Of a DNA stretch of 64,000 bases, positions 1 to 64,000 are shown one piece after another. The stretch lies in NCBI RefSeq assembly GCF_011320095.1, contig NZ_JAANOY010000003.1, positions 62,001 through 126,000 on the forward strand, read 5' to 3'. Both the position numbers and the translations under genes were made by a program. Positions within the stretch are counted from its first letter, which is position 1. Every line of letters starts with the position of its first letter. The notes under the pieces were generated by a model that saw only the letters and a list, made by a program, of their open reading frames with translations, did not search any database and had not been told where the DNA came from. Source of the stretch: Cognatiluteimonas telluris (lineage in GTDB: Bacteria > Pseudomonadota > Gammaproteobacteria > Xanthomonadales > Xanthomonadaceae).

Positions 1-1
1 C

Positions 2-115
2 GGCGTGGTTGCGGGTGCGCCACGCGTGGCCGGCGGGCCTCGCGGCCCGAAACCCGCGGGCGACCCCGCCTTCCAGCGCGAGACGCGCGTCGTCCAGCCG
101 GGCACCACGGCATGA
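2..115 (+). CDS. C-terminal end of an unidentified protein (partial)
   Basis: An open frame enters from the left edge and ends at a TGA (113-115) that overlaps the rng start codon as ATGA. This is the typical arrangement of a translationally coupled upstream gene. The 37 visible residues are rich in Gly, Pro, Ala and Arg and end in VVQPGTTA. In related bacteria the gene before rng is often maf (a nucleotide pyrophosphatase), but I do not recognise Maf sequence in this tail. It could be a low-complexity extension or another gene. The overlap is the main evidence; identity is unknown. Confidence 0.4.
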   Translation, partial: GVVAGAPRVAGGPRGPKPAGDPAFQRETRVVQPGTTA

Positions 116-1605
116 CCGAAGAAATCCTCGTCAACGTCACGCCGCGCGAGACACGGGTGGCCGTGGTCGAGAACGGCATGCTGCAGGAACTGCACATCGA
201 ACGCGGCTGGAGCCGTGGCGTGGTCGGCAACATCTACAAGGGCCGCGTGCAGCGGGTGATGCCCGGCATGCAGGCGGCCTTTGTCGAGATCGGCCTCGAG
301 CGGGCGGCGTTCCTGCATGCCAACGACATCCTGCGCCCGGCGCCCACCCGCGCCATCGATGGCGACGCGACCCCCGTGCCGCCGAGTCCGGCACCGGTGC
401 CTTCGATCACCGAGTTGCTGCGCGAGGGCGCCGAGGTTGTCGTGCAGGTGGTCAAGGATCCCATCGGCAGCAAAGGCGCGCGGCTGACCACCCAGCTGAG
501 CATTCCCTCGCGTTACCTCGTGCTGCTGCCGCAGTCGCGCCTGGTCGGGGTTTCGGCGCGGATCGAGGACGAGACCGAGCGCGCGCGCCTGAAAGGCATC
601 GTCACCGAATTGTCGACCGGGGTCGGCAGCCCCGGCTACATCGTGCGCACCAATGCCGAGGGCCAGCCGGCCGAAGCGCTGGGCGAGGACATTGCCTACC
701 TCGACCGCGCCTGGAAACTGATCGAACAACAGGTCCGATCGACCCGCGTCGGCGCCTGCGTGTACGAGGACCTGAGCCTGCCGATGCGCGCGGTGCGCGA
801 CCTGATGCGCCGCGGCGTGGAGAAGGTGAAAGTCGATTCGCGCGAAACCAGCGAGCGCCTGCGCACCTTCGCCGCGCAGTACATGCCCGGGCTTGCGGAG
901 AAGATCGAGCACTACGGCGGGGCGCGACCGGTGTTCGACCTCTACGGCGTCGAAGACGAGATCAAGCGTGCGCTGGAAAAGCAGGTGCCGCTGAAATCCG
1001 GCGGTTACCTGGTCATCGACCAGACCGAGGCGATGACGACGGTCGACGTCAACACCGGCTCGTTCCTGGGCCAGCGCAACCTGGAGGAAACCGTCTACCG
1101 CACCAACCTGGAAGCAGCCCAGGCGGTCGCGCGGCAACTGCGCCTGCGCAACCTGGGCGGCATCATCATCATCGACTTCATCGACATGCACGACGCCGAG
1201 CATCGCCGGCAGGTCCTGCGCACGCTGGAGAAGTCGCTCGCGCGCGACCATGCCAAAACCACGGTCTACGATTTCTCGCCGCTTGGCCTGGTCGAGATGA
1301 CGCGCAAGCGCACGGTCGAATCGCTCGAGCGCCAGCTATGCGAACCCTGCCACGAATGCGGCGGCCGCGGCATGCTCAAGACCGCCGAAACCGTCACCTA
1401 CGAGATCTTCCGCGAGATCACCCGCGCCGTCCGCCAGTTCGAGGCCGCGCGCCTGCTGGTGATGGCCTCGCCGAAGGTGGTCGCGCGGATCACCGACGAG
1501 GAATCCGCCGCCGTGGCCGAACTCGAGGAATTCCTCGGCAAGTCGATCCGCTTCCAGGCCGACGCGCAGTACCTGCAGGAACAGTTCGATGTCGTGCTCC
1601 TTTGA
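112..1605 (+). CDS. rng: Ribonuclease G
   Basis: A single-strand-specific endoribonuclease of the RNase E/G family, which matures the 5' end of 16S rRNA and takes part in mRNA decay in the cytoplasm. The 497-residue length fits RNase G (about 490) and not RNase E, because there is no long C-terminal scaffold. An S1-like RNA-binding region starts near residue 39 (GNIYKGRVQRVMPGMQAAFVE). The Mg-binding aspartates are D312 in VDVNTG and D355 in IIIDFIDM. The Zn-link cysteines lie in CEPCHECGGRG (residues 410-420). The ATG overlaps the stop of the upstream frame. yhdP follows about 100 bases later, as in Escherichia coli (rng-yhdP-tldD). The Zn-link motif carries three cysteines (C410, C413, C416) instead of the usual two. 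Confidence 0.97.
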   Translation: MTEEILVNVTPRETRVAVVENGMLQELHIERGWSRGVVGNIYKGRVQRVMPGMQAAFVEIGLERAAFLHANDILRPAPTRAIDGDATPVPPSPAPVPSITELLREGAEVVVQVVKDPIGSKGARLTTQLSIPSRYLVLLPQSRLVGVSARIEDETERARLKGIVTELSTGVGSPGYIVRTNAEGQPAEALGEDIAYLDRAWKLIEQQVRSTRVGACVYEDLSLPMRAVRDLMRRGVEKVKVDSRETSERLRTFAAQYMPGLAEKIEHYGGARPVFDLYGVEDEIKRALEKQVPLKSGGYLVIDQTEAMTTVDVNTGSFLGQRNLEETVYRTNLEAAQAVARQLRLRNLGGIIIIDFIDMHDAEHRRQVLRTLEKSLARDHAKTTVYDFSPLGLVEMTRKRTVESLERQLCEPCHECGGRGMLKTAETVTYEIFREITRAVRQFEAARLLVMASPKVVARITDEESAAVAELEEFLGKSIRFQADAQYLQEQFDVVLL

Positions 1606-1701
1606 ACGACGCGCGCATGGCGGAAGGTGGGTGAGCAGGGCAGCCGGGGGCGTGCCCGGGGCCACTTCCTGCAACCATGGCGTAGGCAGCGGAGTGGAGG
1701 C

Positions 1702-4700
1702 ATGACCACGCCGCTGCGCCGCCGCCTGCGGCTCGCACGTCGCGGCGCCTGGTATGCCGTCGCGATCGCGCTGGTGACGATGGCGCTGCTCGCCGGCGTG
1801 GTCAGCCAGTTGCTCCCGCTGGCCGAGCGCCACCCAGATCGGATCGCCGCCTGGTTGAGCGAACGCGCGGGACGCCCTGTGCGTTTCGACAGGGTCGAGA
1901 CGCAGTGGACGCGGCGTGGCCCCCTGCTGCGCCTGGATGGCATGCGCGTGGGCCAGGGTGCCCAGGCGGTGGTGATTGGCGACGCGGAAATGCTGGTGTC
2001 GCAGTACGCCGGGTTGCTGCCGGGACATTCGTTCACCCAGTTGCGGTTGCGCGGCCTGGACCTGACGCTCGAGCGCGATCCCGATGGGCGCTGGCGCGTG
2101 CATGGACTCCCGGGCCAGGACCAGGCTGCGGCGGGCGATCCGCTCGATACGCTCGAGGGCCTTGGCGAGCTGCAGATCATTGGCGCACGCCTGCGGGTGA
2201 TCGCCGCGGACCTGGCGGTCGACGCCCGGTTGCCGCGCGTGGATGTCCGCCTGCGCGTGGATGGCGGACGCCTTCGCGCGGGAGTGCGCGCGTGGTCGCA
2301 AGCCGGGCGGTCGCCGGTCGAAGCGGTGCTCGATTTCGACCGCGGCAGCGGCGATGGCCGCGCGTGGTTCGCTTTGAAGCGCGCCGACCTGTCGGCATGG
2401 GCGCCATTGCTGCACGGCGCGGGCGTCGGGATCATCGGCGGCAGTGGGCAGGCGCAGGCCTGGGCCGAACTGCGGGCGCATCGCGTGACCGCTGTGACGA
2501 TCGATGCCGCGCTCGACCACGTCAGCCTGCGTGGCGCCCCGGTGCCGGGCGTGGCCGGTTCGGCGGGCGTCGGCAACGTCTATGGGCAAGTGCGGGCGCT
2601 GGCACGCTGGCGCGTGGTGCAAGGTGGCTGGCGCGTCGATGCGGCCCAACTGCGGATCGCCAACGATGAGCGAAAGCAGGTTCTCGACGGGCTGGTCGTC
2701 GCCGGCGGTGAACGCTACGGGCTGCTTGCGGACGAAGTCGATGCGGGTCCGTTGTTTTCAGCGCTCGCACTGAGCGATCGCCTCGCCCCGGGGTTGCGTC
2801 GCTGGCTGCTGCAGGCACGGCCCCAGGCATCGCTGCATGCCATCGTCGTCAGTGGCAGGAGGGGCGGCGCAATGCATGCCAGCGGCCGCATCGATGGACT
2901 GTCGTTCGCCGCGATCGGCAACGCCCCCGGGATATCGGGCCTGTCCGGCACGCTCGACGGCGACGATCGCGGCGTGCGTTTCGCATTCGATCCGTCCTCG
3001 CTGTTCCGCTTCGATTGGCCCGCCGGTTTCGGACAGCCGCACGGATTCGGGCTGCATGGAGAAGTGGTGGCCTGGCGCACGGACGACGGCTGGGCAGTGG
3101 CGACGCCGGCATTGCGCCTTTCGGGAGCCGACGTCGACGCCACGGTGCATGGCGGGTTGGTGTTCGGTGGTCCCGGCGGCGCCCGCATCGACATGACCGC
3201 CGAGCTGGGCGACGTGCCGGTGGTGGCTTCGCACGGATTCTGGGTGCATTACCTGATGGCGCCTGCCACGACGAAGTGGCTGGACCAAGCGCTGCTCGGT
3301 GGCACGGTAAAGGACGGACGCGCGGTGATTTCCGGCGATCTTTCCCAATGGCCGTTCGCCGGCCAGGCCGGGCCGGTGGCGGGCGTGGCCAATGCACGCA
3401 CCGCCAAGCGGGCCGGCATCTTCCAGGCGACCGGCCGGATCCACGACGCCTTGCTGAAGTTCGATCCCAAGTGGCCGGCCCTGGAACATGTCGACGCCGA
3501 CGTGGCGTTCGCGGGGAACGGTTTCCACGTCGCGGGCAAGGGCATCCTCGATGGCGTCGGCGTCCGCCATTTCGATGGCCGGATTGCCGATTTCGCCGAG
3601 CCGGAATTGCTGGTGACCGCCGATGGCGGTGGCGATGCGTCGCGGCTGCTGGTGCTGCTGCGCCACAGTCCGTTGCACGACAGTTATGGCGACGCCATCG
3701 ACAGCATCGTCGCCACCGGATTGGCGGCGGTGACCTTCCGGCTGCAGCAGCCGTTCCATGCCGATGTCCATGGCACGCTCGATGGCACCGTTGCGCTTGC
3801 CGGCGCGCGGCTGGTGGAGAAGCGCTGGGACATCGCCTTCGACAACGTCCGTGGGCGCGCGCGTTATGGCGACGGCGGCTTCGAGGCCGATCGGCTCGCT
3901 GTCGTCCACGACGGCCAGCCCGGCAGGCTGTCGCTGCGCGCTGGCGGATTCACCCGCGATCGCCGCCAGGCATTCGAAGCCGATCTGGCGGCCACCGTCG
4001 CCGCCGATGACCTGCTGCGTCGCGCGCCGGCGCTGGATTGGCTGCAGCCTTACGTGAGTGGCAGTTCGCTGTGGACGGTGGGTGTCGCGATCCCGCGCAC
4101 CAGCGGCGGCAAGGGCGATGTGGCACCGAGTCGGCTGCGCCTGCGTTCGGACCTGGTGGGGACCGCGTTGAGTTTGCCCGAGCCGCTGCGCAAGGCGGCG
4201 GCGGTGGCGCTGCCTGCCAGCATCGATGCCGCACTGCCGCTGGGCAATGGCGAAACCACCGTGGCGCTGGGCAACCTGCTGGCGGTGCGTGCCCGGGGCG
4301 GCGACAACACGCCGGTGGCGATGCGGATCGCGTTGGGCAGCAATACCGTCGCACAGGCGCCACCGGCGTCGGGCCTGGTGATCGGCGGCCACGCCGGCAC
4401 GCTGGACGCGCTGGACTGGATCGCGGTCGTCAAGGGCAAGGGGAGCAACGACAGCGCCGGCGGTGCGGGCGGCAATGCATCCATGCCACTGCGCGCGGTG
4501 GACGTCAGCGCCGATCGCCTGCGGCTGGTGGGCGGCATGTTTGGACCCGCCCGCGTGCAGGTCGCGCCGACCGCCGGTGGCACCGCGGTGCAGGTGCAGG
4601 GCGATTCCCTTGCCGGCGTGGTGCGCATTCCCGATGCCGACGGCGCGGCGATCAGCGGCCAGTTCCAGCGCGTGCACTGGCGCGCGGTTCCGGCGTCGGC

Positions 4701-5592
4701 GCCAGGCGCGGCGGCGGCGACGGGACCCGAGATCGACCCGTCGAAGATCCCGCCGCTCTCGCTGGATGTCGCCGACTTCCGGCTGGGCGATGCCAGGCTG
4801 GGCGGGGCGATCCTGCGCACGCGGCCGCAGGCTGGCGGCCTGCATGTCGACAGGCTGCAGACGCGCGCACCCGGGCAGCGCATCGACATCGCGGGCGACT
4901 GGACCGGCCGCGGCAGCAACGCACGCACGCACCTGTCGAGCACGCTCGACAGCGACGACTTCGGCGCCCTGCTGGCGGCGCTGGGCTATGGCGGCCAGCT
5001 CGCACGCGGGCAGGGCAAGGCGCAACTGGATGCGTCGTGGAGCGGCGCTCCGGCAGCGTTCCGCCTGCAGGCGCTCAGCGGCACGCTCAAGCTGGGCGTG
5101 CGCGATGGCCAGCTGACCGAAGTCGAACCTGGCGCCGGGCGCGTGCTCGGGCTGTTGAGCCTGGCGCAGATCCCCCGGCGCCTGACCCTGGACTTCCATG
5201 ATTTCTTCTCCAGGGGCTTCGCCTTCGACAAGCTCGAAGGCGACGTGCGCATCGATGGCGGGCAAGCGCGCACCGACAACCTGGTGATCAACGGGCCGGC
5301 GGCCGAGCTGCGCATCCAGGGGACGACGGACCTCGCTGCGCAGCAGTTCGACCAGACGATCGACGTGTTTCCCAAGGCCGGCAACCTGCTGACCGTGGCC
5401 GGCGCGCTGGCCGGCGGTCCGGTGGGGGCGGCGATCGGCGCGGCGGCCAATGCGGTGCTGAAAAAGCCGCTCGGCCGCCTGGCCTCGAAGACCTATCGCG
5501 TGACCGGGCCGTGGAAAGACCCGAAAGTCGAGATCATCAGCCGCGAACAGTCGCGGCAGGAAACTGCGACCCTGGAATCACCGCCGGGTTGA
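1702..5592 (+). CDS. yhdP: YhdP family AsmA-like phospholipid transport protein
   Basis: A very large (1296 aa) inner-membrane-anchored periplasmic protein of the YhdP/TIGR02099 family. These AsmA-like proteins form a long hydrophobic groove thought to carry phospholipids from the inner to the outer membrane. One N-terminal membrane helix lies at about residues 15-37, followed by a long beta-rich repetitive domain and an AsmA-type C-terminus (region with [20 protein letters not shown], then [20 protein letters not shown]). I chose the ATG at 1702, which has GGAGTGGAGG just upstream. A GTG at 1627 would add 25 residues that do not look like a membrane-protein start. It sits between rng and tldD, the conserved E. 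coli order. Confidence 0.93.
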
Positions 5593-5680
5593 TTGCGACC
5601 GCCTGCGCCCGCACTTCCTGCAGGCGGCCTGCACGTCCCCTGCACATCACCTCCCACCGCATCAACTTCCGGACCTGTCG

Positions 5681-7123
5681 ATGACCCAACTGCTGAGTCT
5701 TGCGCAATCGCGCCTGCTGCTGCCCGCGGGCCTCGACGCCAACGGCCTGGACCGTGCCTTCGGCACCCTGCTCGGACCGGGCATCGATTTCGGCGATCTC
5801 TATTTCCAGCACGCACGGCGCGAAAGCTGGACGGTGGAGGACGGCATCGTCAAGGACGGCGCGCATTCGATCGAGCAGGGCGTGGGCGTGCGGGCGATTT
5901 CCGGCGAGAAGACCGGCTTCGCGTACTCGGACGACATCAACGCGCAGGCGCTGATGGAAGCCGCGCAATCGGCGCGCGCGATCGCGCGCGATGGCAACAG
6001 TCACGCGCTGCGCGCGCTGGTGCCGGCCAATGCGCGATCGCTGTACGCCGGTGTCGACCCGATCGACGCACTCGGCAACGAGGAGAAGGTCGAGGCGCTG
6101 CGGCAACTGGACAAACTGCTGCGCGCCAGCGATCCGCGCGTGCAGCAGGTGATGGTCGGGATTTCCGGTGGCGTCGACACGGTGCTGGTCGCGCGCAGCG
6201 ACGGCATCATCGCCGCCGACGTGCGGCCGCTGGTGCGGCTGAACGTGCAGGTGATCGTCGAGCAGGGCGGCCGCCGCGAAAGCGGCTATGCCGGCGGCGG
6301 CGGACGCTACTCGTATGCGGAGCTGCTGGCCGACGGCAAACCCGAGCGCTGGGCGCGCGAGGCGCTGCGCCAGGCGCTGGTGAACCTGGAAGCGATCGAT
6401 GCGCCCGCTGGCGTGATGCCGGTGGTGCTGGGCAGCGGCTGGCCCGGCGTGCTGCTGCACGAAGCCGTCGGCCACGGCCTGGAAGGCGACTTCAACCGCA
6501 AGGGTACCTCGACCTATGCCGGCCGCATCGGCCAGCGCGTGGCATCCCCGGGCGTGACCATCGTCGACGACGGCACCCTCGAAGGCCGGCGTGGCTCGCT
6601 CAACGTCGATGACGAAGGCACGACCACGCAGTGCACGACGCTGATCGAGGACGGCGTGCTCGTGGGCTACATGCAGGACAGCCTCAACGCGCGCCTGATG
6701 GGCATGGCGCCGACCGGCAACGGTCGCCGCGAATCCTTCGCCCACCTGCCGATGCCGCGCATGACCAACACCTACATGCGCGCCGGCACCCACGATCCGG
6801 AAGAGATGATCCGCTCGATCAAGCGCGGCCTGTACGCGGTCAACTTCGGCGGCGGCCAGGTCGACATCACCAGCGGCAAGTACGTGTTCTCCGCCACCGA
6901 GGCCTATCTGATCGAGGATGGCAAGGTCACCGCGCCGGTGAAGGGCGCGACCCTGATCGGCAACGGACCGGAAACCATGCAGCGCGTGACCATGATCGGC
7001 CACGACCTGGCGCTGGACGAAGGCGTCGGCGTGTGCGGAAAGGACGGGCAGTCGGTGCCGGTGGGTGTCGGCCAGCCATCGCTGCTGATCGACCAGATCA
7101 CCGTCGGCGGGACGCAGGCGTGA
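5681..7123 (+). CDS. tldD: Metalloprotease TldD
   Basis: The catalytic subunit of the TldD/TldE (PmbA) heterodimeric zinc protease, which degrades unfolded peptides and in enterobacteria matures microcin B17 and removes CcdA. The zinc motif HEAVGH lies at residues 260-265. The 480-residue length equals that of E. coli TldD (481). The C-terminal Gly-rich region ([29 protein letters not shown]) is typical. Its partner pmbA lies 0.7 kb downstream, separated by darP on the other strand. No obvious promoter is seen in the 88-base gap after yhdP, so cotranscription with yhdP is possible. Confidence 0.97.
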
Positions 7124-7138
7124 CGCGTTTGTTCCATT

Positions 7139-7254
7139 CCCTTCTCCCTGCGGGAGAAGGTGGCGCGAAGCGCCGGATGAGGGTCCGGTGCGGCCGTGGA
7201 ACGGCATCGGCTTCCCGAACCCTGATCCCAACCCCTCTCCCGTCGGGCGAGGGG
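7139..7254. repeat. Paired short inverted repeats between convergent tldD and darP
   Basis: Two hairpin-forming repeats fill the gap. The first is CCTTCTCCC (7140-7148) TGC GGGAGAAGG (7152-7160), followed by a GGCGCGAAGCGCC palindrome. The second is CCCTCTCCCGTCGGGCGAGGGG near 7233-7254, in the opposite orientation. A related fragment recurs at 17498-17543. This resembles the REP-like elements scattered between genes in xanthomonads. Between two convergent genes the first hairpin could also act as a bidirectional terminator, although there is no U-run. Confidence 0.7.
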
Positions 7255-7803
7255 CTAAAGCTCGGTGTCCCCGCTCGACTCCGCGCTTTCAACCAGCAAC
7301 TCACGCAACGCACGGAACAGCTCCCGCGCCGCATGCGGCGGCTTGTTGCGGTTGCGCTCCTCGATCGCGTTGCGCACCAGTTGCCGCAGGTGTTGCCGAT
7401 CGGCGTCGGGATGCTCGACCAGCAGGTCGGCCAGCGCGGCGTCGCCATCGGCCAGCAGGCGGTCGCGCCAGCCTTCGATGCGGTGCAGCAGCGCGGTTTC
7501 ACGTCGCCCGGCTTCGCCACCGGCGTCCAGCGCGTCGCGGATCGCATCCAGCGTGGCGTCCTCCTCCCGGCGCATCTGTTTGGCCAGGAACGCCAGTTGC
7601 CGCTTGTGCGCGACATGCGAAGTGATGCGCTGGGTCTCGCGGATGTGCGGCAGCAGGTCTTCCGGGATCGGCAGCTTGGCCAGCTGCGACGCGCTCAAAC
7701 CCGACAGCTGCTGCGCCAGCGCCAGCACGTCCAGCGCCGCGCGCCGCTGCTCGCTGCGGCTGGGGCCGAGGTAGTCGCCGGTGTCCTCGTCGCGTCCGCG
7801 CAT
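7255..7803 (-). CDS. darP: Ribosome biogenesis factor DarP (YjgA, DUF615)
   Basis: A 182-residue protein of the YjgA/DUF615 family, now known as DarP, which promotes maturation of the peptidyl-transferase centre of the 50S subunit. Family signatures seen are [36 protein letters not shown] and RRQLAF-like helices ([16 protein letters not shown]). The C-terminal half carries [16 protein letters not shown] and ends in an acidic tail. The ATG at 7803 gives the usual family N-terminus of a charged leader followed by the conserved SRSEQRR block. It is divergent from pmbA, with 52 bases between the two chosen start codons. The darP/pmbA pairing is conserved in many gammaproteobacteria. Confidence 0.95.
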
Positions 7804-7855
7804 GCTGCGTCGTGCTCCCGATGGGATCGAAACTCTTGCACGCAAGGATAAGCCA

Positions 7856-9247
7856 TTGAACGCAGTCATCCCCTCCACGGGCCATGCCATCGCCGGCGAC
7901 GACAGCCAGGCCACGCTCGACCGCCTGGCCGACATCGCCCGACAGCTGGTCGAGCGCTGCCGTGAGCGCGGCGCCAGCCAGGCCGAAGTCGCCTGCAGCG
8001 AAGAGCACGGCCTGAACGTCAACGTGCGCATGGGCGCGGTCGAAACCGTGGAATCCACCCGCGACCGGGGCATCTCCGTCACCGTGTATTTCGGCAGGCG
8101 CAAGGGCAGCGCGAGCACCGCCGACCTGCGCGAGGACAGCCTGGATGCGACGGTCGAGCAGGCCTGTGCGATCGCGCGCTTCACCGAGGACGATCCCGCC
8201 TCCGGGCTGGCCGATCCCGAACTGATGGCGACGCCGCCGCCGGGCGGGCGCTTTCCGGATTTCGATGCCTGGCACCCATGGGCGCTGGACGCCGACCATG
8301 CCATCGACCTGGCGTTGGCCTGCGAAGCCGCCGGGCGCGACAGCGACGCGCGGATCGAGAATTCCGACGGCGCGTCGGTCGGCACCAGCGCGTCGCTGCA
8401 CGTGTACGCCAACTCGCATGGTTTCGTCGGCCGCGACCACGGCACCCAGCACACGATCGGCTGCGCGCTGATCGCCGGGCGTGGCGACGGCATGCAGCGC
8501 GACGGCTGGTACACGACCGCGCTTGCGGCGGGCGACCTGGAACCGGCTGCGGCGGTCGGCCGCCATGCCGCCGAACGCGCGGCGGCGCGCCTGCAGCCGC
8601 GTTCGCTGCCGACAGGCGAAGTGCCGGTGCTGTTTTCGGCCGAAATGTCGCGCTCGCTGGTCGGGCACCTGCTGGGCGCGATCTCCGGCGGCGCGTTGTA
8701 CCGGCGCGCGAGCTTCCTGCTCGACAGCGCCGGCACGCGAATCTTCCCGGAGTGGTTCGGGATCGACGAATTGCCGTTCCTGCGCCGGGGCTTCCGCTCG
8801 GCGGCGTTCGATGCCGAAGGCGTCGCGACGCGCGATTCGGCCATCGTCGACGCGGGCGTCCTGCAGCGTTACGTGCTGGGCAGTTATTCGGCGCGCAAGC
8901 TGGGGCTGCAGACGACTGGCAACGCCGGCGGCGTCCACAACCTGCAGGTGCGCGCCAATGCGGGCGACCAGGCGTCGTTGCTGCGCCAGATGGGGCGCGG
9001 ACTGTTCGTCACCGAACTGATGGGGCAGGGCGTTAATCCGGTGACCGGCGACTATTCGCGTGGCGCCGCCGGTTTCTGGATCGAGGACGGGCAGCCGGTA
9101 TTCCCGGTCGACGGCGTCACCGTGGCCGGCAACCTGAAGACGATGTTCCAGGCCATCGAGGCGGTGGGCAGCGACGTCGACCCGCGCTCGCACATCGGCA
9201 CCGGCTCGATCCTTCTGGGGCGGATGACGGTCGCCGGCGAACACTGA
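7856..9247 (+). CDS. pmbA: Metalloprotease-like subunit PmbA (TldE)
   Basis: The non-catalytic partner of TldD in the TldD/TldE protease. It has no HExxH motif, as expected for this subunit. With a TTG start at 7856 it is 463 residues, against about 450 in E. coli. The TTG is supported by AAGGA at 7844-7848, seven bases upstream. Longer in-frame starts (GTG 7781, ATG 7802) would overlap darP and add a low-quality leader. The PmbA core is clear: [20 protein letters not shown], then [19 protein letters not shown], and near the C-terminus [20 protein letters not shown]. Confidence 0.94.
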
Positions 9248-9352
9248 ATCCGTGACCGCTGACGGCCCAGGTTGACGTTGTGGTGTTCAGGTGGTCCGAT
9301 GGGCTGCCAACGCTGGCAATACACCCGTCCATCTGTCCATGGGGATCGAATC

Positions 9353-9724
9353 ATGAGTGATATGAACGAAGCCGCTGCTCCCGCGGCCGCCGTCGGTGCT
9401 TCGCAGGAAGACAAGACGCTGGCGATGTTGACGCACCTGTCGGGCATCGTGCTCAGCTTCATTGTTCCGCTGGTCATCTGGTTGATCAACAAGGACAAGG
9501 CCGACAAGGCGTTCCTGACCGACCAGGCCAAGGAAGCGCTCAATTTCCAGATCACGATCGCGATCGGCTACGCGATCTGCACCGTGCTGGCCGTGATCAT
9601 CATCGGTGGGCTGCTGATGCCGCTGGTCTGGATACTGAACTTGGTCTTCTGCATCATCGCCGGCATCAAGGCCAACGAGGGCGTGTCCTATCGCTATCCG
9701 TTCGCATTGCGCCTGATCAAGTAA
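9353..9724 (+). CDS. DUF4870 small membrane protein
   Basis: A 123-residue protein of the DUF4870 (Tic20-like) type. A short Ala-rich N-terminus (residues 1-20) is followed by hydrophobic helices at about 28-48 (LTHLSGIVLSFIVPLVIWLI) and a long membrane hairpin at about 70-108. The conserved charged connector FLTDQAKEALNFQ and the C-terminal signature GVSYRYPFALRLIK are typical of the family. Function is unknown. I chose the ATG at 9353, since the longer frame from 9272 gives a non-homologous Cys/Arg-rich leader. A related gene follows directly. Confidence 0.85.
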   Translation: MSDMNEAAAPAAAVGASQEDKTLAMLTHLSGIVLSFIVPLVIWLINKDKADKAFLTDQAKEALNFQITIAIGYAICTVLAVIIIGGLLMPLVWILNLVFCIIAGIKANEGVSYRYPFALRLIK

Positions 9725-9777
9725 GCGCCCGCGGGCGCGCCCTTGGCCACATAGGCCATCGGTTGGGTTGCACGACG

Positions 9778-9816
9778 CCGGCCTGTCCCCATCATCGGGA
9801 CAGGCCGGTCCGTTTC
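9778..9816 (+). terminator. Strong hairpin between two DUF4870 genes, probable weak terminator
   Basis: A perfect 12-base stem, CCGGCCTGTCCC (9778-9789) and GGGACAGGCCGG (9797-9808), with a CATCATC loop is followed by a short T-containing stretch (TCCGTTT). It would partly terminate or stabilise the transcript after the first DUF4870 gene. The second gene starts 25 bases after the stem, so the two genes may be differentially expressed. Confidence 0.55.
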
Positions 9817-9833
9817 CGGGCCAGGAGCGCGCC

Positions 9834-10310
9834 ATGATCCAGGCATCCCAGGCCTTTCCCGCCAGCGGCCACCTGCCCGGAGCCGACGCGCAGGCACCCG
9901 GCGAAAACGAGCGCCATTGGGCCGCCAGCGCGCATCTTTCGGCACTCGTGCTGGCGATGCTGACCAGTTGGGTCGCCGGCGGCGCCGGGGTTGCCGGCGC
10001 CGGGGTGGTCTATGCGATCAAGCACCAGGAATCGGCGTTCGTCGCCGACCACGCCCGCGAGGCGATCAACTTCAACCTCAGCATGTTCATCTATGCCTGC
10101 GCGGCGGTCGTGATCGCGATCGCGCTGGTCGGGGCGACGGTGCTGACGCTGGGCCTGGGGCTGATCCTGACGATTCCGGCCGGCATCGCTCTGGCATTCG
10201 CCGCAGCGGGCATCGCGGTGCTGTGGCTGGTGTGCAGCATCGTCGCGACGGTGCATGCGTTCAACGGGCAGCCGTACCGCTATCCGCTGTCGCTGCGGCT
10301 GTTCCGGTGA
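9834..10310 (+). CDS. DUF4870 membrane protein, second copy
   Basis: A 158-residue paralogue-like DUF4870 protein. After a polar leader it has ENERHWAASAHLSALVL, a Gly/Ala-rich helix, the connector FVADHAREAINFNLSMFIY, two further membrane helices and the terminal signature GQPYRYPLSLRLFR. The connector and C-terminus match those of the preceding gene in pattern (DQAKEALNFQ; SYRYPFALRLIK), so the pair probably arose by duplication. The ATG at 9834 has CAGGAG ten bases upstream. Function is unknown. Confidence 0.85.
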   Translation: MIQASQAFPASGHLPGADAQAPGENERHWAASAHLSALVLAMLTSWVAGGAGVAGAGVVYAIKHQESAFVADHAREAINFNLSMFIYACAAVVIAIALVGATVLTLGLGLILTIPAGIALAFAAAGIAVLWLVCSIVATVHAFNGQPYRYPLSLRLFR

Positions 10311-10371
10311 GCGACCGGCGAGGCTGTCCGAAGCGGGCAGCCTGGCAGGAGCGGCCTTTCGCAGGAGCGGC

Positions 10372-11712
10372 TTACTTGCGCTGGGTGTAGCGCTCCAGGC
10401 CGGCGAACGCGCGCTTGTCGATGCGGTCCAGGCGCTCGGCCAGCGGCGGATGGGTCTTGTAGAGCTGCGCCAGGCTTGCCGATCGGGTGCCCAGCGCGGT
10501 CATCTTCTGCAGCACCGAGTACAGGCCCAGCGGGTTGTAACCCGAACGCGCGAGGTAGATTTCGGCCGCCTCGTCCGAGCGGTACTCCGCGCCGCGATCC
10601 AGGCTGGTCAGCATCACCGCCGCGCCGTGCCTGCGCACGTAGTCCTTGGCCAGGCTGCCGGCAAGGCCGCCGCCGACGTTGACGTTGTCGGCGATGGCGT
10701 TCTCGCTGGCCGACGCCATCTCCTGCTTGCGGATGACGTTGTAATGGTCGCGCTGCACGACATGGCTGATCTCGTGGCCGAGCACGCCGGCGACTTCGTC
10801 GTCGTTGGCCAGCAATGCGTACATGCCGCGCGTGATCAGGATGTAGCCGCCCGGCGCGGCGAAGGCATTGACTTCGGGCGCCTCGATCACGCCGAACGTC
10901 CAAGGCAGTTCCGGACGGGACGAATGCGAGGCCATCCAGCGGCCGATGCGGTTCACCCGGCGCTGTGCCTCGTCATCGGGAATGAGTTTCGCGGCACCCA
11001 GGATGCGGCCGGCGATCTCCGGTCCGAGCGCCAGTTCCTCGGCGGTCTGTTCTTCCTCCGACTTGCCGACGGCGGCATCGGCGACATCCAGCGCTGCGTC
11101 GCCCGCGGTACCGGTATCCAAGCCCACCGTCGACAGCAGCCCGCGCATCATCGACAGGCCGCCGCGCTTTTTCGCCTGGGTGGCGGCGCCTGTCTTCGCC
11201 GATGCCGGTTTTGCCTCGACGGCGTACGCCACCTGGGTGTCGCCCAGGCCCCGTGCGTGCGCCTGCGCGGCGGCGGCTTCCGGCGACAGGCGGTAGCTTT
11301 CCAGCTTGGCCAGCTGCGCGGCGTCGAAGCCCGCCGACTTCAGGTCGCTTTCGTCCAGGCCGCGCACGCCCGCGGTCTCGGTGACCCGGCCCTTGCCGGC
11401 CTTGCCGGTGAACAGCGCGCTGAGGTTGGCACTGGAGTTTTCCTTCCCCGCATAGGCCATCCGCACCTCGTTGACGCGCACGTAACCTGATTTGCCTGCC
11501 GGCAACGCCAGCTCGTACCACAGGCCCTGCTGGCCAGAGACGCTCACCGGCGTGTCGCGCTTGAGCGTGGCCACGGTGGGCGAGGCGAAGTCCGGCCCGC
11601 TGTGCACGTCCACGCTTGGTTTGTGGATGACGCCGGCCAGGTCGGCGGCCAGGACCATGGGCGCGAGGGCCACGAGGGCAAGGGCCAGCAGGGAGCGAAG
11701 CGAAGCGGGCAT
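10372..11712 (-). CDS. Secreted M48 family zinc metalloprotease with SH3 domain
   Basis: A 446-residue exported protein. A signal peptide (MPASLRSLLALALVALAP...VLAA) is followed by a bacterial SH3-like domain (about residues 30-90: HKPSVDVHSGPDFASPTVAT, GLWYELALPAGKSGYVRVNE), a low-complexity linker and a peptidase M48 domain. The zinc motif HEISH is at residues 313-317, and the downstream glutamate lies in YRSDEAAE. Related BepA/LoiP-type M48 proteins act on outer-membrane assembly intermediates in the periplasm; the SH3 domain suggests binding to peptidoglycan or protein. The ATG at 11712 has GGAGAAT upstream, while a longer frame to 11799 gives no better start. It lies 83 bases after the CHASE2 gene on the same strand and is probably cotranscribed. 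Confidence 0.9.
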   Translation of the reverse strand: MPASLRSLLALALVALAPMVLAADLAGVIHKPSVDVHSGPDFASPTVATLKRDTPVSVSGQQGLWYELALPAGKSGYVRVNEVRMAYAGKENSSANLSALFTGKAGKGRVTETAGVRGLDESDLKSAGFDAAQLAKLESYRLSPEAAAAQAHARGLGDTQVAYAVEAKPASAKTGAATQAKKRGGLSMMRGLLSTVGLDTGTAGDAALDVADAAVGKSEEEQTAEELALGPEIAGRILGAAKLIPDDEAQRRVNRIGRWMASHSSRPELPWTFGVIEAPEVNAFAAPGGYILITRGMYALLANDDEVAGVLGHEISHVVQRDHYNVIRKQEMASASENAIADNVNVGGGLAGSLAKDYVRRHGAAVMLTSLDRGAEYRSDEAAEIYLARSGYNPLGLYSVLQKMTALGTRSASLAQLYKTHPPLAERLDRIDKRAFAGLERYTQRK

Positions 11713-11795
11713 GGGATTCTCCGGACACACGGACGGTGCAGTGGTGGATACAACGGATTCGCTGGCGCGCAGGGGCCAGCGTCGCAGCACGGGTT

Positions 11796-13709
11796 TCATT
11801 CGACCAGCGCCGCGGGTACGGGCGTCGTTGCCTGCTCGATCGGCGAAGTCGCCGTCTCGTCGGCGGAAAACGGATCGCGCATCGACAACGGCCGCTCGTC
11901 CTGGCTTTGCAGCAGCCGCCCCAGCACCGCGCAGGTGCGTGCGCGCGTCTGCGCGATGGTTTCATCGTCGGCGACGGCGACGCTGATCATGCTTGCCACG
12001 CGTACGCTGCCGTCGTCGGGCAGCAGGTGTTCATGCGCGGTGAGGTGCGCGTGCAGCGCACGCAGTTCGCGCTCCGCGGTCGCGGCGACGGCGGCGCGGT
12101 CCGGGCCGCCCCACATCAGCACGGTGACGTCGTTCATCGCTTCCCACAGCCAGCTCTTGTATTCGACGATGCCTTCCAGTGCGACCGCGTCGGTGCCCAG
12201 GTAGAGGAAACGGCGCAACCGCCGCCGGTATTCGCGCAAGCGCCGCTCCAGCGCAGGCTCGTCGACCCCGGCGTCGGGCACGAAGCGCAGCCGCGCCAGC
12301 GCCAGCCAGCGATGCTGGTCGGGATCGAACTGCGGCCGGTAATCGTCATTGCCGATCGCACGTCCGCGCTGGGTCGCGGCATAGATGCGGCAGAAGCCGA
12401 AGCACAGGCTCACGAAGCCCAGCGCGGCGAAGATGTCGAAGAACACGCCGAACGCCGTGAGCCCGATGAACGACACCGCCAGCAGCACCAGGTTGCTGGC
12501 AACGAAGATCGCATCGATCTCCCAGGCCGGCTCGCCGCGATGGAAGACGAAACCGGTCAGCAGCACCAGCACGGCGGCCAGCAGGTATTTGAAGCCGGCC
12601 GGCGGCATCCAGATCGCGCTGTCGTTGAGCAGCGCCTCGACCGCTTCGGCATGGATTTCGACTCCTGGCGTGGCGGCGTTGACCGGCGTGGGCTTGATGT
12701 CGCTCAGGCCGGCGGCGGTGTAGCCGACCAGCACGGTCCTGCCGCGCAGGTCCGGCAACGCGGCGTGGCGGTCGCCGCAGACCGTGCGGCCCTCGATCAG
12801 GTTGGCGGCGCTGACGTAGGACAGGCGGTCAGCGGGCTTGCTGCGCCAGTTGATGCGGATGCTGTCCGGATACGAGGCCGGGGAACGCCCGCTCGCCGCC
12901 GCCGCGACCTGGGTCCCCAGTGAGGGCAGCGCCCAGTCGCCGATGGTCTTGCGCAGTGGTACGTCGCGCATGATCGCGTCGCCGTCGCGCACGACATCCA
13001 GCAGCGCGCTGTGTTGCGCCATCGCCTGGCCGTAGGGCAGCAGCAACGCGATGCGCTCGCCCGGGCGCCGCGGATGCGCGACGACCGGGAATGCGCCCGG
13101 GGCTTTCGACACCGGCTTCGCGCCCGGCCCGCCGGCGAATGCATCCGGAGCCACCGTCGACCCGAACACGAAGCGGCCATTGCCACCTTCGGCCATGGCC
13201 TCCAGCGTGCTGTCGCCCATGGGGTCCGCGCGGGAGGGCTCGACGAACATCACGTCGTAACCGACCGCGCGCACGCCGGCGCGATCCAGTGCATCGAGCA
13301 GGTCGGCATGCTGCGCGCGGCTCCAGGGCCAGGGACCTTCGGCCGCGATCGAGCAGTCGTCGATCTCGACCACGACTACCTTGCCCGAAGGCTGGGGTTC
13401 CCACGGTCGCAGCTGGATCACCTGGTCGAAGATCGCGTCCTCGGCGGCGTTGAGGCTGCGGCCGTGGTTCCAGTCCCAGGCCAGCCAGCCGACCGCGCAC
13501 AGGGCGAGCGCGGGATACAGGCCGAAGCCCAGCCGCAACGCGATCTTCGCGAACGGACGCCGGTAGCCGCGCTCCAGCGCGCCCCAGCGATCGACGAAGC
13601 TGAAACCCAGCCAGGCGAAGCCGGCTTCCAACGACGACAGCAACTGGCGCCAACGCATGCGCACCCGCAATCCCCATGCGCGCCCCCCGGCGCGCGCCCG
13701 CCCGAGCAT
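11796..13709 (-). CDS. CHASE2 domain membrane protein with unrecognised C-terminal domain
   Basis: A 637-residue protein. A membrane helix at about 56-78 is followed by a periplasmic CHASE2 sensor domain (VVVVEIDDCSIAAEGPWPW, RAVGYDVMFVEPS, and near its end GRTVLVGYTAAGLSDIKPTP). Three closely spaced membrane helices follow, then a cytoplasmic tail of about 200 residues. CHASE2 normally feeds a nucleotide cyclase, kinase or GGDEF output, but I recognise none of their motifs in the tail. The start is uncertain: the ATG at 13658 (MRWRQLL) is a possible shorter alternative with no worse ribosome site. It is immediately upstream of the SH3/M48 protease. Confidence 0.85.
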   Translation of the reverse strand: MLGRARAGGRAWGLRVRMRWRQLLSSLEAGFAWLGFSFVDRWGALERGYRRPFAKIALRLGFGLYPALALCAVGWLAWDWNHGRSLNAAEDAIFDQVIQLRPWEPQPSGKVVVVEIDDCSIAAEGPWPWSRAQHADLLDALDRAGVRAVGYDVMFVEPSRADPMGDSTLEAMAEGGNGRFVFGSTVAPDAFAGGPGAKPVSKAPGAFPVVAHPRRPGERIALLLPYGQAMAQHSALLDVVRDGDAIMRDVPLRKTIGDWALPSLGTQVAAAASGRSPASYPDSIRINWRSKPADRLSYVSAANLIEGRTVCGDRHAALPDLRGRTVLVGYTAAGLSDIKPTPVNAATPGVEIHAEAVEALLNDSAIWMPPAGFKYLLAAVLVLLTGFVFHRGEPAWEIDAIFVASNLVLLAVSFIGLTAFGVFFDIFAALGFVSLCFGFCRIYAATQRGRAIGNDDYRPQFDPDQHRWLALARLRFVPDAGVDEPALERRLREYRRRLRRFLYLGTDAVALEGIVEYKSWLWEAMNDVTVLMWGGPDRAAVAATAERELRALHAHLTAHEHLLPDDGSVRVASMISVAVADDETIAQTRARTCAVLGRLLQSQDERPLSMRDPFSADETATSPIEQATTPVPAALVE

Positions 13710-13813
13710 CGGCCTGCGCGCGCGCGGGTGTCAAGGACGCGACGGATCAGGATCGTGAATTCATGCCCGCTTACCGGACGTGGAATGGCCGGGCGGTCGC
13801 CATCCCACCGCCT

Positions 13814-14719
13814 TCACGACACGCGGTCGATCGCCTGCTGCCCAAGCCGCTGCAGCATCGCGCCACGCGCGCCAAGGGGTGCGAGCGCATCGCGCATCGC
13901 GCCGGCCAATTCCTGCAGGCGCTGCCGCGAGCCTGCGATGCCCAGCAGCGCGGGAAACGTCGCCTTGGCCTGCGCCTGGTCCTTGCCGGCGGTCTTGCCC
14001 AGGGTGGCGCTGTCACCTTCGATGTCGAGCAGGTCGTCGCGGATCTGGAACGCGAGCCCCAGTGCATCGGCGAAAGCATCCATCCGCAGGGTCGTCGCGG
14101 CGTCGATGCCGGCGAAGATTCCGCCCAGCCGCACCGAAGCCCGCAGCAGCGCGCCGGTTTTCAATGCATGCAGGCGTTGCAGCGCCATCGCGTCGGGCAG
14201 CGCGAGGGTGCCGGCCGCGCTGCCAGTGGCGGCCAGGTCCAGCGCCTGGCCACCGCACATGCCGCGCGCGCCGGCCGCGATCGCGAGTTCGCGCAGGGCG
14301 GCGACGCGGATGTCCGCCGAGGCGGGTGCTTCGACCAGCAGTTCGAAGGCGAGCGACTGCAAGGCATCGCCGGCGAGGATCGCGGTGGCCTCGCCGAACG
14401 CGACGTGCACGGTCGGCTTGCCCCGGCGCAACGCGTCGTCGTCCATCGCCGGCAGGTCGTCGTGCACCAGCGAATAAGCGTGGATCAACTCGACGGCGGC
14501 GGCAGGCGCATCCAGCGACGATTCCGTCGCGCCGAAGGCCGTCCCGGCCGCATAGACCAGCAACGGGCGCATGCGCTTGCCGCCATCGAGCGTGGCGTGG
14601 CGCATCGCGGCATCGAGCCTGGAAGGCGCGGTGCCCAAGGACAGCGCGCGCTGCAGGCAGGCCTCGACGCGCGCGCGCCATCCGGCGGCGCGATCGGCCG
14701 CCTCGGACGACTCAGGCAT
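13814..14719 (-). CDS. ispA: Farnesyl diphosphate synthase
   Basis: A short-chain trans-prenyltransferase making C15 farnesyl diphosphate from isopentenyl and dimethylallyl diphosphates. This feeds UppS (encoded about 18 kb away in this window), ubiquinone and other isoprenoids. The 301-residue length matches IspA. The first Asp-rich motif is DDLPAMDDD and the second is DDLLDIEGD. The substrate-binding GGKRMRPLL is near residue 47. It overlaps xseB by 8 bases, the conserved xseB-ispA pairing. The usual third partner, dxs, is not next to it here. Confidence 0.97.
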
Positions 14720-14975
14720 CGGCCGCGGGACCGCCCGGGAAGGCCTCGGCGCTGGCCGGGTGCTCGGGATCGCTGAGCAGGCGCACGCGTAATTCTGCCT
14801 GCTCCAGCGCGGCCTGGCAGCGCCGGTACAGCCCGACGCCGCGTTCGTACGCGGCCAGCGATTCCTCCAGGCTCATTTCGCCCTGTTCCATCTTGCCGAC
14901 CAGCTGCTCGAGCTGGTCGAGCGAGGCTTCGAAGTCGGCGACGGGGGAGGGTTCTTCGACAGGTTTGCGGGCCAT
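14712..14975 (-). CDS. xseB: Exodeoxyribonuclease VII small subunit
   Basis: An 87-residue small subunit of the ssDNA exonuclease VII, which binds XseA in multiple copies. The family signature is [20 protein letters not shown] followed by [20 protein letters not shown], a helical hairpin seen in all XseB proteins. The ATG at 14975 gives the normal length. Its end overlaps the ispA start. The large subunit gene xseA is not in this window. Confidence 0.95.
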
Positions 14976-15153
14976 GGGGCAAGTGTGCGGCGGCGCCGCG
15001 GGACGGTCAATCGAGCCGGCCAGAACGCGCGTCATGCTCGCTGTAGGGGTCGCAGACAGCCGTTGCGGGGCGGCTTCAACCGCGGCGATCCAATGCGTTG
15101 AATGACGAAGGACACCTCGCGCGGCGATTGGCTGGACGCGTTGCCGCGCCTCG

Positions 15154-16443
15154 CTATCCGCGCGACCAGGCCAAGCTCGCCCCGCGTTCACGCAACCACC
15201 CTTCCATCGCGGATGAAACCACCACGTCACCCGCCGCCAGGACCTCATCCCCGGTGGAACACAGCAACGGAACGCGCGCGCGCTCCCAGGGTGGCAGCCC
15301 CGCGTCCTGCAGGACGTGCTTGAGTGCGTGCGAATGCGTCCTGCCGGGCAGCAGGATGCGCTCCCCGCCCTGCCGCGCGCAGGCGAATACCGGCATGTCG
15401 AATGTGCTGGCGCCGACGAGTTCGATCGAGCCGCCAACCGGCAACGGCAATGGTCGGCGGCCATCCCATGCGACGCGCCATGAGGCGGGCCATCCGGGGT
15501 GCTCGCGCGCGCCGTGCAGCCGTCCACGCCACTGGCGTACGGCAGCGCCCGACCACGCGAAACATGCCTGCGCATCGGGAGCGGCATGCAGCAGATCGCG
15601 TTCGATCCGTTCCACGCCTTGCGCTGGCAACGGTGGCAGGCCCAGCGCGCTGATCCAGGCGCGCAGGACGCGGCTGCGACGCGTGGGCGGCAACGCGCGC
15701 AATCCCGCGACATCGAGCGTGGCGCCGTCGCCTGCCTGCAGTTGTTCGAGCAGCCGCGCATCCTCTGCCGCCAGGAGCGTGGAGGCTTCCGCGCAAAGTG
15801 CTGCACTGCGCGCCATCACCTGCGCGGCATGAGGCCAGCGTGTCCGCAGCGTGGGCAGTACGTTCAGGCGCAGGAAATTCCGGTCCGGCCCGTCGTTGTC
15901 GTTGGACGGATCCTCGATCCAGGCCAGGGCGTGTTCGCGCGCATACGCCAGCAGTCCCGAGCGCGGCACGCCCAGCAACGGTCGCCACAGCCAACCGCGC
16001 CCGTACGCGCGCCACGGCCGCATCGACGCCAATCCATCGGGTCCGGACCCGCGTAGCGCACGCAACAGCAATGTCTCGGCCTGGTCGTCCTGGTGATGGG
16101 CCAGCACCAGCGTTTCATCGCCGTGCAGTGCCGCCTCGAAGGCGGCGTGGCGCGCGTCGCGTGCGGCGGCCTCGATGCCGTGGCCACTGCACGTAGCGAC
16201 ATCGACCGCGACAACGGTCAACCCGATCCCAAGTCCCTCGCAGATCGCCCGGCAATGCGTGGACCAGCGCGCCGCGTCGGGATGCAGCCCGTGGTCGACG
16301 TGGATCGCGCGCACGCCAAGCGCGCGGCAGGCGGGATCGGCGACGAGCAGGTGCAGCAGGACGGCCGAATCCAGGCCGCCACTGAAGCCGACCAGCAGCG
16401 GTCGGCCGGTCATGGGAGCCGGGGGTGGGGCGAGGGCGATCAC
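15154..16443 (-). CDS. tilS: tRNA(Ile)-lysidine synthase
   Basis: An ATP-dependent enzyme that converts C34 of the tRNA-Ile CAU anticodon to lysidine, which changes both charging and codon reading. The PP-loop SGGLDS is at residues 21-26, and the catalytic-site region includes HHQDDQAET. The 429-residue length and the C-terminal TilS domains (from about residue 225) fit the family. An alternative start is M11 (16413). It lies 44 bases downstream of accA, as in the dnaE-accA-tilS neighbourhood of other gammaproteobacteria. Confidence 0.96.
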
Positions 16444-16487
16444 CGGTTCGATCGCTGTCGGCTGGGCGGCGTCGCGCGCGCCTGCGC

Positions 16488-17447
16488 CTACGCCGCCTCG
16501 TAGGCGCCGTAGCCCCGCAGGCGCTCGTAGCGGCGTTGCAACAGGTCCTCGGCAGGCAGTTGCTCGAGCGCGTCGAGTTCGTTGACCAGCACCGCCTTCA
16601 GCCGTCGCGCCATCTGGGTCGGGTTGCGATGGGCGCCGCCGATCGGCTCACGGATGAGCTTGTCGATCAGGCCCAGCTCGAGCAGGCGCTTGGCGGTGAT
16701 GCCCATCTGCTCCGCGGCGTCGCGCGCCTTGTCCGCCGACTTCCACAGGATCGACGCGCAGCCTTCGGGGGTGATCACCGAATAGGTGCTGTATTCCAGC
16801 ATCAGCGTGCGGTCGCCGACGCCGATCGCCAGCGCGCCGCCCGAGCCGCCTTCGCCGATCACGGTGCAGATGATCGGCACCTGGAGCTCGGACATCTCCA
16901 GCAGGTTGCGCGCGATGGCCTCGGACTGGCCGCGCTCCTCGGCGCCGACGCCGGGATAGGCGCCGGGAGTGTCGATGAAGGTCAGGATCGGCAGGTCGAA
17001 GCGCTCGGCCAGCTTCATCAGCCGCAGCGCCTTGCGGTAGCCCTCAGGGCGCGGCATGCCGAAGTTGCGCCGGACCTTGCTCTTGGTGTCGCGGCCTTTC
17101 TGGTGGCCGATGATCATGACGCTGCGGCCGTCGATCCGCCCCAGGCCACCGACGATGGCCGCGTCGTCGGCGAAGGCGCGATCGCCGGCGAGCTCCTGGA
17201 ACTCGTCGCAGATCACGCGGATGTAGTCGTTGGTGTACGGCCGTGCCGGGTGCCGCGCCAGCTGCGAGACCTGCCAGGGGTTGAGGTCGCGGAAGATGTG
17301 CGCGGTGCGCTGGCGCAGTTTCTCGCGCAGGGCATGGACTTCGGCATCGACGTTGACCGCCGGGCCATGGCTCGCATGGCGCAGTTCCTGGATTTTCGCT
17401 TCCAGATCGGCGATGGGCTGCTCGAAATCGAGGTAGTTCGGATTCAT
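16488..17447 (-). CDS. accA: Acetyl-CoA carboxylase carboxyltransferase subunit alpha
   Basis: The alpha subunit of the carboxyltransferase of acetyl-CoA carboxylase, the committed step of fatty acid synthesis (malonyl-CoA formation), which works with AccD. From the ATG at 17447 it is 319 residues, the same as E. coli AccA. Seen are the N-terminal [12 protein letters not shown], the carboxyl-CoA binding region [17 protein letters not shown], the oxyanion-type [12 protein letters not shown], and [16 protein letters not shown] longer frame to 17504 adds only a Ser/Arg/Leu leader. The gene is downstream of dnaE, as in E. coli. Confidence 0.97.
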
Positions 17448-17497
17448 CGAGGGCAGGCGGGCGGAAAGCGACAGTCTAGCCGACGGGGGCGGCCAGA

Positions 17498-17543
17498 GCC
17501 CCATTCCCGCCGGGAGAGGGTTGGGGTGAGGGGGAGAAGAGGA
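17498..17543. repeat. REP-like fragment between dnaE and accA
   Basis: The 115-base gap between dnaE and accA contains the pattern CCCATTCCCGCCGGGAGAGGG followed by TTGGGGTGAGGGGGAGAAG. It resembles the CCCTCTCCC/GGGAGAGGG repeats at 7139-7254. It appears to be a degenerate member of the same intergenic repeat family. Confidence 0.5.
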
Positions 17544-17562
17544 AACGGGTGCTCCGACGGCG

Positions 17563-20500
17563 TCAGCTCGCCCAGGGCTTGGCGATCGCCAGCTTCACCG
17601 TGCGCACCCCGGGAAGGCTGCGCAGCAGGCCGGGCAGGGCGGCGTCGACCCGCACGCCCTTGCCGCCGTTGATGCTCAACCGGCCCACCGCCGCGCCGGT
17701 GATGGCCTCGACCAGCAGCGGGGTGCTGCCGTGGTGGCCCTGCAGGACCTTCGCGAACTGGCCCAGCGCGTCGCCTTCGCGCAGGTCCAGCTTCACCGAC
17801 AGTTTCTGCGCATGCTGGGTGCACACCTGCACGTAGTCCCAGCAGCGGCGCGCGCGCAGCGAGAAGCCGCCGCTGAATTCGTCCTCGCGCAGCCCGCCCT
17901 CGACCACCAGGATGCGGTCGCGCGTCAGCAGGTGCGCACACTGGTGGAAGGCTTCGGCGAAGAACGCGCACTCGATGCGTCCGCGTCCGTCCTCCAGCTG
18001 CACGAACGCCTGGCTGTCGCCGCGCTTGCGCAGCGCGGTGATCTGTCCGGCGACGATGATCGTGGTTTCCTGGCGCCAGCCATGGCGCTCGCTCTCCGGG
18101 CGCTCGTTCCAGATCCGGTCGAGGTCGCCCAGGTCGTTGCCGACCAGGCCGTGCAGTTCGTCGCGATACGGATCCAGCGGATGGCCGCTGAGGTAGTGGC
18201 CCAGGGTGTCGCGCTCGCCCTGCAGCTTCTGCAGCAGCGGCCAGTCGTCGGCGACGGGCAGGTCGATCTGCAGTTCCGGCTCCGCAGCGCCGCCGCCCGA
18301 CGGCGCGCCGCCGAACAGCGACACCTGCCCGGCCTCGCGCTCGCGCGCCAGCTGCTCGGTCGCCTTCAGCACCTCGGGCAGCTGCAGCATCAGCGACGGA
18401 CGGTTGCGGCCCAGCGCATCCAGCGCGCCGGCATGGACCAGCGCCTCCAGCGCGCGGCGGTTGAGCCTGGACGAGTCCACCCGCCGGCAGAATCCGAGCA
18501 GGTCGTCGAACGCGCCTGCTCTCGCGCGTTCTTCCGAAATCGCCTCGCAGGCGCCGCGGCCAACCCCCTTCACCGCGCCCAGGCCATACCGGATCGTGGC
18601 CGCATCGATCGCCTCGAACATGTAGCGCGAGGCGTTGACGTCCGGCGGCAGCACGGTCAATCCCAGCGCGCGCGCTTCGTCCAGGAAGCCGACCACCTTG
18701 TCGGTGTTGTCCATGTCCGAGGACAGCACCGCGGCCATGAATTCGGCCGGGTGATGCGCCTTCAGCCACGCCGTCTGGTAGGACACCAGCGCATAGGCCG
18801 CGGCGTGCGACTTGTTGAAGCCGTAGCCGGCGAACTTCTCCATCAGGTCGAAGATCTGCGAAGCCGTGCGCGCATCGACGCCGCGCTCGGACGCGCCGGC
18901 TTCGAACTTGGCGCGTTCCTTCGCCATCTCCTCGACTTTCTTCTTGCCCATCGCGCGGCGCAGCAGGTCGGCGCCGCCGAGCGAATAGCCCGCCAGGACC
19001 TGGGCGATCTGCATCACCTGTTCCTGGTACACGATCACGCCGTAGGTCGGCGCCAGCACCGGTTCGAGCTTGGGATGCGGATAGCTGACTTCCGCGCGCC
19101 CGTGCTTGCGCTCGATGAAGTCCGGGATCAGGTCCATCGGGCCCGGTCGGAACAGCGAGACGAGCGCGATCAGGTCGCCGAAGCGGTCGGGCTTGGCGCG
19201 CTTGAGCAGTTCGCGCATGCCGCGCGACTCGAACTGGAACACCGCGTGGGTGTCGCCGCGCGCGAACAGCTCGTAGGTCTTCGTGTCGTCCAGCGGGAGG
19301 GTGGTGATGTCGAGGTGCGCGGGTGCGCCCTCCGCCGGGCCCCGGGCCATGTCCCCTGCGAGCGTGGCAAGGGTGCGCCGCGCATTGATCGCCTTCACCG
19401 CCCAATCGATGATCGTCAGCGTGCGCAGGCCGAGGAAGTCGAACTTCACCAGCCCGATCGTCTCGACGTCGTCCTTGTCGAACTGCGTGACGGGATTGCG
19501 ACCGCGGCCGCCGCCATCGTGTTCGGCGAACAGCGGGCAGAAGTCGGACAGCGGGCTGGGCGCGATGACGACGCCGCCGGCGTGCTTGCCGGCGTTGCGG
19601 GTCAGGTCCTCGAGTTCGCGCGCAAGCGACAGCAGGTCGCGCACGTCTTCTTCAGCGGCGTGGCGCTGGATGAGCTCGGTCGACGCGAGTTCGGCATTCT
19701 TGCGCGCTGCTTCCGACTCGCCCAGCGCATCGTCCAGCGACACGCCCAGCGTCATCGGGATGAGCTTGGCGATGCCATCGACGAAGCCGTACGGATGCCC
19801 GAGTACGCGCCCGGTGTCGCGCACCACGGCCTTGGCCGACATCGTGCCGTAGGTGATGATCTGGCTGACGCGGTCGCGGCCGTATTTGGCGGCAACGTAG
19901 TCGATCACCTCGTCGCGCCGGTCCATGCAGAAGTCGATGTCGAAGTCGGGCATCGACACGCGTTCGGGATTGAGGAAGCGCTCGAACAGCAGGTCGTACG
20001 GGATCGGATCCAGGTCGGTGATGCCCAGCGCCCACGCCACCAGCGAACCGGCACCCGAGCCGCGTCCGGGCCCCACCGGGATGTCGTGGTCCTTGGCCCA
20101 GTTGATGAAGTCCGCGACGATCAGGAAGTAGCCGGGGAACCCCATCTTGACGATGACGTCGAGCTCGGCCTCCAGCCGCGCCTCGTAGGCGTCGCGGCCG
20201 CCGAATTCGTCCGATGGCGGATGCTTTTCCAGCCGCGCGCGCAGGCCGTCGCGCGACTGGCTGCGGATCCAGCTGTCGAGCGTCTCGTTGGCGGGCACCG
20301 GGAAGGCCGGCAGGTAATACGTGCCCAACGACAGTTCGAGGTTGCAGCGCGTGGCCAGCGCCAGCGCGTTGTCGATCGCATCGGGCGCATCGTCGAACAG
20401 CGCCTCCATCTGCTCGGACGTCTTCAGGAACTGCTCGCCGCTGTACTCGCGCGGCCGCTTGGGATCGTCGAGCACGCGCCCGGTGGAAATGCACACGCGC

Positions 20501-21132
20501 GCTTCGTGCGCGCCGAAGCCGTCGGCATCGAGGAAGCGCACGTCGTTGCTGGCGATCACCGGGATGCCGCGCCGCGCGGAGGCCTGCAGCGCGAAGGCAT
20601 TGAAGGCCTCCTCGCCGTCGCGTTGGGTACGCGTGAGTTCCAGGTGCAGGCGCTCGCCGGTGTGGCGCTGCCAGTCGGCGAGCCATTGCTCGGCCAGGTC
20701 GTGCTTGCCCGCGGCGGCCAGGCGACCGGCTTCGCTGTGCCGGCCGGCGAGCGCGAACAGGCCCGTGTTGCCGTCGCGCAGCCACTCCGGGCGCACGACC
20801 ACGCCATCGGTGCGATGGCCTTCCATCCACGCCCGCGTCAGCAGCCGCGACAGCGCGAGGTAGCCATCGCGGTCGCGGCACAGCAGTGTCAGCCGCGACG
20901 CGGGCTCGTTGCCTTCGGCCAGCAGGATGTCGGCGCCGATGATCGGCTTGATGCCGGCGCTTTCGGCGGCCTTGTAGAACTTGACCAGCGCGAACAGGTT
21001 GTTCTGGTCGGTGACCGCGACCGCCGGCTGCTGCAACGCGGCGCAGCGCGCGACGAGTTCCGGGATGCGGATCGTCGAATCGACCAGCGAGTACTCGCTG
21101 TGCAGGTGCAGGTGGACGAAGCGAGCGGACAT
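17563..21132 (-). CDS. dnaE: DNA polymerase III subunit alpha
   Basis: The catalytic subunit of the replicative DNA polymerase III (1189 aa; E. coli 1160). In order it shows an N-terminal PHP domain ([20 protein letters not shown]), the C-family polymerase palm with acidic residues in [17 protein letters not shown], the region [14 protein letters not shown], a helix-hairpin-helix part, and an OB fold near the end ([20 protein letters not shown]). The ATG at 21132 starts the PHP domain directly. It follows rnhB and a YkvA-like gene on the same strand, and accA is next. Confidence 0.99.
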
Positions 21133-21245
21133 TCAAGGAGCCGTCGTAACAGCACCCAGAGTAGGGGCCCGGCCTGTGCCAGACAAGGCTTGACGCCGGG
21201 CGCCCGGGCACGGTCCCGCGAATCGGTGCGGCGCTCCCTGAACGG

Positions 21246-21881
21246 CTATCCGCCGACGCGGAAGGGCTCGGTAGGCGATCCGCCGATCGCGTAGTGGGTG
21301 CCGCTGACCCGCTGCTGGTGTTCCACCAGCGCCAGCGCGGCCAGCCGCTCGCGGATCCACGTCGCACGCTGTTGTTCGCCGGTTCCGGTGGGATGTTCGT
21401 CCTCGCGGTACCGGCAGAAATCCTCGTACTCGTCGACCTCGGTCGCAAGCGCGTCCCAGGTCAGTTCCAGCAGCAGGATGTCGTCGAGTTTCCCGAGCAT
21501 CGGCGTGCGGTCGGGGATCAGGGTTTCCTCCTGGTCCAGGTAGCCGAGCATCTTCTCCACGTTCACGCGGTCGCGGTCGGCGCAGTCCCAATCGGGATCG
21601 GCGACCATGCGGCGCAGTTCGTCGATGCGCGTGAGCCGTTCGCCCAGGACCTGCGTGGCGCGCGCTTCCGGCATCGCCAGCAGCCAGCGCGCAACATGGG
21701 CCACCTGGTCGGCATCCACGCGAGGTGCACCGGGGTGCACCTCGTGCACGAGGGTGTCGAATTTGGCGACTTCCTCCGCGCACAGCGTCCAGTCGCCGAC
21801 GCGCTTGCGCCGGCACGGATCATTCGACAGGCGCCAGGGAATCTCGTTCTGCCCGGGAAGGTGTTGCTGCAGGTTGGCCAT
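21246..21881 (-). CDS. YkvA-like (DUF1232) protein
   Basis: A 211-residue protein that I recognise only through the motif LIPDRTPMLGKLDDILLLEL (about residues 120-140). This matches the IPDfiPvlGylDDl signature of the YkvA/DUF1232 family. The rest is acidic and helical: a conserved-looking N-terminus (NEIPWRLSNDPCRRK), an alpha-rich middle and a C-terminal HYAIGGSPTEPFRVGG. DUF1232 function is unknown. No clear membrane helix is present outside the motif. The ATG at 21881 has GAGG upstream; a longer frame to 22214 would run through non-coding sequence. It sits between rnhB and dnaE, an unusual position. Confidence 0.75.
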   Translation of the reverse strand: MANLQQHLPGQNEIPWRLSNDPCRRKRVGDWTLCAEEVAKFDTLVHEVHPGAPRVDADQVAHVARWLLAMPEARATQVLGERLTRIDELRRMVADPDWDCADRDRVNVEKMLGYLDQEETLIPDRTPMLGKLDDILLLELTWDALATEVDEYEDFCRYREDEHPTGTGEQQRATWIRERLAALALVEHQQRVSGTHYAIGGSPTEPFRVGG

Positions 21882-22048
21882 GGGGAACCTCGCGATTGCC
21901 GGCTTTGTTGGCGATCGGAAAGCGACCGGCAGGCATTCCGGTGGCATCGCATCGATGCGCCGACAGCATGCGCCCGTGGATTTCGAATGTCGCCATCTGG
22001 AAGTCATGCCGACCTTCGATCGAGCGACATGAATGCAGCCTACGGCCG

Positions 22049-22765
22049 CTAAGCCGGCAGTGGATCGCGCTGCAGAGTCGCGAACAGATCGTCGCTGGCG
22101 CGCACCGGCGCGAAACTGCGCCGGTGTTGCGGGCACGGTCCGTGCCGCATCAACGCCGCCAGGTGCCCGGGCGTGGCATAGCCCTTGTGCTCGTCGAACC
22201 CGTACTGCGGCCATTGCTCATGCAGTGCGCGCATGTGCCGGTCGCGCGAGACCTTGGCCAGGATCGATGCCGCCATGATCGAGCGGTCGCTGGCGTCGCC
22301 GCCGACGATTGCCTCGGCGGCGCAGGGAAGCCCGCGCGGCAGCGCATTGCCATCGATCCGCGCAAGGCAGCCGTGTCCATCGCGCGCGACGTGCAGCACG
22401 CCGTCCAGCGCGCGGCGCATGCCGAGCAGGGTGGCGTGGTAGATGTTGAGGCGGTCGATCTCTTCGACTTCGATGAAAACCACGCACCACGCCAGCGCGC
22501 GTTCGACGATGCGCGCGTAGAGAACTTCGCGCCGATCCGCGCACAACTGCTTTGAATCGGCCAGGCCATTGATCGGCGTGCGGCCCGGTTCGAAGACGAC
22601 CGCGGCGACGGACACCGGCCCGGCGAGCGGACCCCGGCCGGCTTCATCGACCCCGGCGATGTACCGCCGCGGCGTCGGTTCGGGTCCTCCCGACTGCGCG
22701 ACACAGACGCCATTCCCCGGCGGTTGCGCTTTCGGATGGCCGGCCTCTGGCGTGTCGTTGTTCAT
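22049..22765 (-). CDS. rnhB: Ribonuclease HII
   Basis: Removes misincorporated ribonucleotides and RNA from RNA-DNA hybrids. It is 238 residues. The catalytic DE pair is in [14 protein letters not shown] (D40, E41), another acidic residue is in DSKQL, and the [15 protein letters not shown] and [10 protein letters not shown]-type ([14 protein letters not shown]) blocks are clear. The N-terminal 33 residues are a polar, variable leader. The start overlaps the lpxB stop by four bases (ATGA), implying translational coupling with lpxB, as in E. coli. Confidence 0.97.
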
Positions 22766-23958
22766 CGCGTTCCCGGCCCATTGCTTCCGGCCGACAGCAA
22801 TCCTGCCACCGCCTGCGCGGCCTGCGTCGAGGCACCGCGTCGCAGTTCGGCATGCAGGCCGTGGAAGCGTGGTTGCAGTGCGGTCATCGCCTCCGGGTGG
22901 TGGAACCAGTCCAGCACCGAGGCCGCCAGTTGTTCCGGCGTGCAATCGTCCTGCATCAGCTCCGGGACCACGCGGTCGCGGGCCAGCACGTTGGGCAGCG
23001 AATAACTGGCGACCTTCAGCATTCCCATGCCCTTGACGATCGCGTGCGTGAGCGGCGCGATCCGGTAACCGACCACCATGGGGCGTTGCGCGAGCATTGC
23101 TTCGAGGGTGGCGGTGCCCGATGCGAGCAGCACCACGTCGCTGGCGACCATCGCGGTGCGCGCCTGCCCGTCCAGCAGCCGGGAATGGGGGATCGGGGGG
23201 GACCGGGCCAGCAGCGATTCGATCGCCGCCCGGCAGGCGGGGGTCGCGGCGGGTATCACCACGCGCAATCCGGGGACCTGCGCCGCAACGAGCGTGGCGG
23301 CCTTCACGAACGCGGGTCCGAGACGCCCGATTTCGCCCAGGCGGGAACCCGGCAGTACGGCCAGCACGGGCGCGTCCAGCGGCAGCGCCAGCTCCTCGCG
23401 TGCCGATGCGCGGTCTGGATCCAGCGCCATCGCATCGGCCAGCGGATGGCCGACGAAGCGGGCGTCGACGCCGTGGCGCGCGTAGATCGTCGGTTCCATC
23501 GGGAACAGGCACAGCACCAGGTCGGCGCTGGCGCCGATCTTCGCCGCGCGGTTCTCGCGCCAGGCCCAGACCGACGGGCTGACGTAATGCACCGTGCGCA
23601 CGCCGCGCTGCTTGAGCCAGCGCTCGACCCCCAGGTTGAAGTCGGGCGCGTCGATGCCGATGAAGACATCGGGTTTCCACGCGAGCACCTGCCGGCGCAG
23701 CGTGCGCCTCAGCCGCAGCAGCCGCGGCAGGTGGCGCAGGACTTCGCTCAGGCCCATCACCGCCAGTTCGGAGGCGTCATGCCAGGCGTCGAATCCCACC
23801 GCACGCATGGCATCGCCGCCGATGCCGGCGAATTCCGCATCCGGAAAGCGCTCGCGCAACGCCGCGACCAGTCCGGCGCCGAGCAGGTCGCCGGACGCCT
23901 CGCCGGCGACGAGCGCGATCCGCGGCGCGCGGGTGGTCATGACGGGCGCCCGTGCCAT
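22762..23958 (-). CDS. lpxB: Lipid-A-disaccharide synthase
   Basis: A GT19 glycosyltransferase that joins UDP-2,3-diacylglucosamine and lipid X to give lipid A disaccharide on the inner face of the inner membrane. It is 398 residues. It shows the N-terminal [19 protein letters not shown], the middle [44 protein letters not shown] and the C-terminal donor-binding region [21 protein letters not shown]7 (MTTRAP, 23940) is an alternative start. It is part of the lpxD-fabZ-lpxA-lpxB run and overlaps rnhB. Confidence 0.97.
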
Positions 23959-24007
23959 GTCGATCCATGGATCCAGGATGCGGGCTCACCCATCCGGAGC
24001 CGCGCCT

Positions 24008-24790
24008 TCACCGCAACAACGGCCGCTCGCCGCGCTCGATGAAGTCCAGCAGCGCGCGCACGTCGTCGCTGTCGCGTGCCAGCTGCGCCAAGTGCAGGCG
24101 CGCCTCGTCGAGCTTGGCTCCGGACGCATAGAGCGCGCGGTAGGCGCGCTTGATCGCGGCGATCCGCGCGCTGTCGAAGCCGCGGCGCTTGAGCCCCTCG
24201 GCGTTGATGCCGCGCGGGCGCCCGTAGCCTTCCTGGGCCACCAGCACGTAAGGCGGCACGTCGCCGTTGACGAATGCGCCCATGCCGACGAAGGCGTGGG
24301 CGCCGATGCGGCAGAACTGGTGCACGCCGACGAAGCCGCTGAGGATGACGTGGTCGCCGACCTCGACATGCCCCGCCAGCGTGGCATTGTTGGAGAACAC
24401 GCAATGGCTGCCGACCTGGCAGTCGTGCGCGATGTGCACGTAGGCGAGGAACCAGTTGTCGTCGCCGATGCGGGTGACGCCGCCGCCGTTGCCGGTGCCC
24501 CGGCTGATGGTCGCGAACTCGCGGATCGTGTTGCCGTCGCCGATGACCAGCTCGGTGCGCTCGCCGGCGAACTTCTTGTCCTGCGGATCGCCACCAATCG
24601 CGGCGAAGCCGTGCACGTGGTTGTCGCAACCCATCCGCGTCGGGCCCAGCACGCTGGCATGCGCGTCGATGACGCTGCGGTCGCCGATCTCGACGTCGGC
24701 ACCGATGGTGCAGAAGGCGCCGATCGAGACATCCGCCCCGAGCCGCGCCGACGGATCGATGACGGCGCTGGGATGGATGCCGCCAGCCAC
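24008..24790 (-). CDS. lpxA: Acyl-ACP--UDP-N-acetylglucosamine O-acyltransferase
   Basis: The first enzyme of lipid A synthesis, which transfers a 3-hydroxyacyl chain to UDP-GlcNAc. It is a 260-residue left-handed parallel beta-helix built from hexapeptide repeats ([20 protein letters not shown] and on). The catalytic histidine lies in [13 protein letters not shown]. The C-terminal helical domain ([20 protein letters not shown]) matches LpxA and not LpxD. Only one base separates it from fabZ upstream, so both are certainly on one message. Confidence 0.98.
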
Positions 24791-24791
24791 G

Positions 24792-25253
24792 TCAGTCCTT
24801 CGCCTCGGCGCAGAGGATGTCGGCGCAGGCGACCTGCTCGCCGTCGACGCGCGCGATGCCGGTGTAGAGGGCCATGTTGCGGATCATCCGGCGCAGGGTG
24901 ACGTCGAGCTCGAGGCGATCGCCCGGCACGACCATGCGGCTGAACTTGGCGTTGTCGATCTTGACCAGATAGAAGATCTTTCCGGTCGCCGGCACGCCGC
25001 TGGCCGCCAGGTCCGACAACTGCGTGATCAGGCCGCCGGCCTGCGCCAGGGCTTCGATCACCAGCACGCCCGGCATCACCGGTCGGCCGGGGAAATGGCC
25101 CTGGAAGAACGGCTCGTTGAAGGTGACGCTCTTGGTGCACAGCACGCGCGTGTGCGGCTCGAACTCGACAACTCGGTCGACCAGCAGGAACGGGAAGCGG
25201 TGCGGGAGCAGTTTCTGGATGTCGACCACGTCGACCGGGAGTTGCAGGCTCAT
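24792..25253 (-). CDS. fabZ: 3-hydroxyacyl-ACP dehydratase FabZ
   Basis: A hot-dog-fold dehydratase of fatty acid elongation, 153 residues from the ATG at 25253. The catalytic His53 is in [11 protein letters not shown], and the acidic partner E67 is in [12 protein letters not shown]. The N-terminal [18 protein letters not shown] is the FabZ signature. FabZ and LpxA/LpxD draw on the same 3-hydroxyacyl-ACP pool, which explains the operon. It overlaps the lpxD stop by four bases (ATGA). A longer frame to 25430 lies inside lpxD and is not a better start. Confidence 0.98.
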
Positions 25254-26275
25254 TGCGGGTCCTTGTCGACGGCCTGCACGCGGCGTGCGAGGGCGTCGAG
25301 CTGCTTGAAGCGGGCGGCGCTGCGACGCCAGCTGCGATTGTCCATCACCGGGGTGCCGGATGAATACTCGCCGGGCTCGCGGATCGAATGCGTCACCAGC
25401 GTCATCGCGGTCACGACGACGCGATCGCACAGCTCCAGGTGCCCGAGGACCCCCGCGCCGCCGCCGATCAGGCAGTAGCGGCCGATGCGCGCGCTGCCGG
25501 CGACCGCCGAGCAGCCGGCCATCGCCGTATGGGCGCCGATGTGGACGTTGTGGCCGACCTGGATCTGGTTGTCCAGGCGGACGTCGTCCTCGAGCACGGT
25601 GTCATCGAGCGCGCCACGGTCGATGGTGGTGTTGGCGCCGATCTCGCAGTCGTCGCCGATCACGACGCCGCCGAGCTGCGGCACCTTGAGCCAGCGGCCG
25701 GCTTCCATGGCCAGCCCGAAGCCATCGGCACCGAGTACCGCGCCCGGGTGGATGAGGACGCGTTGCCCCAGGCGCACGCGGCGCACCAGGGTGACGTGGG
25801 CGCCGAGTTCGCAACCGGCTCCCACCACGCAGTCCTCGCCGACAACGCACCCGGCACCGACGACGGCGCCGGCGGCAACCGTGCTTCGAGGGCCGACGAC
25901 GGCTAGCGGACCGATCTGCGCGGCGGGATCGACCTGCGCCGTCGCATCGACAATGGCAGAGGGATGGATGCCGGGAGCAGGCGGCTCGCGAACGTCGAAC
26001 AGCGATGCGATGCGTGCGAATGCGGAATAAGGATCATCGGCGATCAGCGCGGTGCCTGGATAACCTTCGGCATCGCCGGCGGCCATCACCACGATGCCGG
26101 CCTGGCTGTCCTCCAGCTGCGCACGGTAGCGCGGATTGGCCAGGAACGACAGTTGGGTCGCGTCGGCGCCGGCCAGCGTGGACACGCCGGCGACCCGGAT
26201 GCCGCCATCACCGTGCAGCAGCAGCCCGAAACGCGCGGCAAGTTCGGTTGCTGAGAATTGGCGAAGGCTAGGCAT
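25250..26275 (-). CDS. lpxD: UDP-3-O-(3-hydroxyacyl)glucosamine N-acyltransferase
   Basis: The third lipid A enzyme, which N-acylates the deacetylated UDP-glucosamine made by LpxC. From the ATG at 26275 it is 341 residues, the same as E. coli LpxD. An N-terminal uridine-binding domain ([20 protein letters not shown]) is followed by hexapeptide repeats with the catalytic histidine in [13 protein letters not shown], and a short C-terminal helix. A possible extension to 26437 would run into bamA and is rejected. bamA lies 53 bases upstream with no skp gene in between. Confidence 0.97.
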
Positions 26276-26328
26276 GCCCGTGGGTCGTCGGCGGATCGCG
26301 GCAGGCCGCGCGTCGCTGGCCGCGATGG

Positions 26329-28854
26329 TCAGTACGCGCCCTGGAAGGTGAACTGGAGGTGCTCGATATCGTCGCCGGGCTTGCTGTTGAGCGGGACCGC
26401 GTAGCTGATCGAAATCGGACCGACCGGCGCGCGCCACAGCATCGAGATGCCCGCCGAATACCGCAGCTCATCGACGTTGAAATCATCGGCGTTGCGGTAG
26501 ACGTTACCGAAATCGACGAACGCCGAGACCCGCGCCGAGGGCGACTTGATCAGGGTCGGGAAGTACATCTCGAACGAGCCGACGGTCTTCACCGCACCGC
26601 CCAACGCCTGGTTGCCCTCGCGCGGGCCAAGGGTGTTGTCGCGGAATCCGCGGACGGAATTGGTGCCGCCGGCGTAGAAATTCTCGAAGAACGGCAGGCC
26701 GTCGGCGGTCAACGGCGGATCGATCACGTGGTAATCCGGGGACGACGGCAGGCAGGGGTCGCTGGACGGCGGCCGCGGCGGCTGGACCGGCGGCGTCTTC
26801 GGGTCGTTGTCGTCGTCCACCGCCGGGGGCAGGGGCTGCAGGCAATAGTTGTCGCGGGTGACCGGGTTGCCGTAGCTGTCCCCGTAGCCCAGTTCGATCC
26901 GGGTATCGAGCACGAGCGCGCGCGAGATCGGCCAGTACTTCGAGAACTGGTAATTGAGCTTGTAGTACTGGACGGTCGAGCCCGGCAGCGTGGTTTCGAA
27001 CGAGACCCGCTGGAAGATGCCGCTGGTCGGAGTGAAGTAGTCGTTGCGGGTGTCGCGGGCCCACGCCAGCTGGCCGCGCCAGGCATGGAAGGTGCGCTGG
27101 TCGAGGGCATCCACGTAGCGGATGATCGACAGCGGCGTCGAACCGAGGAATGTGAAGATCTGGTTGCTGTCGACCCCGAACAGCGCCGATACGGTGTCGT
27201 TTTCCGTGATGGGCAGCCCGGCAACCACCTGGGCCGAATGGCTGGTGGTCGAGTACGAGGCGGTGTTGAAGTTGGAGTTGTCGAACTCGCGCCAGCTCAG
27301 GTTGTAGCCAAGCGACATGCCTTCGTCGGTGAAGTACGGATTGAGGAACGAGAACGCGTACCGCTGCAGGTACGAGTTGCGCTGCGCCTCGATCGAGACC
27401 CGGTTCCCGTTGCCCAGGAAGTTGTTCTGCGACACCGAGATCGAGGTTGTGAGGCCCGACAGCTGCGAATAGCCCAGGCCGACCGAGAAGCTGCCCGACG
27501 TGGTCTCCTTGACGCTGAAGACGACGTCGACCTGGTCGTTGCTGCCGGGGACCGGTTGCTTGTCGACATCCACCGTTTCGAAGAAGCCCAGTCGCTGCAG
27601 GCGGATCTTCGACCGGTCGATGGCGGCCTGCGAGTACCAGGCACCTTCGAACTGGCGCAGTTCGCGGCGCATGACCTCGTCGGACGTGCGCGTGTTGCCC
27701 TTGAACACGATCCGGTGGACGTTGACGCGCGGACCCGGCTGGACCTGGAGGTTGATGCCAACGGTACGCTTTTCACGGTCGATGTCAGGGACCGGATTGA
27801 TCTGCGCGAAGGCGTAACCGATGTTGCCCAGGGTCGCGGTGATGGCGTCGGAAGAGCGCTCCAGCATCTCCCGCGAGAAGACCTGGCCCGGCTTGACCAG
27901 CACCATCTTCTCCAGCTCTTCCTTGGGCAGGATGGTGTCGCCGCTGATGGTGATCCCCGAGACCGTGTATTTCTCGCCTTCGGTGAGCCCGGCGGTGATG
28001 AACATGTCGCGCTTGTCCGGGCTGATCGCGACCTGCGTGCTGTCGACGCTGAAGTCGATGAAGCCACGGTCCAGGTAGTACTCGTTGAGCTTCTCCAGGT
28101 CGCCGGACAGCTTCTCCCTGGAGTACTGGTCGTCGTGGCGGTACCAGCTGAGCCAGTTGCTTTCCTGCGACTCCCAATTGTCGGTGACGGCCTTCTGCTT
28201 GAAGGTCTCGTTGCCGATCAGGTTGATGTGCCGGATCCGCGCAGCCTTGCCTTCAGTGACCTGCAGCGTGATGTCCACGCGGTTGCGGTCGAGCTTGGTC
28301 ACGATCGGATCGATCTTGACGTTGTACTTGCCGCGGTTGTTGTACTGGCGGGTGAGTTCCTGCGTGACCTCGTCCAGGTCGTGGCGATCGAAGGTGCTGC
28401 CTTCGCTCAGGCCGATGTCGTTGAGGCCCTTCTGCAGGTCCTCGGTATGGATATCCTTGTTGCCCGTGATGGTGAGCTTGTTGATGCTCGGACGCTCGAC
28501 CACGGTCACGACGAGGATGTCGCCCTGCCGGCCGAGCCGGACGTCGTCGAAGAACCCGGTCTTGTACAGCGCCCGGATGGCTTCGGCCTCGCGGGTGGAG
28601 TCGATCGTGTCGCCGCGCTCGATCGGCAGGTAGGTGAATACCGTGCCCGACGAAATGCGCTGAAGGCCATCGACGCGGATGTCGGCCACGGTGAACGCGT
28701 CCAGGCCGGTGGGAGCCGGCGCGGCATCCGGCGTCCCGTCGGCCGCAGCCGCCCCCGTGAACGGATTGGCCGACTGCGCCAGTGCGGGGAATGCCGGCGC
28801 AAGCGCCGCGGCAAGGGCGAGGGCGAGCAGGCGGCGGGCGGGGGTTCGCGTCAT
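26329..28854 (-). CDS. bamA: Outer membrane protein assembly factor BamA
   Basis: The Omp85 core of the BAM machine that folds beta-barrels into the outer membrane. It is 841 residues from the ATG at 28854; a TTG four codons earlier is possible. A signal peptide (to about PALAQ) is followed by five POTRA domains (about residues 45-430) and a 16-strand barrel ending in QFTFQGAY. The loop-6 VRGF motif is in TNSVRGFRDNTLGP. Oddly, an extra Pro/Asp-rich stretch flanked by two cysteines (about residues 668-705, DNA 26740-26850) is inserted in loop 6 before this motif. It is between rseP and lpxD. Confidence 0.98.
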   Translation of the reverse strand: MTRTPARRLLALALAAALAPAFPALAQSANPFTGAAAADGTPDAAPAPTGLDAFTVADIRVDGLQRISSGTVFTYLPIERGDTIDSTREAEAIRALYKTGFFDDVRLGRQGDILVVTVVERPSINKLTITGNKDIHTEDLQKGLNDIGLSEGSTFDRHDLDEVTQELTRQYNNRGKYNVKIDPIVTKLDRNRVDITLQVTEGKAARIRHINLIGNETFKQKAVTDNWESQESNWLSWYRHDDQYSREKLSGDLEKLNEYYLDRGFIDFSVDSTQVAISPDKRDMFITAGLTEGEKYTVSGITISGDTILPKEELEKMVLVKPGQVFSREMLERSSDAITATLGNIGYAFAQINPVPDIDREKRTVGINLQVQPGPRVNVHRIVFKGNTRTSDEVMRRELRQFEGAWYSQAAIDRSKIRLQRLGFFETVDVDKQPVPGSNDQVDVVFSVKETTSGSFSVGLGYSQLSGLTTSISVSQNNFLGNGNRVSIEAQRNSYLQRYAFSFLNPYFTDEGMSLGYNLSWREFDNSNFNTASYSTTSHSAQVVAGLPITENDTVSALFGVDSNQIFTFLGSTPLSIIRYVDALDQRTFHAWRGQLAWARDTRNDYFTPTSGIFQRVSFETTLPGSTVQYYKLNYQFSKYWPISRALVLDTRIELGYGDSYGNPVTRDNYCLQPLPPAVDDDNDPKTPPVQPPRPPSSDPCLPSSPDYHVIDPPLTADGLPFFENFYAGGTNSVRGFRDNTLGPREGNQALGGAVKTVGSFEMYFPTLIKSPSARVSAFVDFGNVYRNADDFNVDELRYSAGISMLWRAPVGPISISYAVPLNSKPGDDIEHLQFTFQGAY

Positions 28855-28962
28855 CGGTACGTCCAATTGGGGGCTATCGAGCGGGGCTTTGGAGCGGAAT
28901 CTTTCGGCCCATCGCAGGCGTGCGGCGATGGTGGGGTCGCGGGCGTGGTTTCGCGCAGTCGG

Positions 28963-30312
28963 TCAATGCAGCAGTCGCAGGATGTCGTTGTAGAACGCCA
29001 GGCCCATCAGGCCGGCCAGCAGGCCCAGACCGATATATTGGCCGACAGCCATCGCGCGTTCGCTCAACGGGCGGCCTTGGGCCAGCTCGATAAGGTAATA
29101 CAGCAGGTGGCCGCCGTCCAAGACGGGGATTGGCAGGATGTTGACGATCGCCAGACTGAGTGACATCAGGGCGAGGAAGTTCAGGAACCAGGCCGGCCCC
29201 AGCTGGGCTGATGCATTGGCGTAACGGGCGATGGTGATCGGCCCGGAGACGTTGTCGGCCGAGGCGCGGCCCCGCAGCAGGCGGCCGATCATGCCGACCG
29301 AATCGGCGGCCAGCTTCCACGTTTCGCGCACCGCCGCCGGCACCGCGGCCACCGGCCCGTACTGCAGTTTCGCGTCGTAGGCCGGCGTGGCGGCAGGGGC
29401 CGGAGCGATGCCCAGGGCCCAATAGCGGCCGCCGGACCCATCCCGGCGCAGGCGCGGATGGATCTCCAGTGCCAGCCGGTCGCCGTCGCGCAGGACCTCG
29501 ACCATGGCCTGGCGGCCACCGAACCGCTGGACCAGGGGTCCGATGTCGTCGAACGCGTGCACCGGCGTGCCATCGACGGCCGTGATCCGGTCGCCGTCGG
29601 CCAGCACGCCCCACGCGGCGGATCCGGGTTCGATCCGGCCGACCAAGGGGGGCAACAACTGGTGGCGCGGGGTGAGTCCGATGTCGCGCAGCAGCTGATC
29701 CTGGTCGGCAGCGGGCGGCAGTTGCGACAGGCGCAGCGTGCGGACCACCTCGTCGCCATCGGCGGTTTGCACCCGGATGCGGACGTCCCTGCGGTCGAGC
29801 GCCGCGGTCGCCAGCGCCAATGCCGCTTCGCTCCAGGTCGGGGTGTCGCGGTCGCCGACCGCCAGCAGCCTGTCGCCTCGCTCGAGCCGCGCCTGCGCCG
29901 CCAGCGCTTCGACGTGGCCGACGACCGGCGAGAAATCCGGCCGCCCGATCACGAACATCGCCCACAGCAGCGCCACGCACAGCAGCAGGTTGGCGAACGG
30001 GCCAGCGGCGACGATCGCGATCCGCCGACCGACCGACTTGCGGTTGAACGCCTGGCCCAGGTCGCGCGCGTCGACGTCGCCTTCGCGCTCGTCGAGCATC
30101 TTGACGTAGCCGCCGAGCGGGATCGCCGCGACAACGTACTCGGTGCCGTCGCGCCCACGGCGCAGCCACAGGGGCTGGCCGAAGCCGACCGAGAACCGCA
30201 GCACCTTCACCCCGAACCGGCGCGCGACCCAGAAGTGCCCGAACTCATGGAACGTCACCAGCACGCCGAGGCTGACGATCATCCACCACACCGAACCGAA
30301 GAAATCACCCAT
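28963..30312 (-). CDS. rseP: Intramembrane zinc metalloprotease RseP
   Basis: A site-2 protease that cleaves anti-sigma factor RseA within the membrane during envelope stress and also clears signal peptides. It is 449 residues. The zinc motif HEFGH (residues 22-26) sits in the first membrane helix. Two PDZ regions follow (for example VEALAAQARLERGDRLLAVG and GSAAWGVLADGDRITAVDG), then the C-terminal catalytic helix with LDGGHLLYY. It lies only 12 bases after dxr, in the conserved cdsA-dxr-rseP-bamA order. Confidence 0.97.
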   Translation of the reverse strand: MGDFFGSVWWMIVSLGVLVTFHEFGHFWVARRFGVKVLRFSVGFGQPLWLRRGRDGTEYVVAAIPLGGYVKMLDEREGDVDARDLGQAFNRKSVGRRIAIVAAGPFANLLLCVALLWAMFVIGRPDFSPVVGHVEALAAQARLERGDRLLAVGDRDTPTWSEAALALATAALDRRDVRIRVQTADGDEVVRTLRLSQLPPAADQDQLLRDIGLTPRHQLLPPLVGRIEPGSAAWGVLADGDRITAVDGTPVHAFDDIGPLVQRFGGRQAMVEVLRDGDRLALEIHPRLRRDGSGGRYWALGIAPAPAATPAYDAKLQYGPVAAVPAAVRETWKLAADSVGMIGRLLRGRASADNVSGPITIARYANASAQLGPAWFLNFLALMSLSLAIVNILPIPVLDGGHLLYYLIELAQGRPLSERAMAVGQYIGLGLLAGLMGLAFYNDILRLLH

Positions 30313-30324
30313 GGCGTGCGCTCC

Positions 30325-31566
30325 TCATGACAGCGCGCGTGGACGGACGGCGGTGGGGTTGCGCGCAATCGCCTGCTCGACATGGCGGCGCGACAGTGCG
30401 TCGGCGTCGCGTAGCACGTCCAGCGAATCGGCGGCGACCACTGGAAGCGAGGCCAGCGCGTCCTCGACCAGAGCCGGGATCTGCAGGAAACCGATGCGCC
30501 CGTGCAGGAAGGCGGCGACCGCAACCTCGTTGGCCGCATTGAGCACGGCCGGCGCGGTACCGCCGGCGGCGAGTGCGTCGAAGGCCAGCCGCAGGCAGGG
30601 GAAGGCATCCAGATCCGGCGCTTCGAAGTCCAGCCGGCCCTGCGCCAGCAGGTCCAGCCCGGCGACGCCGGACTCGATCCGCTGTGGCCAGCCGAAGCCC
30701 ACCGCCAGTGCGGTCCGCATGTCCGGGAGGCCGAGTTGGGCGAGGGTCGAGCCGTCGATGAATTCCACCAGTGAGTGCACCAGGCTCTGCGGGTGCACCA
30801 GCACGTGGATCTGCGTGGCGGGCACGCCGAACAGGTGGTGGGCTTCGATCACCTCCAGGCCCTTGTTCATCAGCGTCGCCGAGTCGACCGAGATCTTCGG
30901 TCCCATCGACCACTTGGGATGCGCGATCGCCTGCGCCGGGGTGACGTCGGCCAAGGCCGCGCGGGCACGCCCGCGGAAGGGGCCGCCGGAAGCGGTGAGC
31001 AGGATCCGTCGCAGCCCGTGGCTGCCCCCGCCCGCTGCGCACGCGCCGATTCCCGCCGGTGCCACCGGCAGGCACTGGAAGATCGCGTTGTGCTCGCTGT
31101 CGATCGGGACGATGCAGGCGCCGGCGGCGCCGGCGGCGGCTGTCAGCAGTTCGCCCGCCAGGACCAGCGATTCCTTGTTGGCGAGCAGCAGGCGCTTGCC
31201 GGCGCGCGCGGCGGCCAGCGTCGAAGGCAGCCCGGCGGCGCCCACGATCGCGGCGACGACGGTATCGCAGGCATCGCTGGCGACCAGTTCCCCCAGCGCG
31301 GGGTCGCCGGCATGGGCCTGCGTGGGCAGCCCCGATTCGCGCAACCCGTCGCGCAGGCGCGCGTGCGCCCCGGTATCGGCGATCACCGCGTGGGCGGGGC
31401 GATGGCGCCGACAAAGCGCCAGCAGGGCTTCGACATTGCTTCCGGCCGCCAGCACCGTTACCCGCAGGCGGTCGGGATGGCGCGCGACCACGTCCAGCGC
31501 CGACGTGCCGATCGAGCCGGTGGCGCCGAGCACGGCGATGTCGCGAAGGGGAGGTTGGTCGTTCAA
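30325..31566 (-). CDS. dxr: 1-deoxy-D-xylulose 5-phosphate reductoisomerase
   Basis: The second enzyme of the MEP isoprenoid pathway, NADPH- and divalent-metal-dependent. Seen are the dinucleotide-binding [16 protein letters not shown], the metal and substrate region [20 protein letters not shown], and the C-terminal domain. No ATG fits the normal N-terminus. The TTG at 31566 gives 413 residues (E. coli 398), whereas the ATG at 31674 would overlap cdsA by about 60 bases and add an Arg/Pro leader. I therefore favour TTG, with a weak ribosome site. It is between cdsA and rseP. Confidence 0.95.
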
Positions 31567-31615
31567 GGGGAGCCGGTCTGGAAGGGGGCAGCGGGCGCGG
31601 GGAGCGCGGGCGGCC

Positions 31616-32455
31616 TCAGAATCCGAGCCAGGCCTTGCCAAGCGCGAACACCGGCAGCGCGGCGATGACGCCATCGATGCGGTCCAGGACCCCGCCGTGG
31701 CCCGGGATCAGGTCGCCCGAATCCTTGGCCCCGACGTGGCGCTTGAGCAGGCTTTCGAACAGGTCGCCGACCACCGAGAACGCCACCGCGACGGCGGCGA
31801 CCAGCGCCACCGCCGGCAGTTGCCCGAAGCCGGCACCGGCCAGCGGCGCGAAGGCGACCGCGACTGCGACGCCGGCGACAAGCCCACCCAGCAGGCCTTC
31901 GATGGTCTTGTTCGGGCTGATCCGCGGGCTGAGCTTGTGCTTGCCCAGGTGACGCCCGACGAAATAGGCGCCAGTGTCCGCAGCCCAGACCATCATCAAG
32001 GCCACGAACAGCCAGCGATGCCCCATCGGTCGCTCGGCGTGGATCCATGCCAGCGCGCACCAGGCGGGCACGATCGCCAGCGTGCCGGCGGCGAGCTTGA
32101 ACACCCGCGCATGGGTGTCGTGGTCGGAGGCGAATCCGAAGTGCTTCAACCACAATCCCGCCAGCAGCCACCAGATGACGCCGGCCACCGTCGCCAGCTT
32201 GAACAACACGAGCGACAACCCTCCGGCGTGGCTGCGCGATCCCCAGACGATCGCCACCATCAGCGCAAGGTTGGCAACCAGCAGCACGGTCCGCGCCAGC
32301 GTGTCCTCGACATCGGCCAGCCGGAACCATTCCCATAGGCCGGCCAGGAACACCACCGCGGCCAGGGCCACCAGCCACGGGGTCGGCAACAGCAGGATGG
32401 CCGCGATCGCGATCGGGGCGAGTACCAGCGCCGCGAGCACGCGGGTCTTGGTCAT
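31616..32455 (-). CDS. cdsA: Phosphatidate cytidylyltransferase
   Basis: An integral inner-membrane enzyme that makes CDP-diacylglycerol from phosphatidate and CTP, the branch point for all phospholipids. It is 279 residues with about eight hydrophobic helices. The CDP-alcohol signature region is [19 protein letters not shown] near the C-terminus, and [18 protein letters not shown] is conserved. Its ATG overlaps the uppS stop by four bases. Confidence 0.97.
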
Positions 32456-33213
32456 GCAGGGGTCTCGTCTGGAGTGGTGGCATTCCCGGCGCCGGCCCCG
32501 GGCTGGCCCTGCGCACCGGTCAGCCCGAAACGGCGCTCGCGGCTGGCGAATTCATCCAGGGCGCGCTGCAGTGTGGCGGCATCCAGCGCCGGCCACAATG
32601 TCTCGGTGAACCAGAGTTCGGTGTAGGCCAGCTGCCAGAGCATGAAATTGCTGATGCGGAAATCGCCGCCAGTGCGGATGAACAGGTCCGGCGGCGGCAG
32701 GTCCGCCAACGCGACGCGGCTGGCGAACAGGCGCTCGTCGATCGCATCCGGATCCAGCCGTCCCGCCGCCACGTCCCGCGCCAGCGCGCGCGCCGCCGCG
32801 GCGATGTCCTGGCGGCCACCGTAACTGGCGGCGATCGTGAGAACCAGTGCGTGGTTTGCGCGGGTGAGGGTTTCGGCCCCATCCATGCGCGCCCGGATCG
32901 CAGCGCTGAAGCGTTCACGCTCGCCGATGAAGCGGACCTGCACGCCGCGCCGGTGCAGCTCGGCGACCTCGCGGTCGAGCGCGTTGATGAACAGCTTCAT
33001 CAGCGCCCCGACTTCTTCTTCGGGACGGCCCCAGTTTTCGCTGGAGAAGGCGAACAGGGTCAGCGCGGCGATGCCGCGCTCCAGGCAGAAGTCGATGCAG
33101 ACATTCACCGCGCGCGCTCCGGCGCGATGGCCGATCACGCGCGGACGCCGACGCTGCTGCGCCCAGCGTCCGTTGCCGTCCATGATGATGGCGATGTGGG
33201 CGGGAATGGTCAC
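32452..33213 (-). CDS. uppS: Undecaprenyl diphosphate synthase
   Basis: A cis-prenyltransferase that makes the C55 lipid carrier for peptidoglycan and O-antigen from farnesyl diphosphate (IspA product) and IPP. It is 253 residues from a GTG at 33213. The catalytic Asp12 is in IIMDGNGRWAQ. Other signatures are LTLFAFSSENW and the C-terminal DLFIRTGGDFRISNFMLWQ. AGGCGA lies upstream of the GTG. The C-terminus has a Gly/Ala/Pro tail. It overlaps cdsA (ATGA). Confidence 0.97.
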   Translation of the reverse strand: MTIPAHIAIIMDGNGRWAQQRRRPRVIGHRAGARAVNVCIDFCLERGIAALTLFAFSSENWGRPEEEVGALMKLFINALDREVAELHRRGVQVRFIGERERFSAAIRARMDGAETLTRANHALVLTIAASYGGRQDIAAAARALARDVAAGRLDPDAIDERLFASRVALADLPPPDLFIRTGGDFRISNFMLWQLAYTELWFTETLWPALDAATLQRALDEFASRERRFGLTGAQGQPGAGAGNATTPDETPA

Positions 33214-33335
33214 TGGTCGGTCGCCTGGGGTCGCGCATCGGGGATCGACCCATGCGTGGTCCTCGGCCGGGGACCCGGCAAGCGGCTGCGTACGCGTCCG
33301 GATCCGCGATGCTTCATTCGGTAAGGCTCGCCGCC

Positions 33336-33893
33336 TCAGACCGCCATCAATTCCTGTTCCTTGGCGCGCACGACGTCGTCGACGTCCTTGATGGCCTTGT
33401 CGGTGAGCTTCTGGATGTCCGCTTCGCTGCGCGAGGCTTCGTCCTCGGTCACCTGCTTGTCCTTCAGCAGTTCCTTGACCTGGTGGTTGGCGTCGCGGCG
33501 GATGTTGCGGATCGCCACCTTGGTGTCCTCGCCCTCCCCGTGCACGACCTTGGACAATTCCTTGCGGCGCTCCTCGGTCAGGGCCGGCAGGTTGAGCCGG
33601 ATCACGGTACCGGCGGTGTTCGGAGTCAGCCCCAGGTCGGAACCCAGGATCGCCTTTTCGACCGCGCCGACGATCTGCTTCTCCCATGGCGTGATCACCA
33701 GCGAGCGGGCATCGGCGACGGACACGCTGGCGACCTGCGACAGCGGGACTTCGGAGCCGTAGTAGTTGACCTTGATGTGCTCGACCAGCGCGGGAGAGGC
33801 GCGGCCGGTGCGCACCTTGACCAGCGTGTGGCGAAGCGCCTCGATGCTCTTGGACATGCGCGCCTGCGCGTCCTTGTGGATGTCGTTGATCAT
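33336..33893 (-). CDS. frr: Ribosome recycling factor
   Basis: Splits post-termination ribosomes together with EF-G. It is 185 residues, the usual length. The N-terminus MINDIHKDAQARMSKSIEAL, the core VRTGRASPALVEHIKVNYYG and the C-terminal helices (RRDANHQVKELLKDKQVTED) are all canonical. In most gammaproteobacteria pyrH is directly upstream; here a cation transporter gene separates the two. Confidence 0.98.
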   Translation of the reverse strand: MINDIHKDAQARMSKSIEALRHTLVKVRTGRASPALVEHIKVNYYGSEVPLSQVASVSVADARSLVITPWEKQIVGAVEKAILGSDLGLTPNTAGTVIRLNLPALTEERRKELSKVVHGEGEDTKVAIRNIRRDANHQVKELLKDKQVTEDEASRSEADIQKLTDKAIKDVDDVVRAKEQELMAV

Positions 33894-33962
33894 GGCCGGC
33901 TCCGGAGCTGATGCATCGCGCCAGTATAGCGAACGTCGACGCCCGGCCCCGGCCGCGGCCAG

Positions 33963-34895
33963 CTATCCGCCGTGCGGGGCGCGATCGTGGCGGTCGTGCT
34001 CGCAGGCACTGCCACGCTCGATCTGCAGGGTGGGATGGTTGATCCCGAATCGCTCGTCCAGGCCATGCGCGAGCCGATCGATGAAATCGTCGTGGTCGCC
34101 GTCCCCCGGCCGCACGAGGTGCGCGGTCATCGCGACTTCGCCTGCGCCCAATGACCAGATATGCAGGTGGTGCACCGCGACCACGCCATCCTGCGCCTGC
34201 AGGAAGGCGCGCACCGCGGCCTGGTCGATGTTCGACGGCACCGCATCCATGGCCGCGTTGAAGGCGTCGCGAAGCAGGGCGAACGCGCTTGCGGCCACCA
34301 CCACGCCGACCAGCAGCGCCGTCACCGGGTCCAGCCACTGCCAGCCCAGGCGCAGCATCCCCAGCCCCGCCAGCACCGCGGCCAGCGACACCGCCGCATC
34401 GGCCATCAGGTGCAGGAAGGCGCCGCGCCGGTTGAGGTCGTGCGCATGCGCGTGGCCATGGCCGTCGCGGATCAGGAAGGCCGCACCGAGGTTGACCACG
34501 ATGCCGATCGCCGCGACCACGATCACCGGCAGCGCCGGGATCTGCGGCGGCGCGCCGAGCCGGCGCAGCGCCTCCCACGACAGCGCGCCGGCGAAGGCGA
34601 CCAGCAGCAGCGCGTTGGCCAGCGGCGACAGCAATGTCGCCCGCCGCCAGCCGTAGGTGTGGCGCGCGGTCGGCGCGCGCCTGGCCAGCACGGCCGCACC
34701 CCAGGCCAGGCCGAGCCCGAGCACGTCGCCGAAGTTGTGCAGCGCATCGGACAGCAGTGCCAGCGAATCGGTGGAAAACCCGTAGCCGGCTTCGACCAGG
34801 GTGTAGGCGAGGTTGATCAGGGTGACGGTGGCGAAGGCGCGGGTCGCGGAGCCGCCGCCGTGGCCATGTCCACCTTCGTGGGAATGTCCGTGCAT
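33963..34895 (-). CDS. Cation diffusion facilitator (Zn/Co/Cd efflux) transporter
   Basis: A CDF family proton/metal antiporter of the CzcD/ZitB type, predicted to export Zn(II) or similar ions across the inner membrane. From the ATG at 34895 it is 310 residues. A His-rich N-terminus (HGHSHEGGHGHGGG) leads to six membrane helices with the metal-site residues of helix 2 (SDALHNFGD) and helix 5 (HLMADAAVS), and a second His-rich loop (GHGHAHAHD). A cytoplasmic C-terminal domain (VHHLHIWSLGAGEVAMTAHL) completes it. A GTG at 34928 is an alternative start. It is inserted between frr and pyrH, with repeat remnants in the upstream gap. Confidence 0.93.
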   Translation of the reverse strand: MHGHSHEGGHGHGGGSATRAFATVTLINLAYTLVEAGYGFSTDSLALLSDALHNFGDVLGLGLAWGAAVLARRAPTARHTYGWRRATLLSPLANALLLVAFAGALSWEALRRLGAPPQIPALPVIVVAAIGIVVNLGAAFLIRDGHGHAHAHDLNRRGAFLHLMADAAVSLAAVLAGLGMLRLGWQWLDPVTALLVGVVVAASAFALLRDAFNAAMDAVPSNIDQAAVRAFLQAQDGVVAVHHLHIWSLGAGEVAMTAHLVRPGDGDHDDFIDRLAHGLDERFGINHPTLQIERGSACEHDRHDRAPHGG

Positions 34896-35031
34896 CGGCC
34901 GATCGTGCCGCAATGCCGGCGTGGACACTATTGCGCGAAGCCGTCACGCGCGCGGTGCGCGGGAACCCCAACGCTGGATCCGGTCGCCATGGCCACGTCC
35001 GGAGATCGAGCCAAGGTCGCCGGAATGCAGG

Positions 35032-35057
35032 GCGCGGCTGCGCCTTGCCCGGGCTAC
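35032..35057. repeat. Copy of the GTAGCCCGGG intergenic repeat
   Basis: The sequence GCGCGGCTGCGCCTTGCCCGGGCTAC, read on the opposite strand, begins GTAGCCCGGGCAAGGCGCAGC. It matches one arm of the repeats at 47469-47546, 47594-47670 and 58301-58330. It lies in the 196-base gap between pyrH and the inserted cation transporter gene. Confidence 0.6.
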
Positions 35058-35091
35058 GGATGACGCGCGAGGCCCTCAGCGATGCGGCAGA

Positions 35092-35814
35092 TCAGGCGCG
35101 ACCCTGGACCAACGTGCCGATCGGCTCCCCGTGCAGGATGCGCAGCAGCACGCCCGGCTGGCTCATGTCGAAGATCCGCAGCGGAAGGTCGCTGTCGCGG
35201 CATAGCGCGAAGGCAGCGGTGTCCATCACCTGCAGGTCGCGGGCGATGACCTCGTCGTAGTCGAGTTTCTCGAAGCGGGTGGCATCGGCGAACTTCTTCG
35301 GATCCCTGTCGTAGACGCCGTCGACCTTGGTCGCCTTGAGCAGCAGGTCGGCGCCGATCTCGATCGCACGCAGCGCCGCGCCCGAATCGGTGGTGAAGAA
35401 GGGATTGCCGGTACCGGCGGCGAAGATCACCAGCCGGCCTTTTTCGAGGTGCCGGATCGCGCGACGGCGGATGTAGTCCTCGCACACGTCGTTGATCTTG
35501 ATCGCGCTCATGACGCGTGCCTTGGCGCCGAGCTTTTCCAGCGCATCCTGCATCGCCAGCGCGTTGATGACGGTGGCGAGCATGCCCATCTGGTCGCCGG
35601 TGACGCGGTCCATGCCACCTGCGGCCAGCCCCGCGCCGCGGAAGATGTTGCCGCCGCCGACCACCAGCGCGACTTCGGCGCCGGCCTGCTGGGCCTCGAT
35701 CACCTCGCGCGCCAGGCGTCCGATCACCTTCGGATCGATGCCGTAATCCTCGTCCCCCATCAACGCCTCGCCGGACAGCTTGAGCAGGATGCGGCGATAG
35801 GCGAGTTGGGACAT
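35092..35814 (-). CDS. pyrH: UMP kinase
   Basis: The bacterial hexameric UMP kinase of the amino acid kinase fold (UMP to UDP), essential for pyrimidine nucleotides. It is 240 residues. The phosphate-binding [18 protein letters not shown], the glycine-rich [10 protein letters not shown] and the C-terminal [19 protein letters not shown] are diagnostic. It is downstream of tsf, with a terminator-like hairpin in between. Confidence 0.98.
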
Positions 35815-35873
35815 GGCAGGCTCCGATGGCGGACGGCGGATTGTAGCGGATGCGTCGAAGGCGTCCCCAGGGC

Positions 35874-35902
35874 AACAAAAAACCCGCGGTTTCCCGCGGG
35901 TT
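35874..35902 (-). terminator. Rho-independent terminator after tsf
   Basis: Read on the minus strand, a perfect 9-base stem AACCCGCGG/CCGCGGGTT (arms 35894-35902 and 35881-35889) closed by a GAAA tetraloop is followed by TTTTGTT. It lies 25 bases beyond the tsf stop and 60 bases before pyrH. It should separate, or attenuate, rpsB-tsf from the pyrH-frr-uppS genes. Confidence 0.85.
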
Positions 35903-35926
35903 TCCCGGGTCGCGCGGCGCGATGGC

Positions 35927-36805
35927 TTACGCCAGGCCGGCCTGCTTCATCACTTCGGCCGCGAAGTCGTCGGCCTGCTTCTCGATGCCTTCGCCGACCG
36001 CGAGACGGACGAAGTTCAGCACCTGCGCGCCGCCGGCGGCCTTGAGCGCGGCCTCGACGGTCTGGTTGGTGTCCAGCACGTACGGCTGCCCGGTGAGGGT
36101 GATCTCGGACACGGTCTTGGCGACCTTGCCGGAAATCATCTTCTCGAGGATCTCGACCGGCTTGCCGGAATCCTTCACCTGCGCCATCGCGATTTCCTTT
36201 TCGCGCGCGACGAAATCGGCCGGCACGTGCGCGGGCGAGATGTACGGGGGATTCATCGCCGCGATGTGCATCGCCAGGCCACGGGCCAACTCTGCATTGC
36301 CGCCCTTGACCTCGACCAGCACGCCGATGCGGCCGCCGTGGACGTAGGCGCCGATGGTGTTTTCGCTCTCGAGCTTGGCCATGCGGCGGACCTGCACGTT
36401 CTCGCCGACCTTGGCCACCAGCCACTGGCGGGCTTCGTCGACGGTCGGGCCGTAGGAAGTCTTGGTCGACTTCAGCGCCTCGACGTCCTGCGCGTCGCCG
36501 TTGAGCGCGGTCTGCGCCACTTCATCGGTGAACTTGACGAAGTTCTCGTCCTTGGCGACGAAGTCGGTCTCGGAGTTGATTTCGACCAGCACCGCCTTGT
36601 GCGCCTGTTGCGCCATGGCAATGCGGCCTTCGGCGGCGACGCGGCTGGACTTCTTGTCGGCCTTGGCCAGGCCGGTCTTGCGCAGCCAGTCGGCGGCGGC
36701 CTCGATGTTGCCGTCGTTCTCGGTCAGTGCCTTCTTGCACTCCATCATGCCGGCGCCGGTGCGCTCGCGCAGTTCCTTGACCTGGGATGCGGTGATTTCT
36801 GCCAT
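35927..36805 (-). CDS. tsf: Elongation factor Ts
   Basis: The guanine-nucleotide exchange factor for EF-Tu. It is 292 residues. The N-terminal UBA-like part contains [19 protein letters not shown], with the conserved TDFV stretch in [16 protein letters not shown]. The core and dimerisation domains follow ([20 protein letters not shown]). It is cotranscribed with rpsB, as in nearly all bacteria, despite a repeat element in the gap between them. Confidence 0.98.
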
Positions 36806-36831
36806 GGGGTGGACCTCGTAATGGTTGAAGA

Positions 36832-36914
36832 CGTCATCCCCGCGAAGGCGGGGATCCAGGGCATCGAGCCATCTAAAGCAACGTCGCTGGATTCCCGACT
36901 TCGCGGGAATGACG
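36832..36914. repeat. Inverted repeat element between tsf and rpsB
   Basis: The left arm CGTCATCCCCGCGAAGGCGG (36832-36851, continuing GGATCCAG) and the right arm CTGGATTCCCGACTTCGCGG (36887-36906, continuing GAATGACG) are near-perfect reverse complements around a 27-base AT-richer centre. This is the widespread CGTCATTCCCGCGAAGGCGGGAATCCAG type of small non-autonomous element. It lies inside the rpsB-tsf transcript and would form a long hairpin there. Confidence 0.8.
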
Positions 36915-36966
36915 AAGCAAAAAGTAAAGAGCGGCCGCGACGTGCGCGGCCACAGGACGGCCGCGA

Positions 36967-37839
36967 TTACTCGGCGGCCGGGGCTTCTTCGGCAGCGGCC
37001 GCGGCGTCGGCGACAGGCGCGGCGTCGGCCTGCGTTGCAGCGGCCTTCTTCGCCGGTGCCTTCTTGGCCGGGGCGCGGCCACGCGGGGCCTTGACCGGAT
37101 TGCCTTCGGCGTCGAGTTCGACGAACTCGTCCTCGCGCACGGTCGCGGCCTGCGGCGCGGCGGCCTTGCCTTCGAGCACGGCGTCGGCGGCGGCGCGCGC
37201 GTACAGCTGCACGGCGCGGATCGCGTCGTCGTTGCCCGGGATCGGGTAATCGACCAGCGCCGGGTCGTAGTTGGTGTCGACCACCGCGATCACCGGGATG
37301 CCGAGCTTCTTGGCTTCCTTGATGGCGATGTCTTCATGGCCGATGTCGATCACGAACAGCGCGTCGGGCAGGCGGTTCATTTCCTTGATGCCGCCGAGCG
37401 AGGCCAGCAGCTTCTCGCGCTCGCGGCGCAGGCCGAGCACTTCGTGCTTGACCAGCTTCTGGAAGCTGCCGTCGGTTTCGCCGGCTTCGAGCTCCTTCAG
37501 GCGCGAGACCGACTTCTTGACCGTGGCGAAGTTGGTCAGCGTGCCGCCGAGCCAGCGCTGGGTCATGTACGGCATGCCGCAACGCTCGGCTTCTTCCTTC
37601 ACGGCGTCGCGCGCGCTGCGCTTGGTGCCGACGAACAGGATCATGCCGCGCTTCTGCGCGATGGCCGAGATGAAGTTCATCGCGTCGCCGAACAGCGGCA
37701 CGGTCTTCTCGAGGTTGATGATGTGGATCTTGCCGCGGGCGCCGAAGATGAACGGAGCCATCTTGGGGTTCCAGTAGCGGGTCTGGTGGCCGAAATGGAC
37801 GCCGGCTTCCAGCATCTGGCGCATGGTGATCTGGGGCAT
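36967..37839 (-). CDS. rpsB: 30S ribosomal protein S2
   Basis: A small-subunit protein on the 30S back, required for S1 binding. From the ATG at 37839 it is 290 residues, against 241 in E. coli. The core is standard ([20 protein letters not shown], then [13 protein letters not shown], and [17 protein letters not shown]). The extra length is a C-terminal tail of about 45 residues rich in Ala, Lys and Glu ([17 protein letters not shown] then an Ala/Glu run). GGAG lies upstream of the ATG. A predicted promoter sits about 235 bases upstream, leaving a long leader. Confidence 0.98.
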
Positions 37840-38067
37840 TGCTGACACTCCGAATGGGGAATCGTCCGCCAGTGGATGGGGCGGTCGCCGCTGCAGCGAC
37901 AGGCTGCGGTGGCGAAGATTCCGGGGTTGGGCCTCCCCGTCGTCACTGCGTCCGAACCCGCTTGCGCGGGCACCCCGGAGCAGGGGTTGTCGACGGGTGT
38001 GGATTCGCCTGCATCCCGCGGGATGCTTCGCCGGCGTGGGCGCCGCCCGGCATGGACCCGGGACAGC
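37840..38067 (-). promoter_or_regulatory. Long structured rpsB 5' leader
   Basis: If transcription starts from the predicted promoter, the rpsB message has about 228 untranslated bases. Within it I see two clear hairpins: GCATCCCGCGGGATGC (38011-38026, a perfect palindrome) and CCCGC-TTGC-GCGGG (37957-37970). Gammaproteobacterial rpsB leaders are known to be bound by S2 for autoregulation; that this one is too is inference. The same stretch forms most of the 316-base gap between rpsB and map, and no gene is seen in it. Confidence 0.45.
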
Positions 38068-38073
38068 CGCGGA

Positions 38074-38102
38074 AGTGTAGTGGCAACAGGCGGTTACGGC
38101 AA
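38074..38102 (-). promoter_or_regulatory. Predicted sigma-70 promoter for rpsB-tsf
   Basis: Read on the minus strand, TTGCCG (38097-38102) and TACACT (38074-38079) are separated by exactly 17 bases. Transcription would start near 38067. It faces rpsB and is the best match to consensus in the rpsB-map divergent gap. Confidence 0.6.
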
Positions 38103-38155
38103 GCCGAGGGGCGTGCCGCCGGCCCGGGTCGGGCGTGATGGGCGATAATGGACGG

Positions 38156-38932
38156 ATGACGATCCAGCCCAAGACCCCCGAAGAGATCGAGAAGATGCGC
38201 GTGGCCGGCCGCCTGGCCGCCGAGGTCCTGCAGGTCGTCGCCCCCTACGTGAAGCCGGGCGTGAGCACCGAGGAGCTGGACCGCATCTGCCACGACCACA
38301 TCGTCAACGTGCAGCAGGCGATCCCGGCCAACGTCGGCTATCGCGGCTTCCCGGCGACGGTGTGCACGTCGGTCAACAACGTGATCTGCCACGGCATCCC
38401 GAGCCCGGTGAAGATCCTGAAGGACGGCGACATCGTCAACATCGACGTCACCGTGATCAAGGACGGCTGGCACGGCGACACCAGCCGCATGTATTTCGCC
38501 GGCACGCCGTCGGTGATGGCGCGGCGCCTGGTCGAGGTGACGCGCGAGGCGATGTTCCGCGGCATCCGCGCGGTGCGGCCGGGCGCGACGCTCGGCGATG
38601 TCGGCGCCGCCATCCAGTCCTACGCCGAGGCCGAGCGCTTTTCGGTGGTGCGCGAGTACTGCGGCCACGGCATCGGGCAGGTCTACCACGACGATCCGCA
38701 GGTGCTGCACTACGGGCGCCCGGGCGAAGGCCTGGTGCTCAAGCGGGGCATGACCTTCACCATCGAACCGATGATCAACGAGGGCACCCGGCAGACACGC
38801 CTGCTGCCCGATGGCTGGACCGTGGTCACGCGCGACCGCAAGCTCTCGGCGCAATGGGAGCACACCGTGGCGGTGACCGACGACGGCGTCGAGATCCTCA
38901 CCCGCCTGCCGGGCGACGACAACGACCTGTGA
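38156..38932 (+). CDS. map: Methionine aminopeptidase, type I
   Basis: Removes the initiator methionine from nascent proteins. It is 258 residues from the ATG at 38156. The metal ligands are in [19 protein letters not shown] (two Asp), GHGIGQVYH (His), FTIEPMIN (Glu) and QWEHTVAV (Glu). The type I protein has no insertion and no N-terminal zinc finger. It is divergent from rpsB, a classic arrangement, and its stop codon overlaps a GTG start for glnD. Confidence 0.97.
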
Positions 38933-41742
38933 GCACCTCCGGCGCCGCTCGAGGGACGACGCCGCGCCCGGGTGCTCCTGTCGGTGACGTTGGCGAAAGC
39001 GGGCCCGTCGAGCACGCGCCCGTCGAGCACGCGCCTGTCGACCACGCGGCAGCCGGCCACGCCTCAATCGATAGCGACCATGTCGCTGCGACGGCGGTGG
39101 CGGATGCATCCGCCGGCGAAGTGCTGGCGGGCGACGCCGGCAACAACAGCGACAGCGCGTGGTCGAGCACCAGCCGCACCGCGCTGGCCAAGGTCGACGT
39201 CGCGCTTGCCGAACGCTTCGATCGTGGCGACGACGTCGACCTGCTGCTGGCGGCGCGCACGCGCGCGGTCGATGCGATCGTGCGCGAGGCCTGGCAACGC
39301 TGCCTGCCGCAGCCGGCATCGACGGCGTTGTTCGCGGTGGGCGGCTACGGCCATGGCGAGCTGTTTCCGCAATCGGACATCGACCTGCTGGTGCTCGCCG
39401 ACCCGGCGGCGCAGGCAGCGCATCACGAGGCGCTGGCGCGCCTGTTCGCGCTGCTGTGGGACGTCGGGTTGCCGGTCGGACATGCGGTGCGTTCGCCTGA
39501 ACAATGCGCGCAGGCGGCCGCGGCCGACATCACCGTGCTCACCGCGCTGATGGAGGCGCGCCCGCTGGCGGAAGACGCCGATGCGCAGGCGACGCTCGCG
39601 GCCGCCGTCGCGCCGGGCCGCACGTGGCCGCCGGGCGAGTACTTCGTCGCCAAGCGCGAGGAGCAACGGGCGCGCCACGCACGCTTCGACGACACCAGCG
39701 ACAACCTCGAACCCAACCTCAAGGAAGGACCCGGCGGCCTGCGCGACGTGCAGACGCTGCGCTGGATGGCCCTGCGCGTGCTGGGCGCGCGCGGCCTGGA
39801 TTCGCTGGTCGAGCTCGGCCAGCTCGGCCGCGATGAACTGGCGACGATCGAACGCGAGCGGCGGGCGTTGTCGCGGCTGCGCTTCGGCCTGCATCTGGTG
39901 GCCGGCAAGCGCGAGGAGCGGTTGCGCTTCGACTACCAGAAGACGCTCGCCGCGCGCCTGGGCCATGTCGACTCCGCGGACGCGCTGGCGGTCGAACAGT
40001 TGATGCAGGGCTTCTACCGCAGCGCCGCGCTGGTGCTGCGGGTCAACGAGCGATTGCTGCAGCGGTTCGAGGAGCAGCTCGAAGGCGAGGCGGCCGCCGA
40101 GCCGCTGGTCGACGGTTTCGTCATGCGCCGCGGCTACCTGCAGGCGACCGACGCTGCCTGGCCGCGCGGGATCGCGGACGTATTCGCGCTGTTCGCCGCC
40201 TGGGCCGCGCATGCGCAGTTGCGCGGATTGCATTCGCTCACCGCGCGCGCGCTGGCCGAAGCGCTGCGTTGGTTGCCCGCCTACAACGAAGCAGAGCATG
40301 CGCAGCGCGATGGCTTCATGGCGCTGCTGCGCGGACCGCAGCCGGTCGAGACCCTGACGCGGATGGCGCGGCTGGGCGTGCTCGGCCGCTGGATCCCGGC
40401 ATTCGCCAATGTCTCCGGGCGCATGCAGTTCGACCTCTTCCACGTCTACACCGTGGACCAGCACACGCTCGCGGTGCTGCGCAACATCGCCGGTTTCGCC
40501 TCCGGCACCGCCGACGAGCGCTTCTCGATCGCGCACGAAGTCTGGCCGCGCCTGCGCAAGCCGGAGCTGCTGCTGCTGGCCGGACTCTTCCACGACATCG
40601 CCAAGGGTCGCGGCGGCGACCATTCCGAACTGGGCGCGGTCGACGCGCGCGCGTTCTGCACCGCGCATGGGCTGTCAGCCGGCGATACCGCCCTGATCGA
40701 ATGGCTGGTCCGCCGGCACCTGCTGATGTCGGTGACCGCACAGAAGCAGGACATCGGCGATCCGGAGGTCATCCATCGCTTCGCGACCGAGGTCGCCGAT
40801 CGCGAGCGGCTGGACCTGCTGTATTTGCTGACCTGCGCCGACATCGCCGGAACCTCGCCGAAGCTGTGGAATGCGTGGAAGGACCGGTTGCTGGCCGATC
40901 TGTACCTGGCCACGCGGCTGGCACTGCGCCGTGGGCTGGAACACCCGCTGGCGCGCGAGGAACGGGCGCGCGAGACGCGCGAGGAGGCGCATGCGCTGCT
41001 GCGCGCCCAGGGCGTCGCCGAGGATGGCATCGAGCGCATGCTCGCGCGTCTTCCCGTCGCCGCCTTCCAGCGCGGCCGCAGTGCCGACATCGCCTGGCAG
41101 GCGCTGGCCTTGCGCGACGTGCATGACGGGGCAACGCTGGTGAACGCGCGGCCGCTGGTGCGCCATGCCGGCGCGCTGGAGGTCTTCGTGCATTCGGCCG
41201 ATCGCGACGGCCTGTTCGCGGCGATCGTGGCCACGCTCGACCGGCTCGGACTGGCGATCCAGCAGGCGCGGCTGTTCGATGGCCCGGAGGGCAACGTCTT
41301 CGACACGTTCGAAGTCATTCCCGCCGAGCAGCACGGCAAGGTCGATGCCGGGCATGTCGCGCGCAGGCTCTCCGACGTGCTGGCCACGCCGGACCTGGAC
41401 GCCGTGCGGCCGACGCGCCGCGCCCGCCCACGGCACCTGAAGCATTTCCGGATCGCGCCCCAGGTGAGGCTGGAAACGATCCCGGCCAGGGAGCCAAACG
41501 GTGCCCGCACCCTGCTCAGCGTGGTTTCGACCGATCGCCCGGGATTGCTCGCCGACGTGACCCAGGCGCTGCGCCGGCAGCGGCTGCGCGTGCACGATGC
41601 GCGCATCGCGACCTTCGGCGAGCGCGCCGAGGACGTGTTCCATATCACCGACGAGCGCGACCGCGCGCTCGACGATCCGCAACGACAGCAGGCGCTGCGC
41701 GACGCGCTGCTCGCCTGCCTGGAAGGAGACGCACCGCAATGA
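38929..41742 (+). CDS. glnD: Bifunctional PII uridylyltransferase/uridylyl-removing enzyme
   Basis: The primary glutamine sensor, which adds UMP to PII proteins at low glutamine and removes it at high glutamine. Domains in order are nucleotidyltransferase ([19 protein letters not shown], near residue 138), a helical region, an HD phosphohydrolase ([19 protein letters not shown] at 555-556), and two ACT domains (from about residues 751 and 860). With the GTG at 38929, overlapping the map stop, it is 937 residues (E. coli 890). The first 75 or so residues are an unusual low-complexity leader containing [18 protein letters not shown] at 39097 would give a more normal start. Confidence 0.95.
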
Positions 41743-42638
41743 CCGAGCGCAAGGCCAGCAGGAAAGTCGCCAAGGCGAAGGCAAAACCCAAGCCCCGCGG
41801 CACTGGCGTCGATGAGCTGAAGTTCATGGTCGACAGCGCCTGGGAAAGGCGCACGATGCTGACGCCAGAGGAACTCGAAGGGTCTACCCGGCCGACCGTG
41901 GAGCGCGTCGTCGACGGCCTGGAAAGCGGCGAATTCCGCGTCGCCGAGCCTGACGGAAAGGGCGGCTGGAAGGTCAACGAGTGGCTGAAGAAAGCCGTGC
42001 TGCTTTACTTCCGCACCCAGGAGATGGAGCTGATCGAAGCCGACCCGGCGCCGTTCTGGGACAAGGTCCCGGCGCGCTTCGCGGACTTCGACGAATCCAG
42101 CTTCCGCAAGCTCGGCGCGCGCGTGGTGCCGGGGGCGATCGTGCGTCGCGGCGCGTTCGTCGGCAAGGACGTCGTGCTGATGCCGAGCTTCCTCAATATC
42201 GGTGCGCACGTGGGCGCGGGCACCATGGTGGATACCTGGGCCACGGTCGGCAGCTGCGCCCAGGTCGGCCGCCATTGCCACCTGTCCGGCGGCGCGGGCA
42301 TCGGCGGCGTGCTCGAACCGCTGCAGGCCAGCCCGACGATCATCGAGGACCATTGTTTCATCGGCGCACGCTCGGAAGTGGTCGAGGGATTCGTCGTCGG
42401 CCATCACAGCGTGATCGGCATGGGCGTCTTCCTCGGCCAGTCGACCCGCATCTACGACCGTGCGACGGGCGAGGTGAGCTATGGGCGCGTGCCCCCGGGC
42501 AGCGTGGTCGTGTCCGGCCAGTTGCCGGCGAAGGATGGCAGCCATTCGCTGTACTGCGCGGTGATCGTGAAGAAGGTCGACGCCAGGACGCGGGCCAAGA
42601 CCTCGATCAACGAGCTGCTGCGTGGGCTGGCGGATTAG
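41739..42638 (+). CDS. dapD: Tetrahydrodipicolinate N-succinyltransferase
   Basis: An enzyme of the succinylase lysine/diaminopimelate pathway: tetrahydrodipicolinate plus succinyl-CoA. It is a trimeric left-handed beta-helix protein, 299 residues (E. coli 274). Conserved blocks are [47 protein letters not shown] and [10 protein letters not shown]. The extra N-terminal 22 residues are Lys/Arg-rich ([16 protein letters not shown]). Its ATG overlaps the glnD stop (ATGA). dapE lies two genes downstream. Confidence 0.97.
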
Positions 42639-42751
42639 GAATTGATGCGTGTCGTTCCTGCGCAGGCAGCAACCCAGGGCCCTTACCATGGCGGGTCAAA
42701 GTCGCCGGATCCTGGTGTTGCAGGGACGGCGGCAATAGCGGAGCAGCATCC

Positions 42752-43108
42752 ATGACCACCGTCTACGGCCTCTCCAACTGCGACACCTGCCGCAAGGCGC
42801 GCAAATGGCTCGACCGCTTTGGCGTCGCGCACGCCTTCGTCGACTATCGCGAGCAACCGCCAACCCCGGACATGCTCGCGCAGTGGAAGGAACAGGTCGG
42901 CGGCTGGGACCTGATGGTCAACAAGTCGTCGACCACGTGGCGCAACCTGTCCCCGCATCGAAAGGCGCCAGGCTCCGACGCGGAGTGGCGTTTGTTGTTG
43001 CGTGAATATCCCCAGTTGATCCGGCGCCCGTTGGTGGTGACCGACAACGGCGTCGTCTCGCAGGGCTTCAGCGACAAAGGCTTCAAGCAGCGATTTTCGA
43101 TCGACTGA
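42752..43108 (+). CDS. ArsC/Spx-family (YffB-like) thioredoxin-fold protein
   Basis: A 118-residue thioredoxin-fold protein of the ArsC/Spx/YffB group. The N-terminal CxxC is in YGLSNCDTCRKARKWLDR (C10, C13), and the second block is LVVTDNGVVSQGFSDKGF. YffB relatives are glutathione-dependent thiol reductases without proven arsenate activity. The position between dapD and dapE matches the YffB arrangement in other gammaproteobacteria, so arsenate reduction is unlikely. GGAGC lies nine bases upstream of the ATG. Confidence 0.92.
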   Translation: MTTVYGLSNCDTCRKARKWLDRFGVAHAFVDYREQPPTPDMLAQWKEQVGGWDLMVNKSSTTWRNLSPHRKAPGSDAEWRLLLREYPQLIRRPLVVTDNGVVSQGFSDKGFKQRFSID

Positions 43109-43138
43109 AACGCGCAGTGGCTGCGCCGAGGAGACTGC

Positions 43139-44266
43139 GTGTCGGACGTTCTTGACCTGGCCTGTGAACTGATCGGAAAGCCGTCGATCACGCCCGACGA
43201 TGCGGGCTGCCAGGCGTTGATCGCCGCGCGCCTGCAGGCGGCGGGCTTCGCCTGCGAATCGATGCCCCATGGTGCGGTCGACAACCTCTGGGCCAGCCAT
43301 GGCAATGGCGCGCCGGTGCTCATGCTGCTGGGCCACACCGACGTCGTGCCCCCGGGCCCTCGCGAGGCATGGAGCAGCGATCCGTTCGTGCCGACGGTGC
43401 GCGACGGCGTGCTTTATGGCCGCGGCAGCGCCGACATGAAAGGCAGCGTCGCCGCGTTCGTGATCGCGCTGGAGCGTTTCGTCGCCGCCCATCCCGGCCA
43501 TCGCGGCACCGTGGCGCTGTTGCTGACGTCGGACGAGGAAGGAGATGCGATCGACGGCGTGCGCAAGGTCGCGGCGGATTTCGCCGCGCGCGGCCGGTCG
43601 ATCGACTGGTGCATCACCGGCGAACCCTCGTCGACGCGCGCGCTTGGCGACCTGCTGCGCGTCGGCCGTCGTGGCACGCTGTCGGCGACACTGACCGTGC
43701 AGGGCATCCAGGGCCATGTCGCCTATCCGGACAAGGCGCGCAACCCGATCCACGAGGCGTTGCCGGCGCTGGCCGAGCTCGTGGCGCGCCGCTGGGACGA
43801 TGGCTATGCGACGTTCCCGCCGACCAGCCTGCAGGTCAGCAACGTCCACGCCGGCACCGGGGCCAACAACGTCATCCCTGGCGAACTGCAGGTGATGTTC
43901 AACCTTCGCTTCAATCCCACATGGCGCGCGGAACAGCTGGAACACGAATGCGAGGCCATCCTGCGCGCGCATGCGCTGGATTACGCGATCCACTGGTACC
44001 GCGGCGGCGAGCCCTTCCACACCCCCGAAGGCCCGCTGCGCACGGCGGCGCGCGATGTACTGACCCGCTTCTCCGGCGCGGCGCCGGAGGAAAGCACTGG
44101 CGGCGGGACCTCGGACGCGCGCTTCATCGCGCCGCTGGGCGCCCAGTGCATCGAGATCGGCCCGGTCAACGCCAGCATCCACAAGGTGGACGAACATGTG
44201 GCGGTGGCTGATCTCCAGGCGTTGCCGGAGCTGTATCTCGCGCTGATCGAGCGACTGCTGCGGTAG
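43139..44266 (+). CDS. dapE: Succinyl-diaminopimelate desuccinylase
   Basis: A di-zinc M20 peptidase-like hydrolase that releases succinate from N-succinyl-LL-diaminopimelate on the way to peptidoglycan mDAP and lysine. It is 375 residues, as in E. coli. Metal-site and catalytic blocks are [42 protein letters not shown] and, near the end, [13 protein letters not shown]. The GTG at 43139 is preceded by GAGGAGA, a strong ribosome site, and gives the family N-terminus. Confidence 0.97.
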
Positions 44267-44290
44267 AACGGCGACGACGCGCTGTCGGCG

Positions 44291-46729
44291 CTACTGCGCC
44301 GGCAGCAGTCGCAGGGTGTGCAGCGGCTCGCCCGGCAGGAACGCCGTCGGCGCGCCATGCACCCAGGCGGCATGGCCGGCGCCCCAGAAGGGAGAGAGCG
44401 GGTTGTCGCTCTGGCCGCCGGGCATGTGGATGATGCCGTCGGCCTCGTGCCCGGGCGAAACCACCATGCGTTCGGACGCACCGAAATCAGGTGCGGTGAC
44501 GCGCGGCATGTTGCTGTCGCCACGCAGCTGGTCGGGTGGCATGCAGAGCAGTGGTCGCACGAACCCCGGCACTGCGGCGGCCAGCGGATGGCAGATGTTC
44601 GCGGTGTTGCGCTCGCCCCACGTACGTTGCGCCAGGGGGCCGTGCGCGGTGAGCTGGTCGCGCACCTGCTGCGCGGCATCCTCGAACAGCGCATCCCAGC
44701 TGGCGAACCGTCGCGGCAGCAGGTTCGCGGGCCGCTGGCTGGCCAGTGCCCACGCCACGCCTTCGAACTGAGGCAGGTTGGGCAGGATGAAGTTGTCCCC
44801 CAACGTCGCCTGCGCCGGCGCGGTCAGTCCGTCGAGCAGGCGGGCATGTACCGCCAGCCGCCACGCGCGCACGATCCGGTAGCTGGTCGAGCCCGTGCTG
44901 GCATGGCCCTGCCAGGTCGCGGCGGCATCGGACAGCGCGCGTAGCGCCGGCGTCCGCGCACGGGCCGCGTCGTCGCGCAGCAACGTCCACCAGCGCTTGA
45001 GGAAAACCGCACGGTCGTCCAGTTGCACCGCGAGCAGGTCGCGCTCGTCCCATTGCGGTTGCGCCAGCAGGTCGTCGCGGATCTGTTGCGCACGCGCGCC
45101 CAGGGCATATTCCGATCCGCCGATGCGGGCCAGCTCGCTGCCGTCGAGGGTGCGGTTGTTCGCCGTCCACAGGCGCGTGTAGGCGGGCGACTGCCGGGTG
45201 ACACCCGATTCGCCGACCGCCCAGGGCGGACAGGTGGGCGTCACCAGTACCGGGCGTGGCGCGGTGGACTGGCACTTGCCGATCCGCCGTGGCAGCGGGC
45301 CGGCGATGTGCCAGGCGATGTTGCCGCCCGTATCGGCGAGCAGCACGTTCTGCGCCGGAATCGCGGTGGTCCTGAGCGCGGTGAGCGCGGTGCCGACGTC
45401 GCGCGTGGTGGCCAGTTGCAGCAGGCCCAGGTTGACCGCGCCGGGACGCTGCCCGACCCAGCGCAGGGCCAGCGCATTGCCGCGCGGATCCTTCGCCAGC
45501 ACCGGGCCCCAGGCGGTTTCGTTGATGTCCAGGTCCACCGGCGCGGCCCCGGCCACGTCGATGCGCTCGCGATGATGGGTGACCGGCGTGCATGTTTGTC
45601 CCGCCGGTCGTGGACAGGGCGCGACCACAGCCCAGTCGGCGACATCGGCATAGCTGTTGGTGAATCCCCAGGCCACGTGTCCGTTGCTGCCGACGATCAC
45701 CATAGGCAATCCGGGCAGGGTGAATCCGGAGACATCGACCCGCCCGCCCGGGGCGCGGCGATCCGGATAACGCAGGCGTGCGCGGAACCAGATGTTGGGA
45801 ACGCGCAACTGCAGGTGCATGTCATCGGCGACGATGGCCCGGGCGTCGCGCGTCAGTGCACCGGAGACGGCGAAATTATTGCTGCCGATGACGCGGGTGG
45901 GCGGCAGGATGGCAGCCAGTGCGTGCGGATGGGCAGGCACTGGCAGCTGTCGCAGGTCGAGCGTGCCCGGCCCGGGGAGCGAAACTTCACCGCGCGCCGC
46001 GCCCACCAGCGGCGCGTCCCAGAGCGTGCCGTCGCGGTCGAGCAAGGCATACAGCGGCGCCGGCAGTGCCTGCCGCAGCTCCCACATCGCAAGTTCGCGC
46101 TGGTTGCTGGCGTCCTGCAGGTCGAAATACATCGCAATGCCGACCAGTGGCGAGTCCTCGGCCAGCCAGCGGCGCGGCTTGCTGCGCAACAACAGGTACG
46201 GCCACGGCTGCACCTTCAGGCTCGCGAGCCCGGCATTGACGCCGTCGACATACGCATTGAGCACGCCCGAGTCCGCACTGGCGATCGCCGGCAGATGCTC
46301 GCGCACGCGATCGCGCATGCGATGGACGCGATGCCTGCGGTCGGTGTCGACGGCGACCGGGCCGAACAGCTCGGCCAGTTCTCCTGCGGCCGAACGCCGC
46401 ATCAGGTCCATTTCGAAGAACCGCTCCTGCGCATGCACGTAGCCCAGTGCGCGCACCGCATCGGCCTCGCTGCCGGCATCGATGGTGACCACGCCCAGCG
46501 CGTCGCGCTGGATCTTCACCGGCGCCGACAAGCCGGTCAGCAACTCCTCGCCATCGATGGTTGCGAGGCTGCCGCGCAGCAACGCCCACGCGGTCACCGC
46601 CAGCAGTCCAAGCAGCAACAGCAGCGCCAGGGCCACGCGCTTGAGCCATGTCGCCAGTCCGGCGCGCGGCCGCTGCGGCCGGATCGACCTGGGCGTGGAT
46701 TGGCGCGTGTCGTTCCGTCGCAAAGCCAT
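44291..46729 (-). CDS. Penicillin acylase family (S45) Ntn hydrolase
   Basis: An 812-residue precursor with an N-terminal membrane anchor or uncleaved signal (about residues 29-51, VALALLLLLGLLAVTAW). An alpha chain, a spacer and a beta chain that would begin at Ser283 (VIG-SNNFAVSG) follow, the autocatalytic cleavage site of S45 hydrolases. Other family blocks are ALGYVHAQERFFEMDLMRR, GLPMVIVGSNGHVAWGFTNS and GGQSDNPLSP near the end. Substrates of this family include penicillin side chains, acyl-homoserine lactones and other amides; which applies here cannot be told. It is convergent with dapE. Confidence 0.9.
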   Translation of the reverse strand: MALRRNDTRQSTPRSIRPQRPRAGLATWLKRVALALLLLLGLLAVTAWALLRGSLATIDGEELLTGLSAPVKIQRDALGVVTIDAGSEADAVRALGYVHAQERFFEMDLMRRSAAGELAELFGPVAVDTDRRHRVHRMRDRVREHLPAIASADSGVLNAYVDGVNAGLASLKVQPWPYLLLRSKPRRWLAEDSPLVGIAMYFDLQDASNQRELAMWELRQALPAPLYALLDRDGTLWDAPLVGAARGEVSLPGPGTLDLRQLPVPAHPHALAAILPPTRVIGSNNFAVSGALTRDARAIVADDMHLQLRVPNIWFRARLRYPDRRAPGGRVDVSGFTLPGLPMVIVGSNGHVAWGFTNSYADVADWAVVAPCPRPAGQTCTPVTHHRERIDVAGAAPVDLDINETAWGPVLAKDPRGNALALRWVGQRPGAVNLGLLQLATTRDVGTALTALRTTAIPAQNVLLADTGGNIAWHIAGPLPRRIGKCQSTAPRPVLVTPTCPPWAVGESGVTRQSPAYTRLWTANNRTLDGSELARIGGSEYALGARAQQIRDDLLAQPQWDERDLLAVQLDDRAVFLKRWWTLLRDDAARARTPALRALSDAAATWQGHASTGSTSYRIVRAWRLAVHARLLDGLTAPAQATLGDNFILPNLPQFEGVAWALASQRPANLLPRRFASWDALFEDAAQQVRDQLTAHGPLAQRTWGERNTANICHPLAAAVPGFVRPLLCMPPDQLRGDSNMPRVTAPDFGASERMVVSPGHEADGIIHMPGGQSDNPLSPFWGAGHAAWVHGAPTAFLPGEPLHTLRLLPAQ

Positions 46730-46774
46730 CGGTCTTGCAGTCCGGTGTTTTCCCCAACCGCGAGGATAACGGAC

Positions 46775-47431
46775 TCAGCGCCGGCGCAGGCCCCAGGCGC
46801 TGGTGTGCAACGCACTCACGCCTTCGGCGACAAATCCGGGCTGGCTGCCGAGGATGTCCCTGCGCTCGAACAGGTCCAGTGTCCAGTCCGTGCCGAAGCG
46901 CGCGCGGACCTCCGGCGCGTGGACCGAAAACGGCGGGCCGGCTTTTTCACCTTGCGGATACTCCAGCGTGACCAGCAGGCCACGGCAGCCTGCTGGCAGG
47001 TGCCCGTACACGTCGCAGGCGTAGCGGTCGCGCAGCGCCGGCGGCAGCGCAATCAGTGCGGCGCGATCGTAAACGCCGGTGCAGCTGGCGATGAGGCCCG
47101 GCTCCAGCGCGAACACGTCGCCCAGGATGATTTCGATATCCCCGGCGACGTGGTGCAGGCCGCTGGCGGACGCATGTATCCGCGGCTCCAGGCCGTGTTC
47201 GGTGAAAAACTGCTGCACGGCGATCGGCGACAGCTCGACACCCAGCACCCGGTGGCCGCGCGCCGCCAGCCACGGCAGGTCCAACGACTTGCCGGCCAGC
47301 GGCACCAGCACGCGGGCACTGGCCGGGATGCCGGCGGCGTCCCAGTACTGCTCCAGCAGCGGCGTGACCTGCGGCTGGTGGAAGCCGATCCGGCCATCGC
47401 GCCAGCGTTGCTGCCAGAAGTCAGGATCCAT
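46775..47431 (-). CDS. tpm: Thiopurine S-methyltransferase
   Basis: A SAM-dependent methyltransferase of the TPMT family, 218 residues. In bacteria these enzymes methylate thiopurines and inorganic selenium or tellurium species. The N-terminal DFWQQRWRDGRIGFHQPQV is diagnostic. SAM-binding blocks are RVLVPLAGKSLDLPWLAARG and VLGVELSPIAVQQFF, followed by GVYDRAALIALPPALRDRY. It is 45 bases downstream of nothing coding on its own strand; parC lies upstream behind a repeat-filled gap. Confidence 0.95.
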   Translation of the reverse strand: MDPDFWQQRWRDGRIGFHQPQVTPLLEQYWDAAGIPASARVLVPLAGKSLDLPWLAARGHRVLGVELSPIAVQQFFTEHGLEPRIHASASGLHHVAGDIEIILGDVFALEPGLIASCTGVYDRAALIALPPALRDRYACDVYGHLPAGCRGLLVTLEYPQGEKAGPPFSVHAPEVRARFGTDWTLDLFERRDILGSQPGFVAEGVSALHTSAWGLRRR

Positions 47432-47468
47432 GTGTCGTGTGTCCCGGTTTCAATTGAATGTGGATTTC

Positions 47469-47546
47469 GTAGCCCGGGTAGGGCGAAGGCGCACCCGGGA
47501 AGGCAATACGACTAAATCCCCGGGTGCGCTGCGCTTTCCCGGCTAC
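47469..47546. repeat. GTAGCCCGGGTA inverted-repeat element, copy 1
   Basis: A 78-base element. The left arm GTAGCCCGGGTAGGGCGAAG (continuing GCGCACCCGGGAA) is matched by a right arm CCCCGGGTGCGCTGCGCTTT (continuing CCCGGCTAC) in inverse orientation, around a short AT-richer centre. It would form a strong hairpin. A second copy follows 47 bases later. No gene lies in the 258-base parC-tpm gap. Confidence 0.75.
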
Positions 47547-47593
47547 GGGATACGGGCCTGCATGTTTCATCCGGTTCCGGGATGTGTTGATTT

Positions 47594-47670
47594 GTAGCCC
47601 GGGTACGCCGTCGGCGCACCTGGGAATGCATTGCCGCCAAACCCCGGTGCACTGCGCTTACCGCGGCTAC
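47594..47670. repeat. GTAGCCCGGGTA inverted-repeat element, copy 2
   Basis: A 77-base element with left arm GTAGCCCGGGTACGCCGTCG (continuing GCGCACCTGGGAA) and right arm CCCCGGTGCACTGCGCTTAC (continuing CGCGGCTAC). It is in the same orientation and nearly the same length as copy 1, with compensating and non-compensating differences. Confidence 0.75.
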
Positions 47671-47689
47671 GGTTATGTCAGGACCGGCG

Positions 47690-49933
47690 TCATTCGACCG
47701 ACAGGCCATCGACCTTCTGCCACCCCCGCGGCAACAGCCCGCCGCGCGTGGCCCGGCTGCCCACGTACTCGCCCAGGTCCTTGAACGACAGCGACATCGT
47801 GCGTGCGCCCGAGCGCACCTGCAGCGTCGCCCCCGGACCCACCACGGCCACCGCGACCACGCGCTCGGTGCCGAGCTTGGCTTTCGGGATGTCGATGATC
47901 TTGTTGCCCTTGCCGCGGTCCAGTTCCGGCAGTTCCGACACCGGGAACGCGATCAGGTGGCCGGCCGTGGTGACGGCGACGACGCGATCGCTGTCGAGGC
48001 TGGTGATCGCCGCCGGCTGCACCACGCGCGCGCCGGGCGTCAGCGACAGCAGTGCCTTGCCGGCCTTGTTGCGCCCGGTGAGGTTCTCGAAGCGGGTGAC
48101 GAAACCATAGCCGTGCGAACTGGCGATCACGAAGCGCGCATCGTCGTCGCCGGTCGCCAGCGCCTGGAACGAGGCGCCGGGCGCGGGGGCGAAGCGTCCC
48201 GTCAGCGGCTCCCCGTTGCCGCGCGCGCTGGGCAGCGTGTGCGCGGCGGTGGAATAGCTGCGCCCGGTCGAATCCAGGAAGGCCACCTGCTGCGTGCTGC
48301 GCCCGCGCACCGCGGCCAGCAGGCGATCGCCCTCGCGATAGCTCAGTGTCGAGGCGTCCACGTCGTGGCCCTTGGCCGCGCGCACCCAGCCCTTGTCGCT
48401 GACCACGATCGTCATCGGTTCGCTGGGGACCAGTTCGGTTTCGTCCAGCGCCTGGGCCGCGCCACGCGCGACCAGCGGCGAACGGCGTGCGTCGCCGAAC
48501 TTCTTCGCATCGGCCAACAGTTCGTCCTTGACCAGCTTGCGCAGCTTGCCCTTGTTGCCGAGGATCGATTGCAGGCGCTCGCGTTCGGTGGCCAGCTCGT
48601 CCTGCTCGCCGCGGATCTTCATCTCCTCCAGCCGCGCGAGCTGGCGCAGTTTCGTCTCGAGGATGTAGTCGGCCTGGTCGTCGCTGAGCCCGAAGCGCGC
48701 GATCAGCGCCGGCTTGGGTTCGTCCTCGCCGCGGATGATGCGGATGACCTCGTCCAGGTTGAGGAACGCGGTCAGCAGGCCTTCGAGCAGGTGCAGCCGG
48801 CGCTCGACCTTGTCCAGCCGGTGCTGCAGCCGGCGGGTGACGGTGTCGAACCGGAACGCGAGCCACTCGGTCAGCAGCACGCGCAGGTTCTTGACCTGCG
48901 GGCGGCCGTCGGCGCCGATCACGTTCATGTTGACGCGGAAGCTCTTTTCCAGGTCCGTGGTCGCGAACAGGTGCCCCATCAGCTGTTCGGCGGCGACCCG
49001 GCTGGAGCGCGGGATCAGCACGATGCGGGTCGGGTTGGCGTGGTCGGATTCGTCGCGGATGTCTTCCAGCCACGGCAGCTTCTTGGCCCGCATCTGCGCC
49101 GCGATCTGTTCGATCACCTTCGACGGCGACACCTGGTAGGGCAGCGCGGTGACGACGATGTTGGCCGCTTCCCGCATGAACGTGGCCCGCGCGCGCACGC
49201 TGCCGCCGCCGCTTTCGTACATCGCCATGAGGTCGTGCGCGGGGGTGATGATTTCCGCTTCGGTCGGGTAGTCCGGGCCGCGCACGTGCTCGCACAGGTC
49301 GCGCACGCTGGCGTCGGGATCGTCCAGCAGGCGCACGCAGGCGCTGACGATCTCGTTGAGGTTGTGAGGCGGCACGTCGGTGGCCATGCCGACGGCGATG
49401 CCGGTGGTGCCGTTGAGCAGCAGGTGCGGCAGGCGTGCCGGCAGCCACATCGGCTCTTCCAGGGTGCCGTCGAAGTTCGGCGCCCAGTCGACGGTGCCGT
49501 GCGCGAGTTCGCCGAGCAGGACCTCGGCGATCGGCGTCAGCTTGGACTCGGTGTAGCGCATCGCCGCGAACGACTTGGGATCGTCGGAGGAGCCGAAATT
49601 CCCTTGGCCATCGATCAGTGGATAGCGGTAGGAGAACGGCTGCGCCATCAGCACCAGCGCTTCGTAGCAGGCGCTGTCGCCGTGCGGATGGAACTTGCCG
49701 ATGACGTCGCCGACGGTGCGCGCGGATTTCTTCGGCTTGGCGCCGGCGCCGAGCCCGAGCTCGCTCATCGCGTAGATGATCCGGCGCTGCACCGGCTTGA
49801 GGCCGTCGCCGAGGAAGGGCAGGGCGCGGTCGAGCACCACGTACATCGAGTAGTCGAGATACGCGCGCTCGGCGTATTCGCGCAGCGGGATCTGTTCGAA
49901 GCCGTGGAAGGCCGGTCGTACGGTGTCGTTCAT
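47690..49933 (-). CDS. parC: DNA topoisomerase IV subunit A
   Basis: The DNA-cleaving subunit of topoisomerase IV, which decatenates sister chromosomes with ParE. It is 747 residues. The catalytic tyrosine is in [10 protein letters not shown]. The quinolone-resistance region reads [11 protein letters not shown], i.e. the susceptible-type Ser and Glu at the positions equivalent to E. coli 80 and 84. The breakage-reunion domain is followed by a C-terminal beta-propeller (repeats such as [15 protein letters not shown]). It lacks the gyrase-specific QRRGGKG box, supporting ParC over GyrA. rnk lies upstream on the same strand. Confidence 0.97.
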
Positions 49934-49965
49934 GCAGGGTCCGGTGGAGGCGTCGGGACGGCGGA

Positions 49966-50391
49966 TCAGCGATGCAGTTCGCCGGCCGCTTCAGGTTGGT
50001 GCCCGATCGATAGCACCTGCAGGCGGGCGTTGCGTCCGCCCGGCATCGGCCACTGGATCGCATCGCCCACGCGCAGCCCGAGCAGCGCACTGCCGACCGG
50101 GGCCAAAATCGAGACGGCGTCGGGGCGTTGCCCGGCGTCGCGCGGATAGACCAGGGTGATGTCGCGCTCCTCGCCCGATTCCTCGTCGCGGAAGCGCGCG
50201 GTGGAATTCATGGTGATGACGTCGGCCGGCATGTCGCGCGGCTCGACGATGCTGGCGCGCGCCAGTTCGGCCGCCAGTTCGCGGGTGTCCACGCCCGGCT
50301 GGCTTTCGAGCAGCGCTTCCAGCCGGTCGCAATCCAGGCGGGAGAGCAGCAGCGGCGGTCGTTCCGTGGGTGCGGGAGGCGGATTTTCCAT
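49966..50391 (-). CDS. rnk: Rnk, nucleoside diphosphate kinase regulator (GreA/GreB C-domain family)
   Basis: A 141-residue protein with a short N-terminal coiled-coil ([18 protein letters not shown]) and a GreA/GreB-type C-terminal domain. Signatures are [30 protein letters not shown] and [20 protein letters not shown]. Rnk binds RNA polymerase in competition with Gre factors and affects Ndk levels. The full Gre coiled-coil with its acidic tip is absent, so this is Rnk and not GreB. GGAGATCGACC precedes the ATG. It ends 32 bases before parC. Confidence 0.93.
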
Positions 50392-50543
50392 GGTCGATCT
50401 CCAAAAGCTGGCGCCGGCGATGCGCTGGGCGCGACCGCCGCGTCGGGACGTGGGTTGCGGCCGAAGTTAGCCGCGAACGCCGGAGAGGGCAACACCGCCC
50501 GCGCCCGACGGATCGGCCCGGACCGCTTCGTTCAATCGCCTCG

Positions 50544-50572
50544 TTGACAAGCCCATCGCCGCACCGCAACAT
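50544..50572 (+). promoter_or_regulatory. Promoter for tRNA-Leu
   Basis: A perfect -35 box TTGACA (50544-50549) is followed after 17 bases by CAACAT (50567-50572), a moderate -10. Transcription would start near 50579, about eight bases before the mature tRNA. Confidence 0.6.
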
Positions 50573-50587
50573 ACGCGCCCTGCACCT

Positions 50588-50674
50588 GCCCGGGTGGCGG
50601 AATTGGTAGACGCACTAGCTTCAGGTGCTAGCGGGGGCAACTTCGTGGAGGTTCGAGTCCTCTCCCGGGCACCA
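50588..50674 (+). tRNA. tRNA-Leu, anticodon CAG
   Basis: An 87-base class II tRNA. The acceptor arm GCCCGGG pairs with CCCGGGC, followed by discriminator A and an encoded CCA. The D-loop has GGTAGACGC. The anticodon stem CTAGC/GCTAG encloses the loop TTCAGGT with anticodon CAG, which reads the CUG codon, dominant in this GC-rich genome. A long variable arm (CGGGGGCAACTTCGTG) and T-arm GAGGTTCGAGTCCTC are present. It is a single-gene unit with its own promoter and terminator. Confidence 0.98.
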
Positions 50675-50684
50675 GGTCATGAGA

Positions 50685-50711
50685 CCCCTGAGCAATCAGG
50701 GGTTTTTTTTT
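50685..50711 (+). terminator. Rho-independent terminator after tRNA-Leu
   Basis: The stem CCCCTGA/TCAGGGG (50685-50691 and 50696-50702), a GCAA tetraloop and nine consecutive T residues form a textbook intrinsic terminator ten bases beyond the tRNA 3' end. Confidence 0.95.
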
Positions 50712-50838
50712 GCCCGCCCGCTGCGGCGCCCGGGTCATTTGTATGCCGCCGATGCGTGAATCCGGGCATGCATGCATGCGCTAGGCTGCGGGCTTTCACC
50801 CTCCAGTCACCTGTGCGACCGCCGGGGAAGGCCACGCG

Positions 50839-52737
50839 ATGTCGAAGTCCACCGTCCTGCTGCTTGCTGCCATCGGCCTGGCGGCGATCGCGCCGCGGGC
50901 GCGCGCCGACGCGGCCAGCGACCAGGCGTCGCTGCTCAACCTGAGCCTGGAGCAGTTGGGCGACGTCAAGGTCACCGCGACCTCGCGGCGCGCGACGCCG
51001 CTGAGCGACACGCCGGCATCGGTGTACGTGATCCAGGGCGACGACCTGCGCGCGCTGGGCATCCGCACCCTGCCCGAGGCATTGCGGCTGGCGCCCAACC
51101 TGCAGGTCGCCCAGATCAACAGCGCCGGCTACGCGGTGTCCGCGCGCGGCATGAAGACCTCGCTGAGCGACAAGCTGCTGGTGATGGTCGATGGGCGCCC
51201 GATCTACACCCCGCTGTTCGCGGGCGTGCTGTGGGACCAGCAGAGGGTGCTGGTCGAAGACATCGAGCGGATCGAAGTCGTCAGCGGCCCCGGCGCCGCC
51301 GCGTGGGGCGCCAACGCCGTCAACGGCGTGATCAACATCGTCATGCGTCCTGCGCGCGATACCTCCGGCGGCTTCGCCAAGGGCTGGGCTGCCGCCGATG
51401 GCCACGGCGTGGCGGCTGCGCAGACGATCGCGGCGGGTAGCGATGGTGCGATCCGGTTGTATGCCGCGCGCGACCAGCACGATGGGTCCGAAACCGCCGA
51501 TGGCATGGCCATTCCCGACGACTGGACGCAGGACCAGGGCGGCTTCCGCGGCAACTGGCGCAAGGGCGCCGATACCTACTCGTTGGAAGGCGATGCCTTC
51601 ACCGCGCGCTCGGCGCCGCGCGGCTTCGGTCCCGTCGAAGTGCGGGGCCACAACGTGGTCGGGCGCTGGGCGCGCGAACTGTCCCCCGACGACCAGTGGT
51701 CGCTGCAGGCGTATTACGACTATGTCCATCGCCTGGACCCGGCCGTGATCGACGACCGCATGGCGATCGCCGACGTGGAATTCGTGCAGGACAAGCGCGC
51801 CGGCGCGCATCAGTTCACCTGGGGACTGGGTTACCGGCAGGCGCGCGACGACAGCCGGCCCGGCGCATTGGCGAAACTGGTGCCGGACGATCGCACGCTG
51901 CGCTGGGCCAATGTCTTCGTCCAGGACCAGTTCGCGATCAGTGGGCGATTGACGGCGAACTTCGGCCTGCGCCTGGACAGCAATTCCTATACGGGCGTCG
52001 AGGTGCTGCCGACCGCGCGCTTCTCCTGGCGGCAGGACGGCGGCGCGCTAATATGGGGTGCGTTGTCGCGCGCGGTGCGTTCGCCGGCGCGGTTCGACCG
52101 CGACTTCTTCTTTCCGGCGAACGAGCCTTATTTCATCCGCGGCGGCCCGGACTTCCAGTCTGAAGTATCGAATGTCGCCGAAGTCGGCTACCGGGCGCAG
52201 CCCACCGACTGGATGTCGTTCTCGCTGACCGCCTTCCACCACTGGCACAACCGGTTGCGCGGCGGCACACCGGCGCCGCAGGGCGGCGTCTACGTGGCCA
52301 ATACGGTGCAGGGCCGCACCTGGGGCGCCGAAGGCTGGGCGACGTTGCGGATGCCGGGGCAGTGGGAAATCGCGGCTGGCTTCCTGGAGTTGCGCGAGCA
52401 TTTCGAGTTGATGGACGGCGGCGGCGACTCGCCGGCGATCGCCGACCAGGGCAACGATCCGGAACATCAATACCTGCTGCGCGCCACCCGCCGGATCGGC
52501 ACGCGACAACAGCTGTCCGCCTTTGCCCGTTACGTCAGCGCGCTGCCGTCGCCGGCGATACCGGGCTATGTCCAGCTCGATGCGCGCTGGAGTTTCAGCC
52601 CCACGCCGACGACGGAGATCGGGGTCGGCGCGCGCAACCTGCTCGACCATCGCCATGCCGAGTTGCAGCCGTCCGACGGCCTGCAGCCATCGGATTTCGG
52701 GCGCGTGGCCTACGTGGACATCACGGTCGGCTGGTGA
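50839..52737 (+). CDS. TonB-dependent outer-membrane receptor
   Basis: A 632-residue receptor with a signal peptide (MSKSTVLLLAAIGLAAIAP...ARA) and a TonB plug domain (about 45-160). The plug contains LSLEQLGDVKVTATSRR, DKLLVMVDGRPIYTPLF and ERIEVVSGPGAAAWGANAVN. A 22-strand-type barrel ends in VAYVDITVGW. This short plug/barrel form, beginning LSLEqL..v.VT..S, is the subtype commonly found beside YfiR-family genes. The ligand is unknown; no siderophore or B12 genes are nearby. The ATG at 50839 has GGGGAAGG upstream. The next gene starts four bases after its stop, so the three genes 50839-55242 form one operon. Confidence 0.93.
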   Translation: MSKSTVLLLAAIGLAAIAPRARADAASDQASLLNLSLEQLGDVKVTATSRRATPLSDTPASVYVIQGDDLRALGIRTLPEALRLAPNLQVAQINSAGYAVSARGMKTSLSDKLLVMVDGRPIYTPLFAGVLWDQQRVLVEDIERIEVVSGPGAAAWGANAVNGVINIVMRPARDTSGGFAKGWAAADGHGVAAAQTIAAGSDGAIRLYAARDQHDGSETADGMAIPDDWTQDQGGFRGNWRKGADTYSLEGDAFTARSAPRGFGPVEVRGHNVVGRWARELSPDDQWSLQAYYDYVHRLDPAVIDDRMAIADVEFVQDKRAGAHQFTWGLGYRQARDDSRPGALAKLVPDDRTLRWANVFVQDQFAISGRLTANFGLRLDSNSYTGVEVLPTARFSWRQDGGALIWGALSRAVRSPARFDRDFFFPANEPYFIRGGPDFQSEVSNVAEVGYRAQPTDWMSFSLTAFHHWHNRLRGGTPAPQGGVYVANTVQGRTWGAEGWATLRMPGQWEIAAGFLELREHFELMDGGGDSPAIADQGNDPEHQYLLRATRRIGTRQQLSAFARYVSALPSPAIPGYVQLDARWSFSPTPTTEIGVGARNLLDHRHAELQPSDGLQPSDFGRVAYVDITVGW

Positions 52738-52741
52738 GCGC

Positions 52742-53380
52742 ATGAGCGGCCGCATGAGCCCGCGCACGGCACCGACCGGTGTCACGGCCGCCATGCGCCA
52801 GTGGGCGTCGTGGCTGTTGTGCGCGTGCATGCTTGCGGCGCTCCCCGGCGGCGGTGCGCAGGCGCTGGATGCCGAAAGCATCTACGAAGCCTACGTCCTG
52901 AATTTCGTCCGCTACAGTCGCTGGCCCGATAGCGACAGCGGCAACGGCGACTACGTGATCGCTGTCATCGGACCGTCCGCCATCGCCGCCGACCTGCGGC
53001 GGCTGGCCGAACGTAACGGACCGGTGCAGGGGCATGCGCTGCGGGTGCGGGCGATCGCGTTGAATACGCTCGCACCCGTGCGCAGGGAAGCGGTGCGCAC
53101 GCTGCAGGCGACGCTGGACGACGCGCGCGTGGTATTCGTCGCACCCAGCCACCGTAGCTGGAACGGCGCCGTCATCGCCGCCACCGCGGGCAAGCCGGTG
53201 CTGACCGTCGGCATCGGCGGCGACTTCGTGCGCCAGGGCGGAATGCTGGCGCTGTTCGATCACCAGGGACGGGTCAACTTCTGCGCCAACGAAGCCGCGA
53301 TCAAGCAGTCCTCGGTCGATGTCAGCGCGCGCGTCATGGTCCTCGCGCGGACCGCGCCAACCTCACTGGACGAGGAGTGA
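52742..53380 (+). CDS. YfiR-family (DUF4154) periplasmic protein
   Basis: A 212-residue secreted protein. After a leader with a signal peptide (MRQWASWLLCACMLAALPGG region, residues 18-40) it has the family start ESIYEAYVLNFVRYSRWPD, then YVIAVIGPSAIAADLRRLAE, ARVVFVAPSH, TVGIGGDFVRQGGMLALF and RVNFCANEAAIKQSSVDVSA. In Pseudomonas aeruginosa, YfiR is a periplasmic repressor of the CHASE8 diguanylate cyclase YfiN. Several starts are possible: ATG 52742, 52754 or 52793, the last giving a cleaner signal peptide. Its stop overlaps a GTG of the kinase gene. Confidence 0.9.
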   Translation: MSGRMSPRTAPTGVTAAMRQWASWLLCACMLAALPGGGAQALDAESIYEAYVLNFVRYSRWPDSDSGNGDYVIAVIGPSAIAADLRRLAERNGPVQGHALRVRAIALNTLAPVRREAVRTLQATLDDARVVFVAPSHRSWNGAVIAATAGKPVLTVGIGGDFVRQGGMLALFDHQGRVNFCANEAAIKQSSVDVSARVMVLARTAPTSLDEE

Positions 53381-53382
53381 AC

Positions 53383-55242
53383 ATGCGCAACCCGCTGCAC
53401 CGCCTGGGCACGGTCGGCGCCAAGATCGTCTGGCTGGTGGCGCTGATCAGTGGCACGGCCGCGTTGGCGGTGTCGGTGGCCGCCGGCATCCGCGGCTACA
53501 CCACCTACCGGCAGTTGCTGATCGAATCGATCACCGCCCAGTCGCTGATCGTGGCCTCCAACGCGAGCGCGCCGTTGTCCTTCGGCGACAGCGAGATGGC
53601 CGGCAGCGCGTTGTCGGCCTTGAAGGTGGTGCCCGATGTCGACAACGCGCGCCTGGTCGACATGCATGGGCAGGTGCTGGCGAGCTTCACGGCGCCCGGT
53701 GCGCCGCGGCCTTCGGCAAAACTGTATCCACCGGGCCAGTGGCGGGTGGGCCGCGGCTTCGTGCTGGTGGTGCCGGTGCGCGACATGGCCGGCGCACATG
53801 GCCGCCTGCAGGTCGGATTCAACGACCGCCGGCTGGCGTCGCGCGCGTTGATGTTGGCCGTGCAGACCGGCGTGCTGTCGCTGGGCGGCGTGCTGCTGGC
53901 GGTCGTGCTCGCGCGCGGATTGCGGCGGGTGGTGACCACGCCGGTGCTGGAACTCGAACGCGTCAGCCGGCGCGTGCGCGACAGCGGCGACTACAGCCTG
54001 CGTGCGCACCGCATCAGCAGCGACGAACTGGGCAACCTCACCGACGCCTTCAACGAAATGCTCGAGCGCATCCAGGGCAATCGCCAGGCGTTGCTGGAAG
54101 CGCACCGGCAGGCGGAGGAATCCAGCCGGCTGAAGGACGAGTTCGTCGCCACCGTGTCGCACGAACTGCGCACGCCGCTGTCGCCGATCCTGGCGTGGAT
54201 CCAGATCCTGCGCCTGCCGCGCGGCGCGGAGGAACTCTCCAGGGGCCTGGAAGTGATGGAGCGCAACGGCAGGATCCTGGCGCGCATCATCGAGGACCTG
54301 CTGGACATGAGCCGGATCGTGTCCGGCTCGCTGCGCCTGGACGTGCATGCGGTCGACATCAATGCGGTGATCCGGGCGGCCGAGGAAACGCTGGCCCATG
54401 CCGCCGCCAGCCGGCAGGTGTCGCTGAACGTGAAGCTCGCCTCGCCGCCACCGCCGTTGCGCGGCGACCCGGCGCGCCTGCAGCAGGTGGTGTGGAACCT
54501 GTTGTCCAACGCAATCAAGTTTTCGCCCCCCGGCAGCGAAGTCAGCGTGCGCACGGTGCACGCCGGGCAGCAGCTGGACATCATCGTGGAGGACCAGGGC
54601 GCGGGCATGGATCCGGCGTTCCTGCCGTACGCCTTCGACCGGTTCCGGCAGGAGGACGGTTCGATCACGCGCGCCCATGGCGGCCTGGGGCTCGGCCTGG
54701 CGGTGGTCCGGCAGCTGGTGGAGCTGCACGGAGGCACCGTGCATGCCGAAAGCCGGGGTCGAGACCAGGGCACGCGGTTCGTGGTGTCGCTGCCGATCGC
54801 CGTCGAGTCGCGCCGGACGCCGCGCATTGCCGCGCCGCCGGAGGCGACCCCGGCCGCGGCGCTATCCGGCCTGTGGGTGCTGGTGGTCGAAGACCACGAC
54901 GACATGCGCGCGGTGATCCGCAACATCCTGGAATCGGCCGGCGCCATCGTGGCCGAAGCCGGCAACGCGCGCGACGCCTTCGACCGGCTTGGCGCCGGCC
55001 GCACCGACGTGCTGGTCAGCGACATCGGCCTGCCCGACCTCGACGGCTACGATCTCCTGCGGCGCGTGCGCGCAACCCAGGCCGGTGCCCACCTGTCCGC
55101 GATCGCGCTGACGGCCTACGCGCGTCCCGAGGAGCAGCGCCGGGCACTCGACGCCGGTTACCAGATCCACCTGGCCAAGCCGGTGGAACCGGACACGCTG
55201 GTGGCGGCGGTCGCCAGCGCCGCGGGCATGACGCCCGCCTGA
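53383..55242 (+). CDS. CHASE8-like hybrid sensor histidine kinase/response regulator
   Basis: A 619-residue inner-membrane kinase. A membrane helix at about 13-36 is followed by a periplasmic domain (about 37-157) with the CHASE8-like pattern IVASNASAPLSFGD and LVDMHGQVLASF. A second helix lies at about 159-181, then HAMP, HisKA (FVATVSHELRTPLSPI, phospho-His260), an HATPase (NLLSNAIKFSP, GLGLGLAVVRQLVELHGG) and a C-terminal receiver (VVEDHDDM, phospho-Asp547 in DVLVSDIGLPDLDG, Lys in HLAKPVE). The ATG at 53383 has GAGGAG five bases upstream; a GTG at 53377 overlaps the YfiR stop. No separate response regulator follows, so the output path is unknown. Confidence 0.93.
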   Translation: MRNPLHRLGTVGAKIVWLVALISGTAALAVSVAAGIRGYTTYRQLLIESITAQSLIVASNASAPLSFGDSEMAGSALSALKVVPDVDNARLVDMHGQVLASFTAPGAPRPSAKLYPPGQWRVGRGFVLVVPVRDMAGAHGRLQVGFNDRRLASRALMLAVQTGVLSLGGVLLAVVLARGLRRVVTTPVLELERVSRRVRDSGDYSLRAHRISSDELGNLTDAFNEMLERIQGNRQALLEAHRQAEESSRLKDEFVATVSHELRTPLSPILAWIQILRLPRGAEELSRGLEVMERNGRILARIIEDLLDMSRIVSGSLRLDVHAVDINAVIRAAEETLAHAAASRQVSLNVKLASPPPPLRGDPARLQQVVWNLLSNAIKFSPPGSEVSVRTVHAGQQLDIIVEDQGAGMDPAFLPYAFDRFRQEDGSITRAHGGLGLGLAVVRQLVELHGGTVHAESRGRDQGTRFVVSLPIAVESRRTPRIAAPPEATPAAALSGLWVLVVEDHDDMRAVIRNILESAGAIVAEAGNARDAFDRLGAGRTDVLVSDIGLPDLDGYDLLRRVRATQAGAHLSAIALTAYARPEEQRRALDAGYQIHLAKPVEPDTLVAAVASAAGMTPA

Positions 55243-55297
55243 GGCCGTGACGGGAGCCGCGGCTTCATGCAACATCCAGCGCGGGAACGGGGCACCT

Positions 55298-55573
55298 GTG
55301 CGGATTGAAGCCAAGGGGGCGGCGGTGTTCGGTAGCGAGCGTCGACAACAATCCGAGCGGGAGAAGGCGGTCGCGCTGCGCCGTGGACTGACCGCGGCGC
55401 AGCTGGACGCGCTGGTGACGCTGGAAGCCTTCGGCTGGCGGCTGGCCTTCGTGCGCAGGCCACTGTTCCGCGATCCGATCCCGGTGCTGTTCCACGCTGG
55501 CCAGAACCGCCATGTCGTGCTCCAAGCCGATGGACACATCGATGCCGAGCCCGACCTGCACATCCGTTGCTGA
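55298..55573 (+). CDS. Small hypothetical protein
   Basis: A 91-residue protein that I do not recognise. It is soluble, with a charged helix (SEREKAVALRRGLTAAQLDA), then ALVTLEAFGWRLAFVRRPLF and RDPIPVLFHAGQNRHVVLQADG, ending IDAEPDLHIRC. The second half looks like a compact beta-rich unit. No ATG fits. I used the GTG at 55298; a GTG at 55247 is the alternative. It lies between the kinase and rnr on the same strand. Confidence 0.6.
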   Translation: MRIEAKGAAVFGSERRQQSEREKAVALRRGLTAAQLDALVTLEAFGWRLAFVRRPLFRDPIPVLFHAGQNRHVVLQADGHIDAEPDLHIRC

Positions 55574-55670
55574 CGCCGGCGCCGCCTGCCCACATCGCTG
55601 ACCGGGCCATCGCGCGACAGGACCTGCCATCGCGACGGGCCCGCCGCGGGCGCCGTGTACCATCGTCGCG

Positions 55671-58178
55671 ATGACCAAACCCCCCAGCAAGCGCAGCGGC
55701 GGTCGTGGCCGCGGCAAATCCCCCGGTGGCGATGCCCCGGCACCCCGGGCCAGGAAGAGCGGCGGCGATGCCCCGGCGGCGCGATCGCGCAAGACCAGCG
55801 ACGCCCCCGCGCGACCCGGCTGGATGCCCGACCCCGGACTGGCACGCGCCATGGGCGGCGCAGGCGCCAGGTCGGCGGCACCCGGGCGCGCGGCGGCGAC
55901 GCCCGATAGCGGCACGCCGTCGCCGGACCTGCGCGATCCGCACGCCGAGCGCGAAGCCGCCCGTTACGAACAGCCGATCGCCAGCAGGCAGATGATTCTG
56001 CAACTGCTGGCGGCGTCCGATGGGCCGATGGATGCCGAGGCGCTGGCCGGGAAGCTCGGCCTGGCCGCGCCCGATCGTTTCGATGCGCTGAACAAGCGCC
56101 TGGGCGCGATGCTGCGCGACGGCCAGCTGCTGCAGAACCGCCGCGGCGGCTATGCCCCGGCCGCGCGCATGGACCTGGTTCCGGGCGTGGTGATCGCCAA
56201 TCCCGATGGCTTCGGATTCCTGCGCCCGGATGCGGGAGGCGGAGACGACCTGTTCCTGCCGCCGTTCGAGATGCGCAAGGCGATGCATGGCGACCGCGTC
56301 CTCGGCAGCGTCACCGGCGTGGATCGCCGCGGCCGCCGCGAAGGCGCCATCGTCGAGGTGCTGGAGCGTCGCGTCACCCGCCTGATCGGGCGTTTCACCC
56401 TCGAGGCAGGCATCAGCTACGTGGTGCCGGACGACAAGCGCATCCAGCGCAACATCATGATCCCGCCGGACGCGCGGCTCGAAGCACAGGCCGGGCAACT
56501 GGTGGTGTGCGAGATCGTGCAGCCGCCCGACGCCCGTCGGCCGCCGATCGGACGCGTGCTGGCCGTGCTCGGCGATCGGCTCACCGCGTCGCTGGCGGTC
56601 GAAGCGGCGATCCATGGCCACGAAATCCCGCACGAGTTCCCGCCCGAAGTGCTGGCGCAGGCCGCGGCGGTCCCGGTGGACGTCGATCCCGCGGCCGCCG
56701 CCGCGCGCGTCGACCTGCGCGCGCTGCCACTGGTGACGATCGACGGCGAGGACGCGAAGGACTTCGACGACGCGGTGTACTGCGAGCCCAACCGCGACGG
56801 CTTCCGCCTGGTGGTCGCCATCGCCGACGTTTCGCACTACGTGCAGCCGGGCACGCCGCTGGACGAGGAAGCGACCCGGCGCGCCACGTCGGTGTACTTC
56901 CCGGGCTTCGTGGTGCCGATGCTGCCGGAGACGCTGTCCAACGGCATCTGCTCGCTCAAGCCGAAGGTGGACCGGTTGTGTTTCGTCTGCGACATGCAGG
57001 TCGACCGCAACGGCATCGTCGGGTCCGCGAAGTTCTACGAAGCGGTGATGTACTCCCATGCGCGCCTGACCTACACCCAGGTCTGGAATGCCGTCGGAGA
57101 GGGCGTTCCGGACGAGGATCGCGACCAAGCGCTGGTGTACGTCGGATCGCTGCTGCCGCAGGTGCAGCGCCTGCACCAGCTCTATCGCGTGCTCGACAAG
57201 GCGCGCGCCAAGCGCGGCGCGATCGAGTTCGAGACGTCCGAGGTGCGCTTCGTGCTCGGCCCGCAGGGCGAGGTCACGCAGGCCGGAATGATCCAGCGCA
57301 ACGACGCGCACAAGCTGATCGAGGAATGCATGATCGCGGCCAACGTGCAGGCGGCCGAATTCCTGCTCGGTTCGCATGTGCCTGCTCCGTACCGCGACCA
57401 CGACAAGCCGCCGGAAGCCAAGTACGCCGACCTCGTCGAATTCCTCAAGGAGTTCAAGCTGCGCCTGCCGCCCTGGGGCAAGGTGCAGCCGCGCGATTTC
57501 CGCCAGTTGCTCGAGACCATCCGCGACCGCCCCGACGCGGCGCTGCTGGAGTCCGTGGTGCTGCGCAGCCAGAGCCTGGCCGTGTACGCGCCGGACAACA
57601 TCGGCCACTTCGGGCTGGCGCTGTCGGCGTACGCGCATTTCACCTCGCCGATCCGGCGCTATCCCGACCTGCTGGTGCATCGCGCGATCAAGCACGCGCT
57701 TGCCGGCGGCCGGCCGGACACTTACCAGTACTCGCCGCATGCGATGGCGGCGCTGTCGCTGCAATGTTCCGAGCGCTCGCGCCGCGCGGACGAAGCGCAG
57801 CGCGAAGTCGACGAGCGCTATCGCGCCGCATGGATGGAGCAGCACGTGGGTGGCGAGTTCCGCGGCACGATCAGCGGCGTCACCAGCTTCGGCCTGTTCA
57901 TCGAGCTGGACGAATCCAAGGTCAACGGCCTGGTGCACGTCACCCAGTTACCGAAGGACTTCTACCACTTCGACCCGATCCGCAAGACGCTTACCGGCGA
58001 GCGCCGCGGGCGCGAGTATCGCCTCGGTGATCGCGTGGAGATCGTCGTGCTCAAGGCCAGCGTGGAGGATCGGCGGATCGATTTCCGGTTGGTGGAGGAA
58101 CGCGACGACGCCGCGGGCGGCCTTCCCCCGCCGCCCCCGCGTGGACAGCCGGCCAAGCGCAGGAAGGCAAAGTATTGA
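55671..58178 (+). CDS. rnr: Ribonuclease R
   Basis: A 3'-5' exoribonuclease of the RNB family that degrades structured RNA and takes part in RNA quality control and cold or stationary-phase adaptation. It is 835 residues. A basic low-complexity N-terminus (1-100, with duplicated GGDAPA blocks) is followed by a winged-helix part, cold-shock domains, the RNB catalytic domain (VTIDGEDAKDFDDAVYCE with the Asp cluster), an S1 domain (GTISGVTSFGLFIELDESKV) and a Lys/Arg tail. The E. coli pairing rnr-rlmB is conserved here. Confidence 0.97.
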   Translation: MTKPPSKRSGGRGRGKSPGGDAPAPRARKSGGDAPAARSRKTSDAPARPGWMPDPGLARAMGGAGARSAAPGRAAATPDSGTPSPDLRDPHAEREAARYEQPIASRQMILQLLAASDGPMDAEALAGKLGLAAPDRFDALNKRLGAMLRDGQLLQNRRGGYAPAARMDLVPGVVIANPDGFGFLRPDAGGGDDLFLPPFEMRKAMHGDRVLGSVTGVDRRGRREGAIVEVLERRVTRLIGRFTLEAGISYVVPDDKRIQRNIMIPPDARLEAQAGQLVVCEIVQPPDARRPPIGRVLAVLGDRLTASLAVEAAIHGHEIPHEFPPEVLAQAAAVPVDVDPAAAAARVDLRALPLVTIDGEDAKDFDDAVYCEPNRDGFRLVVAIADVSHYVQPGTPLDEEATRRATSVYFPGFVVPMLPETLSNGICSLKPKVDRLCFVCDMQVDRNGIVGSAKFYEAVMYSHARLTYTQVWNAVGEGVPDEDRDQALVYVGSLLPQVQRLHQLYRVLDKARAKRGAIEFETSEVRFVLGPQGEVTQAGMIQRNDAHKLIEECMIAANVQAAEFLLGSHVPAPYRDHDKPPEAKYADLVEFLKEFKLRLPPWGKVQPRDFRQLLETIRDRPDAALLESVVLRSQSLAVYAPDNIGHFGLALSAYAHFTSPIRRYPDLLVHRAIKHALAGGRPDTYQYSPHAMAALSLQCSERSRRADEAQREVDERYRAAWMEQHVGGEFRGTISGVTSFGLFIELDESKVNGLVHVTQLPKDFYHFDPIRKTLTGERRGREYRLGDRVEIVVLKASVEDRRIDFRLVEERDDAAGGLPPPPPRGQPAKRRKAKY

Positions 58179-58498
58179 CGCCGTCGGCAGGCGCACCTGG
58201 TAGAGCGGCTGCGGCCGCGCACTCCCGGCACGGCTCCGGCAACGCCAGCGCTCGCGGTTGAAGCCGCTTCCACCGAACAGCTGCCATGGCGCGCACGGAC
58301 GTAGCCCGGCTCAGCGCAGCGCACCCGGGATCGCCGATGGAAGGCCATCGGGCGGCCCTGGCCAACCAGCCGCACCGGGCACCGCTGCCCCGGCCGGGTG
58401 TGGCCTTCGGCCTTGCCCGGACAGCAGCGACGCCAATGGCGCCTGCAGACACGATCGATCATTCGCGCAACGACAGCCCAACCCGGCACACTACGCAC
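58179..58498. other. Repeat-rich gap between rnr and rlmB
   Basis: No gene is supported in this 320-base gap. It holds a GCTCGCGGTTGAAGCCGCTT element (58250-58269) of the GGAGCGGCTTCAGCCGCGA type, and a GTAGCCCGGCTCAGCGCAGC repeat arm (58301-58320, continuing GCACCCGGGA). A GGGCGGCC/GGCCGGG-rich stretch near 58350-58425 may fold back on itself. The rlmB reading frame stays open upstream to 58286, but that part is repeat DNA. Confidence 0.6.
58301..58330. repeat. GTAGCCCGG repeat arm upstream of rlmB
   Basis: GTAGCCCGGCTCAGCGCAGC followed by GCACCCGGGA matches the left arm of the elements at 47469 and 47594. It is a solitary arm. Confidence 0.55.
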
Positions 58499-59245
58499 AT
58501 GAGCAAAGACAGCCAGTGGATCGCCGGCATCAACGCCGTGGCTTCGGCCATCGAGCACGACGCCGACAACGTGCGCGAGGTGCTGCTCGAGGCCGGCGCG
58601 AAGAACCCGCGCATCGTCGAGATCGAAGGCAACGCCCGGCGCGTCGGCATCGAGGTCCGTCGTGTCCCGCAGCAGGCGCTCGATGGCGTCGCCGGCGGCC
58701 TGCGCCACCAGGGCGCGGTCGCGCGCTACGCCGCCGTGAAGACTTGGGACGAAGGCGAATTGCAGGGGCTGGTGGAGGCAGCCGCGGGCCGTGCGCTGGT
58801 GCTGGTGCTCGACGGCGTGCAGGATCCACACAACCTCGGCGCCTGCCTGCGCAGCGCCGCGGCCGCGGGCGTGACCGCGGTGGTGATCCCCAAGGACAAG
58901 GCGGTGCAGGTGAATGCCACCGTGCGCAAGACGTCCGCGGGCGCCGCCGACAGCATCCCGGTGATCCGCGCGACCAACCTCGCGCGCTGCATGCGCGACC
59001 TGCAGCAGATGGGCGTCTGGATCTACGGGCTGGCGGGCGAGGCAACGGCATCGCTTTACGCCATCGACCTGCGCGGCAATGTCGCGCTCGTGCTCGGCGG
59101 CGAAGCCGACGGCCTGCGCCGGCTGACGCGCGAGCATTGCGACCAGCTGGTGAGGATCCCGATGCCCGGGCAGACCGAGAGCCTCAACGTCTCGGTGGCG
59201 ACGGGTGTGACGCTGTTCGAAGCGGTGCGGCAACGCCAGGGCTGA
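58499..59245 (+). CDS. rlmB: 23S rRNA (guanosine-2'-O)-methyltransferase RlmB
   Basis: A SPOUT-class enzyme that methylates the ribose of G2251 in 23S rRNA. It is 248 residues from the ATG at 58499 (E. coli 243). An N-terminal substrate-binding domain starts at WIAGINAVASAI. The three SpoU motifs are QDPHNLGACLRSAAAAG, VALVLGGEADGLRRL and IPMPGQTESLNVSVATG. It lies downstream of rnr, as in E. coli. Confidence 0.96.
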   Translation: MSKDSQWIAGINAVASAIEHDADNVREVLLEAGAKNPRIVEIEGNARRVGIEVRRVPQQALDGVAGGLRHQGAVARYAAVKTWDEGELQGLVEAAAGRALVLVLDGVQDPHNLGACLRSAAAAGVTAVVIPKDKAVQVNATVRKTSAGAADSIPVIRATNLARCMRDLQQMGVWIYGLAGEATASLYAIDLRGNVALVLGGEADGLRRLTREHCDQLVRIPMPGQTESLNVSVATGVTLFEAVRQRQG

Positions 59246-59258
59246 CAGGAGCGGCACG

Positions 59259-59522
59259 ATGACGCTGCAACTGGCGTGGTACGACTGGATCGGGCTCGTG
59301 GGCACCCTGATGGTGCTGGTCGCCTTCTTCCTGCTGCAGGCCGGCCGCGTCGTCGGCACCGGGATCGTCTACCAGTTGCTGAACCTGTTCGGCGCCGCCG
59401 GCGTGCTGGTGTCGCTGCTGGGCAGCTTCAATCCGGCGGTGTTCCTGCTGGAGCTGACGTGGGTGCTCATCAGCGGCTACGGCATCGCGAGGACGTTGCG
59501 GGCGCGCGGCCGCACGCCGTAG
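59259..59522 (+). CDS. Small CBU_0592-like membrane protein
   Basis: An 87-residue protein with three hydrophobic helices: WIGLVGTLMVLVAFFLLQAG, then IVYQLLNLFGAAGVLVSLLG and PAVFLLELTWVLISGYGIAR. The DWIGLVGT start and the FNPAVFLLELTW block match the pattern of small membrane proteins annotated CBU_0592-like. Function is unknown. CAGGAG lies upstream of the ATG, 13 bases after the rlmB stop, so the two are probably cotranscribed. Confidence 0.8.
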   Translation: MTLQLAWYDWIGLVGTLMVLVAFFLLQAGRVVGTGIVYQLLNLFGAAGVLVSLLGSFNPAVFLLELTWVLISGYGIARTLRARGRTP

Positions 59523-59552
59523 CCGCGGCACCCTTCGCGGCGTGCCGCCGCT

Positions 59553-59626
59553 GGCAGGAGCGGCTTCAGCCGCGAGCTCCTGCCAGCTTGCATGCCTTGA
59601 AACCAGCTCGCGGCTGAAGCCGCTCC
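59553..59626. repeat. Inverted pair of GGAGCGGCTTCAGCCGCGA repeats
   Basis: The copy CAGGAGCGGCTTCAGCCGCG (59554-59573, continuing AGCT) and its inverted partner AGCTCGCGGCTGAAGCCGCT (59605-59624, continuing CC) flank a 27-base spacer. Each copy is itself palindromic. This is a paired REP element of the kind abundant in Pseudomonas, Stenotrophomonas and Lysobacter. It lies between convergent genes (the small membrane protein and rnt) and probably also works as a terminator. Confidence 0.8.
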
Positions 59627-59638
59627 AACGCAAGGAAC

Positions 59639-60286
59639 CTACGGCGCAGTCGCCGGCTGCCACGCATTGGCGATCTTGCAGAAAAGCTCCGCCGTGCGCT
59701 CGGCGTCGTAGACGGCCGAGTGCGCTTCGTCGCCGTTCCACGCCAGGCCCGCGGCCTGCAGCGCGCGCCCGAGCACGGTCTGTCCGTAGGCGATGCCGCC
59801 CAGCGACACCGTGTCGAACACGCTGAAGGGATGGAACGGATTGCGCTTGTGCTCCACGCGCGCGACCGCGGCGTTGAGGAAGTTCAGGTCGAAGTGCGCG
59901 TTGTGCCCGACCAGGATCGCGCGCTGGCAGCCGTGCCTTCGCACCGCCGCGCGCACCGCGGCGAAGATGTGGTCGAGCCCTTCCTTCTCCGCCTTGGCCA
60001 TGCGGAACGGATGGCCGATGTCGATCCCCGTGACTTCCAGTGACTTGGGATCGATCTCCAGGCCGGGCGCCGGGTCCAGGTGCACGCAGGCGACCTCGCC
60101 GGGCACGAACCTGCCTTCGGCATCGAGCTCGATCGGAATCGCGGCGATCTCCAGCAGCGCGTGCCGGGTCCAGTCGAAGCCGCCGGTCTCCACGTCGACC
60201 ACCACCGGCAGGAAGCCGCGGAAGCGCTCGGCCATCCGCCGGAACGGCGGTGGCGCGGCGGGTGTCGACGATGGTTCCTGGGTCAT
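59639..60286 (-). CDS. rnt: Ribonuclease T
   Basis: A DEDDh-family 3'-5' exonuclease that trims tRNA and other stable RNA 3' ends. It is 215 residues, the E. coli length. The catalytic motifs are [10 protein letters not shown] (Exo I), [11 protein letters not shown] (Exo II) and [15 protein letters not shown] (Exo III with the histidine). The core starts [15 protein letters not shown]. Confidence 0.96.
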
Positions 60287-60516
60287 CGCGCAAGCCTAGC
60301 AGAGGCCCTCGGCGGCACCGCGCGCCGGGTCGACCCGCGCGTCGCCGTTGTCGCCCGCGCCGGCCAGGCGGCGGGCCCTGGCGAGCAGGCGCGGGCGTTG
60401 CGGCCAGGCGTTTGCCGTCCCCGCCTTGGCCCGGCCGACGCGATCCAGGCTTCGCGCGACGACGCCGGCGCGATCGATGTCGCCTTCGGGCCGGCAATCC
60501 GCAGGCAGCGGCGCGC

Positions 60517-61218
60517 CTACGCGATCCGTGAGGTACCGTCGCGACGCTCGCGGCGCGGCAACGCATCCTCGCCATGCGCACGGAACCAGATGTTCTCGGC
60601 GATGTTGGTGACGTGGTCGCCGATGCGTTCGATGTTCTTGGCCATGAACAGCAGGTGGGTGCAGGCGGTGATGCTGGTTGGATCCTCCATCATGTAGGTC
60701 AGCAGCTCACGGAACAGGCTGGTGTACTGCATGTCGAGTTCGGCATCGCGCGCGCGGATGCGTTGGGCGGCATCGGCGTCGTTGTCGCGGTAGGCGACCA
60801 GCACGTCGCGCAGCTGGCGGCCGGCGACCGCGCCCAGCGCGGCCAGGCCGCGGACCTGCGGCAGCGGCGGTGCCTGGTTGAACGCCATCGATCGCTTGGC
60901 GACGTTGGACGCGTAGTCGCCGATGCGCTCGATGTCGGAGGCGATGCGCAGCGCGGCGAGCAGTTCGCGCAGGTCGCGTGCCATCGGGCCGCGCAGCGCC
61001 AGGCGCATGACTTCGTGGCCGGTCTCGTGCTCGAGCGCGTCGATGGCCTCGTCGTCCTCGATGATGCGCGCTGCAGCCTTGTCGTCGCGTCGCTCGACCA
61101 CGTCCAGCGCGGCCTCCAGCTGCGCCGCCGCCAACTCGCCCATCCGCACGAGTTCGCCGACCAGGCGACGCTGCTCTTCGTCGATGCTTTTCACCATGTG
61201 TTCGTGGAACTCGCTCAT
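60517..61218 (-). CDS. phoU: Phosphate signalling protein PhoU
   Basis: A negative modulator of the PstSCAB-PhoR-PhoB phosphate signalling complex. It is 233 residues forming two three-helix bundles with the PhoU metal motifs (HEHMVKSIDEEQRRLVGEL; RIASDIERIGDYASNVAKRS; LLFMAKNIERIGDHVTNIAE). It is the last gene of the pst operon, 19 bases after pstB. The 230-base gap towards rnt shows no convincing gene. Confidence 0.97.
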   Translation of the reverse strand: MSEFHEHMVKSIDEEQRRLVGELVRMGELAAAQLEAALDVVERRDDKAAARIIEDDEAIDALEHETGHEVMRLALRGPMARDLRELLAALRIASDIERIGDYASNVAKRSMAFNQAPPLPQVRGLAALGAVAGRQLRDVLVAYRDNDADAAQRIRARDAELDMQYTSLFRELLTYMMEDPTSITACTHLLFMAKNIERIGDHVTNIAENIWFRAHGEDALPRRERRDGTSRIA

Positions 61219-61237
61219 GAGGGATCCTCCCGGCGCT

Positions 61238-62080
61238 TCAGCCGAAGCGGCCGGTGATGTAGTCCTCGGTCTGGCGCTTGACCGGGTTGGAGAAGATGGT
61301 TTCGGTGCTGCCCTGTTCGACCAGGTCGCCCAGGTACATGAAGGCGGTGTAGTCCGAGACGCGGGCGGCCTGCTGCATGTTGTGGGTGACCATCACGATG
61401 GTGTAGTCGCGCTTGAGCTCGTCGATGAGGTTCTCGATGCGGCTGGTGGAAATCGGATCCAGCGCCGACGTCGGCTCGTCGAGCAGCAGCACCTCCGGCC
61501 GCAGCGCCACGGCGCGCGCGATGCACAGGCGCTGCTGCTGGCCGCCGGAGAGGCCGAGCGCACTCCCGCGCAGCTTGTCCTTGACCTCGTCCCACAGCGC
61601 CGCCTGGCGCAACGCCGCCTCCACCCGCGAGGCCATCTCGGCCTTGGACAGCCGTTCGTGGTGGCGGATGCCGTAGGCCACGTTCTCGAAGATGGTCATC
61701 GGGAACGGCACCGGCTTCTGGAACACCATGCCCACCTTGCTCCGCAGCAGCGCCAGCGGATAGTCGGGCTCCAGGATGTCCAGCTCGTCGAGCAGCACCT
61801 CGCCGCGCGCCACCTGGCCCGGGTAGAGCGCATAGATCCGGTTGAACACGCGCAACAGCGTCGACTTGCCGCAGCCCGACGGGCCGATGAGCGCGGTCAC
61901 GCGCCGCTCGGGGACTTCCAGGTTGACGTCGCGTAGCGCCTGCGTGCGTCCGTAGTGGAATTCCAGCGCGCGGGTGGACAGCTTGGTCCGGGGCGACGTC
62001 CGCAGCGCCAGCCGCAAGTCCATGCCGGCTACGGCATCGGGGGTGTCGATCATGGTGGAGTTCCGGGCGAGGTCAGTCAT
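61238..62080 (-). CDS. pstB: Phosphate ABC transporter ATP-binding protein
   Basis: The ATPase of the high-affinity phosphate importer. It is 280 residues. The Walker A motif is GPSGCGKST, the signature is [14 protein letters not shown], Walker B is [12 protein letters not shown] and the switch His is in MVTHNMQQA. The N-terminal 30 residues precede the PstB-typical [16 protein letters not shown]. It overlaps the pstA stop by eight bases. Confidence 0.98.
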
Positions 62081-62924
62081 GGGTCATCCGATGTCGCGAC
62101 ACGATGGCGCGCGCAACCAGTCCGACGAGCAGCACGAACAGGGTGAGGAAGAACGCGCCGGCCCAGGCCAGGCTGTGCCAGCTGTCGTAGGGGCTCATCG
62201 CGTACTGGAAGATCACCACCGGCACGTTGGCCATCGGTGCCGACAGGTCGGTGGTCCAGTACTGGTTGTTGAGCGCGGTGAACAGCAGCGGGGCGGTTTC
62301 GCCGCTGATGCGCGCTAGCGCAAGCAGGATGCCGGTGACGATGCCCGGCAGGCAGGCGCGGTACAACACCTGCGTGGTCACCTTCCATTGCGGGACGCCG
62401 AGCGAGAGCGCGGCCTCGCGCATCTGTCCCGGCACCAGTCGCAGCATCTCGTAGGTGGTGCGGACCACCACTGGCAGCACGATCAACGCCAGCGACAGCG
62501 CGCCGGCGAGCGCGGAAAAGTGTCCCGTGCGCGCGACCACCAGCGTGTAGACGAACAACCCGAGCACGATCGACGGCGCCGACAGCAGGATGTCGTTGAC
62601 GAAACGGACCAGCTCGCCAAACCACGCACCGCGCCCGTACTCGGCAAGGTAGGTCCCGGCCAGCACGCCGATGGGAGCGCCGATCACGATGCCCAGGCCA
62701 CTCATGATCGCGCTGCCCGCGAAGGCATTGAGCAGCCCCCCCGTCTCGCCGGGGGGCGGTGTCATCTGCGTGAACAGCGCCAGGTTGATCGACGACAGGC
62801 CGTAACGCAGCGTCGTCCACAGGATCCAGCCAAGCCAGAACAGGCCGAATGCGGTCGCCAGCGTCGCCAGCACCTGCGCGATCGCATTCTTGGCCCCGCG
62901 TACGCTGGCGTGCCAGGGACTCAT
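62073..62924 (-). CDS. pstA: Phosphate ABC transporter permease PstA
   Basis: An inner-membrane permease forming the phosphate channel with PstC. It is 283 residues with six membrane helices. The coupling-helix region to PstB is [20 protein letters not shown]. The pattern [20 protein letters not shown] is typical of PstA. Its ATG overlaps the pstC stop by four bases, and its end overlaps pstB. Confidence 0.97.
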
Positions 62925-63883
62925 CGGTTGCCTTCCTGCCGCGACAGGCGGCGCAGCATCAGCCGCGCGGCGGCGAGCACGACGAAGGTCACCACGAACA
63001 GGACGAACCCCAGTGCGATCAGCGACGAGCGGTACATCGCCGAATCGGCTTCGGTGAACTCGTTGGCGATGGTTGCGGCGATGGAATTGCCGGGCATCAG
63101 CAGCGATGCCGTCAGGTCATGCGAATTGCCCAGCACGAAGGTCACCGCCATGGTTTCGCCCAACGCACGCCCGAGGCCGAGGAAGATGCCGCCGACGACC
63201 GCCGAGCGGGTGTAGGGCAGGACCACGTCCCACACCACTTCCCAGCGCGTGGATCCCAGTGCGTAGGCCGACTCCTTCAGGCGCCCCGGCACGGTCAGGA
63301 AGACCTCGCGCATCACCGATGCGATGAACGGGACGATCATGATCGCCAGCACCAGCCCGGCGGTAAGCATGCCCAGCCCCAGCGGCGGGCCGGAAAACAG
63401 CGGACCCACCAGCGGCCAGCCGCCCATGTGCGCATCCACCCACGGATAGACATGCGTCGCCAGTGCGGGTACCAGCACGAACAGGCCCCACATGCCATAG
63501 ATGATCGACGGGATGCCGGCCAGCAGTTCCACCGCCGCACCGATCGACCCGCGCATCCACCGGGGCGCGATCTCGGTGAGGAACATGGCGATGCCGAAGC
63601 TGACGGGCACGGCGATCACGATGGCGATCAATGCCGTGACCAGCGTCCCGTAGATCGGGATCAGTGCGCCGAACTGCTGTGCCACCGGATCCCAGGTGCG
63701 CGATACCAGGAAGCCAAGTCCGAATTTTTCGAATGCCGCGCGGCCCCCGGAGAGCATCGAGCCGGCCGCGCCGCCCAGCGCCAGCAGCACCAGCAGCGCG
63801 GCGCCGGTGGCAAGCCAGCGGAAGCCGCGATCGGGAAGATCGTCGGCAATGCGTCGTGGTCGTGACAGCGGGAGCGCGCTCAT
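62921..63883 (-). CDS. pstC: Phosphate ABC transporter permease PstC
   Basis: The partner permease of PstA, 320 residues with six membrane helices. Family blocks are GIPSIIYGMWGLFVLVP, PGRLKESAYALGSTRWEVVW and ALGETMAVTFVLGNSHDLTA. It is the first gene of the pstCAB-phoU transcript in the window and is preceded by a Pho box. The phosphate-binding protein gene pstS is not between the promoter and pstC; it may lie beyond the window edge. Confidence 0.97.
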   Translation of the reverse strand: MSALPLSRPRRIADDLPDRGFRWLATGAALLVLLALGGAAGSMLSGGRAAFEKFGLGFLVSRTWDPVAQQFGALIPIYGTLVTALIAIVIAVPVSFGIAMFLTEIAPRWMRGSIGAAVELLAGIPSIIYGMWGLFVLVPALATHVYPWVDAHMGGWPLVGPLFSGPPLGLGMLTAGLVLAIMIVPFIASVMREVFLTVPGRLKESAYALGSTRWEVVWDVVLPYTRSAVVGGIFLGLGRALGETMAVTFVLGNSHDLTASLLMPGNSIAATIANEFTEADSAMYRSSLIALGFVLFVVTFVVLAAARLMLRRLSRQEGNR

Positions 63884-63924
63884 GCATCAAGGCGACACCG
63901 GCGGCGTGCCGGTTGGCCCGTGCA

Positions 63925-63958
63925 TCTAACCTTGCGCAGATGACATCCCGATGACACC
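63925..63958 (-). promoter_or_regulatory. Pho box and -10 element for pstCAB-phoU
   Basis: Read on the minus strand, two 7-base repeats GTGTCAT (63952-63958) and ATGTCAT (63941-63947) are separated by four bases (CGGG). This matches the PhoB box layout CTGTCAT-N4-CTGTCAT. The hexamer TTAGAT (63925-63930) follows after exactly ten bases, the usual spacing where PhoB replaces a -35 element. Transcription would start near 63918, about 35 bases before the pstC ATG. Confidence 0.85.
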
Positions 63959-64000
63959 CGCCGGTGCCGGGCCGCACACCGCGGCAGGCGTCACGCCAGG

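Follow-up and report, generated by a model that had tools for sequence, protein, structure and literature searches.

A putative TonB-dependent receptor, YfiR and hybrid kinase signalling cassette in Cognatiluteimonas telluris

A three-gene cassette was recognized in the window, i.e., the whole 64,000-nucleotide stretch of Cognatiluteimonas telluris contig NZ_JAANOY010000003.1 that was analysed, and it probably encodes an envelope signalling line of the Yfi type, in its receptor-linked class. In 5' to 3' order, the genes encode a TonB-dependent receptor, a protein of the YfiR family and a kinase of CHASE8-HAMP-HisKA-HATPase-REC architecture, and each product passes its Pfam cut-offs (Table 1). 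The presence of the three genes with their predicted domains, the recurrence of their order and the conservation of the contact residue were established at the sequence level. The predicted link between YfiR and the kinase is well supported and the receptor is a plausible signal input, and the three products probably form a single signalling line into the cell.

Table 1. Genes and predicted domains of the cassette, in window positions.
Feature	Position	Strand	Basis
TonB-dependent receptor, TOL_0244 family (P0001)	50839..52737	+	Pfam, NCBIfam
Receptor plug	~51001-51330	+	Pfam
Receptor barrel	~51520-52641	+	Pfam
YfiR/HmsC-like periplasmic protein (P0002)	52742..53380	+	DUF4154 at 52886-53350
Hybrid kinase CHASE8-HAMP-HisKA-HATPase-REC (P0003), no Hpt reported	53377..55242	+	Pfam, NCBIfam
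CHASE8 match, kinase residues 51-114	53527..53718	+	Pfam; within PAS/Cache-like periplasmic domain
Kinase F69 codon, counterpart of AAVVF Phe in YfiN	53581..53583	+	Alignment with YfiN motif
HAMP	53920..54075	+	Pfam
HisKA phospho-acceptor domain, SHELRTP box intact	54133..54324	+	Pfam; motif read by eye
HATPase_c	54463..54798	+	Pfam
Receiver (REC), phospho-acceptor Asp in VSDIGLPD	54877..55212	+	Pfam; motif read by eye

The layout given by the first-pass annotation, i.e., a four-base gap followed by a four-base overlap, was confirmed in the three open frames, with 4 bases between the receptor and yfiR genes and a GTGA overlap between yfiR and the kinase gene. By reading, two gene starts are uncertain. 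Met18 of yfiR (52793) is a possible start and gives a signal peptide of a more usual type, and the kinase may start at the ATG at 53383; with these starts, the argument from tight spacing would weaken. A search at the cassette found no promoter-like site, and no direct repeat joining tRNA-Leu to the opposite flank of the cassette was found.

The receptor scored 69.7 bits for Plug and 80.4 bits for the barrel in Pfam, and passed NCBIfam NF053590 (692.7, cut-off 645). Only plug and barrel families were found in it, with no N-terminal transducer (STN) domain at E values up to 1. The YfiR protein is a member of DUF4154 (YfiR/HmsC-like; 85.2 bits, cut-off 24.9) by its sequence and is not filed as a Pseudomonas YfiR orthologue. 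It scored 72.1 for NF053591, below the cut-off of 125. The solved structures related to it were of P. aeruginosa YfiR, the best chain at E 8e-5. Only one Cys was found in the domain, so neither of the two Cys pairs reported to be conserved in YfiR from Pseudomonas can be present.

The periplasmic part of the kinase had been described as CHASE8-like, and the profile search agreed, i.e., 46.1 bits against a cut-off of 27 over part of the profile (model 8-71 of 102). HAMP, HisKA, HATPase_c and Response_reg each scored above the Pfam cut-off, and the H, N, G and D motifs were intact by reading. With its HisKA, HATPase_c and REC domains and catalytic residues, the protein is a predicted hybrid histidine kinase. 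For NCBIfam NF053592 it scored 131.9, below the cut-off of 194. In the predicted model of residues 1-185 (pLDDT 75.7), the periplasmic domain (approximately 38-157) was of PAS/Cache type. PDB neighbours of the model included WalK, DcuS and CitA (Z 10.6-13.1), a comparison that is informative for the PAS/Cache fold only. In the portion of the literature consulted, CHASE8 is assigned to a CACHE-like clan (PMC8846402).

At E <= 0.001, exactly two DUF4154 and two CHASE8 matches were found genome-wide. They were paired at both places, which suggests more than chance, and the YfiR-CHASE8 pairing proposed for the cassette proved to be general across loci. The AAVVF Phe, the proposed point of YfiR contact in YfiN, was conserved in 152/152 YfiR-linked CHASE8 domains against 8/24 unlinked ones (p 4e-17, ignoring relatedness). 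These 24 controls are those fetched among 28 unlinked matches over the cut-off; two of them (L295 and L296) align poorly, and the count is 8/22 without these. The Asp two residues after the Phe was similar in both groups (148/152 linked, 22/24 unlinked). By the contact Phe, i.e., F69, the cassette kinase is predicted to be a YfiR-controlled CHASE8 protein. Co-variation pointed the same way. The partial r of YfiR and CHASE8 was 0.48 (95% interval 0.32-0.62, n=48), whereas that of YfiR and the kinase core was 0.06 (n=48), though CHASE8 and core belong to one protein. When short domains and YfiRs more than 80% identical were removed from a larger set (n=94), the YfiR-CHASE8 value was 0.45, and 0/500 permutations were as high. 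In direct-coupling analysis, coupling between YfiR and CHASE8 was weak at the residue level. The mean of the top 20 residue pairs beat 20/20 partial shuffles while the single best pair did not, and the 152 sequence pairs used are too shallow a set for naming contacts.

The first-pass annotation placed the receptor in the position of YfiB, and this was upheld by a survey of 194 YfiR loci. The survey, like the conservation and co-variation analyses above, used our own profiles, which were built iteratively from seeds of the studied cassette and of the genome's second cassette; the E. coli yfi locus served as control in the survey. A receptor was directly upstream of YfiR at 105 loci and a YfiB-like lipoprotein was found at 14, all with a GGDEF-only effector and E. 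coli, the profile seed, among them. No locus had both. This suggests that the receptor takes the role of YfiB and is not a bystander. Effectors at the 105 receptor loci were kinase (75), GGDEF-EAL (11) and GGDEF alone (0), with 4 cut and 15 showing no CHASE8. GGDEF-only effectors were thus found at 14/14 YfiB loci against 0/86 receptor loci (p 2e-17, ignoring relatedness). The YfiB profile, seeded with E. coli YfiB, initially gave matches in ten additional loci or neighbouring genes. Near the cassette (46001-60000) it gave no match, and a crude, unvalidated regular expression for YfiB found nothing. Eight YfiR-kinase fusions were found, and five of them were checked by Pfam. One YfiR frame (L267) bears a GGDEF-like motif.

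Before counting, L118 (the same locus as L087) and identical YfiR sequences were left out. An earlier count had 176 locus rows, which became 194 after longer stretches and further loci were added; L190, a short stretch, was a receptor locus with GGDEF only in the 176-row count and is absent from the 194-row count. The phylum and order samples were fetched in part, and the fetched stretches overlap in part, so that base and EAL totals contain some doubles.

Counts in 274 Gammaproteobacteria genomes were made with Pfam and NCBIfam models, independently of our own profiles. Among 31 receptors over 400 bits, a same-strand YfiR lay no more than 3 kb away in 25 (24 downstream) and CHASE8 was near 19, against 0/14 for weaker receptors. 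Of the 70 YfiR places in the class (60 fetched together with the two of this genome, one inside a fetched stretch, seven left out), 18 had neither a receptor nor CHASE8 nearby. The co-occurrence check advised for relatives was run in the family sample, and the genes mostly stayed together, with the receptor directly upstream at 13/18 YfiR places and a CHASE8 protein downstream at 18/18. With the CHASE8 score above, neither of the contrary outcomes named in the first-pass annotation was thus seen in full.

A rather unlikely alternative is that the receptor is a mere co-expressed transporter, its gene being regulon cargo or target, and that YfiR and CHASE8 sense periplasmic cargo or envelope state. 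The earlier proposal of a relay from receptor to YfiR was not borne out by co-variation, i.e., with the others controlled the value was 0.12 (interval -0.07 to 0.33) and 45/500 permutations were as high, which is not significant. The missing transducer domain also fits a transporter, as do 26 kinase loci (those with at least 2.2 kb upstream available) with no receptor within scan reach, which indicate that the receptor is not obligatory. In the consulted part of a structural study, P. aeruginosa YfiR weakly binds vitamin B6 and L-Trp in the pocket used by YfiB F57 (PMC4887326). However, the upstream position at 105 loci and the complete exclusion of YfiB-like proteins speak against a transporter only, and so does the CHASE8-receptor co-variation (partial r 0.27, 1/500 permutations as high).

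In the preferred Yfi-type reading, YfiR would dock on the distal face of the kinase CHASE8 domain around F69, by analogy with YfiR on Pseudomonas YfiN, and would keep the kinase in one state. The outer-membrane receptor would give the input in the stead of YfiB. Either a ligand admitted to the periplasm by the receptor may bind YfiR, or the ligand-loaded receptor may sequester YfiR. When YfiR leaves CHASE8, the signal would pass via TM2 and HAMP to HisKA. HisKA may then phosphorylate a response regulator encoded elsewhere, the fused REC serving as a brake; alternatively, the phosphate may be relayed via the Hpt of another kinase.

The sign of the YfiR effect is not fixed by sequence, and there is a minor chance that YfiR is a co-activator or ligand-binding subunit which turns the kinase on when loaded. 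In the fusions YfiR and kinase form one chain, so sequestration away from the kinase is impossible there. Against this, P. aeruginosa YfiR represses YfiN and AAVVF substitutions activate YfiN, according to the part of Malone et al. 2012 that was consulted (PMC3375315), and the AAVVF Phe is retained in the cassette kinase.

The replacement of the cyclase by HisKA-HATPase-REC, as first annotated, stood as to the domains. It is not exotic, since kinase was the commonest effector in the sample (118/154 loci with a readable CHASE8 effector) and Yfi systems with kinase outputs have been on record since 2012 (PMC3375315). The output had been called open because no regulator is adjacent. This holds for the studied copy, where no Hpt in the kinase and no regulator gene beside it were found, and no REC-EAL gene adjoins this kinase or those of its nearest relatives. 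However, c-di-GMP enzymes are indicated as one kind of output by the second cassette and by a minority of relatives, and by this analogy such an enzyme would be the likeliest end point. The second cassette is over all three NCBIfam cut-offs (NF053590, NF053591 and NF053592), and its kinase has REC and Hpt and is followed by a REC-EAL gene. The REC-EAL protein is a predicted c-di-GMP phosphodiesterase; its best NCBIfam match, PvrR, was below the cut-off. No same-strand EAL gene was found in 57/84 kinase loci, i.e., those with at least 5.5 kb downstream. The genome has 8 Hpt matches (7 over the cut-off), all within long open frames. Among the matches listed, these frames resemble parts of hybrid kinases or of CheA/ChpA type, and a stand-alone Hpt may exist.

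The orphan architecture of the studied cassette recurs in five other family genomes (L082, L083, L085, L086 and L087). Each of the five has a single DUF4154 match, which makes it unlikely that this cassette type depends on the REC-EAL protein of a second cassette. L241 has the same architecture save for an NtrC-like gene downstream. This gene was considered as a kinase partner; it resembles an ordinary ntrC and was left uncounted. An improbable reading is that a mobile cassette left the studied copy behind as an orphan in decay, without a working output. In favour of it, adjacent regulator and Hpt are absent, a kinase relative at E <= 1e-90 occurs in just 3/9 genus genomes including its own (the other two at 45-47% identity), five neighbour proteins had no match in the searched stretches of ten relatives, and YfiR and kinase are under the curated cut-offs, but all frames are open with intact kinase motifs, and recurrence of the architecture at 39-53% kinase identity, where the alignment spans most of the length, argues for maintenance.

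TonB-dependent receptors are numerous, and the cargo of many is unknown. If the cassette works as proposed, a curated receptor family would sense rather than, or besides, import, and its reporter, YfiR with a CHASE8 effector, would lie in the adjacent genes, which would allow ligand screens with a kinase or c-di-GMP read-out. The contact Phe would offer a one-residue handle on the YfiR contact. The gain for the studied locus, a divergent orphan copy, is modest. More tentatively, receptor-linked Yfi cassettes might be a common and distinct route for a transducer-less TonB-dependent receptor across both membranes. Receptor occupancy would govern YfiR and, through it, any effector with a CHASE8 domain, whether a kinase or GGDEF-EAL. 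The route would stand beside the YfiB lipoprotein and FecA/FecR sigma signalling as a third option, and it would often end in c-di-GMP.

The Yfi-type reading is also supported by genetic and structural work on YfiBNR of P. aeruginosa (PMC3375315, PMC4655355 and PMC4887326, each consulted in part). The cassette shares with YfiBNR (TpbB) and with E. coli YfiR-DgcN-YfiB a YfiR-family protein, adjacent genes and, in the periplasm, a CHASE8/PAS domain that carries the invariant Phe. It differs in the HisKA-HATPase-REC hybrid kinase in place of a GGDEF effector, in the TonB-dependent receptor in place of YfiB as outer-membrane partner and, from YfiBNR, in the absent Cys pairs. Divergent Yfi operons, in which the GGDEF of YfiN is swapped for GGDEF-EAL, HPT or sensor kinases and YfiB is mostly missing, were described by Malone et al. 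2012 (PMC3375315). The kinase output is common to both, whereas a TonB-dependent receptor goes unmentioned there, the word TonB being absent from the main text. The trio is already known as a type, as it is modelled in NCBIfam (TOL_0244 receptor, TOL_0243 YfiR-like protein and YfiR-associated histidine kinase) and the kinase-for-cyclase swap is in the same paper. The cassette has the same trio as these models, but only its receptor passes. In the open-licence literature, judged by titles and abstract starts, no description of a receptor-YfiR-kinase cassette was recognized. Unlike the second cassette, the studied one has neither Hpt nor a REC-EAL partner. In FecA/FecR/FecI-type transducers, a TonB-dependent receptor is the signal input across two membranes. 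The receptor here would have the same part, but it has no reported N-terminal signalling domain, and its partner is YfiR and the output a kinase. VieSA and RocSAR/PvrSR are systems from a hybrid kinase to REC-EAL. The studied copy differs from them by having no adjoining REC-EAL gene, whereas the second cassette is alike in its kinase with REC and Hpt followed by REC-EAL, and the input would come by YfiR and the receptor.

The receptor-YfiR-kinase cassette was confirmed in the window, and its three genes lie as the first-pass annotation had placed them (see the table below). In domain profile search, the receptor was composed of a plug and a barrel, and no transducer domain was reported. It matched the NCBIfam TOL_0244 family at 692.7 bits, above the cut-off of 645. 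Its N-terminus, VKVTATSRR, which we take to be TonB-box-like, is of a type similar across 66 receptors. The YfiR-family protein was recognized as DUF4154 (YfiR/HmsC-like) at 85.2 bits. The kinase has a CHASE8-HAMP-HisKA-HATPase-REC architecture, with no Hpt reported in the same search. The CHASE8 match was confined to residues 51-114 and scored 46.1 bits (cut-off 27). The predicted model of kinase residues 1-185 (7 sequences, pLDDT 75.7) showed helices and then five strands, with one TM helix before and one after them, and its solved-structure neighbours include extracytoplasmic PAS/Cache domains, i.e., WalK, DcuS and CitA (Z 10.6-13.1). The periplasmic part thus passes the CHASE8 profile search, the main check proposed from sequence reading.

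Coordinates of the cassettes and of the features found near them
Feature	Location	Remark
TonB-dependent receptor	window 50839-52737 (+)	first gene of cassette
YfiR-family protein	window 52742-53380 (+)	second gene of cassette
Hybrid kinase	window 53377-55242 (+)	third gene of cassette
tRNA-Leu	window 50588-50674	one flank of cassette
Possible 108-aa gene	window 55247-55573	just after kinase
RNase R-like frame	window 55671-58178	other flank; by sequence reading
Second, canonical cassette	L003 3335-9927	contig C34 of own genome; gene order receptor, YfiR, Hpt-bearing CHASE8-kinase, REC-EAL
tRNA/tmRNA gene	L082 1415-1489	near window-type cassette
tRNA/tmRNA gene	L083 6411-6485	near window-type cassette
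tRNA/tmRNA gene	L086 5551-5906	near window-type cassette
YfiR-kinase fusion	L055 6374-9094	one chain
Alternative gene order	L100 3080-7376	YfiR then receptor
Alternative gene order	L111 4387-8479	YfiR then receptor

A link between YfiR and the window kinase is well supported. In P. aeruginosa, the AAVVF stretch of the YfiN PAS domain, with its Phe protruding, was proposed as the YfiR-binding site (PMC3375315). In the alignment, this Phe was found in all YfiR-adjacent proteins, i.e., 115/115 kinases, 20/20 GGDEF-EAL and 13/13 GGDEF proteins, and in 152/152 YfiR-linked CHASE8 domains once four cut ones were counted. Only 8 of 24 CHASE8 domains without YfiR nearby had it, whereas the Asp two residues further on was kept in 22/24 unlinked and 148/152 linked domains. 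The Phe-less unlinked domains scored 127-140 bits on our own profile, within the range of the linked ones (126-179; loci L116-L121); therefore, the missing Phe is not accounted for by divergence in itself. The window kinase keeps the residue as F69, which is invariant in alignment A1 too. The distance correlation of YfiR with CHASE8 gave a partial r of 0.48 (95% 0.32-0.62, n=48), and that with the kinase core was 0.06, though CHASE8 and the core share one polypeptide. Residue-level coupling over the 152 pairs is no more than suggestive. YfiR and a kinase were also found in one chain in eight proteins. Pfam search on five of them showed DUF4154 and HATPase_c in 5/5, HisKA in 4/5 and CHASE8 in none.

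In these fusions (L055, L260-L265 and L268), YfiR is placed towards the N-terminus and the histidine kinase is C-terminal. A Cys pair of YfiR, by position seemingly equivalent to Cys71-Cys110 of P. aeruginosa, is widespread over many loci and absent from the window-type clade and some other YfiR. Within YfiR, the strongest coupling seems to be that between these two positions.

The outer-membrane partner was searched with own profiles per part. As a control, these recovered the E. coli proteins YfiR, DgcN and YfiB, the last of which had also served as the seed of its own profile. In total, 194 distinct YfiR loci were classified from four overlapping genome samples, named loci and the E. coli control. 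A receptor lay directly upstream of YfiR at 105 loci, with a kinase as the effector in 75, GGDEF-EAL in 11, a cut effector in 4 and no CHASE8 seen in 15. It was divergent at 8 loci and downstream of YfiR at 8. A YfiB-like lipoprotein was near YfiR at 14 loci including E. coli; the effector was GGDEF-only in 14/14, and a receptor was present in none. Neither partner was found at 59 loci, 38 of them kinases (in 12 of these 38, the upstream sequence was shorter than 2.2 kb). The p-values of the partner and effector comparison are uncorrected for relatedness. In this sample, outer-membrane partners are of two kinds and mutually exclusive. At L100 and L111, the receptor, YfiR and cyclase show alternative gene orders, with the CHASE8-GGDEF gene before or after YfiR and the receptor.

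Signalling from the receptor to YfiR is the weak step. The proposed relay is favoured by gene order and the exclusivity with YfiB, but gets no backing from co-variation, because the YfiR-receptor partial r was 0.12, a level reached in 45/500 permutations. The CHASE8-receptor value was 0.27 (1/500). Such a relay might run by direct contact or through a delivered ligand. A YfiR that binds ligand is conceivable by analogy, because vitamin B6 or L-Trp fits the P. aeruginosa YfiR pocket used by YfiB F57, with a Kd of tens of millimolar (PMC4887326).

The distribution of YfiR is patchy, i.e., 39/274 genomes in the class sample, 17/119 in the family and 94/398 in the phylum. In the genome of the window, DUF4154 and CHASE8 were matched twice each, with a CHASE8 partner adjoining each YfiR. 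In the 274 Gammaproteobacteria genomes, up to four receptor candidates per genome were scored and matches to E 1e-60 listed. Of receptors above 400 bits against the TOL_0244 model, 25/31 had a YfiR match on the same strand no more than 3 kb away, which lay downstream in 24 cases and upstream in 1, and 19/31 had a CHASE8 match as well; among the weaker receptors listed, 0/14 had such a YfiR match. In this sample, 47/70 YfiR matches had an above-cut-off CHASE8 within 3 kb, and 18/70 had neither CHASE8 nor receptor nearby. At the 18 YfiR places of the window's family, the receptor was directly upstream in 13, divergent in 3 and not seen in 2, and a CHASE8 protein followed YfiR in all (16 kinases and 2 GGDEF-EAL).

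The second cassette of the genome, L003, scored above all three NCBIfam cut-offs. Its kinase bears REC and Hpt. The next gene encodes REC-EAL and overlaps the kinase gene by 14 bases if the ATG at 4549, chosen in this analysis, is the start. The EAL match was 234.6 bits; PvrR was the closest model, scoring below its cut-off. Where the sequence reached 5.5 kb or more downstream (84 kinase loci), 24 loci had a separate same-strand EAL frame, 3 a fused one and 57 none. The fetched stretches, which overlap in part and add up to 1.9 Mb, contained 58 EAL frames, i.e., 25 in CHASE8 proteins, 25 REC-EAL on the YfiR strand and 8 others. On these counts, c-di-GMP enzymes are the favoured partners where one is visible. 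At most kinase loci, window included, no EAL partner was seen, and the window-type relatives L082, L083, L085, L086 and L087 are likewise orphans.

The cassette behaves as an accessory, transferable unit with the three genes kept together. Within the genus, 3/9 genomes (the window's own being one of them) had a kinase relative at E 1e-90. Five neighbour proteins used as queries had no match in the relatives' stretches; therefore, the cassette is located elsewhere there. The possible gene after the kinase had no NCBIfam match at E 0.001, and no flanking repeat was found around the cassette in the window. A tRNA or tmRNA gene is often beside window-type cassettes, i.e., in the window and in 3/6 window-type stretches scanned (tRNA-Val twice, tmRNA once, about 700 bases off), with none beside the cassette in L087, L085 and L241.

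The strongest new results are the exclusivity of receptor and YfiB and the tracking of the Phe with YfiR. The earlier interpretation is supported in part, as CHASE8 and the YfiR-kinase link stood. The picture of an unusual rewiring was too strong, because the kinase is the commonest effector in this sample of loci (118/154 readable loci). No experimental study of the curated receptor-linked Yfi class was found in the open-licence literature searched. Yfi variants with GGDEF-EAL, HPT or sensor kinases in place of GGDEF, and YfiB mostly missing, were reported in 2012 in a paper that never uses the word TonB in its main text (PMC3375315). Among Yfi systems, the window cassette belongs to a class that is widespread and curated, of which it is a divergent, orphan member.
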